64,000 nt of DNA from NCBI GenBank assembly GCA_037951105.1, contig JBAMJV010007398.1:53607-117606 (forward strand). Direction: 5' to 3'. The position numbers were made by a program, and so were the translations under genes. How positions within the stretch are numbered: position 1 is the first letter of the stretch; every line of letters starts with the position of its first letter. The DNA comes from Echinarachnius parma. Taxonomy: Eukaryota; Echinodermata; Echinoidea; Clypeasteroida; Echinarachniidae. Below, piece after piece: positions 1 through 64,000 of the stretch. The notes under the pieces were generated by a model that saw only the letters and a list, made by a program, of their open reading frames with translations, did no database searches and was not told where the DNA came from.

Positions 1-1381
1 ATTTTGGGAGTCTTTACAGTTAATGAACGCAAGCGCATTTTCATTTGTAATTAGCATCGCCACTTTAAAACACTGAAAAAATATGTTTTTTATATGCATA
101 TGATCCAGAGTCACATTTCATAAGAGATAATAAATGCAAAGCTATATATTTCCTGCCGTTGTGAGACACATTTTGCTACAAGTTTCTACAGTCAGTCTGT
201 ATTATAACACTCTTTCTTAGAACTAGTTGATAAACACATCCCTTGACTCTGAGGCAAGTTTATACCTGAATTGAATAGAATGTGATGTGCTTGGTAGATC
301 ATTTAATGTGGATAATTTAAAAAATGCCCATGACAAAGTTTGCAGGTAAATACTAGCCATTGTGGCCATGTCAATCAATCCATTGCCAGAGTAGGAGGCA
401 ATTTTGCGAAATATAATAGCGAAAGATCTCAATATTTGCTGAACATAAACTTTGCTTAGCATTGTGTTCTCTCATTCTGTATAAATGAGCAAATGAGTAG
501 GCTCGTTCTTCATATTTATTTTGTGTCATTTCACATTTCTTATCATACCATATGTCGCTTACATATCTTTTGATGACACAGATGTAATGAACATACGTGT
601 TCAGGCTTTGAAATGCATCTGAGACTTAACAAAACTACATTACATCTCAAGTTTCATGATTATTCCCTTTCTTTGTTTCATATTGTGGGCATGAATTGGC
701 ACGATTGATATTAAAGCGTTTCTTTGCTGCAGAATTATAAAAGGCTTTAGTTTCCTTATCGTAAGAATTTCCACAATTATGTTTCGTTGTTGCATAATTA
801 TGAAATGTTGATTCATACTCAGTAGAATTGTGAAAATGTTTGGAGTTGAATCAAGCTAGATTTTGACCTGACAAAGGGATAGAAGGGGCATAGAATAAAA
901 GAACTTGTATTCTAAGGATAATTATAATGTGAATCTCTCTGTTCACCAGGAAGAAACCAATTGAAACTCAATCTCCATTTTTGATGGATTGCCCGGAATA
1001 TCATAAATTTCTTTAATGGAAAAACTATGGTAATTGGGTGATTACAATCCAGTAGAGATTTGAACTTATAGGATGAAGAGTAGATCTCTGGTGATCTATT
1101 GCCTAACAGCATATATGTGGATAAAATGTTAATTCAATTCGTGTCCTTGGTTTAGTGTGTTGATTTCAACAAGTTCTTGGTCAAATGGCTTCTGAATAGC
1201 TGGTTTAAATCAAATTTAAGACAAAATTACATTGTACATGTGGGAAAATGATATTATATTAGCATTTGCAAACTTTTGAACATAATAGTATGGAGGTGAA
1301 ACCTCTATAGCCTTTAATGCAAAGTGCTGCACTTCATTTGAAAAGCAAAGGGCAGGGGTTTGGGGCTGGGCCCTCCCTGCT
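1..1381. other. Low-copy intronic DNA without recognised features
   Basis: AT-rich sequence. Short minus-strand open frames (for example at 223-462) have no recognisable protein signature. No repeat or motif cluster stands out. Confidence 0.6.
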
Positions 1382-1658
1382 TTAAAGGGAACCACCACCC
1401 AATAATAGTAGCCTTATAAATGAAATGTAATTGTTTTAGTAGTCCATTCCAAATAACAAGTTCAGCAAAATTGGTTTCAAGACAAGTTTCCAGACGCTAA
1501 CGGAACCATCAGGCCCTGTTGTTTCCATGAGTTTTGGTAATTAATTGTTTATGAATATCAAAACCCGTTGCAAAGTGTTGGACATCTGTTTGATATCAAA
1601 ACAACGGTACCAAAACATATAACCCTGTGTTGTTCTTTGCGGGGGTGGTTCCCTTTAA
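1382..1658. mobile_element. MITE family B, copy 1 (TTAAAGGGAACCACC ends)
   Basis: A 277-bp element bounded by TTAA, with left end TTAAAGGGAACCACCACCC and right end GGGGGTGGTTCCCTTTAA, which are near-perfect inverted repeats. The termini fit the TTAAAGGRR signature of T2/Kolobok-type elements, which duplicate TTAA on insertion. The interior shares many words with copies at 9573 and 61028 (AGTCCATTCC, ACAAGTTCA, GTTTCCAGA, TATTTGATATCA-like). It has no coding capacity. Confidence 0.8.
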
Positions 1659-2123
1659 ACTTGGAAGAAATATTTCTTTCTTGCAATTTCATTCGAAAAG
1701 CAGAGGGCAACTGGATTGCACCAGTGCGTGCCTCAAACTTGGAAGAGAGAAATATTCTTTCTTGTTTGCTGTTTGAAAGGGCTGTTGTCCTTTGACTGCT
1801 TGAAGAGGAAGAAACGCTAGCCTAGGCAAACTTGGAGCCAGCGTGCCGTTGCCGTGTCCCAGTGTTTACCCACTCTCTCTTTGCAAAGCCTGCCAGTTGT
1901 CGCCTGGACGGGAACCCAAACAAACCACCCTCTTCACGTTTCCCACTTGCGGCCTTCTCATAACTCCTTGCGACAAAATGTGTCCCCCGTGTTTGAACGA
2001 CACACTTCAAATTCAGGCCCTACACTGTACATCGTCGTCGTTCAGTACCTGTTCTGAAGAGCCAACACAGGTATACATTGATGCTTTAACCACTCCGTTC
2101 CACACCTTGAAAAGATATTAATG

Positions 2124-2325
2124 TACTACAGTCACACCTGTCTTAGTGCTCACCTGTCTGTAGCAGCCAACCTGCCTGTATAGTGAGTGACCACTTTAAT
2201 AAAGAGATCCCCTGCAGAGAAAAACAATGTTATTGAACCTGTCCATAGAGGGCAGTCAGATTTCCTGTCTACAGTGTCCACTTCTCATTTCCCTTTGCTG
2301 GTCACTATAGACAGGTTTTACTGTA
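2124..2325. repeat. Dispersed repeat K (CACTATAGACAGGTTT motif)
   Basis: Contains GGTCACTATAGACAGGTTTT and several diverged ACCTGTCTNTAG motifs in both orientations. Related sequence occurs at about 17205-17347 and 37418-37495. This looks like a dispersed inverted-repeat element with decayed internal structure; its class is not determined. Confidence 0.5.
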
Positions 2326-2373
2326 TATAGTGTGGAGAGTGTTAAGGGCAGGAGAGAAAGAATCAATGCTAGA

Positions 2374-2396
2374 GGGGGGGGGGGGGGGGGGGGGGG
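2374..2396. repeat. Poly-G tract, 23 nt
   Basis: Uninterrupted G run followed by a (GA)n stretch. It is one of many long G/C homopolymers in the window. Confidence 0.95.
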
Positions 2397-2576
2397 AGAG
2401 AGAGAGGGAGACCTATACAAACGTTGTGCTAGGCGGCACGTATCGCTTACAATATCTCTCGGCAAGTATTGTCACCCAAACTCGGGCCGGATGCTGACTC
2501 CTTTCACCTGATGCTGTTCTCTGCTCCGCTCTCTCGTGGTCCTCCATCCTCATCTCCCTCCAAACCAACTCGTCTT

Positions 2577-2669
2577 TAACCCCTTTCACGTCGATTGGAT
2601 TGTGGTATGACAGGTATTCTACATAGACCACAGCCCGAGTAGTTGCAATACAACTTCTTAATGGGTTAA
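2577..2669. mobile_element. Small TTAACCC element family E, copy 1
   Basis: Starts TTTAACCCCTTT and ends ATGGGTTAAG, with the shared core CAGGTATTCTACATAGACC and AGCCCGAG. Related copies lie at 26828-26947 and 39356-39457. These are about 90-120 bp with TTAACCC / GGGTTAA-like termini. Confidence 0.6.
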
Positions 2670-3774
2670 GGCTTGGTTTCCCCCCAAGAAAAAATAAAAT
2701 ACATCAACATCACCACCACCGACAACAACAACAACAACAACCAAGTAAGGTAGAAATAGAAAGTATATATATGTGTCAAGAACGTGTATATTGAACAAGA
2801 CTGCTTGTGCTGCTGCTGCATTTTCCATGGTTAAGGTTATAATATGTCAGTCCAGACATTGTTCTTATTTCTCCTAATTTTTTTTGCCCGAGTGAAGGTT
2901 GACAATTTATCTGAACGAGCGAAATGTATCTCAGTTTTTTGGCCCAGGGCGCAAGTGCATTCATCACTCAAAGAGTTTTTTCCTTTCTTTTCTTACAGCC
3001 AACGAGGTTTTTTCTTCATTTTCTTTCCTTTTTCTTTCTTAAAGGCAGTGGTTTTTAATTTCTATTCTAAAAGGTAGCGGGGTGAGGTTGCACAGCACAC
3101 AAATGAAACAGAGGGAGTCGTATATCCACTAGAGAAAAGACGTCCTTTCCTTTTGTGTAACTAATTCTAAGTTTTCATTTATACATTGTTTTTCCTGTCT
3201 GTGCTGTATCAGTGATACTCTGCAGTGTGATCAATGCAAACTTTTATTTCATTTTAATTGGAATTGACGAACAGAAAGGACATATTTGCTTCACTATTAG
3301 ACATGCAAGGCAATTGAAACAGATATTGTTTAAATTTTTGCACTGTAGCTTGTTTCAAGATCTTATCAATAAACTACCACAAGGGATTTATTTGTAGGAG
3401 TTTTTCTCCAAGGATTTTATTAGGGCAGCTTCCTAGTAAAATCCATGTTTACCTCTAATTCTTCTTAAAGAGTGTAAAATGCTTTTTTTTGTGAATCCTA
3501 TTTCAAGTAAAAACACTGTTAAAATGGTAAATTTTGCGCGAAAGCCATTTTTCTTTGAACTCTAGATGCACCAATATTTTTCTATGGTGGGCGGACTGGG
3601 TGGGTGGACATTGAGAAAATGAGATTTATTGTACGGGAGAAGATGGAAAAGAGAAAACACATTAGGCTAGCAAAATAACGGTATTGTACTAAATCCTACA
3701 TCTCATTGGAGGGAGATTACCGTGCGTACCAAAGGGATAGGAAAGAAAGACAGGGGGGGGGGGGGGGGGGTTCT

Positions 3775-4047
3775 CACAAAGATCCTAAGTTGAACTTAAC
3801 GCTAAGTTGGACTTAAAAAGTATGGAAAGCTGTAAATTTCTTTGGAGAAAAAAAAGGCATAAATGTTGTTTCTTATCACTAATATTTTTATACTATCAAG
3901 GAGATTTCATGTTCTTCATGTAAAATTTATGAAAGTCTAAAATACTTGAATTTTTGCTTTTAAATATGTTTCATTTCAAGGCTACAAATGGCTTACCATA
4001 CTTTTAAAGTCCAACTTAGATCCAAAGTTCAACTTAGGATCTTTGTG
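3775..4047. mobile_element. MITE family F, copy 1 (23-bp perfect TIR)
   Basis: CACAAAGATCCTAAGTTGAA at the left end is the exact reverse complement of the right end (TTCAACTTAGGATCTTTGTG); the full perfect TIR is 23 bp. The interior includes TGGAAAGCTGTA and GGAGATTTCATGTTCTTCAT, both echoed in the diverged copy at about 41385-41672. There is no ORF. A poly-G tract (3753-3770) adjoins the left end. Confidence 0.8.
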
Positions 4048-4565
4048 AAACATCCCCCATAAGAGGGAGTAGAGACACGTGTGTAGGTGGGCAAAAGGGC
4101 AATTGAAACTTCACACCATCCTTTAAGATTGCGCCGAGATTGCGCTTGCCCGGAGCAATCATCCCGTCGTTTAGACATTTGGAGGGGGTTTTGCTTACAA
4201 TGGCAATTTGACGAGGTGCGTTAGTGTGTTTATATTACACCCCCCTCCAGGAGCAGGTGATGAATATGGCGTACCCCTCCAGGGGTGCAGCTGCCTCACC
4301 TATGCGTGGACCACGTATCACTTTCCCCCATGAAAGATTCCGCCTAGCTCTCACTCTGCGCTCATTATGTAACACCCCCGGGCCACCGTATCAGCGTCAC
4401 CATTTTTCATTAGCAAGGCTCTTCCTGCGAGCGTGCGTGCACACTGTGTCCTCAGTAATTGGGATACGGTTTAAACATGTTTGCAGCCATATATGCATAT
4501 ATATTCATGGTTATACACTTAACCTTTATGGTTTCCCAATGTTTTACTTATTCGTGGTGGTCGGT

Positions 4566-4835
4566 TATTAACGCGTTGCCTACGGGAACCTGGTGGGACC
4601 TGTATTAATTCCATGGAGATTTTTACTGTGATTTTTCCAATGACGATGCCTGTTAAATTTAAAGGTAAATTCAATTAAGTACATGCCAAACCCATAATTC
4701 AAGAACATAATCAACACATTTTAACATTTAAACATCCCATTTAACATATGGGAGGTAATTTTGATGTTGACATTTATTTAATTATATTAATCACATCGCC
4801 TACAGGAACCAGGTAACCAGTATATTAACCCTATT
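4566..4835. repeat. Decayed D-family fragments
   Basis: Contains TTAACGCGTTGCCTACGGGA at 4567 and TCGCCTACAGGAACCAGGTA near 4796, both matching one half of the D-family consensus. These are fragments rather than intact elements. Confidence 0.45.
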
Positions 4836-4867
4836 TAAGTGGGAATAGGGTAACGTTACATCACACA

Positions 4868-5203
4868 GCTAACCCTACAGGAAAGAGAACACTGTCACAG
4901 TGTGAACAAACTGTCTCTATAGTGTGGATAACATTGTAAACACACTGTGTAGGCCGTGTTGAATTCACACTCTGCATTTTCTCAATTTGAACAAACTCTG
5001 AATACACTGTGGAACACCATTTTGTCACATTGATAAGTAGAGCCCTTACACTATATAGAACATATAGTGTGATCACAGTGTGAGCACAGTGTTGGTAAGA
5101 GTTGACACTGTGAGAAGATTGAATTTGACACGATCTACACAAAGTGTTGACATTGTAAACCACAGTATGTGCACAGTGTGCACACTGTTCTTTCTGGTTA
5201 GCT
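4868..5203. mobile_element. Inverted-repeat element filled with CACTGTG palindromes
   Basis: The left end AGCTAACCCTACAGGAAAGA is mirrored at the right end by TTCTTTCTGGTTAGCT, an imperfect TIR of about 30 bp. The interior is a dense scatter of CACTGTG, CACAGTGTG and TAGTGTG motifs in both orientations. The layout suggests a foldback-type or minisatellite-carrying MITE. A short minus-strand frame inside it is an artefact of the repeat. Confidence 0.6.
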
Positions 5204-5253
5204 AGATCTGGGGTAGATGTGAAGATGTTACATCAATTAGCTCAACTTTGTTC

Positions 5254-5333
5254 TTAACCCGTTCCCTTCGAGATTCTGAAATATCCATAGACTTTGTTCA
5301 CAACCCATGCGGCTCCCTTAATCAAGGGGTTAA
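5254..5333. mobile_element. Small TTAACCC element family D, copy 1 (80 bp)
   Basis: Begins TTAACCCGTTCCCTTCGAGA and ends AAGGGGTTAA. The internal GATTCTGAAAT...CCATAGACTTTGT...CAACCCA is shared with copies at 18548 and 31158. The termini are inverted and contain TTAA. Confidence 0.7.
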
Positions 5334-5589
5334 GGTTTCTTGATATTGTGACAAAAATATGTTTCCATGAGCCTTACAGGGAACAACATTTCTAAGATAA
5401 CCATTTACGTAATTATTTCATTTTAGATTTGAGAGATGTTTTTAAAAACTGGTCTGTATTGCTATTTTAAACAGGTCTTGATATTGTGACAGATATATTT
5501 TCGTAGGGACGTTTCTTAGAGCGATGTTTCTATCGCAATCATGTATCTGATAGTTTCATTCTTGATTTGAAAGACTTTTTTCCAGCTCT

Positions 5590-6330
5590 CATTCTGTGAT
5601 GTAGGTGTGGTTATCACACTCGGGTCGACAACCACGTCAGAGTATCCATGTTACGTTACCCCTCTTTTTACTTTCACTTCCTGTCCTCCGTTCTCGATAC
5701 TCGAACGGCGCTAAAGTGTAGCAACAACCCGTCACAAAGATTGAATAACCAGCCTACATCTCTGTCATACCACACTACCTTTGCTCCTCCAAGTAAGATG
5801 CATCCAATTCAGGAACGAGAGCAGTGGATATCGCTTTACCCTCTCTCCGCTCGCTAATGTCTCGTTGTCGCGGGCCTCGACTGTTTGTCCTCCATCTCCA
5901 ATTTCCCCGCAGCGAGATCGCTAAGCGCGGCACAAGGGCCCTTCACAGACTTCAGCGTGCGGTGAGAACCCCTTTCTACATCGCGGTGAGAGGGTAGCGT
6001 CGGTTTCAGGGTTACCTCTCGAGTCCCGCCACGCACTTTCCTCACCCTCTTCTCATCCCCTCTCCCACTCGTGCGGCTGAGAGCTCTCCAATCTTGCACG
6101 CTATGAGTGTTATTCTGGATGCTCATGGAGAGTTACTCTGAAAGCGCCGGCTAAAACTACTTCTGTTTTCTCTTCTCGGGCACAAACCATGACCACCACT
6201 TAATACTCTCTCGTCACAGAGACGAGGGAGAGAAAGGGAAATAGAGGGAGAGGGAGGATGTTGAAGTGATGATGTAGAGGGGTATGAGAAGTGGAGATGG
6301 AGATCAAAATATAACACAGAGAGATAAAGA
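5590..6330. other. GC-richer low-copy block
   Basis: Noticeably higher G+C than the surrounding intron, with CpG-containing words (GCGAGATCGCTAAGCGCGG). Open frames on both strands lack recognisable domains. It may be a regulatory block, but nothing specific supports that. Confidence 0.25.
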
Positions 6331-7957
6331 GAAGAGTGGAGGGTTACATTAGACTAGTCAAATAGGATGAAGATGTTCAAATTCTGATTATAGCAGAAAG
6401 GAGAAAAAAGCTGTGATATTGTACCTCAGATCGTGAGTGACGGTTATTATAACTTCTTACTGATTTACAAACTTTAATTTATTTCCTTTAAATGCAAACT
6501 TCCATTAAAACATTTATGTGATTTTAGACTGACAAACCAAGACTCTGCTAGAATTTGCTTAGGCCCCACAAAACTATCAAGACCAAATTTTCTTTGTTCA
6601 TGTTTATTTAAAACATTCATGTGTAAGAAATGTAATTGTTTTTGTGTTAGTTTTGTCTTTAATATGTTCTTAACAACATATGTTGCATCAACATATATAT
6701 ATGGATTTGACACCTTTAAATGGGAGCATTTTCTGAGACCTGGAAGCATTTTTTCCCCAGTGAAAGTAGAAGAGGAACAGAAATGATGTTTATTCACTCG
6801 CAACATCCTTGAAATGTAAGATCATGATCGCAAGGCAGCTTGTTTGTTCAACTCAGTCGATGGGAGGAAATAAATGTGGAGCTTTGGAGAGAATTATCAG
6901 ATTGCATTTCCATCATGGGGGATGTATGGGCTGCCAGTTAGTTGATACAGTCTTGAGAAGTAAAAGCACATTAAAGCCTCTTGACATTATTAGGGAAAGA
7001 CCCCCCCCCCCCCCCTCATCAAAGAAGTGCTTAAATTTCCCTTTGTTTTGCAGCATGAGAACAAACAAGTCCTACAACATATGTGTATACATGTATATGT
7101 GAGGAGCGGAACTAAAATCTACTGCCTGCTGGACCAAAGTGTTAAGCAGTCAACTTACAGAAAATAATATTTGTTTGTTCTACATTTTAAAGACCACACA
7201 AATATCGAAAGGAACAGTCAGATATGCGCATGTACATTTGATGTTACATTTATGGAGAAGACTTTTCTTTCTTTGCATGTTTGCTTATTTCTTTATATTG
7301 TTATCAATAGTGGCAAGCTAGGAAACAAAACCCACACCTTAGACATCAGGAAAGGGGTAATACTTTCATACATACAGTAAATGTGTAATTGGATTGATTT
7401 TGGAAGGTTTTTTATTGAATGAGAAGGTTCTCCAATATCTTTTTTTAATGTTTCTTCCAAAGACCGTCAGAGAGCTTTAAAAACACATAGATTAGATGTG
7501 CCTTACTCAGGAGTTCCCCGGCGGGCATGGATTTTCTTTGTGATGGATTACCGCCAAAATCCTCTCATTTCATCTCTTGCGTCTTTGTCTTTGCATACAA
7601 ATGGAAGATTTCATCTCAAATCCACCTGTATTACATCCTTCTGCCGCTAAGCCCCCCCCTTCCCCATCCTAGAAGCGTCCTTCCAATTATTGATTGCTTT
7701 GCATAATGAATTGTTGGTAGGATCAAGTTGGAGTCTGTGCCGGGATTACGCCCTTCTTCTGCTAAGCCTGTTTTTGAATTGACTGGTTTTTTTGGTGTTT
7801 TTTTATGTGTTTTTTCACATTCGTACTGAAAAAGTGAAAACATTTTGTTGACTATTTATTTCTTCTGTGTCCTATATATTCATCATGGTATCTCACAATA
7901 ACCTCTATTTAGTTCTATTGATTTGATATTGCATTTTTAAAAAACAAAGTTGGAAAT
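6331..7957. other. Low-copy intronic DNA
   Basis: AT-rich. It contains a 15-nt C tract at 7001-7015 and no recognised exon, repeat family or RNA gene. Confidence 0.5.
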
Positions 7958-8215
7958 TTAAAGGGACTTTTGTCCAAATTCTCAAAATCCAATTGGAATT
8001 CTAGCGGTTCCCTCATAACTTGTTGTATTTGTATTAACAATAGAAGCATTGGACAGGTTTCGGTTTTTCAAATTTCCCTTTCGTTAATAGAATAGTTACG
8101 ATTGAAGTGTTCAGATTTTAAACTATCCACTGGACCGTGTACAAAGTGAGTGCAATGAGTTAGTGAATATCACTTTGCATTTTTGCTAATTTCTCGGCCA
8201 TATAACGTCAAAAGT
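7958..8215 (+). mobile_element. MITE family A, copy 1 (truncated, upstream of the 96-nt exon)
   Basis: Starts TTAAAGGGACTTTTGTCC and shares CAATTGGAATTCTAGCGGTT, GGACAGGTTTCGG, CAAATTTCCCTTTCGTT and TCGGCCATATAACGTC with other A copies. Homology stops around 8215, so the second terminus is missing. It is in the opposite orientation to the copy at 8933-9299, so the two flank the exon at 8453 as an inverted pair. Confidence 0.75.
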
Positions 8216-8452
8216 TAACAAGATGGTTGCGTCATGATTTTTTCCCTCTTTAATTTACCTTATATAAATGTGGTCCTTACGGCTAGGCTGTATGCGATAG
8301 TGTGTCATCGACATTACCTTGTCATTGTTTTTATTCTCTTGTTTTACTCGACATTGGTGTAGACAAAATCATTTTAGAAGGACCTTTCTCGACCCTCTTT
8401 AATAATTTATTAACCATTGATTTTTCTGATGTTCTCATTTCTGTCGTTACAG

Positions 8453-8548
8453 ACGAGATCGCCGCATCGCAGAGCCAGCGGGGACGAGAATGCATTGCCT
8501 CAGAATGCCAACGGACCAAATCGGTCAAATTCTGATCGATTGAGTGAT
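8453..8548 (+). CDS. AUTS2: Internal coding exon of AUTS2-family gene (96 nt, phase 0/0)
   Basis: The exon runs from an acceptor (tttctgtcgttacag) to a perfect donor (GAT|gtaagt) and is 32 codons long with no stop. It opens TRSPHRRASGDE and ends PNRSNSDRLSD, a basic/serine-rich then S-D-R-L-S-D profile. Vertebrate AUTS2 has SSSRERLSD at the end of the corresponding exon (from memory), directly before the two microexons also found here in the same order. AUTS2 is a nuclear protein that, in vertebrates, joins PRC1 complexes with PCGF3/5, recruits CK2 and p300, and activates neuronal genes; a cytoplasmic Rac1 role is also reported. This exon lies in the poorly ordered N-terminal part, well before the proline-rich and Auts2 domains. 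FBRSL1 is the close vertebrate paralogue, so in an invertebrate this is best read as the single pro-orthologue. The 32-codon length is close to the roughly 29 residues of the vertebrate exon; the first half is not conserved. Confidence 0.85.
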
Positions 8549-8932
8549 GTAAGTAACATAACAAGATTGGAACATTGATTTTAAGATGAAGACGGGTGTC
8601 TGAATATTTTGTGCTTGACGGAAGTATGTAGATTGGATTTAAACTAAATTAGGAAAAACATTTTCGGGGAAAAGTAACAATTTATTGATGTGAAAGTATA
8701 TAGATCTGCATTCATGCTAAACATTATAAAAGGAACACTGTTTTCTCAAGATTGGAGCATTGATTTTGAAGATCAAGATGGAGGTCTGAATGTTGTAATG
8801 TAGTAGACGGAAGTATTCAAATTAGATTAAATTGCAGTAAGTATATAATTTTCGGGGGAAAAATAACAATTGATTGATTCTAATGGAACTGTTTTGATAA
8901 GAAACACAATATTTGTTTGACTAGTTCTCTTG

Positions 8933-9299
8933 TTAAAGGAATCTCGTAACTTTGTTGACATGTGCAAAAAGTGATGATTGGTTGATATAATGTATATTGT
9001 TGTTATCTATTATGTCCACAGGCTATTGTGTGAAAATTTCAAGTCAAATGGACGTTATATGGCCGAGTAATGAGCAAAAATGCAAAGCGATATTCACTAA
9101 CTCACAGCACTCACTTTGTACACGGTTTCAAAACTCCAACGGATATTTTATTATCTGAAAACTTCAATCGTTCATATCTTTGTAACGAAAGGGAAATTTG
9201 AAAAACCTGTCCCATGTTTTGTTGTCAATACGAAAGAGAGAACTGCTAGTTTTCCAATTGGATTTTGAGGATTTGGACAATGTTACTAAGTCCCTTTAA
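8933..9299 (-). mobile_element. MITE family A, copy 2 (367 bp, TTAA-flanked)
   Basis: Runs from TTAAAGGAATCTCGTAAC to GTTACTAAGTCCCTTTAA, with TTAA at both ends. The interior is shared with copies at 22474 and 60649 (GATGATTGGTTGAT-like, ATGTCCACAGG, GTCAAATGGACG, GCAAAAATGCAAAG, CACTTTGTACA, CTTTGTAACGAAAGGGAAAT). T2/Kolobok-like termini; no coding capacity. Confidence 0.82.
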
Positions 9300-9300
9300 A

Positions 9301-9433
9301 GGGAACGGTTATCCCTTACATACCCCATAGCGTACGGGAACCTACTGGGTACATACCCCATAGCCTACGGGAACCTACTGGGTTAACTACAAAGTCTACA
9401 GGCATTTCAGAAATCTTGAAGGGAATGGGTTAA
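9301..9433. mobile_element. D-family element with internal duplication
   Basis: ATACCCCATAGCGTACGGGA and ATACCCCATAGCCTACGGGA repeat in tandem, followed by CTACAAAGTCTACAGGCATT and a GAATGGGTTAA end. This is the reverse-complement D consensus with a duplicated half. It abuts the right end of the A-family MITE. Confidence 0.6.
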
Positions 9434-9572
9434 TTTTTTATGACAAATGATGGAAGAGAATATCAAATGCGCATTTAATGGACTTATACAAAACATGCAA
9501 TGCGATGGGATTTCTGGGAAGAGGATCCTAGCAGGTATCAGGGAAACAAGGTGTACGTGTTTTGAGTATTCT

Positions 9573-10000
9573 TTAAAGGGTACCATTACCCAAAAATAAT
9601 ATTCTTATAAATGAAAGGTAACACCTTCAGTAGTCCATTCCATCAACAAGTTCACAAAAATATGTTTCCAGAAAAACAAAAATATATAATTGGAAAACGC
9701 ATCACCATTCTAAAGCATGCGTTCATGGGTCTGAATTACGAAGACTAATTTGTCCAGAGTGAACGAATCGTCCGGGATTCTATTGTCTACAAACGTACGC
9801 GTGAATAGCATTGGCGCACTCGCAAATGTTTGGCCCGTATGGAACCAGGAAATAGTAGTGGTTCCGTAAGTGGTGGAAATTAATTGCCTTGTTTATGAAT
9901 TACACAACCCTTTGAAAAATGTTGGGTATCTATTTGATATCACAAAACGATACCAAATCATAAAACTATGTGTTGTTCTTTGCCTGGTGGTCCCCTTTAA
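9573..10000. mobile_element. MITE family B, copy 2 (428 bp)
   Basis: Bounded by TTAA: left TTAAAGGGTACCATTACCC, right GCCTGGTGGTCCCCTTTAA. It includes TTGGAAAACGCATCACCATT and GTCCGGGATTCTATTGT, shared with the copy at 61028. It is longer than copy 1 at 1382, which appears internally deleted relative to it. Confidence 0.8.
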
Positions 10001-10312
10001 TACATCACACACCTCCCCATCTCCTCCATATACTGGGAAGATTATGTAGATATGAGGCTAGGCACTAGTCCCACGTGTAGGAATAGCCGTAGGGTGTGTT
10101 AGTAGAGACTAGTGGGAAGTAAACGAGAGAGGGAAGAAAACCCGAGTGAAATCAATGATGCCTTGATGAGATAACATCTGGGAGGCTAGCCCCATTTTCA
10201 GACAAGAAATTTATTCAGTGTTTGTTTACGTTCGTTATACAACATTCAGACATAATAATGTTGTAATTTAAAGCGCTATGAATACTCTTGTGAATAAGGC
10301 GATATCAAATAA

Positions 10313-10400
10313 CTGTTATTATTATAATAATAATAATAATAATAATACGAACATTTGTATAGCGCAGCTACTATAAATATATACTCTACTGCGCTTATAA
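10313..10400. repeat. (TAA)n with TATAGCGC motif, retroelement-tail-like
   Basis: An (ATA/TAA)n microsatellite followed by CGAACATTTGTATAGCGCAG. Similar TATAGNGC or GCGCTATATAAAT motifs next to TAA-rich runs occur at about 24570, 40480 and 51590. This resembles a LINE/SINE 3' tail seen widely in marine animals; the body of the element is not evident. Confidence 0.45.
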
Positions 10401-10994
10401 GAAGCTCCTTTTTAAGTGAACAAAAACAAACGTACAAGAAACAGAAAGTACAACAATCAATCTAGTTTTCTAGTTTCGCTATATTATACATCCAAGAATA
10501 TGCATTATGTCATGTTGCATGACCATGGAATATGCGAACAGGTCAAAGGTCATGCATGGATGGAATGCGCCCAGCCGCATCTGCTTTCGTAAGCTCTTCC
10601 CAGTTGTACGTAGTATGTTTGAATTGACGTTCCCATGTTGGCTCCGTGTCATATGACAGTAGGATGTACATTTAAAAAGAATATAACAAAGCTCCAAAGC
10701 TAGAAGAAACATATTAGACTATAAGACTATAGTCTAGATAGAGTATTGGAAAACGCATCATTCAGACACAACATTTTTCTTGTAATGTCAAGCAAACATC
10801 AATTGCCATGTGAACGTCGTATTACCATACATACATTGTTCCATACAATGTTTTTCATGCACGTGTGAAAGGGTGGGCAGTAGGATGAGTATGGCCCAGA
10901 GCGCCGAGGCAAATGTAATTTGTGTTGTGTATGAAACAAAGGAGAGGGCAGATCCCTTACTGCGAATCCACCGGGGCACACTCCTGCCATTGAT

Positions 10995-11810
10995 CTGTCG
11001 GCTTCATTTACACCGCAATTAACAAACAAAAAAATAAATAAAGAACACTCTTATGTGACCGGCCGTGTGTATGGTTGAATATATGGCAAAGGATTATTTT
11101 CCAAATATATGTTCAGGATCTTGTGTGTATATCATGGCTGTCGGCATTATTTGCACCGCAATTAACAAATAAGACCAAATAAAGAACACTCTTATAGCTC
11201 AGTTTGCTGGTTTGCGACCGGCCGTGTGTACGGCAAGATTATTTTCCAAATTTATATATGTTCAGGATCATGTGTATTTTAGTGACTTGAGGCTTCATTT
11301 ACACTTCAATTAACAAATAAGAACAAATAAAGAACACTCTTATAGCTCAGTTTTCTGGTTTGTGACCGGCCGTGTATACGGCAAGATTGTTTTCCAAATA
11401 TATGTTCAGGATCATGTGTATATTTTGTGAATGTTGGCTTAATTTACAATGCAATTAACAAATTAGAACAAATAAAGAACACTTTTATAGCTCAGTTTGC
11501 TGGTTTGCGACCGGCCGTGTGTACGGCAAGATTATTTCCAAATATATGTTCAGGATCATGTGTATTTTAGTGACTATCAGCTTCATTTACACTGCATTTA
11601 ACAAATAAGAAAAATCTTATAGCTCTGTTTGCTGGTTTGCACCTGTGAGTTTGTATGAATATTTGACAAGGTTCTCATATTTTCTAAAAATATATATATG
11701 TTCTGGATCATGTGCATATTTGTTGTGACTGTTGGCTTCATTTTCTCCGCAAATAAGAATGCTCCTATGTAGCTCAGTTTGCTTGTTCGCGACCAGCATT
11801 TGGTTGAATA
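10995..11810. repeat. Tandem array, six units of about 145 bp
   Basis: GGCTTCATTTACACCGCAAT recurs with minor changes near 11000, 11144, 11292, 11437, 11580 and 11735, spacing 143-155 bp. Units also share GACCGGCCGTGTGTACGG and ATATGTTCAGGATCATGTGT. Later units are shortened or diverged. Confidence 0.88.
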
Positions 11811-12090
11811 TGAAGTGATTTTGAGGTTTTCTGATGTAATTTCCTGAAGAGTTGATACATTTATGTTAGTTTATGTTTATGTTAGTTTGATGACAAATTA
11901 AGTCCTTACATTTTTTATATTTTTAAGGATTACTTCAAAACCGCAGCAAAATATTCATATAATTCATGCAATTGATGAGGTAGTCCATACTCCATATCCA
12001 TATTTAATACTGGAGGAATCTAGAATATTTACACTCCCCTCGATTAAGAAATAATGTTTTTCTTTTTTGTTCTTTTCTATCAACTTGCAG

Positions 12091-12126
12091 GCAAGTACAC
12101 ACTCTCGATCAGGCAGTGGCTACTTG
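12091..12126 (+). CDS. AUTS2: 36-nt coding microexon of AUTS2-family gene
   Basis: The acceptor is pyrimidine-rich (ttcttttctatcaacttgcag) and the donor is TTG|gtaagt. The 12 codons read ASTHSRSGSGYL in phase 0, directly continuing ...RLSD from the previous exon. The vertebrate counterpart is SSAPSSLGTGYF, also exactly 12 codons in its own exon (from memory). The shared core is S....S..GY followed by an aromatic or large hydrophobic residue. Ser/Thr/Gly composition suggests a flexible, phosphorylatable linker, but no domain is visible. Its length is a multiple of three, so skipping would keep the reading frame. The exon itself opens with GCAAGT directly after the acceptor CAG, so a GC-type donor sits at its very first base. 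An isolated 36-nt ORF would be weak evidence; the call rests on both splice signals, the phase, and the order with its neighbours. Confidence 0.85.
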
Positions 12127-13959
12127 GTAAGTATGATCAAAATATGAAATTTAAATATTAAATGTAGGGTAGATGTAAGAACCTCGGTCTATAAAACCTT
12201 TTTTGAATGGAAAAATATCGATTTGTTTCCCTAGCAGTTACTCAGTTTTCTACATAAGTTGATCTATATTGTAGTGAAATGTGAAATGGCATGTTTATAT
12301 TAGATTGCATGCTTCAAAAACGAATTAAGATGGCCGTGCCATAAAGAATTGTCTTTCATCCCCAAAAATAATAATCTAAAAGTCAGTCAATATTTGCAAA
12401 TAAAAAAATGGCAAGTAAATATTTACTTTTTAATCAAATACAATTTGTTCACATGATGAAACCAACCCGAGCATGCATAACTCTCACACCCTGGTTCGTG
12501 CTTTTCTCTCTGCAAATTTATCGAAGCTCAATTAACTGGGAATAATTCTTGTGGTTGTACGTGCGTGCGTGCGTCTTGAAGGAGAGCAGGCAGTGACAGA
12601 CTCTCGTGAGCACACAATCAGACACACTCAAATTTGATTTCTTTGTGTTCGTGCTTCGCCAAGCATGAAATGACCACATTAAATCGCCAGCGACTTGCTC
12701 AGAGTGAGATGAGGCGTGCTCTTGTCGTCCTCCAAACGCAACCGGCGCAAGAAAAACAGATGGATTGGGCTTCCTGCTGAAAGGGAAATGATGCAACGAC
12801 GCACAGAGAGGAAGGGGTGAAGACGGGCGTGCATTCATTCCCACCCTGAGATCCGATGACAATTGAGGAGCTTCAGTATGGATGTACGAGTTCCTAAGTA
12901 CTCGGGATTGGCGGGGAAAGGTTTCGTTTCACTGCTAATGCCCACATTAGGCGTATGCCCGGTGTTAGTTCACTATTAGCACATGCAGAGTGGGATGCAC
13001 CATCACGCCTCCCTCCGTCAACCAGGTTAATTCAACGAGGATATGTTCCCGGTGATGATGCGCGGTCTTTAGCACTCGGCAGTCTTTCGTCTCCTGTCTT
13101 TACGGTTGCTAAGAATTACACACCCCTAGCTCTCCGTGCCAGGGAGGGGGATTTTGTTAATGCGTGGCATGAATTTAGATGGCACATCTCCCAATCAGCT
13201 GAGTGAAAGCCGAGCTGGGGTGGACGTGCCTTTTACCAGAGTTCGTATGACATCATTACCGCATGCCTCATGCCTGCGATTGTCTTTCACGTTTCCCGTC
13301 GTTGCTCGAGCCACGGAAGCTTTGGCTTCATATCGATTCATCACTATGCAGAATTATTCCGACCCAGTTCTAGTCTTTCTCACCCCCTCCGCCGATGCTC
13401 TCCATCATCATGTTCATGCTGCATCCTTTAGATTCTTCATACATCTTACATTTCACACACTTTCTGCACCGTTGCCAAGGTTATTACATTACAACACTCC
13501 ACAAATAAACAGCATGCCAGGGAATTTTCCTTGCTCTTCAATTATGAAATAACATTAGTTACATCTTGAAGGATAGTTCTGGCATATATATTTGCTGAAA
13601 AAAAGACACAGATAATATTACATTATTAATATTATGTTAAGATTATAGTAAATATATGATGCTTAGATATTGACAGAAAAAAGAAGAAGAATGCTTAAAA
13701 TATCAAATTCTGCACATTTCGTTAAAGATAAATTTATAAACTACACATCAGTTTGGGCCTGTGTTTTTCTCTGGGGCACAAGAATGACTTTATAGCGATT
13801 AAAAATAGGGTGTTTTGTTTGCAAATGACTTGACAGCTGTTTTGCAGGTTACACTAATGAATACCGATAAGGGACTAACGCACTGTTCATTCAGTCATTC
13901 ACGTACAACATTTCTTCCGCATGGTTCACCCTAAGCTGTAGTCATGCGGTACTAAAAGA
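12127..13959. other. Low-copy intronic DNA downstream of the 36-nt microexon
   Basis: No repeat family was recognised. The part from about 12480 to 13550 is richer in G+C. Open frames there (for example 13136-13552) have no recognisable domain and no convincing splice frame. Confidence 0.45.
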
Positions 13960-14330
13960 TGGCTGCCTGGAAATTGCTGCACTTTGTATGGGGCTAATGC
14001 CTGCCGCTATTAGGCTCTTAAATGCCTAAACGAGTGTGATTAGCTTGTTTGCCGCAACTGTCTAAGGCGGATAATTTACCATTAATGGACTTGTTCTCCA
14101 GAATTAGGAGAGGGGGAAAATCATGGGAACGACTTCTAATCATTCCCCGCTAGCTCTTTACTTTTTGGGGGATGCCAGACAGTAAATGTTATGACCATGT
14201 TTTTCCTTCTCCCAATTAGATGTCCCTTCTAATGGCCTATTGAGTGGAAATATCTGAAATAAAAGGCAGAATAATTACGAATGGCCTATCGGGGCATGCA
14301 GTAATTGTTCTGAAAGGTCATGTATGTCTT
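13960..14330. promoter_or_regulatory. Candidate conserved noncoding element
   Basis: Low-copy stretch with many homeodomain-type cores: GGGCTAATG, GCTATTAGG, GATTAGC, ACCATTAATGG, GAATTAGG, CTAATCATT, CAATTAGATG, TCTAATGG. There is no repeat structure or ORF. Motif density alone cannot prove an enhancer. Confidence 0.35.
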
Positions 14331-14734
14331 TCCATGACGTTTGCATTTTAAAATGGTTTGTCATTATTGCCATTTGTTTTCTTAGTTTTGATAGTGGACT
14401 TCGTTTTTCAGACATTAGCTGCACAAATTGTGGGGTCACTTCAAAATTGCGTAAAGCAATTTATGTCAATAAATATTTGAGGAATCTAGGTTAAAAACCT
14501 TTTTATGGAGAGGTACACAGTATGACACAACAGAAATATTCGGGACCGTGTATGAACTAAGGCAGGTTTTGTAAATTTGATCCATAGTTGATATAGACCT
14601 ACACAGATGTTAATACATGGGACTGAAATGCAAATAAAATGATATACATTTGAGTGTTGTGTTTCTGTTGATATGAATATGTTACCTTCTATCCTTTTGT
14701 CTGATAATTTTTGCTATTTGTCATTCCCTATTTT

Positions 14735-14890
14735 AAATACAGTAATTAATTCTCAACTGCCTAATTTTTCCCCTACAACTTACTTATAAATACATAGATA
14801 TATTTCCTTTTGTAGGTAAGTATTTTTCATATTAATGCAGTAATTAATTCTCAACTCAGCTGCCTAATATTTTACCTGCAACTTGTTAGG
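14735..14890. repeat. Two-copy tandem duplication of about 97 bp
   Basis: CAGTAATTAATTCTCAACT occurs near 14741 and 14839, each followed by CTGCCTAATNTTT and NCCTNCAACTT. The first copy carries the zero-length splice site; the corresponding place in the second copy reads TTCTTTTGTATGTTTG and has lost it. Confidence 0.7.
14801..14825 (+). promoter_or_regulatory. Candidate recursive (zero-length exon) splice site
   Basis: TATTTCCTTTTGTAG is directly followed by GTAAGTATTTTTC, so a pyrimidine-rich acceptor joins a consensus donor at 14815/14816 with no exon between. This is the motif of ratchet points used to remove long introns stepwise in Drosophila and in some long vertebrate neuronal genes. 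It lies 2.7 kb into a 16-kb intron on the coding strand. Use is unproven. Confidence 0.45.
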
Positions 14891-15339
14891 CATAATTTCT
14901 TTTGTATGTTTGAATTGCTCGATTTATCCTAACATCTAAGGACATGTCAATACTCAACATATATTTTGATTTATGGCAGCGCAATGATGGAGTACGCTGC
15001 CTAGCATCGTGTGATTGATTCTACAGGTTGATTCATATCACTCCAGCCAGACCAGCTTTGCAAGGAATGTTTTTAGAAACCGGTTTACGGGGATGATGGA
15101 TCTGTTTTGATGTGTCTTTTCAGGTGTGTGTTCACAGAGAACAAATCCGGCTGGATTGTGTTGATTGATTTCCCTTTGGTTTATTTTCACCGATGACGAC
15201 GGCGACGCACGATTCACGATTTTGTTCGTTGCTTGCATGCTTGCGAGCCGTGTGGAGTTGGCCGTTCATCATTTCAATCAGCCTACATCTTTGTAGCTGC
15301 AAGAATAGTTGTCTTACAGGGCTGCTTGTACAGTCAATC

Positions 15340-15650
15340 TGATTTTATGTTTATGAAAACGCGCTCCAAAATTTTGAAACCGTATTCAGCAGTTTATGAT
15401 TAATGTTTGTCATACAATTCTGCAAGTGTACTATCAAACTGATATGAAAAATACACTTCAAAATGTTGAAAACAAAATTTAGCATTTTATGATTGATGAT
15501 TGTCATACATACAATTCTGCAAATGTTCTTTAAATCTGATATTATGAAAACACAATTCAATATTTTGAAAAGATAGCTAGCAATTCATGATTAATGACAG
15601 TGGGTATTATATGAAAATGTTTATAACTGGTATGCTTTATGATTAATGAG
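15340..15650. repeat. Tandem array, three diverged units of about 95 bp
   Basis: TGATTAATGNTTGTCATAC, ACAATTCTGCAANTGT and TATGAAAANNCNNTNCAANA recur in order three times. Very AT-rich. Confidence 0.6.
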
Positions 15651-17190
15651 ACAAGTTTTAGGTTTAATTCATTGCCATTCACATTTTACATTATTAAAAC
15701 TTTTTAATATCATCTTTAATCGTAAAAAAAGATGTCTTAAAATTATTTATGATTTGTTTTCACTGAAGCAGCATTGGTTGTTTGCATGCGAGCTATGTGC
15801 AGTAGGTCACCAGTCTCTTCTGTCCAGTTCTTAATAATAAATTGTTGTTTGATCCGATTTCATTCAAACTAATCTCTTCTGAAATTTTGCTGCAAAATTA
15901 TATGAAGATGTTTTGGATTTCTTCAAAAACATATTTCTGCAAAGTGATTTAATAGTTAATAATATTTGTGCAAACTTATTTATAACAATATTTTTAATCT
16001 TTTCACAAATATTTTGAATATATGCAAACCTAGGTAAAGATAATTCTAATCCCTTCAAAAATATTTCTGCAAACCCATACACAAATATATTTAAATCTCT
16101 TCAAAATAGTCTTACAAATTTCTATTTAAAGATATTTGTAACCTCTTTCTATTTTAGGAGTGCAACCAATCAATTTTACATATGTAAATTCAATTAGTTT
16201 GTTTGAGGTAAACATAAATCCCATGAAAGATTATATGTAAGAACATTCAAAAATTGATATTTTTGGAAACCATACATGGCACTTTAAATAAAACTACAAC
16301 AACAACAACAGCTTTACAGAAATTCATAACTACAGTCCTCAAGTATCTTGTTTGTTAAAGCTTTTCTAATTCAGCATTCGTAACTTTACAAATGAATAGA
16401 GACTTTATAAGCATCAATTTCCTTCATTTCTGCTGGCAAGCCCACATAATTACTATGGTTTATCTCCCCTTCGTATGTTTTCACTTAATTCCAGGTCCTT
16501 TGTCAGTGCCTTATTTTATAAACCCCTTCAAAATGGCTTCTGTAATCCATGAATTCCTCCCTGTTTGCTTGAGCTCACATCTATATCTATTTCAAAAACA
16601 CCCATGTAATGAGGTCACAAGGTTTGTGAAAATACTGCAAACTCTTTTTGGATGACTATTTCATGTTTGAAGTAAACTTGTGATGAATATTAAGACTTTA
16701 GAATTGAAGAAAACATGTCAACATGTAAATTACAAGTCAATGAACTATCTGATGTATCAACTATCTTTATTTAATCTCTGCAATAATATTTTGAAGAAAA
16801 AAAAGGTAATGAGACCACTTCAGAATTTATAAGTATGATAATTTGCAGCGCCATCGGCAAGATAAGCAGAATAATAAATGGAGACTAATATTTAACAAAT
16901 GTTTGCATAGTGAAAATCATAAAACAGAAGGAAAGAGGGAGAACATACTTAAAGCCCAAACAATGGATCATAGTCATTTTCATTATTTATTAAAGAGCAT
17001 TGAAACTATTCATCGTTATTAACAAATTGTACTTCATCTAGTAAATGTCTCTATTGTCACCCATTTTCCTTTCACTAGTTTTACTAACTTCTATTCTGGT
17101 ACCTTCCAGCAAAGATGTTTTCTTTTATATTGGCGCAAAATAGGCTGCTGTACTTATAAGCTAGGGTAGATGACAGCTAGAAACTATGAA
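15651..17190. other. AT-rich low-copy intron, no feature recognised
   Basis: Contains diverged AANATATTTCTGCAAA-like words around 15900-16130 and a short CAA repeat near 16304. There is no exon or transposon terminus that I can support. Confidence 0.4.
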
Positions 17191-17204
17191 GTCCTAATAA
17201 ATGT

Positions 17205-17347
17205 CCAACCTTCCTATAGTGGCCACCACCGATGATTCCTTGATGGGAAGAACAAAGTTACGGAACCTACCCATAAAGGTCACCTGCCTTTAATGGCCAC
17301 TTGTCTTGTTTCCCTTAGGAGGTCACTATACACAGGTTTGACTGCAT
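17205..17347. repeat. Dispersed repeat K, copy 2
   Basis: Contains GGTCACTATACACAGGTTTG and CCTATAGTGGCCACC, matching the copy at 2124-2325 and the fragment at 37418-37495. Confidence 0.5.
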
Positions 17348-18547
17348 TTCAAAACTATAACTTAAAATGTGATAGTACAAAATAGAACAGAAGTGGTGGT
17401 GTGGTTTATTATTTTTGTTATTCGGAAAAAGAAAAATCCGTAAATTGAAAAACGAGATGGAAGGGTTGCCCATTTATATTCCGCTGTCAGGGAACGACAG
17501 ACAGAAGTCATTATGCTTTGTTGTATGTTTTTGTACCCCTCGGCGAAAAACATTGAATTACTTGGTGCTGCCACATTGTAATAATACGGCTCTCCTTAAT
17601 AGTAGGACTCGGGAGGGCCGAAGGGCTCGCATGTATCTTGTTGCTAACAATTTTCATGGGTGTAACACAAACCGCGAGAGCCGACGGCTGTGTTTTGTTT
17701 TGATGGTGAATCCAGTAGGAGGAAGTGTAATAAGTAAAAAATGGCGTAGAGAGTCGGCCATCGCCTCAGATTGTTACAAAAAGTAAAGAAGTACTTCTCT
17801 TGAAAGAGTTCCCATTCTGTCGTATCCACTCGCGACTCGACTGTTACCCCTAATGTTTTTTTTCCGCATTCCGGTTGCGAAAATATTGTTGTTGGGTTTT
17901 GAGTTTCATAGGTGCTCATATATGCCACAACACGCTGTAGGGGATAAGTGTACGTAGTGGTTTTAGTGTTTGTGTTATGGTATGGTATGTCCCTCTGTTA
18001 CGTACTTGTTGCTTTTTGGCAAAAAAAGCGTCCCTTAAATCGCACCATGAATTTGGCATGCAGTATTGTGTTAAAGGTTTAGAACTAGAGAAGGATTTGA
18101 TTCAGGCAGATATGGCATCAAAACAATTATTATTGCATAGCAATGATGTTGTGAACACTTGAAATATTATGTATTTCTTTGGGAAAATTAGTCAATTTAA
18201 TGTATACAATTTAATTTAATTCAATTCAACAGCAGAATATTCATTAAATATTCATACCTCATATTGATAAACCAACAAGTTCACAAGGCATCCTGAGATA
18301 TGGATATCATAAGGGACAGTGTTGATAATGGAAATAAAAGGATTTGTTTTAAATACAAAATATTTAAAGAGTGCCAAACAATTACAATTAGCAACTTTAA
18401 AATGTGCTTGAGTTACAAAAAAAAAAGAGTTAAAAAAAGAGCTCCTTTTGGTCGACTTTAGCATTATCCAAATAACACCTTTTGAAGTACATGTAGGCTA
18501 ACATAGATATAGATTAAAAAAACAAAACAACAAGATTAAAAGTATTT
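17348..18547. other. Low-copy block with short open frames, no gene recognised
   Basis: A plus-strand frame (17415-17786) and a minus-strand frame (17644-17928) overlap here. Neither shows a known domain, and composition is uneven (ACTCGGGAGGGCCGAAGGG, GCGAGAGCCGACGG). It could be a decayed mobile element; this is not established. Confidence 0.3.
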
Positions 18548-18620
18548 TTAACCCGTTCACTACGAGATTCTGAAATCCCCATAGACTTTGTACATAGCCC
18601 ACCCGTAACCAACGGGTTAA
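18548..18620. mobile_element. Small TTAACCC element family D, copy 2 (73 bp)
   Basis: TTAACCCGTTCACTACGAGA at the left and AACGGGTTAA at the right. The internal TCTGAAATCCCCATAGACTT and TGTACATAGCCCACC match the copy in 31158-31292 almost exactly. Confidence 0.75.
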
Positions 18621-18899
18621 GGGAAAAGGTTGAGCGACAGTCTGTTTTGTCATTTTAAAAACCTGTTTTGTAATGTTCTTATCTTTTAATAATAATGTCT
18701 TTTATGTAATTAAGAATAAAGAATGATCAATAAAGAAGAAATGAAGACTATATAACGCAGATTGTTTTGATGGTGATGAGTAGCTTCATATGCACTTTAT
18801 TTCTATCAGTTGTCAGTTTATGTATTGTCAGTGAATTGTATATCGACTCATTGCAGTGTTGATCATCATACAATTAGAAATCTGAAGTAGATGTAAAAA

Positions 18900-19285
18900 C
18901 ACTGTTTGTAATAATCCTGCAAACGTTTAATTTCCGTTACTCACCCTCGATCTATGTGAACATTGTTTCTCTGACCGTATAGGGGAAAACCTGAGGCCTA
19001 TACATAGTATTCAGCCCTAACTCTGAACTGGTTACATACATTATATTCAGGTGTACTAAGGAAGACCCCCATTCCCATCATAATAATAATCCTGCCAAAG
19101 TCTAATTTCAAAATAACCTAGCCTTGATCTATTTGATAGTTTTGTGAATATTTTTTCTTGACCTTTTTAAATAGTGGAAAATATATTCATAGTATTCCGA
19201 GGCATATTCATAGTATTCAGCCCTAACTCTGGACTGGTAACACATGCAGATCAATCAAGGAAAAAATCCCCCTCCAGTCCCGTCC
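18900..19285. repeat. Two-copy tandem repeat of about 180 bp
   Basis: AATAATCCTGCNAANGTNTAATTTC, ACATAGTATTCAGCCCTAAC and CTCTGNACTGGT recur in order. The second copy contains a small internal duplication of CATAGTATTC. Confidence 0.65.
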
Positions 19286-19499
19286 TATCCCTTCATTTCA
19301 CTTCACCTTTTTTCCCCAAGGCATATATATCTTTGATAGTTTTCGAGAATTTTGTGAATCTGCGAAATTGTGCAAAACATGGCATATTCACCATTTTCAA
19401 ATTGACATTGAATTGTTCTTGTACAGTACAAATGGAGCATCCAGATCTAGGAAGTTTGTACAGTATGTATCACGATGTATCTCAATGGACCCCCTCCCC

Positions 19500-19770
19500 C
19501 ACCCGTCCACACACACATACACACATACTCACTTTTTAAATTTTTTTAATTTAATTTTTTTACCACATCGGGTCTTCTTTATTTCAAAATGCTTTCACAA
19601 AATAATACAATAACAAAAAGAAACAAGAATCATATTATCGAAAATAATATCGCTAGTGATATCCGTTTGTCTCGCAATGTATGGTCAACATGGAATCTAA
19701 GAGATCACACACACACACAAACAGACGCACACGTATGCACACATACACACACACGCACACAAACTCATCC
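19500..19770. repeat. (CA)n-rich microsatellites
   Basis: Two imperfect CA-rich stretches (about 19508-19530 and 19707-19760), separated by AT-rich DNA. The open frames across them are repeat artefacts. Confidence 0.8.
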
Positions 19771-19949
19771 TCACTTGACTATTTTTCCTGAAGTAAATCC
19801 AGGCGGTTTAATGGACTTGAAAACCCCATTACCCGAGGTAGCCGGGGATTAGGGTCGTGGGATGAAGCCGGGTTAGGGAGAGTTATGGAGAGGGCTTCGT
19901 ACATGGCCCTGGTAATCCTCTCATTCTGAGCGGGGATTTAGCCGCCTGA

Positions 19950-20350
19950 GCCCCCATCATCCCTGGCTATGAATTCTGAGAGGAGCTGGCGAGGGATGAA
20001 GACATCTAGAAGACATCTCGGCGTAGGAGATGGATGGGTGAGGGGGCGCAAGGGGGGGGGGGGGTGGAGGGGTTAGCCCCTACCCTTCTTTTGTCTGAGC
20101 CCCCACCATTCTTGTCTATGAATTCTGAGAGGAGTATCTATGCGAGGGATGAAGGCATCTTGGCTTACAAGATGGGCAAGAGGGGAGGGGGGGGGTGCCC
20201 CTATTTTGCCTGAGCCCCCACCACCCATGTCTATAAACTCTCAAAGGAGGAAGATATGAAGAAGACATCCAGGAGGTATATGAGGTGGGCAATGGGAGGA
20301 GGCTAAGGGGGTTTAGCCCCCCTATCCTGTTTGGGATTGTGTCCCCTTCC
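19950..20350. repeat. Degenerate direct repeats, left arm of a large inverted repeat
   Basis: GAGCCCCCACCATTCTTGTC, ATGAATTCTGAGAGGAG and GAAGACATCTNG recur about three times. The segment around 20045-20120 (GTGGAGGGGTTAGCCCCT...CCCACCATTCTTG) is the reverse complement of 20905-20985, giving a palindrome with the G element in its loop. Confidence 0.65.
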
Positions 20351-20375
20351 TCTCTTCTCCCCCTCTGCCCTAACC

Positions 20376-20816
20376 ATATGTGACCTTACACCACAAAACG
20401 ACCAATAAGTCGGGAAAAATGATTGTGCTGCTTTTCATAACACATTAAAATAGAAGTCATTACCTTTAAAATGGTATATCATTTGTCATATTTGGACTAT
20501 ACAAACCCTCTCAAAATGAACACCAAAGATTTAGAATATGGCTGAAGCATTTTTAAAATAAGGGAGAAACGGGCCATTTAAAATATCAGTTTCCATTAAA
20601 GCGCTGTAATAAGATCAAATTTATTAGAAGAAAAAATAATATTTAAACATGATTTCCGACGCGCAAAATGTTACAGAAGCTAGATTAAAATATGCTCATT
20701 CAGGAAATACCAAAATCCTAAATCTCATATTTTGAACAAAATTTTACTATTTTAGCTCATAAAAGAGCAACTACCACAGCGACATAACGGTCGTTTTGTG
20801 GTGTTAGGTCACATAT
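20376..20816. mobile_element. MITE family G, 441 bp with 28-bp TIR
   Basis: The left end ATATGTGACCTTACACCACA and right end TGTGGTGTTAGGTCACATAT are inverted repeats with one mismatch, extending through AAAACGACC. The interior is AT-rich and noncoding. A possible TA duplication was not resolved. Confidence 0.75.
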
Positions 20817-20904
20817 TGGGAGCAACATGTATGTGAAGCATTGTGTTGACAAATTGCCCCCCCCCACCAAGAACATTTATGCCCCCTAAGTGCTCCCCTT
20901 TGTG

Positions 20905-20985
20905 GCAAGAATGGTGGGGGCTCAGACAAAAGAGGGGCAGGGGCTAACCCCTCCACCCCCCCCCCCCCCCCATCTTCTTGCCCCT
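20905..20985. repeat. Right arm of inverted repeat around MITE G
   Basis: Reverse complement of about 20045-20120, including GTGGGGGCTCAGACAAAAGA-type sequence and a C tract (about 20956-20971). Confidence 0.6.
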
Positions 20986-21539
20986 CTCTACCCCTTGTCT
21001 CGATTGACCATGGCTATGCCCTTGTGATGCAGAGAGGAAAGGTATCCATATTGAAGACATTACCTGATGATAGTGTCTTTGTGCAGCAGAGTTTGCTAGC
21101 TAATGATGACTTTCATTGGCCTGAATTCTGAAATATGAAAAAAGGAAATCAGGTTTGATGAGAGAGAAAGATGGCTGACCAATCTGCACACGCCTCGAGG
21201 AAGAAGAAGATGTTGGTGGTACAGGGAGTGATGGGTTGATGAGAACAGCATAACAGCAAAATCAACATTTATTCATGTTCTCTTTTTCATGGGCTACCTT
21301 TCAAGCATTAAAATAGCTTCTCAAATTTGTTTTATATTGAACGCGATGCACATCTACGGGCTAGGGCTCTTATATCATATTTTGGGCTCTTTTTGGCTAA
21401 ATCACCCTAAGCCCCCCTCCCCCCCCCCCCCCCCATTTGTGCTTTGTTTTTCTTCACTGGATGAGAAGTGTGCGAAGTGCTACTAGTACTGCCTAGAGCC
21501 TGGCTGATGTAGCCTGCAACTTAGTCTGAAGTGTGTTAT

Positions 21540-21735
21540 CATCATCATCATCCTTCGTCTCTCTTTAAATGTTGTTGGTCATTTCTAAGAAATCCTAGAT
21601 CATCATCACTTCATGTCTCTTAAAATGTGGTTGGTTGTTTCTAAGAAATCCTATTATCATCACTTCATGTCTCTTAAAATGTGGTTGGTTGTTTCAAAGA
21701 AATCCTATCATCATCATGTCTCTTAAAATGTTTTT
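21540..21735. repeat. Tandem array, about four units of 50-60 bp
   Basis: ATCATCATCACTTCATGTCT, CTCTTAAAATGTGGTTGGTT and TCTAAGAAATCCTA recur with small changes. Confidence 0.8.
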
Positions 21736-21829
21736 GGTTTTTTCAACAGAATCCACCATCTTGGAAATTTATATTTTTGATTAGAGCCTGTAGGATACGA
21801 CCTTGAACTTGGCCCAGTGTTACTGTTAT

Positions 21830-22050
21830 GCCCGGCGCAGACAGAGCCGACTTGACCCGATCCGACTGGTTTTCAGCCTCAGTATCTCAGTATGCGCTGC
21901 CTCAGGACTCCGGTTTTTCCAGTCAAGTGCCAGTCGGAGGTCATTCGAGGCCGATTCAACATGTTGGAACGGCTCCGGCTGAGCGAAACTGACTCTAGCC
22001 TGACTGAAAACCAGTCGGATCGGGTCGAGTCGGCTCTGTCTGCGCCGGGC
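21830..22050. mobile_element. Snap-back element, 47-bp TIR with one mismatch
   Basis: Positions 21830-21876 (GCCCGGCGCAGACAGAGCCG...) are the reverse complement of 22004-22050 with 46/47 identity. The 127-bp loop also holds CAGTCGGAGG-type words related to the arms. G+C is far above the surrounding intron. TTA occurs just outside both ends (one extra T on the left), compatible with a 3-bp duplication. RNA through this site would form a long hairpin. Confidence 0.8.
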
Positions 22051-22473
22051 TTAAGTTATCATAATCACCTCTTCTTCTGTGAACTGTATTGATCCAAACG
22101 TACTTGGAATCCCCCATTTTTAATGTTTTTTACCTTGTTCATTCACTTGTAATTTTTGGCTACAAATAGTTGAATAAAAATACCTTGAATTTAATTGAAT
22201 TTGAGATTTCATTATTAATCAAGATTTTATTCCCAAAAGTATGGGAAGAGTTCAAGGTTGTTTGATGTTAAGTTCAATTATAATAGATTTTAATATTTTC
22301 CCTTCTCTACATAAACATTTAACATGACATTTTTCTGCTACTCCGTATCTATTGGTAATGATGCCAAATGGAAAGTGTAAATGAATAAGTTATGAATGTG
22401 GCACGAGCAGACGTGACATTGATATTTTCAATGCCACATGATTGAATTATTTGTGTATGTGACCGTCTATCAT

Positions 22474-22858
22474 TTAAAGGGACGTAGTAACATTGTCCAA
22501 ATCCTTAAAATCCAATAGGAATTCTAGCGGTTCCATCATACCTTGTTGTATTCATATTAACAGTAGAAGCATGGGACAGGTTTCGGTTTTTCAAATTTCC
22601 ATTTCGTTCAAAAGATATTTACGATTGAATTGTTCAGATCTATGTTAAATTGTCTGCAGGATAATTTAAGCCATGTACTAAGTAAGTGCAATAGTGAATA
22701 TCACTTTGCATTTTTGCTCATATCTCTGCAAAAAAAACTCCAATTAACGTAAAATGTTCACACATTACTTTGTGGACATATCAGATCACACCAATACACA
22801 TTTTATAAACCACGCATCACTTTTTGCACTTGTCAACAAAGTTACTAGATCCCTTTAA
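22474..22858 (+). mobile_element. MITE family A, copy 3 (385 bp, TTAA-flanked)
   Basis: Left TTAAAGGGACGTAGTAACAT, right GTTACTAGATCCCTTTAA. The interior (TCCAATAGGAATTCTAGCGG, GGGACAGGTTTCGG, TCACTTTGCATTTTTGCTC) matches the other A copies. It is one of the more complete copies and a good basis for a family consensus. Confidence 0.85.
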
Positions 22859-23074
22859 CATGAATATTAAGTGTGATTAGTATTCTGTCTGCGTGGGCTT
22901 TGAATTTGAGTGTTAACTTGGCTAGCTGTTTTTCTTGATTGCATTTGCTAGATCTATAATGTTTTGTCACCATATGGTTGGTTGGTGTGCATGGTCTGGT
23001 GAACAGTAGGACTGAATAAAGTGGGTTAGTTAGAGAGCTGCTTAATATGTGTAGACTTTGAGAAAGACTAGGCA

Positions 23075-23960
23075 ATATCTAGGTTGGTTTCAGAGCTAGA
23101 TATTAAACCTAGGAGGACTTGAAGAAAGACTAGTGTAAACAGCTTAGTGGTTGAGTGTCTTTCATTTAAGACTATTATTTGAAGTAGTCCAGTCTAGAAA
23201 TGGAATGATATATAAAGAGGCCTTTGAGTGAGACTAGGCTGTTGATTTTTGTATAGTTAGTCTAGGAGCATGTAGAGAAAGACCAGAGTAAGTGGGTCAG
23301 TTTTAGGGCTTTGGGATGATCTAGATTGGGGCACTAAGGATGAGTTGCTGCTGTCTAGAAATTAACCTGTGAGGTCTTTGAATGAGACTAGGTATGTGGG
23401 TTGATTTTCCATAATCAATCTACAAGCACTTGCAAACAACTAGAGTAAGTGGGTTGCTTTTTGTGTACTAGTAAGCTAGATTGGCAAGCTGATGACGATT
23501 TGCTGTTGTGAGGTCTGTAACTGAGACTAGGCTTGTACGTTGATTTTCCATAGTTAATCTACAAGCACTTGGAGAAAGGCTAAATAGTTTGTGGGTCAGG
23601 TTTAGTGTTAGCTGGGTCACTGAAGATGCATTGCTGCTGTCTAGAATTTGATATGTGAGGTCTTTAAGTGAGACTAGGCATGTAGGTTGATTTTCCTTGG
23701 TTAAAGGTAGTTCGGATTCGTAAATCAGCCGCCTGGCGCCATCTTTGCATGCCCTGCGCACGGTGCGAAAGTCAGTGTTATGCAGTGCGCGCAAACTAAC
23801 CTAGTTCAAAATGGCGACCGGGGGTGTAGCATTCCCACGCTTGATGATCTTTAATCTTGCAGCACTTGCAGAGAGACTTGAGTGAGTGGGTCGGTTTATG
23901 CAGTAAGCTAGATTTGGTAGCTGATGATGAGTTGATGTCTAGCGCATGATCCCCCCGTGT
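23075..23960. repeat. Tandem array, about six units of about 145 bp
   Basis: GAGACTAGG recurs near 23230, 23384, 23523 and 23670. Units share GGTTGATTTTCCATAGTTAA, TCTACAAGCACTTG, AGTAAGTGGGTC and GTCTAGAA. A 150-bp insertion splits one unit at 23701. Confidence 0.8.
23701..23854. mobile_element. TTAA-flanked insertion inside tandem array (about 150 bp)
   Basis: The array unit normally reads CATAGTTAATCTACAAGCAC (for example 23551). Here it is interrupted: TTGGTTAAAGGTAGTTCGG at the left and GATGATCTTTAATCTTGCAG at the right, so TTAA flanks the insert on both sides. The insert is GC-richer (GCCGCCTGGCGCC, GGTGCGAAAG) than the array. The termini share only TTAAAG / CTTTAA. Confidence 0.75.
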
Positions 23961-24017
23961 GATGGGTAAGATGAGATGAGATCAAGGCGGCTCAATCCGG
24001 ATTACCGACTGTCAGTT

Positions 24018-24400
24018 GTAACATGCAGATCAAGCATTGAAGACCCCGCCTTCATTTACGAGGTACTTGGTATTTGTTAAGGTTGTTGTCACGGGCAAAA
24101 AAACAATGATCATTGGTAGAACGAGCAAATTAGTCTGATCAAATTTCCATGTCAAGTTTTGTCTTTTGAAGAAATCAGCATTTATAACTAAAAATGAAAT
24201 AACATGCGGATCGAGCATTGAAGCCCCGGCTTCATTTACTAGGTACTTAGTACGGTTGTTGTCACGGGCAAAAGACAATGATCATTGGTAGAAGCGAGCG
24301 ATGATGATATTAGCATTTAAATTGTATGTGTTTGCAAATTAGCCTGATAAAATATTCCTGGCAAGTTTTGGCTTTAGAAGATATCAGCATGAATGAAAAA
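24018..24400. repeat. Two-copy tandem repeat of about 181 bp
   Basis: AACATGCNGATCNAGCATTGAAG begins each unit (near 24020 and 24201); GTTGTTGTCACGGGCAAA, ACAATGATCATTGGTAGAA and CAAATTAG also recur. Confidence 0.8.
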
Positions 24401-25689
24401 CAAATAAAATAAAAAGAAAACTTGCTTGTAGGTTACATGCGTTTATTGTGTTACACGAAGCTCTCTGACGCACAATCGTAGATATTGTCGCATTCCTTAT
24501 GCAGATTTAGAAAACAACAGAAATATATTTGAGTTCTTCTCCCAAATTTTAAACATAATATTAAAAGTAATACCTAATATTTATATGGCGCTTACTGTAA
24601 TACATGATTATTTATGAAGTACCAAAAAGGACCTACCTTTTCTCAACTGCCGATTTGAATAAACGTCAGCAAAATTTAGAGGAAATGGTTCTGGGACCGA
24701 GATTTCCCAAGAAATAGGGTGGGTTTTAATAAGTTCTCTTTTATTAATGATGATGATGATGGTTTGATTGGTACGGTGTTGTTTTTAATGCCATGCACAA
24801 ATGCAATTAGCACTTGATAGTAATGACTGGCATTAACAGATACATTTACAATTTTCATTTACATTGATTCATTTACCATTCTATCAATAAAACGTTGCAT
24901 ACATATGTAAAATTATGCGATGTCTTGTGATTGTGATTGCATTGATGAATGCAAACCATGAAAAATGTGATAAACACTTCATTAAAATCCAGTGATGATA
25001 TAACAGAAAAAAAGTGACTGTATTACAAATTTGTGTTACTTTTAATCCCAGCAAATATAAATTACATTATGAGTATAGTACTTGTAGGAAAAAGCTGATT
25101 GGAAGAAAACTTTTTAATTGGGTTTTTAAAGTCTTCATTGATTTTGGGCAGGTAATTATTTTTTTAAATGATAAAAACCAAGCAAAATAAAAAAAAATTA
25201 AAAAATGACTGACTAACAAATGAAAACCTGCATATTTATTCATTGCACAAACAAATATGCCTTTGATGTACAAATTACAGTGGATATCAAGTCTAGAAAA
25301 TTTGCAGATGAGCATTGACATTTGCACCAGTTAAGCAATAAAGAAAAACCCACCAAACATGAAATTCAGTATATAAATGAAATTGATCTCTATCTTGTGA
25401 CCTTTCCGCAAATATTCTCTTCTAAATCAAGCAGAAGTGACAAGTTACTAGAGAGTGAGTGGAAAAAGAGATTGTATGATATGATATCATGATAATCAAA
25501 TGCTCCTGTGATATGACAACGATGAAGTACGGTAGCTGTCATTCATACTAAAAGTAATGGCAAATATTTGACTTTTAATACAATGGCGGGTGAAGCAAAC
25601 ACACTGGACTATAATCAAAGATAAACCACTCTAGCGCTACTAATATTTTGGGTATTACTCGTGACATTTTCTCTCTTGTTTTTTATTTG
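24401..25689. other. AT-rich low-copy intron
   Basis: Contains a TTTATATGGCGCTTACTGTA motif near 24580 (retroelement-tail-like) and TGATGATGATGATGG near 24748. No exon or transposon ends were recognised. Confidence 0.4.
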
Positions 25690-26340
25690 GCATCCGTGGA
25701 AGCCTGTTCTTTAGGGGCCATGTGACCTTTTTGTATATTCCTGTTGCCGTGGATTATCCCTTTTGCATTTCGGTTGGTTAGCGGGTATTAAAGCTTCCTT
25801 AGCCTCGGATCCGTGCATAATGAATTGAATGAATCAAATGAAATGGGATTTGCCACACCTTTTGTCATTGATTGAAGTGAGATTATTCGTAATTGATTAA
25901 GGACCACGCATCGGGTGTACACAGCAATGTGACTAATTGAACACAGTGAAGCCGTGTCATTGTATCGATCCCCCCGCTGCAACCGACTAACACGATGTAA
26001 TCAGTATCAATTTACGCGATTAGCGACAGGTCTAATTGATTTAATTTGGAAGTTATTGCCGTTGTTCCGCTACAAAGCTCAAAAGACTTAATTGATATGG
26101 TAGCCGTGAGATAAGCTAATTGTGTGTTTGGTACAGTCAATTTCATTAGGTCCCCCCTTTTTTTTTGCATTAGCTTTGTGCTGCAGACTTTTCATTTGTT
26201 AGGCATTAATTGGTTTTAGATTGAATCAACATCACCAATTATAGATTCGTTGCATTTGGATTTGCATGATGCTTATTTGCCGAGTTCAATCGAGCGAGGT
26301 GCTTCTATTGTGCTGTGGGTGTCATTATTAGCAGAAGGCC
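25690..26340. promoter_or_regulatory. Candidate conserved enhancer: TAATTGA cluster plus octamer
   Basis: TAATTGA occurs at 25890, 25934, 26033 and 26089, with further TAATTGTG (26119) and TAATTGG (26208) sites, GCGATTAGCG, and an ATTTGCAT octamer at 26260-26267. The stretch is free of tandem repeats and transposon ends in an otherwise repeat-laden intron. Homeodomain and POU-factor input is an inference from motif shape. AUTS2 introns in vertebrates are known for conserved noncoding enhancers. Confidence 0.45.
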
Positions 26341-26827
26341 CACACTTTCAGCTAATAGAGGACATTCAAATTTGTACCATTTTCACTAAAGATATGGAAT
26401 ATATATATATGACTTTGCACGGAGATATAGTGTTTCAAACAAATATGTAATAGAGCACACGTTAAAAAAACACTATTCAAGGACGTTCGAAATTCAAACC
26501 CCATCTTTTTCATAGATAGATGATATTGCACGTGGATAGTGTGTTAAAACAAATATTAGACGAGGACACGTACAATGTCATATTAACACATTCATGACTC
26601 GTCCTAAAATACATGGGCTAGGGTCAGTGGAGAATGCATGTCGGACCAAAAATCGGAGCGTCTTCGGGTTAAAATTCTAATTAAGAGAATAACAATTCCA
26701 ACCCCATTTCAGATGATTGATTACATTTACTCATGGAACATGTTAAAAACAAATATGGAATGAGCACACATATATACATACATCTGTTGAAATGTAATTC
26801 ATTCTCAAGCATGTCAGGTTACAAGAG

Positions 26828-26947
26828 TTTAACCCTATGGAGACGATATGAATTTGGTATTACCTGCATTCTCCATAGACCCCAGCCCGAAGTATGTTCG
26901 GGGGTGGGGGGGGGGGGGGGGGGGGGGGCTAGCCCTGAACGGGTTAA
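26828..26947. mobile_element. TTAACCC element family E, copy 2, split by poly-G
   Basis: TTTAACCCTATGGAGACG at the left, TTACCTGCATTCTCCATAGA and CCCAGCCCGAAG inside, CTGAACGGGTTAA at the right. A 23-nt G run (26906-26928) lies in the right half. Confidence 0.6.
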
Positions 26948-26998
26948 TTTTGCCATAACAAACAATGGATGAGGCGAGAGATGGTGTCAACATGATTG

Positions 26999-28050
26999 AT
27001 TGATGTTGTTGGCTCCGGAGTGTAAGAAAATGATTACAAGCAAACACATGTAATCATTACAACATAAATTTCAGCAGTCATTTGCTTCATTTAGAACATA
27101 ATTGTGATGGATGAGATGATGGTGATCAGTTGACTAACATTGTATAGTGGAGTTATTTTCCTGATTTCATCTCATAGATAGATGTAATAGTTTCAACCAT
27201 GAATGTAGCATGAAGTCTAATGGTTGATTGCTATATGCCATTTCGGGATGGTGAGATTTCTACATAAGCAATTGTTTGACGACAGCATTTTGATTGATGA
27301 CTTGATGATTTGTCATTTGACTAAATAGGGGAGTTTCTTTCCTGTTTTATCAGTTTCTTTCCTGATTTATCACAATGACAGATTTAACGGTTTCAATCAT
27401 GGTTATAGCATGAATTCTTGTCATCAGTTGCTTTATACCAATCCTCAATGGCAAGGTCACACTTAGGCATTTGTTATATAAGATAATTTTGATTGATGAC
27501 TTGATGATTCATCATTTGACTAATATTTTAGTAGAGTTTGTTCCCTGATTTATCTCAATGACAGTGTAACAGTTTCAATCATGGATATAGCATGAATTCT
27601 TGTCATCAGTTGCTTAATACCATTCCTCAATGGCAAAGTCTCACTTAAGCAAATGTTATACATCATTTTGATTGATGACTTGATGATTTGTCATTTGACT
27701 AACATTTAGTGGAGTAATTTTCAGGATTTTTCTCCCAACACAAAAGTAACAATCTTTTGTGAATGTAGCATAGTATCATCAGTTGTTTTATGCGATTTCT
27801 AAATTGTTCTTTTGACGAGGGCAAGTAAAAGTCGGATTTGAACCAGTATTTGGAGGAAAACGAGAAAGTTCCCATATTTGCCTAAAGTGGGTGAGCAAAA
27901 TCTGCAAATTTTGTGAAATAAATCATCTTTGATATGTTTTTCAATGATTTTAACTTTGTCGCGTGTAACAGATTGTACAAGTTATGTTGTAATGATTACA
28001 TGTGTTTGCATGTAATCATTTTCTTACACTCGGGAGCCAACAACATCAAT
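26999..28050. mobile_element. 1.05-kb element: 66-bp TIRs enclosing a tandem array
   Basis: 27001-27066 is the reverse complement of 27983-28048 with 64/66 identity (TGATGTTGTTGGCTCCGGAG ... / ...GGGAGCCAACAACATCA). Each arm also contains GATTACATG...CATGTAATC, an inner palindrome. Between the arms are about four tandem units. There is no ORF of note. The right end is about 42 nt from the acceptor of the 30-nt microexon. No clear target duplication was seen; class undetermined. Confidence 0.75.
27067..27830. repeat. Tandem array, about four units of 180-200 bp
   Basis: TTTTGATTGATGACTTGATG recurs near 27291, 27490 and 27670, with a diverged form near 27104. AATCATGGNTATAGCATGAA, TTCTTGTCATCAGTTGCTT and CATTTGACTAA are shared. 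The array lies wholly between the 66-bp inverted repeats. Confidence 0.8.
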
Positions 28051-28091
28051 AATTTTTCTCCCATTTTCTCATTTTCTCATTTTCTTAACAG

Positions 28092-28121
28092 TGTGACAGC
28101 GAGAGCGATCAGGACACACAT
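28092..28121 (+). CDS. AUTS2: 30-nt coding microexon of AUTS2-family gene
   Basis: The acceptor follows a run of three CATTTTCT-like pyrimidine repeats and ends ttaacag; the donor is CAT|gtaagt. The ten codons read CDSESDQDTH in phase 0. The vertebrate exon at this place encodes CDSDSDQEEK, also ten codons (from memory): seven of ten positions are identical and D/E is swapped at one more. The acidic S-D/E-S-D pattern is a typical CK2 target, fitting the known AUTS2-CK2 link, though phosphorylation here is inference. It is preceded by a 15,965-nt intron and followed by more than 35.8 kb without a recognisable next exon; the vertebrate continuation (ASDASSEKLF...) was searched for by eye and not found. 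A 1-kb inverted-repeat element ends only about 42 nt before the acceptor. Confidence 0.88.
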
Positions 28122-29169
28122 GTAAGTTATCAAGTAACATGTAAAATGTATGTGCTCTGCTTGTCTAAAGACCGGGCGATTCAATATTCAATGAAGCTGT
28201 TGATAATGGATACAAATCATATTAATTAAAATTCACCTTGCGTACATTGTTTGTTGCTATGTCGGGCGAACCTTTTGCAAGCTTTCTGGTTGCCAGGACC
28301 AACCACAGTTAATAAGACAGACAAAGCATACCGGTTTAGTTCCATTCAATATTTAGGTCTTTCACCTATTGGTTACTGTTGCACAATTTTTATTTTGCTT
28401 TTGCAATATATCCGTCTACTGTAGTGCACCATTTTTTTTCTTCGGTGTCTTCTATGGAGTGAACCAGAAATTCTGGCAATCAATCAAATTATGAGATGGA
28501 GAAATTGTGTCAAGGTTGTTACGTGGCATGGATGTGCCACATCAAGCGTTATTGATTGCCGATGTGTAGGATGCGTGCTGCATGCGTGCTGCAGTATTAC
28601 ATGTATTTCCTCTCCTCCCTATGCCTCTTGCGAGATATAAAGTTAGAAGTGAAGCTCAAGATCGATCTTGATCAGTTAAAATAATATTTTTGTTGGGGTT
28701 TTTACTTTCACTTAGAACCTGTGTTAAATTGAGTGTTATTTGACAGGGCCTCTTTTGCAAGTTTCCGGAGACATTTCTTTAGGCATGTCAGGGGCTAAAT
28801 TCCACCAAGCCCCTTGTATTGTCACCACTGATCTTGCTATGCAGATTCAAATGTGTTGGTGAATAATGTGAGAATATGTGAAAAAGTATTGAGAGGATGT
28901 GTGTAAAGTACTAGTGAATATCATGCATTCTGTATATTGGAATTAATTTTGAAAGATATGAGTACAGAAATAAGCTAAATAATAGCTAGCTACAGTCATT
29001 AGGTAACTAACAAGAAAAATACATTTTTCCAACTCCTGCGCTGTACTTTTCTTGTGTAAGTAATTATAATTTGTAAATTATGACACACACACGTCATATT
29101 TTACAGGTAAAACAGATTTAAAACCAAACACTTTTATGGATTCATAATTGCTTCATCAGAAATGCCCTT
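28122..29169. other. Low-copy intron start after 30-nt microexon
   Basis: No repeat or exon was recognised. A weaker AG|GT juxtaposition (CATATTTTACAG|GTAAAA) occurs at 29106/29107. Confidence 0.45.
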
Positions 29170-29430
29170 TTTTAAGTGTGACCTCTTCAGCGATCACCCA
29201 ACGTAAAGCTCGTTATTCCATTGTCCGGCTAAGGCCATAACTCCATTGACACCCTAATGATAAAAGCAACAATTAGCAATCGGGCAATTTGGACATTAAT
29301 TATCCAGCCGGTTTGTCTGCCTAGCTAGCGTAGCGGCAAGGTCAGCAATGCAGGACTCATCACAGGTTTTTGATTGGAGGCAATTACAATTACACACTGG
29401 GTCTGCGAAACAGAGTGTTTCATGGAAAAT
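29170..29430. promoter_or_regulatory. Candidate conserved noncoding element
   Basis: Low-copy stretch with CACCCTAATGATAAAA, CAACAATTAGCAATC, GACATTAATTATCC and GGCAATTACAATTACAC: clustered homeodomain and SOX-like cores without repeats or ORF. Confidence 0.35.
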
Positions 29431-29792
29431 TGACAAATTGGTTGTGTTAGTAGCAAACCTTATGGAGGTCAAGGGATGGGGTTTTTACCCATTACAGTGA
29501 TTCTTCCCCCTTGTTTCCTTATGTTGCAAAGAAAGCAATTAAAACAAATCATAGCATAATATTTAATCTTGCACCCCAAGTGGGACATCTTGCTTCCATC
29601 AAGGGACGTTGGGTTGTCCATTTATAGGGACTCTCATAGAATTATAGGGAAGCAAGCATTGACAAAATAATTTATATCAGTCAATATTAAATTTTATGCC
29701 CCATATGGGATTTCATACTCGTGCCTTTGCCTCACAAAGAATAAAATAATTTGTGATGCAATTGATAATATTACTCTTCCACTGTCCCCATC

Positions 29793-29878
29793 TCTCCCCC
29801 TCCCCCTTCCCCTCCCCCTCCCCCTTCCCCTCCCCCTTCCCCTCCCCCTCCCCCTTCCCCTCCCCCTCCCCCTCCCCT
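29793..29878. repeat. CCCCTTCCCCTCC pyrimidine tandem repeat
   Basis: About 85 nt of nearly pure pyrimidine built from CCCCTTCCCCTCC units. Mirror-symmetric polypurine/polypyrimidine DNA of this kind can form triplex structures. Confidence 0.9.
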
Positions 29879-30034
29879 GTATGGTGTGATCCTTGCTATG
29901 CCCACCATGTTGTGTCTGTGTGGGGCTTGATTTGCGGTGGGTGAAAGGAGGATGTAAAATAAATTAATTAGGTGTCAGCAAATGCAGACAGTAGATGGAA
30001 CCTTTGATTAAAGGCTTGGCAGGCTCGCATGCAT

Positions 30035-30490
30035 TGCAATTAGCATGTCGCTAACAGCTAGAAGATGTGACCTAATTCTGAGAATTTAGTCATAAACTAA
30101 AAGTAAAAAATAATCTACATAAACATATAATAATAATTAGCATGTCGCTAAAAATGGCGAGATGTGACCTAATTTGGGGAATCAAGTCATAAAAACTCAA
30201 ATTTACATATATACATCTAATAATAATTAACATGTCACTTATAGCAAGAAGATGTGACCTAATTCGAGGAATTGAGTCATAAAAATATAATTAATGAATA
30301 AATAAACATCTAATGATAAATTAACATGTTTCTAACAGCTAGGAGATGTGACCTAATTCGAGGAATTGAGTCATAAAACTAAAATTAGCAAATACATAAA
30401 CATCTAATAATAAATTAACATGTTTCTAATAGCAAGAAGATGTGACCTAATTTGTAAAATTGAATCATGAAACTAAAATAAACATTTAAG
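30035..30490. repeat. Tandem array, five units of about 95 bp
   Basis: TAATAATTAGCATGTCGCTA, AGAAGATGTGACCTAATT and GAATTNAGTCATAAAAC recur near 30041, 30136, 30228, 30325 and 30415. Confidence 0.85.
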
Positions 30491-31157
30491 AACAATAGAA
30501 GGGGATGGTGTTCACCGTTCAAAGATATATGTTTGTTCTCTTCTATTCTATTTGATAGATAGTGCACCCTAGTGTGACTTTCTAATTTAATTATGAACCC
30601 TACATTTTGTAGCGCGAGAGAGTACGTGAATTACTGTCCATGTCCGCCTGGCCTGTCTTTTCCACCCGAATTCATTACTTGATTTAAGAAAAAGAAGACA
30701 GATGATTCCTTCTTCCATTTTCTTCAGTCACTGACAAGACAACCCCTGTAAAGTGCAGCCCTGGGTAATTGTATCCTTTCTCTCCTTCCCCCTGTTTGAA
30801 TATTATTTTGTAGACCTTTTCCACGGAGTAGCAAATTGGTGCATCTCTGAGTGGGTTTGTATCGGATTGGGGACAAATTGGGTGGTGGACGGACGTTAAA
30901 TGCGCCTGAAAATTTGCTTCATGCCACGCCGGTGAAGTGGACGGGAATCAGGCGTGCGAGCCACGGCCAGAAATCTGTTCAGTATCGATCCTAAACAAAC
31001 GTAAAGAGCACTCTATGTTTTCTTTCCTCTCTTCCTTTATTTATAGATTTCTCTTCCAATTTTCCCCTTCCTCAGATAAAACAAAATGTAGATGTCTATC
31101 CCTCCATAGTTCTGGATTTTGTTGTCTTTTCTCAAAAGAAAGATGAAAAATGGGGAC

Positions 31158-31292
31158 TTAACCCATTCCCTTTGAGATTCTGAAATCCCTGTTGAGTTGT
31201 ACGTAGACCACCAGGTTCCCGTAGGCGAGAGATTCTGCAATCCCCATAGACTTTGTACATAGCCCACCAGGCTCCCGCAGGCAAGGGGTTAA
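31158..31292. mobile_element. Small TTAACCC element family D, copy 3 with duplicated core
   Basis: TTAACCCATTCCCTTTGAGA ... AAGGGGTTAA. The GAGATTCTGNAATCCC...CACCAGGNTCCCGNAGGC core occurs twice in tandem. Otherwise identical in plan to the copies at 5254 and 18548. Confidence 0.75.
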
Positions 31293-31519
31293 CATCCGTG
31301 GCACACAGAGGATGCAGTCGTCCCTGAACACATCAGTGCACTGTGTGAGAAGGCGGGCGGAAGATATTTGTCTACTCACACGGACCGATGCAACTCCTCT
31401 GTCGTGGATGCGATGGCAAGGAAAATGTGATCAATACCGCCAATGCTTAATGGTTTATGCCCCGCTGCTTGCGTTTGATTGAGACACTTGTGTGCTGCTT
31501 TTACTTCGCTTTTATCCTC

Positions 31520-32100
31520 CTTCTCCTTCTCCAGCTCATTGCTACCCTCTTGTCTTCATTCTCGTATCCCTGCCCTTTCTGTCCGGCCATTTTCATTTCT
31601 CTACTTTTTCATTCAATTTTTTTCTCTAAATCATGCTTCCTATTCATGTAAAAATGACACATATTACTACCCTCTTGGCTTCATCCCTTATCCATGCCCT
31701 TTCTGTGGGTCAGTTTTTATTTCTTTTCCTTTGCATTCATCTTTTCCCTTCAATCATGCCCCCTTTTCTTCTCGACCCACCCTTCTTGTACTGTACATAG
31801 TCAAAACATTCATGTAAAAGTGACACATATTACTGCTCTATTGGCTTCATCCCTTATCACTGCCCTGTCTGTAAGTCCATTTGTAATTTCTTTTCTTTTG
31901 CATTCACCTTTTCCCTTCAATCATGCTCCCTATTCTTCTTTATACATCAGTCAAAATATTGACGTTTAACATGTAAAAATAATACATATTCCTACCCTTT
32001 TGCCTTCAACTCTCATTCTTCGTTCACCTTTTGTATGTATCAGTCAAAACTTTGACAGGAGAAATGTATAAATGCCACCTATTATTATCCTGTGCCTTCA
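31520..32100. repeat. Pyrimidine-rich tandem array, about four units of 150-170 bp
   Basis: CTTCATNCCTTATCCNTGCC, TTTTCCCTTCAATCATGC and CATGTAAAAATGACACATAT recur. The overlapping plus-strand open frames are products of the repeat. Confidence 0.8.
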
Positions 32101-33360
32101 ACTAAACTTACCTTCAACTCATATCTAAGTATTTTCTGTTGTTAAATTCCGTCCCTTTTCCTTGTCCCTCTTCTTATCCATTATACTCAATGCCCCATAA
32201 TCTGCTTCATTCCCTTAAAAGAACGAAAAAATGAGTCATGTTCGAATATTTTGTTTGAAAAAGGATTAAAACACCACACCCTCCATCTCCGCAGCTTTAT
32301 TTCATCATATGACACACCCAGCTTGTGCCATCCTCAATCACTTGCTCAGTCAGCAGGTGTCTGTAAAATCATGGATTATTCTAGGGGAAATGGTAAAACG
32401 TTGGTCAGGGTTACGCACAAGACATGTCCTTTGCCCTTACCACTAGACATATTCCTGCAATCACTGATAGAGGTCGACTTCTAAAGGTCACTGCAAAAAT
32501 CTTAACTGGGGTGAGGAAAGAATCAGATATCGGATATTGATCGGCATCGATCGCGCGTTGCTTCTCCGTTCGATTTCTGCCGCATCTTGCATGCTCGTCA
32601 TGAGCTTGTATCGTTGTCACTGTCGGTAGAGGTCTTACTTACAGATGAGAGTAATTAATGCAGTAAAATGCCCCCAAGAATATTTCTCCTGACTAGAAAC
32701 CCGCAAGAGCCTTGTGGCTTGATTTGATTGAGAATCTATTTCCTGCTCCGAGTTTGAAGCCTCCGAATAAAAAATCAATTGGAATTCAGTTACCCGGCAA
32801 CCTGTTGCTAGGCTGGATAGCTGCGCTCATTTGTAATCAAGCATCGGATTTCCTACCTTGTTCTCTTTATAACCATTCTAACGAGAGGAAATGGTGTATA
32901 CTCGTTATATTAAACAAACCATGCAGTAATGTCAGAACGCTTATGTTTCTGAATCAAATATGAAGACGTAATGTGTTGCTGTATTTTAAAAACATTAAAA
33001 ACCAGGGCTGTATGTGTTGTTTTGACATAAGATGTTTGTAATCTATGTTTGCATTTTTATGCATAAAGTTGTTTATTTGTATTCTCACATATTTGTTTCA
33101 CTTTTGTTGCTTGAACTGATGCGATGTTTTGCTTCTTTTTGTGATCCACGGGCGCAATCGTTGGTTGGTGAAGGCTTTTTAATCACGGTCACCTAAGGGT
33201 GCAGACATTGTAGCCGTTTCCTCACCCCCTATATTGTTACACCTCCTTCTACCCCGGCTCCGACAGCAATACATGTTGAGAAAGCCGTAGCTTCCGGGCA
33301 TGCAGGGCTCCTATTGTACTGGGCTCACCAAAGGATGAAAACATTTGTGGAAATCATATT
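32101..33360. other. Low-copy intron with X-box-like site
   Basis: No exon or transposon was recognised. Contains the candidate RFX site at 32789-32801. Confidence 0.4.
32789..32801. promoter_or_regulatory. X-box (RFX)-like site
   Basis: GTTACCCGGCAAC fits the paired half-site RFX pattern (GTTNCC-N-GGNAAC), followed at 32804 by another half site, GTTGCTAGG. Confidence 0.4.
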
Positions 33361-34370
33361 GATTGAAGCATAAGCCTCTGCAGCCGGCCTCGTGTGTTCG
33401 TGCGACCGAGAGCGCTGAAATGACAAGTGACGAATGCATAGCAGTTGGCAATAAATTATTTTCTCTCTCATTCCTTTCACCTTGCCTCACTCAAGTTCCC
33501 CGTTTTCCCTCTTTGAAACGTAAGCATGGCGGCTTTAACCAATCATTATTTGATTGGAAGGCACGGGGTGTAGTGTTACCCGCAGCCGATGTCCCGTGCC
33601 TCCCGGCGGGGCAAACGAAACCGACGTTGGGAGTAACATGGCGCACGCTCTGAATAGTGTCTCTTTCATTCCAGCGGCGGCTGCCGCCACCACCAAAAAA
33701 AAAGCTCACCACCATCGTTTCTTTTTTTGCCCGGTCTTTTCATCTGAGCACCTCTGAGGTGAGATTGCTGCTATTATGGCTGGCTGTGCTCCAATCCCAC
33801 CCAGGGGGATAAATGACACCGTGCTGGTTATGGTGGATACAGGGATACAGTATAGCTTTCTCCCTCGTTTCCTCCCTCCCTCCCGGCTCAGGGGTTTGTG
33901 AGCAAGCAGTTGTCCCTCCCTAGCAAACAATAGAAGCTTCCTGCCCAGGGAGCTCGGAGCACCACTTCCTGGCCCCCAATCAAACCCTGTTTACTCAACG
34001 AGGCCCCCGCAGACCACCCCCACCCCAAATCAGGCCTGGCCGAGCATTTAACACGTTTTCTTTTTGAGAAAGTGGCGGCGAACTTGTCTTGAATCAAAAT
34101 CGAATCTGCCCCCTTTCTTCATCCTCGGTGGGTCTGCATCCATCAATGTCTTGTTTGCTTGAGCTGAGAGGGCTAAGAGGGCGAAGTATCTCAGTATCAT
34201 CATCACGCATCATTAAGAGCCTGCTTCGCTGTCACTCCTCGTCACATAATTGCCTCTTCTCTCCAGTGCTTGCTCTACCCGCAGTCCGGCCCGCCGGCAA
34301 TGTTTTCCTTACATCTCACTCTCCATTCGCAAAGCTGTTTCTCTTGCCACTTTTGTTCCTGTTTTCACTA
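33361..34370. other. GC-richer low-copy block
   Basis: Higher G+C with CpG words and several overlapping short open frames, none with a recognisable domain. An acceptor-like TCTTTCATTCCAG precedes GCGGCGGCTGCCGCC at 33676, but no donor or AUTS2-like frame follows. Confidence 0.3.
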
Positions 34371-34374
34371 CCTA

Positions 34375-35035
34375 GATTTCCTCCCTCCCTAGTGCGGCTC
34401 TTCTATTTTCTCCACTCCCTCCCTCCAAGTTACCTTTTCCCTGTCAGATATATGCATATGTGTGTATGTTCACGTTTGTCTGTTTGTATGTTTTGTGTGT
34501 ATGTGTTGACAAGGTAGTAAATACTTTCGTTCCTTCACACCTTAGTGTAAATTTGTTGCAGTTATCTTGTTTGTTTGTATCATCTTCCCCATCCCTCCCT
34601 GCCGCTTCCCACTCCTCCCTCCAAGTTACCTTTTCCCTGCTAGTTACACGTTTATGTGTGTAAATTTATGTTTGTCTGTGGGTGTTATTTGATAGTGTGT
34701 ATGCGTTTCAGGGTGATTTATAGATTTGTTCATTTCACACGTAAGTTAATTGCGTAGTTTATTATCATATTTGTTTGTATCATCCACCCTACCCAACCCC
34801 ACCTCTCCCTGTTCCATCCTCCAAGTTACCTATTCTCAGTCAGTTATGTGTGTATGTTCATGTTTGTCTGTCTTTCTCTCTGTATGTTTGTGTGTATTCG
34901 TTTTCAAGGTGATAAATAGATTTGCTAATTCACACGTTAGTGTAAATTAGTTGCATAGTTTATTATCATGTATGTTTGTATCATCCTCACAATCCCATCC
35001 CACCCCACTCCTCCCTGCTCCATCCACTCTTCTCA
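34375..35035. repeat. Tandem array, about three and a half units of roughly 190-200 bp
   Basis: CCTCCAAGTTACCTNTTC, GTGTGTATGTTCANGTTTGT, CACNTTAGTGTAAATTNGTT and TTGTTTGTATCATC recur in the same order. Confidence 0.8.
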
Positions 35036-35039
35036 TGTG

Positions 35040-35440
35040 TCTGCAGTATCCAAGGTTACCCTAGCTCCCAGGGGAAATAACCTTGCTATTATATGAGGGA
35101 TGATTCTAATAAACCCTGCTGCTAACACTGTCTGGAAATGATAAAATTACGGCTGCACGGGGGATAAAAGAGTCATCACCACACTCAAATGAAGCCAGCT
35201 AAATGCCCCCTCGATTGTGAAAGAGCATAATCCGGGGGCATTATGTGCAGTGATTGGGTCAATCTGTGTACAATAATGAAGCTAAATTACCGAGATGATT
35301 GGGTGAGATGATTGGTGCGGTGGATAGATGACAAATTTAGACAAATTGTGTGGCTATGAATCCGTACAACAAGCTGTGCGTGTGATTTGCTAGAGCTCAT
35401 TCAATCTTGTCCATGTCACTGGACACCCTTTGTCTGCACT
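35040..35440. promoter_or_regulatory. Candidate conserved noncoding element
   Basis: Repeat-free stretch directly after the array. It contains GATTCTAATAAACC, CAATAATGAAGCTAAATTA, CTCAAATGAAGCCAGC and an ATTGGGTCAATCTGTG block. Its balanced, non-repetitive composition contrasts with its surroundings. Confidence 0.3.
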
Positions 35441-35490
35441 TTATGGAGGTGGTCTGCATTGAAATATACTCAGGGGCTCAGGACAATTTA

Positions 35491-35518
35491 CCCCCCCCCC
35501 CCCCTAAATGCCAAAACG

Positions 35519-35540
<22 letters not shown>
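35491..35540. repeat. Two poly-C tracts
   Basis: C runs of about 15 nt (35491-35505) and 20 nt (35521-35540), the second followed by an A-rich stretch. Confidence 0.9.
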
Positions 35541-35549
<9 letters not shown>

Positions 35550-36219
35550 TATAAAAAAATAAATACAATCATAGATGAGGCCCCCTAAATTTGCATAGAG
35601 TTCAATGCTAAACAAATCTTAGTGTTGTACTTTCTTGCATGTGAGCTTGAAAAGTAACCCCTGAAATACCAATGTTGAGTTTTCCTTAGTGGTCAGCCTG
35701 CACTGGTCAACATCTTGATGGTCAGTAGCTATCAACTAATTATAGGCAGCAAGTTCCGATGTTGCACTTTTTGAGAAGATGATTGATGTTGGCTTGAGAG
35801 TTATAATCATTTATACAAATTAAATCTAAAAAAGTTAATTTGTGGTATACTTTACAATTATATACCTGTACTGAAATACAAATGATGCATTCCATCATGT
35901 TGACAGATTTCCATAATAGTAAACAACCAGTAAAACAATTTTGTACAAAAGCCCACAATGAAAAGGTTTTGATTCTAGAAAAATGTATTTCTAATATAAA
36001 AGTCATCACTTCATATCGCTGATTGTAGAGTCATTTTCATCATTTCCCCTTTTCATGATTTCATGCGTAATGCATTTTCTCTGTGAGGAGCGTATCATAT
36101 TGACATTACGATGCAGGCAATATACGACTCTTGTTTGGGGGACGTTAGGGGATATTATATTAATATCCACAATATAGACACTACTGCCAGTAATGGACAA
36201 GCTATTACTCCAAATTTGA

Positions 36220-36500
36220 TCCCAAATTGGAGAAATAATGAGAGAGGAGACTATGCCAGTACTCTACACAAGCTAAAGTGTATTTTCCCCCTCGAATTTC
36301 CCATAAAGACGGGGGGCATTTTGTTTTTGAAATTGGTCCGTAACATCATCCAATTAAATGAAGAAATGATGATTTTCCACTCTGAGGGAATTAGCCTCTC
36401 ATGATTAGCTGGAAATGAGCAATATCGCTTTTCTCTGATCGGGTCCAATCAGGCTCCATTTGTGGCTGATTGGGGTTGCTCTACGGCCCTAATTTAGTTG
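36220..36500. promoter_or_regulatory. Candidate conserved noncoding element
   Basis: Repeat-free block with CCAATTAAATGAAGAAATGA, GGGAATTAGCC, CATGATTAGCTGG, TCCAATCAGG and GCTGATTGGGG, i.e. homeodomain and CCAAT-type cores. Bounded on the right by a 21-nt C tract (36540-36560). Confidence 0.35.
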
Positions 36501-37417
36501 TGAATAGGACGAATCAAGTCTCTTTATCTCGCAATCAAGCCCCCCCCCCCCCCCCCCCCCAGACAGCGCACGATTTGCTTATTACGCATAAATCAATCAT
36601 AAGAAGACCACCAATACATACATATATCACCGCCGTTTATTACTCGCCTACTCTCTTGTCGCAATACAAACATGAAAGGCAAACATAGCATTATTCAGAC
36701 ATTCATCTCATCAAGAAAGTCAAGTCAAATTGTCAATTCCGCCTCCCAATCATGTTCATATCTCGTCTCATCACTTTTGTAATGCTTCCTGATTACGAAG
36801 AAGAGTTTTACATTGGGGATAAATTGCCCTCAAAATGTGGCAATTGAATCAGATATATTGTAATGTACAGATGTGGCACCTTACTCGTTCTGCAGTAATT
36901 TTGTTTCTCCCTAAAATGTCTACCTCATATTTCAATGGTGTTAACATGTAGGTTTGTCCACGATGTAAACAAAACTATAATATTATTGTGCTTTATGAAA
37001 TATGTTTGTCTATATTAAGTTTAAAACACCAGTGGTAAATTAGATTTGAGTACTATTTTTTGTCTGCATTTTAAAGTGGACATTTGATGAGTATTTTGAC
37101 ATAATTTAAGGCTGACAAGGACATTTTTATGAATGAATTGATGAATATCATTGAATAACAGAAATAGTTTGTTGACAAAGAAGCGGGGAAAAACATTTAT
37201 TTGATCATGTTGGCCCAGTTGGGCAGGTCGAATGGAAACTTGTCAAATTTTCTTTTCCAATACCATAATTTAGTGGCCATAACAAAAGAAAAACACAATC
37301 AATGCTGTTAATTTTTGGTTGCTCAAAAGAAAATTTGTCATTTATTAAATTTTGGTGGTCTGAAGCTCGTTTTTGGTTGCCCCAGGCTAGTCGACAAGTG
37401 TTTATTTTTCTATACCA
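36501..37417. other. Low-copy intron
   Basis: A 21-nt C tract at 36540-36560 is the only distinct feature; no exon was recognised. Confidence 0.4.
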
Positions 37418-37495
37418 CAGACTTTCCCTGCAGGGGGCCACTTTGGTTGGGTTAGCTACTATAGACAGGTGGCCAATAAGACAGGTTAGACCATA
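37418..37495. repeat. Dispersed repeat K fragment
   Basis: CCCTGCAGGGGGCCACTTTG and GCTACTATAGACAGGTGGCC match the K repeats at 2124 and 17205. Confidence 0.45.
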
Positions 37496-37744
37496 GTTTG
37501 TTCTGATAGAGTTACAACACCCAGTTAGTTGCTTTCAGCTGAAGATGTGAACGTAGTGATTGGCAAGTAGCAAGTTTTCCAGTTTTGAAAAGGGTAAACT
37601 GTTTGTTCTTATTTGACAGTACTCTATATTTATGCTAACAAATACTTTGTTTTTGATAAGGGAAACTTTTATATGTAACGTAAATTCGACATGGCAGTAC
37701 TTGGCAAGATTACTTATTCATTTCCTGTAAGGGGTGCTATTACA

Positions 37745-38625
37745 ACAGATTGAGGCTGCTAGCTAGAAAGGATTGTGAAAACATGGTCGCTGAAGCTGTA
37801 TAAGCCTGCAGGTAGGTTGTATTAGCCTGCAAGAATTAGGTGAAGACAAATATAGCCACCTCTAAGACCAGTTAAACTGTTTTATTTGAGGGTTGTGTAT
37901 AAACCTGTTTTCGCTAGGCTGCGTGTGGCTTGTACCTGAGGGTTTATTCAAATAGAGACTTTATACTAGGAAAGGATTGTGTTAGCTAAATCAAGTTGAA
38001 TTAGGCCCCCAAGAAATAGATGTGGACAAATTTGGCCATCAAACAGATTATTCAAATAGAGTTGAAGTAAGACTAACCAATGGTAGCTTTTGTTTTCACT
38101 AGATGTGTGTGGCTTGGTTCTACAGACGTATTTAAATGATTGTCTTAGCATTAGAATTAGGTGTATTACCCTGAAAGAAGGATTTTATTAGCCTGGAAGA
38201 AGTAGGTGTGGACAAACATTAAACATCTACTTTCAAACTTAAACAGTCTTGAAGTTAGACTATCTTGTAGTATAAGACGTATAGTTTGAATAGTTTCTGC
38301 TGGCTGTGTGTGGCTTAGCTCTACAGGATTATTCAAACAGGGTCATACTGGTATTATAATTAGGTGCATTAGCCCGCAAGATGCGTTGTATTATCTTTGT
38401 AGAAGAATATGTGGACAAACATTAACCATCAATCAGTCTTGAAGTGAGTCTACCCTCTAGTGTGGGGATGTTGTTTGACTAGTTTCTGCTCGCTGGCTGT
38501 GTGTGTGGCTCGACTCTATAGGATTATTCAAACAGGGTCATATTAGTATTAGAATTAGGTGCATTAGCCCACAAGATGCGTTGTATTAGACCCCCAGAAA
38601 TAGGTGTGGACAAATGAGTCCCCGA
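37745..38625. repeat. Tandem array, about five units of 160-190 bp
   Basis: GNCTGTGTGTGGCTTG, CTCTACAGGATTATTCAAAC, GTATTAGAATTAGGTGCATT and GCCCGCAAGATG recur in order. The last units are the most similar to each other. Confidence 0.8.
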
Positions 38626-38739
38626 GCCCTCCCAGAGGCCAATGCACTTCATGCTAGGGTCTCCCCTGCATTCATCTTCACCCCTCTGTCTTGGGAACTA
38701 GACCAATCCATCATCTACGCCCTCCCCTGGTTTCTATTT

Positions 38740-39300
38740 ATCATTCTTAGATCTCCATAGACATATATCTATTCATCTATCATGTCCTCCTGAGTTTCAA
38801 TATATCATTCTTAGATCTCCCTTGGTTTCAATGTATCGTTCTATGTTCTCCCTTGGTTTGAATATATCATGCTATGGACTCCCTATAGGTTTCTATCTAT
38901 CATTCTGTGTTTTCCCTCGGTTTCTATTTATCATTCTAAGATCTCAAAGGGATATATATATTTTTATCCGATTCCCTCCCAAGTTTCAGTAGATCAGTCT
39001 ACGTGTATGTCCTCGCCAAGTTTCAATGATGTATTCCTTATGTTTCTATCAATAATTCTTTGCATCATTCTTCATTCTTCCTGTTTTTCAACATGTCTTT
39101 AATAAAAGACCTCTGTTCATTTGTTATTCTTTTTGTCGTCTGTCTGTCTGTCATCTGTCTGTTTTGTGATCCATCTGTTTTATTTTCACGATGCTATGCC
39201 TTCAGTGTCCTTTCATACATCTTTCTATGTCCTCCCGAGTTCCAATACATCATTCTTGGATCTCCATACAAACACATTCATCTTTCTAGGCCTTTCTTTA
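38740..39300. repeat. Degenerate tandem array (TTTCNATNTATCATTCT motif)
   Basis: ATATATCATTCTTAGATCTC, TCCCTTGGTTTCAATGTATC and similar phrases repeat every 40-60 bp with much variation. Confidence 0.65.
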
Positions 39301-39355
39301 TCATTTTGAATTATTCATCTGTTTTGTGTTTTCGGGATAGCCACGCCCTATTCTT

Positions 39356-39457
39356 TAACCCATTAAAGTCTACTTGATCCTGTTGATATTCCAGTAACAG
39401 GTATTTTCCATAGACCCAAGCCTGAGTTCTTATGTAACACGCCCTGAATGAGTTAAA
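39356..39457. mobile_element. TTAACCC element family E, copy 3
   Basis: TTTAACCCATTAAAGTCTAC at the left, ACAGGTATTTTCCATAGACC and AAGCCTGAG inside, CCTGAATGAGTTAAA at the right. Confidence 0.6.
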
Positions 39458-40479
39458 TGAATGCATCTTATAGATGCTCTCACGGGTTACAATACATCAT
39501 TTTGTTTTGTTTATAAATTTGTTGTGAAAAATTTATATATTTGGTCTGTAAATATGTCTGTTCTTGTTTCTCTTGCCATGCTTTAGACATTGCTTAGATG
39601 TTTTCACAGATTTTCAATACGATACATCATTTTTATATATGATTTAAATATTTTTGTCTGATTGTCAATATACATGTATGTGTGTGTCTCCAGTAATGTT
39701 ACATGTCATCTAACTTAATGTATACATTATGTTGTTCAAAATGCAGGAATAAGGGTTATTTATTATGAAATTTAAAATTAGAATAAATGAACAAACAAAA
39801 TAGGGTTTCCCCGGGATTATGATATTTGTTAGTTTCTATATAAATTTGAAAGGATAAAACCGCTGAATGCTTATTATAACACAAGGCCATCTAATGCATA
39901 ATACTTATAATTTTTCCTTGAACACACTGCTAGATACAAAATAACCTCGGAATGAACGTAAAGAATATATTAAAGCCAAATGACAGTATTGGGAAACACC
40001 CCACACACAAAAAAAGAAATCTACGCTCTTATCACAAACCGTGTGAAGGAATATATAATTTGTTACTAATATGGGATTATAAAAATTTGTCCAAGAGACC
40101 GCTTATTAATTAATATATTTCCAATTTAGAAAAACGATCTGTATACAGATCGATATCGCCGTCGGTTATATTTTGAAATGTTAGTCAACACATTACATGC
40201 AAAGCACACGCAAACCCTGCCCCGAGTGGCAGAACAGCTAGTCGATCGGCCTATGTACAAGATTCACGGTCGGTGAGGCCCGGGCAATTGAGCTGTGAAC
40301 TTTCCGCTCAATTTTATCGGCAGCGCATGAAATTGTCCTTATTTTTCCTTATTTTTATGATGTTATGATCTTATTTTATGATGTTATGATCTTATTTTAT
40401 GATGTTATGATTCATATTTAACCACATAAACCCTCTTTTATACTATTTCAACCATGTTGATCAATTTGTTTGACCGGGG
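39458..40479. other. AT-rich low-copy intron
   Basis: Contains three copies of a CTTATTTTATGATGTTATGA motif near 40350-40410. Otherwise no recognised feature. Confidence 0.4.
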
Positions 40480-40560
40480 TAATAATAAAAGAATTGTAAA
40501 GCGCTTAGAGATGAATATCCATCGTGATAGGCGCTATATAAATCAATAATATTATTTTTA
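40480..40560. repeat. Retroelement 3'-tail-like sequence
   Basis: GAATTGTAAAGCGCTTAGAG then GATAGGCGCTATATAAATCA then TATTATTTTTATT. The TGTAAAGCGCTT...GCGCTATATAAAT...TTATTA pattern is a familiar LINE/SINE tail in aquatic animals; the 5' body was not recognised. Confidence 0.55.
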
Positions 40561-40690
40561 TTTTTTTATTATAATTTCCGTTATTTTCCCAATACTGTTC
40601 TCTGGATTTAAGCCTCTGTAATGATATATCGGTGATTGCCTCTAGTCCCTGCCAGGTTCTAAGATTATCATCAGCTTTTAAGAAGATGTT

Positions 40691-40703
40691 GTTGCTTAGC
40701 AAC
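40691..40703. promoter_or_regulatory. X-box (RFX)-like palindrome
   Basis: GTTGCTTAGCAAC is a near-perfect pair of RFX half sites. Confidence 0.4.
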
Positions 40704-40854
40704 CATGAAGAAAGATCAAGCAAGATGGATTTAGATGGGTAAGAACTTAGGATGACTGACATCCAGGTATTAAAGGGATCAAGTCTTGATGAAGTGAGTT
40801 TTTGAAATATTGGCTCTACCTTCTGGAGGATTTAGTTGATTATTAATTAGCATT

Positions 40855-41084
40855 TTAAAGGGATCTAGTAACTTGGCATGTGCAAAAACTGACGAAAGAT
40901 TGATAAAATGTATATTTCTGTGATTTAATATGTCCACTGAGTGATATGTGAACACTCCATGGTAACTAAATATCATATGACCAAGTAATAAGCAAAAAAT
41001 GCAAAGTGATATTTGTGAACTCATTGCACTAACTTAAATTATTAATAACTTTATAACAAAGAGAAATTCAGGAAATCCCTTTAA
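40855..41084 (-). mobile_element. MITE family A, copy 4 (internally deleted, 230 bp)
   Basis: TTAAAGGGATCTAGTAACTT at the left and GGAAATCCCTTTAA at the right, both with TTAA. The left half matches A copies (GTGCAAAAACTGACG, TATGTCCACTGAG, GCAAAAAATGCAAAGTG); much of the right half is missing. Confidence 0.75.
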
Positions 41085-41321
41085 AAACACATCGCAGCAG
41101 ATCAAGTAAGGATATAAAAACATATTTTGTTTACCAGCACCGCAGAAAGTAAGATGTAGGGGTTTTAAGTTGATTAGTAATTAGCATTTTTAAAACTTGT
41201 TGGCAAAATAAGGATATATCATATGTTTTTATTAAAAAGTTTGCAGAAAAATAAGATGAAGATCATGAGTCGTAGATGATTGGAGATTAAAGCAACCTCG
41301 TATGATTTGCAGTAGACTCTT

Positions 41322-41386
41322 GTTAACCCCTTGCCTTCAAGACTATACATTTCTCATAGAGTTGATACATAGTACACCTGGGGGTT
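41322..41386. repeat. D-family fragment
   Basis: GTTAACCCCTTGCCTTCAAG then CTCATAGAGTTGATACATAG and TACACCTGGGG: one half plus core of the D consensus; the right terminus is lost to the adjoining F-family copy. Confidence 0.45.
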
Positions 41387-41672
41387 GTTTCGCAAAGACT
41401 TTAATTTTGACTTAAATTTATGGAAAGCTGTATAAAGTAAGACTAAAAAAAACCCATAAAATTATTTTTAAATACGACCTAAAATTTGATTAAAAACATC
41501 AGTATTTTCTACTGACATGGAGATTTCATATCCTTCATGTAAAATTTCAAAAAAAAGAGTCAAGTTTCTGCAATTTGCTTACTAATATTTGTAATTCCAA
41601 GGCTACAAAAAGCCTACCATTATTACATATTATTATGTTCCTAGTCTAATGTACACCTGACTATGAAACGCA
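41387..41672. mobile_element. MITE family F, copy 2 (diverged)
   Basis: TTGTTTCGCAAAGACTTTAA and ATGGAAAGCTGTA at the left, GGAGATTTCATATCCTTCAT inside, and TATGAAACGCA at the right, following the order of the copy at 3775-4047. Confidence 0.6.
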
Positions 41673-42777
41673 CTGGATTCAAGATGCAATGCCTATTGAG
41701 ATGGTTTAGAGTCCATGTTACTGTTAGACTAACTGACTCATAGACAAAGTGAATGTTATACAATTAATGTTAGACAATATGATAATGGATGAGCTGTGTT
41801 TAGACAAAACTGCATGAGACATTGAGTTTTGGGATGAAATTGATATTTAACTGGTGAGTGAACAAATAGACCTATTGAATAAGGGTCCATATAGTTATTT
41901 GACGTATGACACATAGACAAAATGATTATTGATGAGCAGTGTTTAGACCAAATTGCATTAGACATATTGAAGTTTGGGATGAACCAATGAAATGACTGTA
42001 GACAAAATTGCCATTTACCCGTCACGGAGGGCAAATAAAGTCCAATAAGACGGAAGGAAATGAAGGTGCTCAGGCAGTATCCAAAATCATTCCAAGACCG
42101 ATCAAATAACCTTAAATTTGAAGCCAAATTCAATATCCTTGGTTGAGAGTTAAAAGGGCGTTAACTATATTTTTGGCTAAATTGAGTTAATGCATACCAT
42201 CTTGTAGGTCAAAGTTTCCCTCTATATGATGCAACATTTTTGGATGATAAATGTCTCCTTTCGGGAACATTCCATGATTATGAAAAAAAGCTACAGTGGT
42301 TATGCTACATGGCTTTCAAATCAACCCCAAAAATACCTTTTTTTTTCCACGAGTGCTATTTTGAAAATTTTGAAGGAAAAAAAACGCCCTCGTGAAATTA
42401 TTCACGAGGGCTATTTTGGGGGCTCACAGGGGCTCTTATTTTTGTTTACATCGTTTACACTGCTCACAGGTCTAATAAATGATTATCAATATTTATCATG
42501 TTGTGACCTATCCGATTATGCCATGTTTGGTACGTTTCTGATGCTTTCCGATCATGCAGAAAGATTATTTTTTTTTAAATTTCAAACGTTTCGGGGGCGA
42601 ATCGCCCGTCGCCCCCGTGTATTTTTTTTGTTGTTTCAAATTTACAACTTTGCTTATCTTAGAAGTGCAAAAATTGCCTTAGCGCCCCTTCTCTTGGTTT
42701 TTAACGACGATAAGTTAGATTCACCGTCTTCCCTTTACTCTCATTGCTGTGATGTCCGATGTCTAGATGTCCTTTAT
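41673..42777. other. Low-copy intron with the longest open frame, no gene recognised
   Basis: A 226-codon plus-strand frame (42226-42906) runs through poly-T stretches, two hairpins (CCCTCGTGAAATTATTCACG near 42390; CGGGGGCGAATCGCCCGTCG near 42591) and into a tandem repeat. No domain, splice signal or family resemblance was seen, so it is not called as a gene. Confidence 0.4.
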
Positions 42778-43145
42778 TGCACGGTCGATATTGACTCCGC
42801 TACAGAGATATACAAAGGGATGCGTGCAAATACTCTATCTGTATTTCATCAGAGAGATTCATTTATCCATAGGTCTATGATTTATCTGACGCATTTCATG
42901 TCTTAATATATCTGAGGGATATATACAGTATATCTGATGCATGTAACATCTTAAAGTACTGGGTGGGAATCATTTTCTTTGGACAAATTGACAAGCTTTT
43001 CATTTCGGAGGTGAAATTGCACGGTCGATATTGACTGCGCTACAGATATTCAAATATGTGTATTTCATCGCAGAGATTTATCTGACGCATTTCACGACTT
43101 GATATATCTGAGGGATATAACTGATGCATTTAGCATCTTAAAGGG
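42778..43145. repeat. Tandem repeat (about 240-bp unit), interrupted by an insertion at 43138
   Basis: GCACGGTCGATATTGACT occurs at 42779 and 43019, each followed by GCTACAGA, GTATTTCATC, TCTGACGCATTTCA and CTGANGCATNTANCATCTTAA. The first unit continues into AGTACTGGGTGGGAATCA; the second is split there by a transposon and resumes at 44539. Confidence 0.8.
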
Positions 43146-44538
43146 GTTGTACAGTTTTGGTAAAGATGAGCTTTAGTAACCAAAAGCTGCACAATAACAT
43201 TACAAACTAATAGTTATAACTCCACCATGCTCGAAAGGTATACAAAATTACAAACGACTACTGTATACGCCAATATTTTCGCGTACAGATATTTTCGCGA
43301 ATGAGAGGGTAACAGACATTTTCGCGCGTTGTTGATTTTCGCGATCGGGCATCTCACGCCGGTAGGAAAACAGCTCAAATGCAGTGCATTTATGACAAAA
43401 ATCATCTCCTAAAATACAGCAGATTCTTAAATCAATTACAGTTTTTGTATTTCTGACATGATTTCTACGGAAATATGATAAACTGTTTAGATTTACCTCG
43501 ATTACGAAATTTCGGATGAAAATAGGACATAAACGGCGTCAGTGCCGATCGTTTCTTCATCACACTATGGCGAATTCGATAGTCAAAGTGCTGCTAGTTT
43601 CTGCAACTAGCGGCGTGGCATTCATTTACAACACGCCGATTATCATTGTGCACGTGCAATCAAGCGATGACTCCAATACAATTCTATTTTCTATTCGTAT
43701 TACGTAGTTCAACTTCATGTACAAGCGCAGCAGCGAAACACGCATACATTACTGTGTATTACAGAGTGCAGTGCATGCAACAACCAGTGCGATGCAAATC
43801 GGTCCTTGTTTTTGCGCGCATTTTCGCTTTCATGTTCTCAAATTCATTGCAGTCACGTAAGTAGAGGAAATAGATTAAGGTGAAGTTCTAGTTTAGGTTA
43901 GATCTAAGTAATTTGAGCTTCACCGCTGCTCTCCTTTTTGTGGTAGCTATACCAGACCCACTTCCTGATGTCTGCCGGGGACTGGCCGACCAGGCGCACG
44001 CGAGTGGCCGCTGATAATATCGTACAAATGACTGGCAATATTTTGGCGTGTTGTTATTTTCGCGACTCTGTACTGACTCGCGAAATTCGCGAAAATAAAA
44101 CCCTCGCGAAATTAACAGCTTATACAGTAAGTAAAAAGCCTGTTATCAATCAAAAAGAGCATTTAAAACACAAGAGGGCGCTCTCTAAAAATGCATTGGT
44201 TTTAACCATTTGTATGCATGTGATATTTAAAAAAAGGAAGAAGATTAAATAGAGAGATCATCAACAACTATTTAAAAACCTATTTGAAAATTGTTGAAAA
44301 AGTGTCAGCATTAAAAAAAAAATTTACAAATCATCGAATAAATCAGGGCCCCATATTTATTATGATCAGATATATTTATTGATATTTCAGCTGTTTCTGA
44401 ACCGATTTTGATCAAATAAAGTTTATTTTGCCATTAAAATTGTATGCTCCTTCAAATTTTACACTCAGTTTTATCATTATCTCACAAAAAATTTATTTTG
44501 TGCAGCGCGCTCTATACCAAACTGAACTACCCCTTTAA
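43138..44538. mobile_element. MITE family C, 1.4 kb, TTAA duplication with intact empty-site paralogue
   Basis: Left TTAAAGGGGTTGTACAGTTT, right AACTGAACTACCCCTTTAA. TTAA occurs once at each end (43138-43141 and 44535-44538). The flanking repeat unit reads CATCTTAAAGTACTGGGTGG uninterrupted at 42947, so the pre-insertion site is visible. The termini match TTAAAGGRR (T2/Kolobok type). It contains a second transposon (43259-44129) and no recognisable transposase. Confidence 0.88.
43259..44129. mobile_element. Nested element J, 871 bp, TTTTCGCG-rich ends
   Basis: Left TACTGTATACGCCAATATTT, right AGCTTATACAGTA, with TTTTCGCGAA-type words clustered within about 100 bp of both ends in inverted orientation. 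If TA is the duplicated target, the element begins CTGTATA. It sits inside element C and is therefore younger. Short open frames inside have no recognised domain. Confidence 0.7.
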
Positions 44539-44605
44539 AGTACTGGGTGGGAATCAATTTATAAGGACAAATGGAAAGCTGTTCATTTCAGAAGCGAAAT
44601 ATCAG
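44539..44605. repeat. Resumed tandem-repeat unit after insertion
   Basis: AAGTACTGGGTGGGAATCA and GGACAAATNGAAAGCT...TTCATTTCNGANGNGAAAT match 42953-43017. Confidence 0.8.
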
Positions 44606-44949
44606 TAGTCTTTATGGATGTAATGGTGTAATGGTCAGGTAATACAAAAAGTTGCTTGTGAAAACAAAGTATTAACATCAATGCATTTAATTTTTGGGAA
44701 TATCAGGTTATCAGGTTTTCTTTGTACGAGTGTGGTTTCATCTGCTTTTGTCAATAAAAAGTCACATTTTTTAATTCTTAAATTTATAAGACTTGCAAAA
44801 TGAAGTTACATGATGTATAACACATTTGTTTATATATAGTTTTAAAAACAACATGTGATTTTAAAACCTGCTTAAAAGGGGTTTAATTTTTGTAAATTAT
44901 TTTGAACATACCAACCTGGCATTTTTGGTCTGTTTCTGTATCAATTTAA

Positions 44950-44983
<34 letters not shown>

Positions 44984-47279
44984 AACAATTCGGTTGTGAA
45001 CTTCAAGCTACAGCGATAGAAGCAAACTAAAGTGTATATAATACAATATCTGACCTCTGATAGATGCAACACAATAGAAGACAAAAGGTAGTACGTGTGA
45101 CTGACCCTACTGGCCATAGTACAAAGCATTGTTAGTGTTGTTGACCCCTATACACAGAGGTCAATGAACTTCACTTTTTGATAGTGTAGTTGACGAAGAA
45201 TGAAACATAAACTCAGAAATGACAGAAATTAAAAGACATTTGAATAATTACCACCAAACTGCCTGTAATGAAGAACGTTTGAGACTTTGAGTAGTAAACA
45301 AGCTTACACATATTCATCAATATGGGTAGTATGGATAATAATACTATATAATATGTTCTAAAAATTACCATTGTCAATATTACCTCCTTTTATGGCAATA
45401 ACAGGCAGGCTGTGAAAATACAAAATATGTAAATTCATCCACCCAGCTTGGTATAGAAGAACAGAACAAATTTGAGGTTATTATTTTAAAATGTCACCAT
45501 TTAAATTGATGTTTTTCATTTAATGAATTGTTGAAATGCTAATCTTGTAGTTCAATTTCAAAATGAAAGTGAAAATTATGTTTTACTCCAAGTGCTTACT
45601 GATGAAGCCAGATGCAAATAGGACTACTTCAAATTACTATGAATGGTTCTCAACCAAAATTAAATTGATATGGGTGGGGGTTTGGTTCGGTAGTTGGTAG
45701 TTATATTGTATCACTGTTCATTTACCAGGAATCAAATGTGTCACGCATCCGTTATATTAAAATTTAATGCTCATATCTCCTTACCTGTACATGAGAGTTG
45801 CAAACCATTTTGATATACAAACATACATTAATTGTTATAGTTTTGTCATGTCTTCTTTTTCTTGTAAACATGTGTTTGGTTACTCATATCATTTTACTTC
45901 ACAAACAGACACACTGCAGTATGACCTTCGTTTTAACTCGTGTGATATTGATTCAAGTTTCATTTCTCCTGTTACACGTATACAAAAATGTTTGTCCTGC
46001 TATAAAATTTATGACTGCATCATAAAAGTTAATACCTTATTTTTGTATCCTAAATGTGTCATAGTAAACTACTGGTATACTCATATTCCAGAATTTATTT
46101 TTTAGATGTTTATCACAAAGATATTTGTAGGTTAATTTTGGGTTATAAAACAGAATAAGTATGATATCAGGCATGCTGTAAATCCCACAAACAGTTTTAC
46201 TTTCCTGAAAGCATGTGTATACAGATATGTAAATGTATGTGACTTTTCCAGTTGATTGAATGTGGATGTAGAATAGGGCATGATTCCATGCACAGCAAAA
46301 GGTAAAAAACATGCTTCTTTTTTTCCATTCCCAGAAATCTTGAAACTCAATTCTCGACTGGTTCTTGAGCGTGCCAGATGGCACTTGGCAAGGGCAAAGT
46401 GAAAAGCATTGGGGATAGTTGGATCAGACCCTCAGAATGGGTGGCCCTCTCGATCAGCTCTCCTTGTTAATAGTGCAGGGCCTATCAGGTTCCCCTAAAA
46501 TTGGATAGCAGTGTCCATACTGGATTGCTGCCTTCTCTCTTATGGTTTCCCCCCTCTTGTATGTGTATCAACTGGCGTAGCAGGGTCGGGGGGGGGGGGG
46601 AGGGGGGGGGGCAAATAGGGCTACCCCGTGTCCCCTCCCCAGTTATAATTCTTTCCCCTACTGGTCCCCCTTTTTGGGGGGGAGAGAAGCAAAATAAGAA
46701 ATTCATAGCACTTTTTTTTTTTTTTCTACTTGCTGCTCCCCCTATCTGGGGACATCTTGCCAATCTTTGCCCCCCTTAATTTGCCGCCACTAACCCTCCT
46801 CCCCTCTTCTTTCCACCCATCTAGGTCACAAGAACATAGTAAAGCATAGAGTACTTCAAGAGACCCTTAGCAGTAATGATCTGTCGGGTGAGAGAAGTGG
46901 TGAAAGGTGGGACTCAGAGAACCATTATTTTTAGGGTGAAAATTCATAAGATATAAAACGAGGGGTTTGTAGGAGTCATACAGATAATGGTTCAATCTTT
47001 GGGAGAAAGTATTAACATATTTTATTGTACAAATTGCAAATTTCTCAGTTGGAACTTGTGGTGATACCTTACATAATTTTCCAAAGCGATTTACATATTA
47101 GTATGCTTTTGTTGTTTATGAAAGTGGAAAATAAATTCAATTCAGTTCAATTCAAATCAATTAAATTCAATTTCTAGAGAAATGTATGTATCAATTATGT
47201 ATGTTTCACATTTCATAGTTCTTGACAGAATTTGCTCAAAATTTCAATGACTAATCCTCGATTACTCATCAAATTTAAT
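44606..47279. other. Low-copy intron with G-rich tracts
   Basis: Contains a 30-nt G run (44952-44981) and interrupted G runs near 46590-46612. Open frames (for example 45767-46105) show no recognised domain, and no exon was recognised. Confidence 0.4.
44952..44981. repeat. Poly-G tract, 30 nt
   Basis: The longest uninterrupted homopolymer in the window. Confidence 0.95.
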
Positions 47280-47640
47280 TGCAAACAGTTAATTTCCATG
47301 ATGGATTCCCCCCTTTGAATCATGACACGGGTCAGGTGTGACCATGTACTTTGACTGATTGGGCAGTAGCACATTACAATCATTAATTCATGTGTGCCGG
47401 TGTGGGGGATGGCTTCATTAGCAATCCAAGATGGCCGACATCCATCCGTTGATCATTGTTTGGCACGTCGGTGGCAAACAATCAACCCTAAAGTGTCAAA
47501 CTTGCAGCGGCCTTAATTAATCCATCAATCAATGATGCCATTACATGGTGATTAGTATTTACATGGCCAATGATGCGTTGTTAGCTATATGTTAGCCGGC
47601 CATGTTCGGAACACACACACATTAGTGTGTGGGAGTGGGA
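47280..47640. promoter_or_regulatory. Candidate conserved noncoding element
   Basis: Repeat-free, with ATCATTAATTCATG, CTTCATTAGCAATCC, GATCATTGTTTGG, AAACAATCAACC, CCTTAATTAATCCATC and GGTGATTAGTATT: dense homeodomain and SOX-type cores. A CACACACA stretch near 47612 marks its right end. Confidence 0.4.
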
Positions 47641-48218
47641 AAATATCATGTATGCAAATACATAGAGGGCCTATGTACTTTTGAAAATGAATTTAAATAG
47701 ATGAAAACACCTAACACTGTCATTGAAAAGAAAAAGAGAACAAAGCAAAAATATTCATGTTATGCAAATCAGCTCTCCATGAACACAACCATTATTTTCA
47801 TCTTCCTGTTTGCAGAATTTTTAAAATGGTTTTGAGCGAAGATATAATCTTCACCTAAAATGTGTTCAAATGATCAGTTTGAAATGTAAGATTTCCTTTT
47901 GAAGAAAGTTGTAAAATATTATGCCTCTTCTGTGCCGCTCAGAAATCAATATTTAACGTCAGTAGGTATCTTGTAGAGGGCTAAATCATGTAAATATTTA
48001 AGTAACAGCGATCCAAGATAATCCTAGAAAAGGACATGATTTAAATAAAAAGCATTTTATCTAAACATAACCGATCAAACCAAACAATAAATCCCCTCTC
48101 GCCCCAAAAACATCTGCCACAAAGCCTTGTTCACAACCCAGTTCAGTTGGCTACTTCAATAGAGAATCTACTGGAAAAATAGAAAGGGAAGAAAAATATC
48201 AGACATGTTTTCAAAACA
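47641..48218. other. AT-rich low-copy intron
   Basis: No repeat, exon or motif cluster stood out. Confidence 0.4.
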
Positions 48219-48515
48219 ATTATTAATTATTTACATAATAATGTTCATCGCTCCTAAGAGAGTACCTTATATTTGCATATTATATGTAGCCAAAGCATCT
48301 TCCATTATTTTCTATTGGGTCATGTACATTGTAGCTGGTTGCCACATAGACAGTTGTTTGATTTGAAGGATAAAATAACGAATAAACAATTATTAATTAT
48401 TTACATAATAATCCGCATCACTCCTAAGAGAGTATGTCCTATTTGCATAAGTAGCCGGAGCATCTTTATTTATATTTACTCGTGTAGCTGGTTGCCATAT
48501 AGACAGTTGTTTGAT
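48219..48515. repeat. Two-copy tandem repeat of about 165 bp
   Basis: ACAATTATTAATTATTTACA, CTCCTAAGAGAGTA, TGTAGCTGGTTGCCA and TAGACAGTTGTTTGATTT recur. Confidence 0.85.
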
Positions 48516-48859
48516 TTATCCCCCGTCCAATCTGAGCAAATCTGTGCTTGACATTTTGGTGGCAAGCTCCATTACACTTGAATTGGAGTGAGCTATAACC
48601 CTACTCCTAGTCCTCCGAGTCCCCACTCCCTCCTGACCGAGTGTGCTAGGGGCTCGTGTAGTTTTAGTGACTGAAATAGCAGTTACCGGGTGTGCTAGCG
48701 GCGCTCGTGTACATGTAGTTTATGTGACTGAGAGAGCGCAGTTAGTCAACGGGGATTGTGTACAGTAGTAAGCGTTGTTGAGAGTACTTGCGAAGCTGCT
48801 GAATTATTCAGGGGCTTCTGTCGGCAGCCGTGTCACTCCCCAGTATGCCGCTGGTAGCT

Positions 48860-49600
48860 AAGCCTCTAGTCCCCCCACACCAGTTATTACACGCAGCCAG
48901 GGGCTCTCAGCTCCTCATCGGTTATCATAGTAAACGCAGCTAGCGAGCGCCCCACTCACCCCCAGCAGTTTATATAATACAGCTAGCTCCCCATAGACCC
49001 CCATCATTTAGTACACAAAGCTATAGGGGCTCTTAGCTCACTACCAGTAAATATGCGAGCTATTGGCCCACCGACTCTCTTCAGTTAATATACACAGCTA
49101 GCTTCCAACTACTCCCACCCACCCGCTGCTTTGAGTTAACCTGTTCCCTCCTAGATTTAAAATTCCCATAGAGCAAATACATGATAACCCAGGTTTCCAT
49201 AGGCAATGTGCTAATATACACAGCTAGCTGCCTACACTGCAGACCCCCATCCGTTATTACATGCAGCATTCATCTTGCAGCAGCCCCCCCCCCCCCCCAC
49301 CCCCAGTTCACTAAACATGTATATGTTAGGTGTACAGCAGACAATCACCCATCAGTTGGTATACAATGTACGCAGCTAGCACCCTGTGTACGATTCCCCA
49401 TCAGTTATTGCAAGCAGAGATCTTGCACCCCCCCCCCCCTCCATTCAGTTTATGAACATGTGTGGTGTGCAGCATAAGATGACCCATATGAGACGATATA
49501 CGCAGCTAGCACCCCATGTATGATCCCCCATCAGTTATTACACGCAGCTATAGTGCCTCCCCCCTTCACTCAGTTATTACGGCATGTGCAGTGTGCCTGC
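48860..49600. repeat. Degenerate array (CAGTTATTACACGCAGC motif) with poly-C runs
   Basis: CATCAGTTATTACACGCAGC-like phrases recur near 48880, 49250, 49400 and 49530, with ACGCAGCTAGCACCC. Poly-C runs occur near 49285 and 49430. A D-family fragment (49136-49214: TTAACCTGTTCCCTCCTAGA ... CCAGGTTTCCATAGGCAATG) lies within. Confidence 0.65.
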
Positions 49601-51589
49601 TGACGAGCTAGCTAGTCTGTTTTCACTGGCTCTGACCCATTCATTGGAGGTTACACTCAGTTACGCACGGGGTGTTGTGATGCCCGCAGCTTTTATTATG
49701 CTGCTCATGGAGCAACGTTCTCGTTACCGTTAACGCTTCTGGATACCTCCTTTTTAATTCGTGCCAAACAGGATTGATGTTGCATTTTTAATGCTACTTT
49801 GGATTATCTGAACAAAGGGACTGAATTGCAGTCGGAAACCTGTAAATTGAACCAAAACTACCCATTTCTTTGTGCCGGTGAAAAGCAGTTCTGTGCTAAT
49901 TGAGCGTATATCGCAGACAACTTTATGTGGTTTTCTTGTTGTGCGTGGATCTCTACACGGTCTAACTGCTACTACGTCTGTTTTGAAGTCATTAAGCCCT
50001 CAGGTAAGGATTTGTAGCATCTCTTTCTAGGAATACCTCAACATTATATCTTAGATTCTGTGGATTATATTCAGGCACCCATATCAGTGCTTCACTGTAA
50101 TTAAATCCTGCAGGATACTTACTCGTCAGCGGCCGCTGACGACGCAGCGACCTTACTGCTGGATTGATAACATCTCGGCTATGTGAAATTTTGATCACAA
50201 AGGTAAGGTAACGTGTATGTCTGGTTGGGTGTTCACTGCGTTCACTGTGTGGTTGTGTATTTTTTATTTACTTGTGAGCCAGACACTTACAGCCCTTGAA
50301 GCTTTGTGTCCGTACTGTTGACTTGAAGAGGCTGGAATAGCTCTGGACGGATACCAGGTAGATAGGGGGGAACAAGGGAAACAAGAGGGGCTTCATGATA
50401 ACACTCGAGTCGTGCCATTACCCCATTGAGACCCCTTCGAGGACCCATTCAACACCCATTGTTGGCACCACAAACATCTATTGTCCGGCAAATCTTTGAG
50501 TGTGTTTATCGGACAAACTACTCGGCCCTGCAAACATAAAGGCAGTTGATTCCGCTGTGTGTGCATTCGAGAGGCTTTTTCTTGGAGGTGAGAGCATTTT
50601 CAGCACCGCTCTCATCTCCCGTCTGTCACTTATCTGATGTCATACATGGACTTTACAAGGCTGCTGATGACCTCCTCAAGTCGCCTGATTGCGAGAGATA
50701 TTGGTGTAATTTGGAATAATTGCCGGTAATTCGGTGCGAAGACCGTAGAAGGAGCCAGGGGATAATAGAAGCAAAAATCCCTTTGACGTGTGATGGTGTA
50801 CTACTACAGATTCGGATGCTATGCAGGTGTATTGTGGATGACTGCATAAACCAGCAATTATTGAAATACCTACGATGCAATTCTTTTGAAAGGATTCATC
50901 AAATTTCAACCCACATCCGAAGATAAGGTTTCTTGAAAGCTGGTTTCTGACAGGAGTTTCTTTCTTTTCTAATTTTCACATTTAACTGGTATTGACTAGT
51001 ACGGACATGCCCACATTCTCTGCATGTACATGTATGCCTGCACTTTCGACACCTTGATCAATTCAATATTGCTAGCAATAATAGTTGTGTTCTGATCATT
51101 AGCTGGACACTGGTCATTCTTTATCCTCTGGATTACTATAAACTACATGTATATATGGAGACGAGCTTCAAATACTAACGCAGGTGTTAAGATAGAGGAG
51201 CAGAATTATAACCGCAACAACAACAGCAACAAGCTGTGTTGAGTTGCATATTGTAGCCAAGACTGGATAAGTCACAGGTCAGACATTTTACACACAAGCT
51301 GTGTGTTGATTTGTGACTTTATGCTTATTTGTACCCGACTAGTACATTATCCATACATTCATACAGGCCAGATGTTAGGCTGAGTCAACTTTTGATGGTG
51401 AATTTGACAAGCTGTGAAGCAGTTTCAATATTTTCTGGATTTCACATTTTCTCCTGTAAGGCTTTTATGACCTTCTTGCTCTTCATCAAGTAAATGTGTA
51501 TATGTGAGTATGATAACATATAGATTCAGATTCAACCTGCTTTCTGAAATGAGAGAAGTTTGCTAAAGAAGAATAGAATTTCCAATTTT
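49601..51589. other. Low-copy block; possible unannotated exon end at 50003
   Basis: Moderate G+C, repeat-poor. A strong donor, CCCTCAG|GTAAGG, occurs at 50003/50004, and a plausible acceptor (TATATCGCAG) about 95 nt upstream at 49907. No AUTS2-like frame is present between them, so any exon would be noncoding or from an alternative first exon. A second AAAG|GTAAGG is at 50201/50202. Confidence 0.25.
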
Positions 51590-51655
51590 AATTAATAATA
51601 ATGATAATGATAAATTATGCATTTATATAGTGCATTTTCCATCTAAAATGTTCCA
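51590..51655. repeat. (AATAATGAT)n with TATATAGTGCATTTT motif
   Basis: AT-rich microsatellite followed by TTATATAGTGCATTTTCCAT, similar to the tail-like sequences at 10313 and 40480. Confidence 0.4.
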
Positions 51656-53556
51656 AAGTGAAAAATTTGTTAAAATGTGACCTTTTCATGCCGAATCTGG
51701 TGTCCATACATGTGTACGTGTGCATGATCTTGAAATAAGAGAATAAGAGAAAAGAAAAAAAATAGGATCTTCCTTTCTGTGTCAGAGATGAATAATTACT
51801 GCAAGTATTTTGAGATTCATGCCACAAAAACCTTGAAACAAACGTGCGGATACTGTATATTACACTTTGTTTATAAAAAGCATGCTTCTGAAAATCATTT
51901 ATTCAGCATGCTTCGCATAATAAAAGTACATCAATATCTGTATGAATTGTGCGAGGGATTTCTTTTGAATTATGGCTGCCTTTCAGATGCACTGCGCTGG
52001 TAATCCGCGCAGCTATATTGTTTTGATACATCTGTTTCACTTTAATCAGCGGAGAGCTCGGCGAGGAGATCTCCCCCGGAGCAAGGTTTGGAAGAGAAAG
52101 AAAGAAGATGTGGGTCCATTACAGAAATCCCCGACATCATGCGCAGATCTAGCACCTTATCCCATCCCAGGGAGAAAACAGAAGCTCTCTCTGAATACTT
52201 CATCCCGCTCGCAGGCGATATGATTGATGTGCGCAGTGTTTTGTCAGTGGGTATTATCGGACGCTGCTATAGAGGAGTATTATAGCGCTACTAGTGGATG
52301 TATTATATGGCGCTCCTAGCGGATGCGTTCCCCAAGGTGCCGATATGCATATTATATGGAAATCCTGTGCACCCCGTGGCTGGCAGGGTGTTTTATTGGA
52401 ATGAAGTCACGTCAGATTATGTCTCACTTTTGTCGCTCAGGGACCAGAACAGATAAATCAGGGCAGCTTGTGGTGATGGCGTCTTCGAGATGTTTATTCT
52501 CGGACGCATTGATATACGATTGTATTTGCGTTGTGATATGCAGTCACAGTACAGGCAGTGGTTGTATAGTACAGTTAGCACCCTGTTCCATCATTTTAAA
52601 TTAACTGAATATACACACCATCTCGATAACTCAGGAGGGCGATAGAAGTGTACTTGTTTTGAGCATATTCAAAGACCTGATTTTTTTCTTCTCATTTGGT
52701 AGTAGTAAGCATCCTTGAATTATTCAATGCAGCTGAAAAATTGATGTTTGGTTGATTCAAGCGCGGCAATCAGTATGCAGGGGCAGCAAGCGGCACAAAA
52801 TAGGCTCTCACCGGAGATCGTTAGGCAATTTACAGCATAAGTGGTGCCACCGGGGAGAGGGGAAGAACCACGCAAAGGTTAACTATAGATTTCTTTTTTT
52901 CTTCCCCGGCCGGCCGCCTGTATTCTTGAGAAGTGCTGTTGGCTAGCGGGTGATTAAGCCCTCCCATCGAGCTCTGGGATTTCTGCTGCCCTTTTCTCCG
53001 TGCTCGTGAATTCAAGGCATGCCCCGGTGCTTGTGAATCTCCTAGTCGTGGAGTGTTGGATGGGGGGAGAGGGAGGGGGGAATGGGAATGTTGGGAGGAT
53101 GAGAATCTTAGAGGTGGAGAGGGATGGGGTACATGAGCTAAGAGGTTCTTGGTCCTCTTCAGTCTGTCTCACTTGAAAGGTGGTAGGATGAGTAGGTAGA
53201 TGGGTGAAGAGACGGGAACGAGGGAGTGAAACTGTTGACTGGATGGATGGTATGATGAGAGGCTGGATGGATCGGTGGATGCGAGCCATGAGATGAGAGG
53301 AGGATGGCAGGGAGGGATGAGATTACAAGGTGATGCAAGACATCCTCTCACCTGCCTAGCAACCCGACATCCACCCTCCACATCCAATCTGCCTGTGTTG
53401 TTCATCTCGCTGCGCGCCCACTTGAATGCGTCCTGACAAGAGCCACTTGAGTGGGTGTACATACAATATTCACTGTGTGAGTCCCCGCTTCACTCTCTCC
53501 CTGTGTTTCTCTCTATCATTCTAGCACCGTGGTACCCTGCTCCATTACCAGTGTTT
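51656..53556. other. Low-copy block, GC-richer from 52000 to 53450
   Basis: A 36-nt acceptor/donor-bounded open segment at 52050-52085 (weak GTTTGG donor) is discussed under rejected items. ATGGATGGATG-type words occur near 53240. No gene was recognised. Confidence 0.35.
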
Positions 53557-53835
53557 GCTCTTTCAGCTTGCTTTACATTTCAGAGTGCCCTCCCGTAGCC
53601 CCCCTGCCCCCCCCCCCCCCTGTGATGGAGTAGGAGTGTATAGAGCAAGAGAGTGGCAAGGGGCAAAGCCACTCCGAACAGCCCCCTCAACCCCTCCCCA
53701 CTGCTCAATAACCGGTAAAACGCTCTTTCAGCTTGCTTTACATTTCAGAGTGCCCTCCCTTTAAATAGCCCCCCTGCCCCCCCCCTTCTCGATGCAGTGT
53801 AGAGCAAGAGAGAGTGGTGAGGGGCGAAGCCACTC
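53557..53835. repeat. Two-copy tandem repeat of about 170 bp
   Basis: GCTCTTTCAGCTTGCTTTAC, ATTTCAGAGTGCCCTCCC, TAGCCCCCCTGCCCC, TAGAGCAAGAGAG and GGGGCNAAGCCACTC occur twice in order. Confidence 0.85.
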
Positions 53836-54039
53836 TAGGAGCCTCTCAAGCACTGCTCTGAGACAGCCTCTCGACACGAGTGTCACCGTGCCGATTATTA
53901 GGGACCATGCATATTCATCGGCCCTCTCACTAGATTCATAATTGCTCTTGGCGCGTATGGATGAAATCGACTCAGTAACGACCCCGCACTGCGCTCTCAA
54001 CAGCTGCCCAAATATTGCGCGGAGAAGGCCGCATTGGTT

Positions 54040-54260
54040 TCCACTTAGCGTTGCATACATTTATGAGACTTGAGAGGAGAAGGCACTAGACTATCAGCGT
54101 TTGCATACATTTATAAGAGAAAAAGCCACTAGACTATCAGAGTGCATACATTTATAAGAAGAGAAATAGGCACTAGACCATCAGTATTGCATTCATTTAT
54201 GAGAGAAAAGGGTACTAGACTATCAGCGTTGCATGCATTTATTTTGAGAGAAAGGCACTA
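54040..54260. repeat. Tandem array, about five units of 40-45 bp
   Basis: GCGTTGCATACATTTATGAG and AAAGGCACTAGACTATCA alternate through the segment. Confidence 0.85.
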
Positions 54261-55069
54261 CATCATCTCTCGGTATGCAGCGTGGCTCAGACACTTGAAG
54301 TAGGAGCATGTAGGACTCCGGCCCTCCACCGCGTACAAACATTGGGCCATCAGAAACCAGCAACCCTAAACCCTCTCCACCGACTCCAGTGTTTATGACA
54401 CATACTTGGTGCGAGAGGAGGAATATATGGCGTGACATTTACCTTGCTCTCACTTCACCATGCATATCGAGCTGAGTAATGGTGCATTTGAGAAGTAGTT
54501 GTATAATTCGGTAGCTTACATTTCCTTTCAATTCATATACAGAGTTGAGTAATGGAGCGTTTGAGATATATTCATACGGTTTGGTAACATACGTTTGTCT
54601 TTGTAGTGGCATAGGATTTTACTGAAAGGTATATTATACATATCCACAAGGGCATCCAACTGGATACAAATTAATTCAGATGTAAGATGCGCTGAGAAAA
54701 TGTTACTTTGAATTTGAATCTGTGACCTACGGATTGCGTGAATATCGAAACATAGTCGTGCAGATTAATTCCTCCCCACACCAACATATCATTACGTATC
54801 AACTTGCACATAAAATATCATTACGTACCAACTTGCGCAACTTACATTAGGTACCAACTTACACATGCAAACTCTACTAATACACCCTTTTCAAGCAAGA
54901 TTTATTTTTTATTATCGTTGTATGAACTTTGCCTTCTGGGTTATCGTTATCGAAAGGTGGAAGTAATTGTTGTGATTTAGCTGAGTGATTAATGAATGTT
55001 GTGGTTTGCTCAGTGTCAGTGAACCAGGCCAAGCTGAAGTGAAAAAAACACAATCAGCAAAATATTGTG
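54261..55069. other. Low-copy intron
   Basis: Contains ATCATTACGTACCAACTTGC-like short repeats near 54785-54870; otherwise nothing recognised. Confidence 0.4.
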
Positions 55070-55255
55070 ATAGTGAACCTCACAACTTTGGTGTTATGAA
55101 TTCTCTTGTGCTTGATTCATTGTGAACTTCAACGCTTTTGTGTTATTCTCTTTACGCTTGATCCATAGTGAACTTCAACGCTTTTGTGCTATTCTCTTTA
55201 TGATTGATTCAAAGTAAACATTACAAGCTTTTGTGTCATTCTCTTTCGCTTGATT
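55070..55255. repeat. Tandem array, three units of about 62 bp
   Basis: GTGAACTTCAACGCTTTTGT, TTATTCTCTTTACGCTTGAT and CATAGTGAACTTC recur. Confidence 0.85.
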
Positions 55256-57539
55256 AGTTAGGACTAGGAGTTTTTGAACAGCAGAGGGTTGTAAATATAG
55301 AACTTGGAGGACATAGGGTTTACCTCATGTGGGTTTACCTGAATGAATGGCAAGAATGTATTTACTGGTTCCATATTACATTTTGGAATCCCCATAGAGT
55401 TTGTAGCACTTAGAATTCAAATTCAGCGGTTATATGAGGTTAAACAAATAATGTAGAAGAAATAACTGATTTTGTTTTAGTTTAAAAGATAATTATCTAA
55501 TTTAGGGCTACCTATTTGTGAGCTTTGCAATTAAATTAAGTTATTACAGCAATTTGCTTCCTACACATTTGGTGAATGGGGATCATTTAAGATAGAGTTT
55601 GACCATTTTGGCAAGCAGCATTAATGGTTGTCAAATCGGACGATTAAATTACACATATAGCGACTAATCAAGTCTTTGAAATAGTGTCTTTATCGATGAC
55701 AGAGAGTGTATACAATTGTAGATGAAATCTTTTCAGAACAACCAATATGGTTGATTACCCCTCTCCCCACTATGTTAAGATAAGGATTGATCATTGTGTC
55801 ATTAATGGCTGGCAATTGGATGATTGACCGACACGTATTGTCTGTAGAACAGGAAGTGTGGTATAAGATTGCACACAAGGCCCATTCAAGACAGAACCAG
55901 CAGCATGGTTGACTACGTCCCCCTTTCAGCACCAACCTTCCCATTCAAATTCAATGCGAGAGAGATTTGCTTGCTCACTTCACAGCTTTTCCCAGCACTT
56001 CTCACCCTCCCTCCCCCCACACACACGGAGACCAAAAGGGAGACCAAACACTCGAGGTGGGTCGTACACAATCACTGTTGACACAGGTACAATAGCCCGC
56101 TATCCAGAAGTGTTTTGTCTCTTCACCCATGAAACCTGCCTGCCCCAACAACAGTTTGACGGAGTGGGGGAAAGACAAACATGCTCAACCCAGAACAGAG
56201 AATTTCTTTAATTTGACACAGTTTACCCCAACCAACCAACCAACCAACCAACTCTCACTCCCCAAGCTCTTTCTTCCGTTTTTGGCCATATTGGCCTTAG
56301 AATTGTCTTATCTATCTACATTTGTTTGACCTGAGAGTGAGAGGTATGGACATATCATTGGTTGAGGAAGAGAAGGGCGCTAAGTCACTTTATGTACTTT
56401 AGAGATAATCATGTTTAAAGTTGGGTAGCCTCGTAGAAACCCAATTAAGCAGTTAATAGTTATAAGCACTTTCTTGTAGATAAATATTCCCAAATTATAC
56501 ATTTATCATTATTATCTGAGAACTTGGCATCACATATTGAAGCCTCTGACCTACGGTCGGTATGCAGAGCTCAATTTAGCCTAAATCGCCTCAATGCCCT
56601 TCTCACTCTCACCTAACCCAATGATATAATGTAGACTCTACATCCTGGCTGAGCATATAACTCGCAGGTTTGTCTAAATTTGTTGACTGTCTTCTTCACT
56701 CGTTGTATGTACTCCTCCTTGCTGTCACTCTTATTGCTTAGATGACAGATCAAATATTTGATTGAGACTCTTCAACAAACTGGCTGCTAGATTTGACACC
56801 CCGCTCTCTATAAACCTCACAGCTAACAGAATGGATGGGACGGTACACAATCACGCTCAATTACCTGCCTTGGACGTTTTCAGCCATTTTTTCTTTCTTA
56901 CTCTAGTAGGGGAGCAAAGGTTGAAATTGATGATCTCTCGACGACGGAGATACAGTTTTTACTACTTTAAAAAAAACCACTTCATTAAAGCGCCCATCCT
57001 ACTTGCGTCAAGTTGTCTAGGTGTCCACAAAAGTAAACTTATCAGAAGATGGCAGAACAAAATGTTTCAAAATATAAAATGATCTCCTCACATGTTTTTA
57101 TTAAACATGCTAACCATGTTGAATCAAATGTGTAATGATTTACTAATTGTCTCTTTAGTTTACATGTTGGCCATTTTGTAACATTGCTAGATGTGAACTA
57201 ATAACATTTTGTAGTTTTCAAAACATTAAACATTTAAAGAGAAAAGAAATGCTATCAGCAGGGATGTTCCAAATCCAAAACACACTTGCAAAATATTGAC
57301 AAAATATCTCCTAGTTTACATTTTAGCTGTTTTGTAATATAACTAGTTCTGAACAAATACAATTTTAATTTGTTTGTTTTTATTTTACATGGAGAAAAAA
57401 AGGAAATACCATCCCAGGGATGTTGCAAAACATATTTGTTATGCTGTTGATGTAAATTGATGCTATGTTATCCTTAATTCAATCAACAAATTTGTCCACA
57501 TTGTAATGCTCAATTAGCTAGTGATTGTGTGTCTACAAA
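55256..57539. other. Low-copy intron
   Basis: Holds a (CCAA)n run near 56224-56250 and diverged direct repeats around 57050-57420 (TAGTTTACATNTTNGCCNTTTTGTAA). No exon was recognised. Confidence 0.4.
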
Positions 57540-58030
57540 TTATAGAAGCTAATGTCATGGCCATGTTCCACTCATGTTCCACTCATGTTCAAAGGGTAAT
57601 TGAATATCTATCTGCAAAATCAAGGCTTTATCTATCTGCAATGTAATGGCCTTATTTTACTCATGTTTGTTTTTAAATGGGTAATTTCCACTTAGCTATC
57701 CCAAGCAATGTCAAGGCCTTGTGTTACTCATGTACCTAGGGCATTATTGTGATTATATATGACCAACATCCACTAATATGTATTTAGGGACAATGGTTTG
57801 ACTTATGAACTTCTACTAATGTATCTTGGGAATTATGATTTATGACCTTTGGCCACATACGTTTTTATGACATTGGTATGACGTATGACCTTCCACCACT
57901 CATGTATCTAGGGCATTGTAATGAATATTACATTTTGCCCCTCATGTATCTAGGGCAATATGACTTGTGACCTTTTGCCACTCATGTATCTGGGACATTG
58001 TTATGACTTATGACCTATGTCGCTCATCTC
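57540..58030. repeat. Degenerate tandem array, about 50-60-bp units
   Basis: CACTCATGTATCTAGGGCAT, GACTTATGACCTTNNGCCAC and similar phrases recur at least six times. Confidence 0.7.
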
Positions 58031-58313
58031 TCTATGAGTAGTGGTAATGAGGCAGGGAGTGGCTTTCCGCTCTGTGTTATGTTAGTGTAGGGCCTTTTCC
58101 ACAGATCCCCTTCAGCTTACTCTATGACTGTCATGGCAAAAACATGCACTCACATTTAAAAGGCTCTTAATCCACTTTCCTTAAAATTGAGTTGACGATA
58201 TCAGTTCATTAATAAGCTCCTCAGTTATATAAAAAATCAAAATTTTAGGACAAATTTTACAACCAAAATCAAAATATGGAGCATTTTATTTCATATTCCC
58301 ATAGGCAACGCTC

Positions 58314-59377
58314 GAAATTAACTTTTTTTGCTGGTGGCCCGATCGGGCAAGTAGAATTGGTATTTATCCAATATTGGTGGCCCGAAACAGAAATTTGGTG
58401 GCCCGAAAAAACAATGAAAAACAAAAGAAAACAGTGACCGGTAATCTTAGCTTTTCATAAGAATTAATTAATGAAAATAACATCTAAAATCACCACCCTG
58501 ATAAAAAATCCGTAAAGGAATATATAAACCCAACATTGAATCAGTAAAAGGTAATTTTGGAGTGATGAAATGTTACAATTTCAGCCCTTTCTCTGTGCGA
58601 TTTTGTCAACTTACAAGTTCAAATCAAAGTTGAAATTACATGTATGCACAAAACAACATGCATGGGACTGAACTGGAACTCTTTCACAAAATCGTCATGA
58701 AACATCTACAAAAGTACAAAACTAGATAAAACAAAATCTGTACTACCTTATTAGGAGTCCTATATTTGAAGTTCTTTCAAATTATGTGATGCTTTGAAAG
58801 ATAATAAGGCCTTTCTGGCTTTCTTGCCCAAACGAATTTGCGCAAATTGGACTGAATTGAAGACAAGTCAAAGCATAGTTGCAGAGTTGACTAGACTGTG
58901 TGTGGCTATGCGAATTGCTGTATTAAGCTGATGTACATACCGTCCCCATTTATAATACATGGGGCCAGTATAGTACAAGATACCAGCATGTACACTTCTA
59001 CTTGTTCTACTTGTATGCACTAGTAGTAGACGGGTAAATCAGTCTTTCTCTTTGTTGTTTGTCTCCCCAAGACGTCATAATTTTCATAGGCACCTCCAGA
59101 ACGAGATGAATTTTTCTGTCTAATCACGCACATTTCTCCAGATTATTGCCGTTAGCAGATTTGCGCTCGCTATTTTGCTGATTTTTTCCACTGATTTCCT
59201 TTGTTTTTTATGCCTGGTTTCGGCGATGTTTGAAATGTCAAATTTTCAGATTTACATTTGGAAATCTTACTGGCCCAATCGGGCCACTAAAATAGAGCAA
59301 TTATGATTTTTTGGTGGCCCGACAGAGATTTTTGGTGGCCCCGGGCCATCGGGCCTGTGCTAATTTCGAGCGTTGCC
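58314..59377. mobile_element. Element I, 1,064 bp, GGCAACGCTCGAAATTA ends
   Basis: Left GGCAACGCTCGAAATTAAC and right CTAATTTCGAGCGTTGCC are inverted repeats, flanked by ATA on both sides (58311-58313 and 59378-59380), a likely 3-bp duplication. Several GGTGGCCCGA words lie just inside both ends. The interior has no long open frame. Superfamily not determined. Confidence 0.75.
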
Positions 59378-59380
59378 ATA

Positions 59381-60559
59381 GGCATGTGTACAAAGTTGGG
59401 CAAAGAAACCTGTTTTTCTCAAAAGTAAAAAATGTGGATTTAGTGCATTTTGGAATTAAGCTCTTCAAAATATAGTACAGTTGTATTTTAATGTAAACAG
59501 CTCAAAGTTGAATAAAAGTGTGCCAAGGTTTGTTTTTATTTCAAACCGAGATAAACTGAACAGAAATATATAATAATATAAATGAAAAATGAACCAAGAA
59601 AATTAGGTTTCCCCGGATTTGTTTTTGTGATGATTCTAGTAAAATGTCAATGACTTTACTTAGTCAAACTTGAAGCCTTGGAAGCTTTGGGATTATGATT
59701 AGGTGTAGGGGTTGGGATTAAGGTAAGGGACGAGGTTTAGGATTAAGGTTTAGAGTTAGGGGACAAGTTTATAGTTCATGAAGCATTATGGCATCATTGT
59801 AGGCATAATATTAGGATTAGGGACTATGAATTGGGGCTGGGATAAGGGTTCACTTCAATAGGGGTTTGGTTAGGCGTTAAGTTTGGAGTTCATCTAGCAT
59901 TATGGCATCATGTTGTAGACCAAATAGGTGTAGACGAAATGAGTGTAAACGAGACAACCCATAAATTGATGTAGACCAGGCTACCCATGAATGGATGAAG
60001 GTGATGGTAGGTTGGATTTCCTTGTTGTTGCTTTGACAGGAGAACAGGCCAAACAGGCTGCAAGCCAACACCCCCACCAATCTGTTTTCATATAAAGCCA
60101 TGTGACTTGGTTATGTTGACTCGAAACATTGCAGTATGGGTTGGGTGGGGTGGGGGAGGCAGGAGGGGGGGGGGGGGGGGGGGGGCTACTTTTCATGTTT
60201 CACCTTTGATATCCTATTCAGGACTAGTGCCAAAAATACTCAAACTGGGGTCTATGGAATATGTTTGTTATTTTGTCTTCAGTGGGTTATCGAAGCACTC
60301 TTAAATGTGTTTACGTTGTGACATTGAACCTTATGAGGACTTATGGTGGCTCTTTCACAATTTTGGCGCATTTTCTAGTATTTCACCCTAAGCTCATGTG
60401 TATCTTTTGACTGACTCAGCGTGATTTATCCTCGATATTGCCCCTGAAGTGCTCTTGGAAATCATCACCGAGGCAACCTTGAAAACCAGACCTAGAAAAT
60501 AACATTTTATATTTCCCCGGAGTGAGAGCATCTCCATCGGAACTAGTGCACTCCTCCCA
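59381..60559. other. Low-copy intron with G-rich tract
   Basis: Contains short GGGATTAGGGTT-like words near 59700-59860, a G-rich run near 60165-60185, and no recognised exon. Confidence 0.4.
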
Positions 60560-60573
60560 GTTTCCATGGTAAC
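60560..60573. promoter_or_regulatory. X-box (RFX) consensus match
   Basis: GTTTCCATGGTAAC matches the palindromic RFX consensus GTTNCCATGGNAAC at every defined position. Confidence 0.5.
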
Positions 60574-60648
60574 AGAACACTGGTGAGTCATGTTGTGTGA
60601 GATGAGATGGTATCGGGTCGATACTAGTCACTGCTAGTCATATGGACC

Positions 60649-61031
60649 TTAAAGGGATCTAGTAACTTTGTTGAGATGTGCAAAAACTGATGAATGGTTG
60701 ATGCAATGTATACTGTTGTTATCTCATATGTCCTCAGGGTATTGTGTGAAAATTTCAGGTCAAATGGACAATGTATGGCCAAGTAATGAGCGAAAATGCA
60801 AAGTGATATTGGGTGATATTCACCAACTCACTGCATTCACTTTGTACAGGGATGAAAATCTCGCCCGGAGATTTCTTCAATCATACATATCTTTGTAATG
60901 AAAGGGAAATTTGAAAAACCGAAAGCTGTCCCATGATTTTATTGTTAATACGAATACAACAAGGTATAAAGGAACCGCTAGAATTACAATTTTATTTTGA
61001 GGTTTTGGACAATGTTACTAAGTCCCTTTAA
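60649..61031 (-). mobile_element. MITE family A, copy 5 (383 bp)
   Basis: TTAAAGGGATCTAGTAACTT at the left, GTTACTAAGTCCCTTTAA at the right, TTAA at both ends. The interior matches the copy at 8933 over its length. The right TTAA is shared with the B-family element that follows. Confidence 0.85.
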
Positions 61032-61291
61032 AGGGTACCACCACCCAAAAATTATATTCTTATAAATGAAAGGTAATATCTTCCATCTTCATAGTCCATT
61101 CCACCAACAAGTTCAGAAAAATATGTTTCCAGAAAAAAATTATACAATTGGAAAACGCATCACCATTCTAAGGCATGCGCTCATGGGTCCACATGTACGA
61201 AGACTACCTTTGTCCAGAGCAGACTAATCGTCCGGGATTCTATTGTTTCCAAACGTACGCGTGAATAGAATTGGCGCACTGGCAAATGTTT
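61028..61291. mobile_element. MITE family B, copy 3 (right end missing)
   Basis: TTAAAGGGTACCACCACCC at the left, then TATTCTTATAAATGAAAGGT, TTGGAAAACGCATCACCATT and GTCCGGGATTCTATTGT as at 9573. Homology ends after CTGGCAAATGTTT at about 61291. Confidence 0.8.
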
Positions 61292-61599
61292 ATCTGACTG
61301 TGAAATGTATTTAAGATAGAATTATGAATTAGCTTTCTCATACAAGTGCTATAATAAATGCAACAAGTAGTTGGAATTTTACAAAATTGTCTTGAATGCT
61401 TTGCACTGAGCTAAGCTTGGGGAATGCCCATTCGACGTTCCTATAGGTTCATTGACTTCATGGATTAAACCATGTTCATCAGCTTTAGCGATTTCCAGCC
61501 TATAAAGTCGTTTCTATCCAAGACACCTTTATCTGCTGATGTGCTGATTCCATGTTTACATGTACACAGTTTGTAATCCACACATAGAAAGACAACATA

Positions 61600-62160
61600 C
61601 TAAATCAGAGAACTATCCTGATAAAACTCTAGATATGAGATATCCACACACAGAAAGACAACACGTACCAGACAACAGTGATAACACAGAGGAGATAAAC
61701 CTGTGACCTGCTCACCATAGACAAGGGTTATCAGTGTATAGATAACTCCTATCTCTAGAGTTTTATCAGGATGATTCTTAGATTTAGTGTGTTTTGATGA
61801 TAGCCTAGAAATCAATAGACAGAGAATAGAATCAAATAAAGTTTAAAAGCCACCAGCTGACTGAAAATGAACTTAGCTTTATATTCTGTATCACTGTTAT
61901 CAGATATGTATGTGCGTGGATAGCCCATATTTGTAGTTTTTTTTATCAGTACGATTCTCTAATTTAGTTTGGTTTGAAAGATAGCCTTAGACATCAAACA
62001 CGAAGAGTATCTAGAAAGATTTATGCGGACTGAAAATGTATCACTGTATCTGGTATGTATTGTCTGTCTGTTTATGGATAGTTAGTATCTCTCGAGTTTT
62101 ATCGGGATAATTCTCAAATTTAGTGTGTTTTGGTGATAGCCTAGATCAAACCAACTGAAA
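61600..62160. repeat. Degenerate tandem/inverted repeats
   Basis: TCCTGATAAAACTCTAGA (61616-61633) is the exact reverse complement of 61754-61771. AGTTTTATCAGGATGATTCT and TTTAGTGTGTTTTGATGATA also recur as direct repeats near 61760, 61940 and 62095. Confidence 0.65.
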
Positions 62161-62757
62161 ATGAACATACTCTGTGAGAGTTGTATAGAGCCTAGCTTTC
62201 AATCCTAGCAGGATCTACGTTGGGGCAAAATCTTCACTAAATACTCTGTATCTCAGATTCGGTAATTGATAAATAGTATTGACTACATAACGATAATGGG
62301 CCTTTAGTGATCAAATAATGAATGGTTGGAATAGTGAAAATAACAAACCCTTTAATACAAGTCATTGAACTTATCATCAATTTTGATTAATGATATGATT
62401 GTAAACAACGTTAATGATTGTTATTTTCTTTGCGGCCTTATTCGTGGAATACTATTCAGGTCACGTTATCATATGTGGTACATGTCTACGCATGCAGGAC
62501 ACGTTTCTTTATTTTTCATTATCATAATGTGATATATGTCTTGCTTTTATTTGTGTAAAGATAAAATAAAGGAACAAATCTAGTAACCTTCTGAACCGCG
62601 GAGACATTGTCCCCTTCCCCCGTCCCGCTATCAACCGAGCCGGGACTAATGTGCCGCCTTTGCCTGACCTAAATTCTACAAATCAATGTTGTTTGCAGAC
62701 ATAATTTGGTTTTCTCTGGAAGCCCAAATGCAATTTGTTATGCCAGCTAATGCTGTC
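62161..62757. other. Low-copy intron
   Basis: No clear feature; GTTAATGATTGTTATTTTCT near 62410 is motif-like but isolated. Confidence 0.35.
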
Positions 62758-62935
62758 CCCCCGTTCTGGCTTTCAGCGGGGAGAGTCGCAGACAGAAAAT
62801 TTTAGATTGAGATGGAATTTGAGATGAAGATGGGACCTGTGTCCCCTATACTGGCTTTCAGCGGGGAGAATCACAGACAGAGACAGAGACAGAGACAGAG
62901 ATTGAGATGGAATTTGGGACAAAGATGGGACATTG
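62758..62935. repeat. Two-copy tandem repeat with (GACAGA)n expansion
   Basis: TCTGGCTTTCAGCGGGGAGA / ACTGGCTTTCAGCGGGGAGA and GATTGAGATGGAATTTG occur twice; a (CAGAGA)n run lies in the second copy near 62875-62900. Confidence 0.85.
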
Positions 62936-63149
62936 GGGGATGCAGAATGGGGTTAAGATGGCGGTCGGTTTATGGGAGGAATTGGCACGATGTGATGCGA
63001 TGCGCTAGGGGCTGGACACCACACCGTGGATGCATCCAATTCAGACAATTTGTAGGCTTTGCTGCGTTGGTGTAGCCACATAGCTGCGGGCATTAACCAC
63101 ACGATGTGGCTCTTCACTTCAGTACTGTTACTCTAGAAAGGTAGCCGGA

Positions 63150-63170
63150 GGGAGGGGGGGGGGGGGGGGA
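63150..63170. repeat. Poly-G tract
   Basis: G run of about 17 nt preceded by GGAGGGA. Confidence 0.85.
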
Positions 63171-63179
63171 AGAGGAATG

Positions 63180-63600
63180 GGAAGACCGAGCAATGTAGAT
63201 AGCCGGCCGTAACGAGATGAAATTAATAACACAACTTGCCCCAATCCTTCTCATCTGGGAGCCTTAGAATTGATGAAGCATAATGAATGATATACGCAAT
63301 GGAAGGAACGGATTACTTTTACGAGGTTTCGTGGCGTGCCCGTGTGGTTGTTTTGTACTTGTAGGGATCAGACCCGGTGTTTTATTTTATTTGCAGGGTT
63401 TATTTCCTGCGTAAATATGTACACAGTTGATGCATGGTTTTTATATTTTTAATTCATTAGGGGAGATTTGTACTTAAGCAATTGGTAATCATTTGATTTG
63501 GCATTTGGCGGTGTCCCTAAATTGATGTTAGGCCGAACATATGTCAGCCCTTTTAGGGCTTAATGAAGCTAAAGAACTGTGTATGTAGAGTAATTTAGCC
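63180..63600. promoter_or_regulatory. Candidate conserved noncoding element
   Basis: Repeat-free, with GATGAAATTAATAACAC, GCATAATGAATGATAT, TTTTAATTCATTAGGGG, GCAATTGGTAATCATTTGAT and GGCTTAATGAAGCTAAAG. Dense homeodomain-type cores. An acceptor-like TTTTATTTTATTTGCAG at 63396 has no donor or AUTS2-like frame after it. Confidence 0.35.
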
Positions 63601-64000
63601 CAGGAAATAAACCATATCATGGTTTATTGAACTGTTCATACAGGCCTCGCGCGAGGCATTGTCTTCATTCCGAGGGATCGTGTTACGGATTGAGAGTTGC
63701 CAATTTACCAGAGGTCTGTTGACTCTAGTCATATAATATCAACTGTTTGCCAAAGGTTTTTCGTCCCTTCATCTGGATTTACAAAATTATAATTTCTTGG
63801 TGCTGTATTTTTTTAACATCACGGGAAAAAATGCAGCAGTGTTTTGCTGTGTTTCATTCTCCCTGTTCTATTGACTGGTAGTTGTAATGTCGGCAAATTT
63901 GCTCAGTGATTCTTAGAAATCAGGGGGGAAAACAGTATTTTTTTCACTGTAAGAAATGTTGAATAAAATCTTTGACAATATGTTGTCAGTACATAGATAA

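Follow-up and report, generated by a model that had tools for sequence, protein, structure and literature searches.

Gene structure of the locus

The window, by which we mean the whole stretch of 64,000 nucleotides that was analysed, carries three short coding exons on the forward (+) strand, separated by introns of 3.5 kb and 16.0 kb. The first exon (8453–8548; 96 nt, 32 codons) follows the acceptor TTACAG, ends with the residues NSDRLSD and is succeeded by the donor GTAAGTAACA. The second (12091–12126; 36 nt) lies between the acceptor TTGCAG and the donor GTAAGTATGA and encodes the 12 residues ASTHSRSGSGYL; the third (28092–28121; 30 nt) lies between TAACAG and GTAAGTTATC and encodes the ten residues CDSESDQDTH. 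Each exon thus has a YAG acceptor and a GTAAGT donor, and each is phase 0-0. The intervening introns, at 8549–12090 (3542 nt) and 12127–28091 (15965 nt), both run from GTAAGT to CAG, and several tandem repeats lie inside the longer one. The remainder of the window is assigned to the 3' part of the preceding intron (1–8452), provisionally at least 8.4 kb long, and to the 5' part of the next (28122–64000), provisionally at least 35.9 kb long, with no convincing upstream exon found in the one and no convincing exon 6 in the other.

These borders were obtained both by direct reading and by script, and they confirm the three phase-0 exons of 96, 36 and 30 nt with GTAAGT donors that a sequence-only reading of this DNA had described. 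The joined exons comprise 162 nt, or 54 codons, rather than the 58 residues given in that reading, and are open only in frame 0, with stops in both other frames. Because every exon consists of whole codons and both its ends fall between codons, any single one could be skipped with the reading frame preserved.

Splice scan and chance expectation

The exons were also recovered by a splice scan that makes no use of homology. Its rules are generic and were set after the exons were known, so that the scan is homology-blind and not fully blind. Five phase 0-0 candidates appear on the + strand, three of them the exons described above and four with a GTAAGT donor, while the − strand yields one candidate. 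An upstream phase 0-0 candidate at 7054–7098 is weak, has the donor GTGAGG and is unlike AUTS2. Another, at 43947–44126, has a GTAAGT donor and was dropped for its lack of resemblance to AUTS2; an inverted sequence rich in CGCGAA lies inside it.

The presence of this further GTAAGT candidate without AUTS2 likeness, together with the extreme shortness of every exon, is what might be expected if the exons were chance open AG–GT intervals in non-coding DNA. Simulation makes such an origin extremely improbable. In 200 windows generated by an order-3 Markov model, and scanned on one strand each, GTAAGT candidates averaged 0.20 per window with a maximum of 2, and none of the 200 reached three; five or more phase 0-0 candidates with either donor arose in 3 of 200. 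When all 36-nt phase-0 AG/GT intervals on both strands are ranked by their match to the human 12-residue sequence, 12091–12126 comes first of 204, and 28092–28121 is likewise first of 208 intervals of 30 nt ranked against the human 10-residue sequence; if GTAAGT is required, each is the sole interval of its length. As an ordered pair the two exons score 60, compared with a null mean of 18.4 and maximum of 35 (0/200 as high). With the splice constraints removed, the 12-residue exon (score 24) is beaten elsewhere in the window, by matches scoring 29, 29 and 26.

Relationship to Region 3 of AUTS2

The joined peptide is identical to human AUTS2 at 15 of 27 positions (56%) over human residues 204–230, the human letters being those quoted in the sequence-only reading. 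The local alignment score is 83 (∼40 bits), and none of 20,000 shuffles scores as high, the best reaching 47. This alignment, which had been proposed as a check, supports the earlier assignment to the AUTS2 family, with the pieces in the right order. The evidence consists of 27 aligned residues of biased composition, and a peptide from some other protein rich in Ser and Asp could resemble AUTS2 by composition; that explanation is very unlikely, given that the shuffles preserve composition and that the match crosses three exons in order, at borders like those reported for human AUTS2 exons.

On the human numbering, the last two exons correspond to residues 209–220 and 221–230, within Region 3. 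In support of this correspondence, the same numbering puts the HX repeat at its published position, 525–542, and the PPPY motif at 516, the residue at which Region 6, reported to contain PPPY, begins (PMC7732068). Region 3, also called 36R, is defined there as human residues 199–240, encoded by exons 3–6 (Sellers et al. 2020, PMC7732068), and its sequence, which marks the AUTS2 family (AUTS2, FBRSL1, FBRS, aAUTS2p and Tay), is recognisable in the peptide. The review consulted names two blocs of exons joined through split codons, 6–9 and 15–19, which implies that the human exon 3–5 junctions fall between codons; all three exons here are likewise phase 0-0. With Region 3 covering exons 3–6 and split codons confined, in that description, to the two blocs, human exons 3, 4 and 5 are the most likely counterparts of the three exons found here.

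A search of the literature for published AUTS2 exon border sizes found none in the texts covered, and numbers in the variant names of two papers that mention AUTS2, tried as a guide to the human borders, belonged to PDE4DIP and ATRX. Exon borders are usually common to homologues. The three exons match their human counterparts in sequence and, it seems, in their borders as well, a good case, if largely an expected one, of the retention of an old gene structure.

Flanking exons and protein domains

Stretches of human exons 2–3 and 6–7 were used as queries for the flanking exons, by tblastn and by splice scan. For exon 2 upstream, the best tblastn match with the human stretch (E 0.35) falls at 16773–16829, inside an intron; for exon 6 downstream the best (E 1.5) is on the minus strand. 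A separate splice scan, under a rule of its own, gives no upstream candidate ending in phase 0; downstream, 14 candidates begin in phase 0 and none of them resembles human exon 6. For exons this short tblastn is a weak instrument: it ranked the real exon 5 (E 0.16) second to a spurious minus-strand place (E 0.059), and the absence of flanking exons is for this reason provisional.

The 54-residue peptide has no match in Pfam or in the PDB. The AUTS2 domain PF15336 is matched neither by this peptide nor by the 20 of 58 open reading frames (at least 90 aa) submitted to Pfam, three weak matches (E 0.038–0.097) having been set aside as below the cut-off. PF15336 lies C-terminal of the Region 3 part and, if the gene is orthologous, would be encoded outside the window. 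Sellers et al. (PMC7732068) report no other Pfam region in AUTS2.

A degenerate exon 5 pattern matches nine times in genome_contigs, which is not an animal collection; all nine are bacterial by title, and about seven would be expected by chance on a rough estimate. In viral_contigs its single match (L001) lies in another frame of a 767-aa open reading frame and is not exon-like.

Comparison with other AUTS2-family genes

Comparisons draw on PMC7732068, PMC9008325, PMC5555464, PMC12965321, PMC3547868, PMC11629504, PMC6518638, PMC11275389 and PMC8471078. The locus resembles human AUTS2 exons 3–5 in 15 of 27 residues, in the order of the pieces and in having junctions between codons, as the review implies for the human gene. 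The last two exons are small in both, a size consistent with 42 residues over human exons 3–6. Long introns are reported among human exons 1–7, although those here, at 3.5 and 16.0 kb, are shorter than the human introns of 16–301 kb. Zebrafish transcripts in which start exons are spliced to exons 4 and 7 are reported to lack 166 and 227 residues; the exons between therefore encode about 61 codons, compared with 54 here. Subtraction of 22 codons implies about 39 for the zebrafish counterpart of our first exon, which has 32. A second isoform reported from exon 1E, auts2a-i4a (1082 aa, nine unique residues), conflicts with the count of 227, as subtraction here gives 205 missing residues.

Region 3 has already been published for invertebrates, being 50% identical to human in the protostome aAUTS2p of the ant Camponotus floridanus; in Drosophila tay bridge, of the same family, it is alignable and 22.2% identical (PMC7732068), a greater divergence from human than that of the peptide here.

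The identity seen here is also close to the 54.8% between human AUTS2 and FBRSL1 in Region 3 (PMC7732068), and these two paralogues are reported to have a common N-terminal stretch of 46 residues, 73.9% identical. The gene could on this account be a vertebrate paralogue, whether FBRSL1 or the diverged AUTS2 of a fish or shark, with which long introns are compatible, and would then be silent on the time before the vertebrate split. We consider this unlikely. The CpG observed/expected ratio of 0.58, and the fact that 18 of 21 homopolymers of at least 10 nt are G or C, are unlike mammals and birds; the window has no Rfam family at gathering score and no tRNA gene, and the 20 of 58 open reading frames submitted to Pfam contain no transposon-protein match. 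All these observations are compatible with a fish or shark. From sequence comparison we conclude that the window is very probably part of an AUTS2-family gene and contains the counterparts of human exons 3–5; this gene is most likely aAUTS2p, the single-copy gene of ancestral type in invertebrates.

Splicing and the encoded motif

In such an AUTS2-family gene the ordinary spliceosome would join the three exons across their long introns to give an N-terminal part of the protein, the next partner being an exon-6 counterpart that would lie beyond the window or was missed. That the short exons are instead alternatively spliced neural microexons of an SRRM4/eMIC-type programme is suggested by their being in frame and symmetric in all three cases, by a TGC directly before the AG of exon 4, and by the reported human isoform AUTS2-202, whose alternate form of exon 5 carries a premature stop. 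We consider this rather improbable. At 36 and 30 nt the exons exceed the usual limit of 27 nt, and the earlier term 'microexon' was overstated; TGCAG is a common acceptor end; the 50 nt upstream of exon 5 contain no TGC; every exon has a GTAAGT donor; and a literature search at title and abstract level found no AUTS2-microexon paper.

The product of the joined exons would be a short conserved linear motif rich in Ser and Asp, with two sites of casein kinase 2 (CK2) type. Exon 28092–28121 retains two S-x-x-[D/E] sites, in the stretch CDSESDQD, compared with CDSDSDQE in human. From the CK2 consensus, phosphorylation and docking may be predicted: the motif could serve one or the other role in the variant Polycomb complex of AUTS2 type, of which CK2 is a component. 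The Drosophila Tay complex is reported to include CkIIa/b.

Age of the exon layout and its significance

The sequence-only reading dated the borders before the vertebrate AUTS2/FBRSL1/FBRS split, which would follow if the gene is indeed of invertebrate origin. A stronger proposal is that the 12- and 10-codon exons, with their exact sizes and borders, have been kept separate by long introns since the bilaterian ancestor, for more than half a billion years, through selection on the regulatory content of the introns or on in-frame skipping of the CK2-site motif; we put this forward tentatively, as somewhat less probable than its opposite. That reading had also taken huge introns to belong to the gene's design from early on, a claim too strong for one species and one that would need that species' ordinary intron length as its standard.

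AUTS2 is a human gene of brain development and neurodevelopmental disease; according to PMC3547868, its first five introns harbour numerous structural variants with a link to cognition. If an invertebrate does keep these tiny exons with long introns between them, the gene's 5' half would have an unusual layout that is ancestral and not made in vertebrates, and the short peptide that the exons encode would be a constrained motif worth testing.

Exons and introns

Direct reading finds three exons on the forward strand of the window, at 8453–8548 (96 nt, encoding TRSPHRRASGDENALPQNANGPNRSNSDRLSD), 12091–12126 (36 nt, ASTHSRSGSGYL) and 28092–28121 (30 nt, CDSESDQDTH), where the sequence-only reading had placed them; they are most likely the counterparts of human AUTS2 exons 3, 4 and 5. 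Each is preceded by a pyrimidine-rich tract and YAG and followed directly by GTAAGT, and script checks gave these lengths and a single open frame across the joined exons. The joined peptide has 54 residues, not the 58 first reported. The intervening introns are 3542 nt and 15,965 nt long; a tandem array of ∼145-nt units (11092–11615) ends ∼475 nt before the 36-nt exon.

Neither tblastn with human stretches nor splice scans found a neighbouring AUTS2 exon within the window, which for now puts the flanking introns at no less than 8.4 kb upstream and 35.9 kb downstream. Human AUTS2 likewise has long introns, 16–301 kb between its exons 1 to 7 according to a review (PMC9008325). One species is insufficient to make such introns ancestral, and the earlier proposal that huge introns were already part of the gene's design is overstated.

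Relationship to AUTS2 Region 3

The peptide matches human AUTS2 residues 204–230 with 15 of 27 residues identical and 20 of 27 positive (∼40 bits), the human letters being those quoted in the sequence-only reading and not taken from a database. Its local score against this sequence, 83, was reached by none of 20,000 shuffles of the peptide (maximum 47). Pfam and PDB searches with the peptide gave no match. By human numbering, the two small exons presumably represent human residues 209–220 and 221–230, within the conserved Region 3, and we take their human counterparts to be exactly 36 and 30 nt. The human N-terminal piece behind this numbering puts the HX repeat at 525–542, in agreement with its published position (PMC9008325), and PPPY at 516, the published start of Region 6, which is said to hold this motif (PMC7732068). 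Region 3 (human residues 199–240) is assigned to exons 3–6 and listed as common to AUTS2, FBRSL1, FBRS, the invertebrate ancestor-type protein aAUTS2p and Drosophila Tay (tay bridge) in Sellers et al. 2020 (PMC7732068), where human AUTS2 and FBRSL1 are 54.8% identical in this region, much as the peptide is to human AUTS2. The proposed age of the borders, before the vertebrate split, therefore depends on an invertebrate origin of the window.

Exon borders

The review describes amino acids encoded across junctions in AUTS2 exon blocs 6–9 and 15–19 (PMC9008325); human junctions 3/4, 4/5 and 5/6 would therefore lie between codons, as do those of the window exons. For zebrafish auts2a, exon 1A is described as noncoding, and transcripts whose start exons are spliced to exons 4 and 7 as missing 166 and 227 residues. 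If zebrafish exons 4–6 correspond to human exons 3–5, as seems plausible, the three together hold some 61 codons, and their end lies three residues away from residue 230, where the human exons would end. Against this, another exon-1E isoform, auts2a-i4a, yields 205 by the same subtraction, versus 227.

Vertebrates and slow-evolving invertebrates often share intron positions. That invertebrates carry Region 3 has already been published (PMC7732068); among the open-access papers listed, no title or opening of an abstract reported its exon borders outside vertebrates.

Chance expectation

A homology-free splice scan for open intervals of 21–330 nt that satisfy an acceptor tract rule and end at a GTAAG or GTGAG donor, its rules set with the window exons already in view, returned five phase 0-0 intervals on the forward strand, three of them the window exons, and one on the reverse. 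When 200 windows were simulated with an order-3 Markov model and scanned on a single strand, GTAAGT phase 0-0 candidates averaged 0.20 (maximum 2), compared with four in the window; with either donor, five were reached in 3 of 200, so the strength rests in the donors. The fourth GTAAGT candidate, 43947–44126 (+), has 60 codons unlike AUTS2 and no Pfam match, and holds a CGCGAA-rich inverted sequence, perhaps a repeat.

The 36-nt exon is the best match to the human 12-mer among 204 intervals of exactly that length, and the 30-nt exon the best to the human 10-mer among 208. As an ordered pair they score 60, and none of 200 null scores (mean 18.4, maximum 35) was as high. When the 12-mer is matched free of the splice constraint, however, three other places in the window outscore the 36-nt exon, and a tblastn search with the human region has a spurious minus-strand place as its top hit. 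It is the combined evidence, not any single test, that convinces us.

Other features of the window

Pfam searches of 20 of the 58 ORFs of at least 90 aa gave nothing above cut-offs (three weak matches, E 0.038–0.097, fell below), the longest stop-to-stop ORF, 42208–42906 (+, 232 aa), having no Pfam match; Rfam and tRNA searches gave none. The window has a CpG observed/expected ratio of 0.58, and G or C makes up 18 of its 21 homopolymers of at least 10 (longest 30; long runs lie, for example, at 2352–2396, 26900–26928, 44952–44981 and 60136–60180). Such CpG and frequent long G or C runs fit a marine invertebrate, fish or shark also being possible. A dispersed repeat (families D8 and D13) occurs at 5254–5309, 18548–18603, 31158–31268, 41323–41378 and 55361–55416 with 63–98% likeness, its best copies starting TTAACCCGTTC with GAGATTCTGAAATCCCCATAGACTT. 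Copies of 162 nt (8933–9094 and 60649–60810, 88% identical; a third at 40851, 62%) and 147 nt (7970–8116 and 22493–22639, 89%) are likely mobile-element fragments. Another tandem array, of ∼94-nt units, spans 30038–30506.

Possible function

The window exons are most likely ordinary constitutive exons, which the spliceosome would join into mRNA to give a short conserved motif within the N-terminal domain. The last exon has two S-x-x-[D/E] sites, both also present in the human letters, and S-x-x-[D/E] is the CK2 consensus. A Tay-containing complex of Drosophila is reported to include CkIIa/b. The motif may serve as a CK2 site or dock. As the exons are symmetric, in-frame skipping would be possible.
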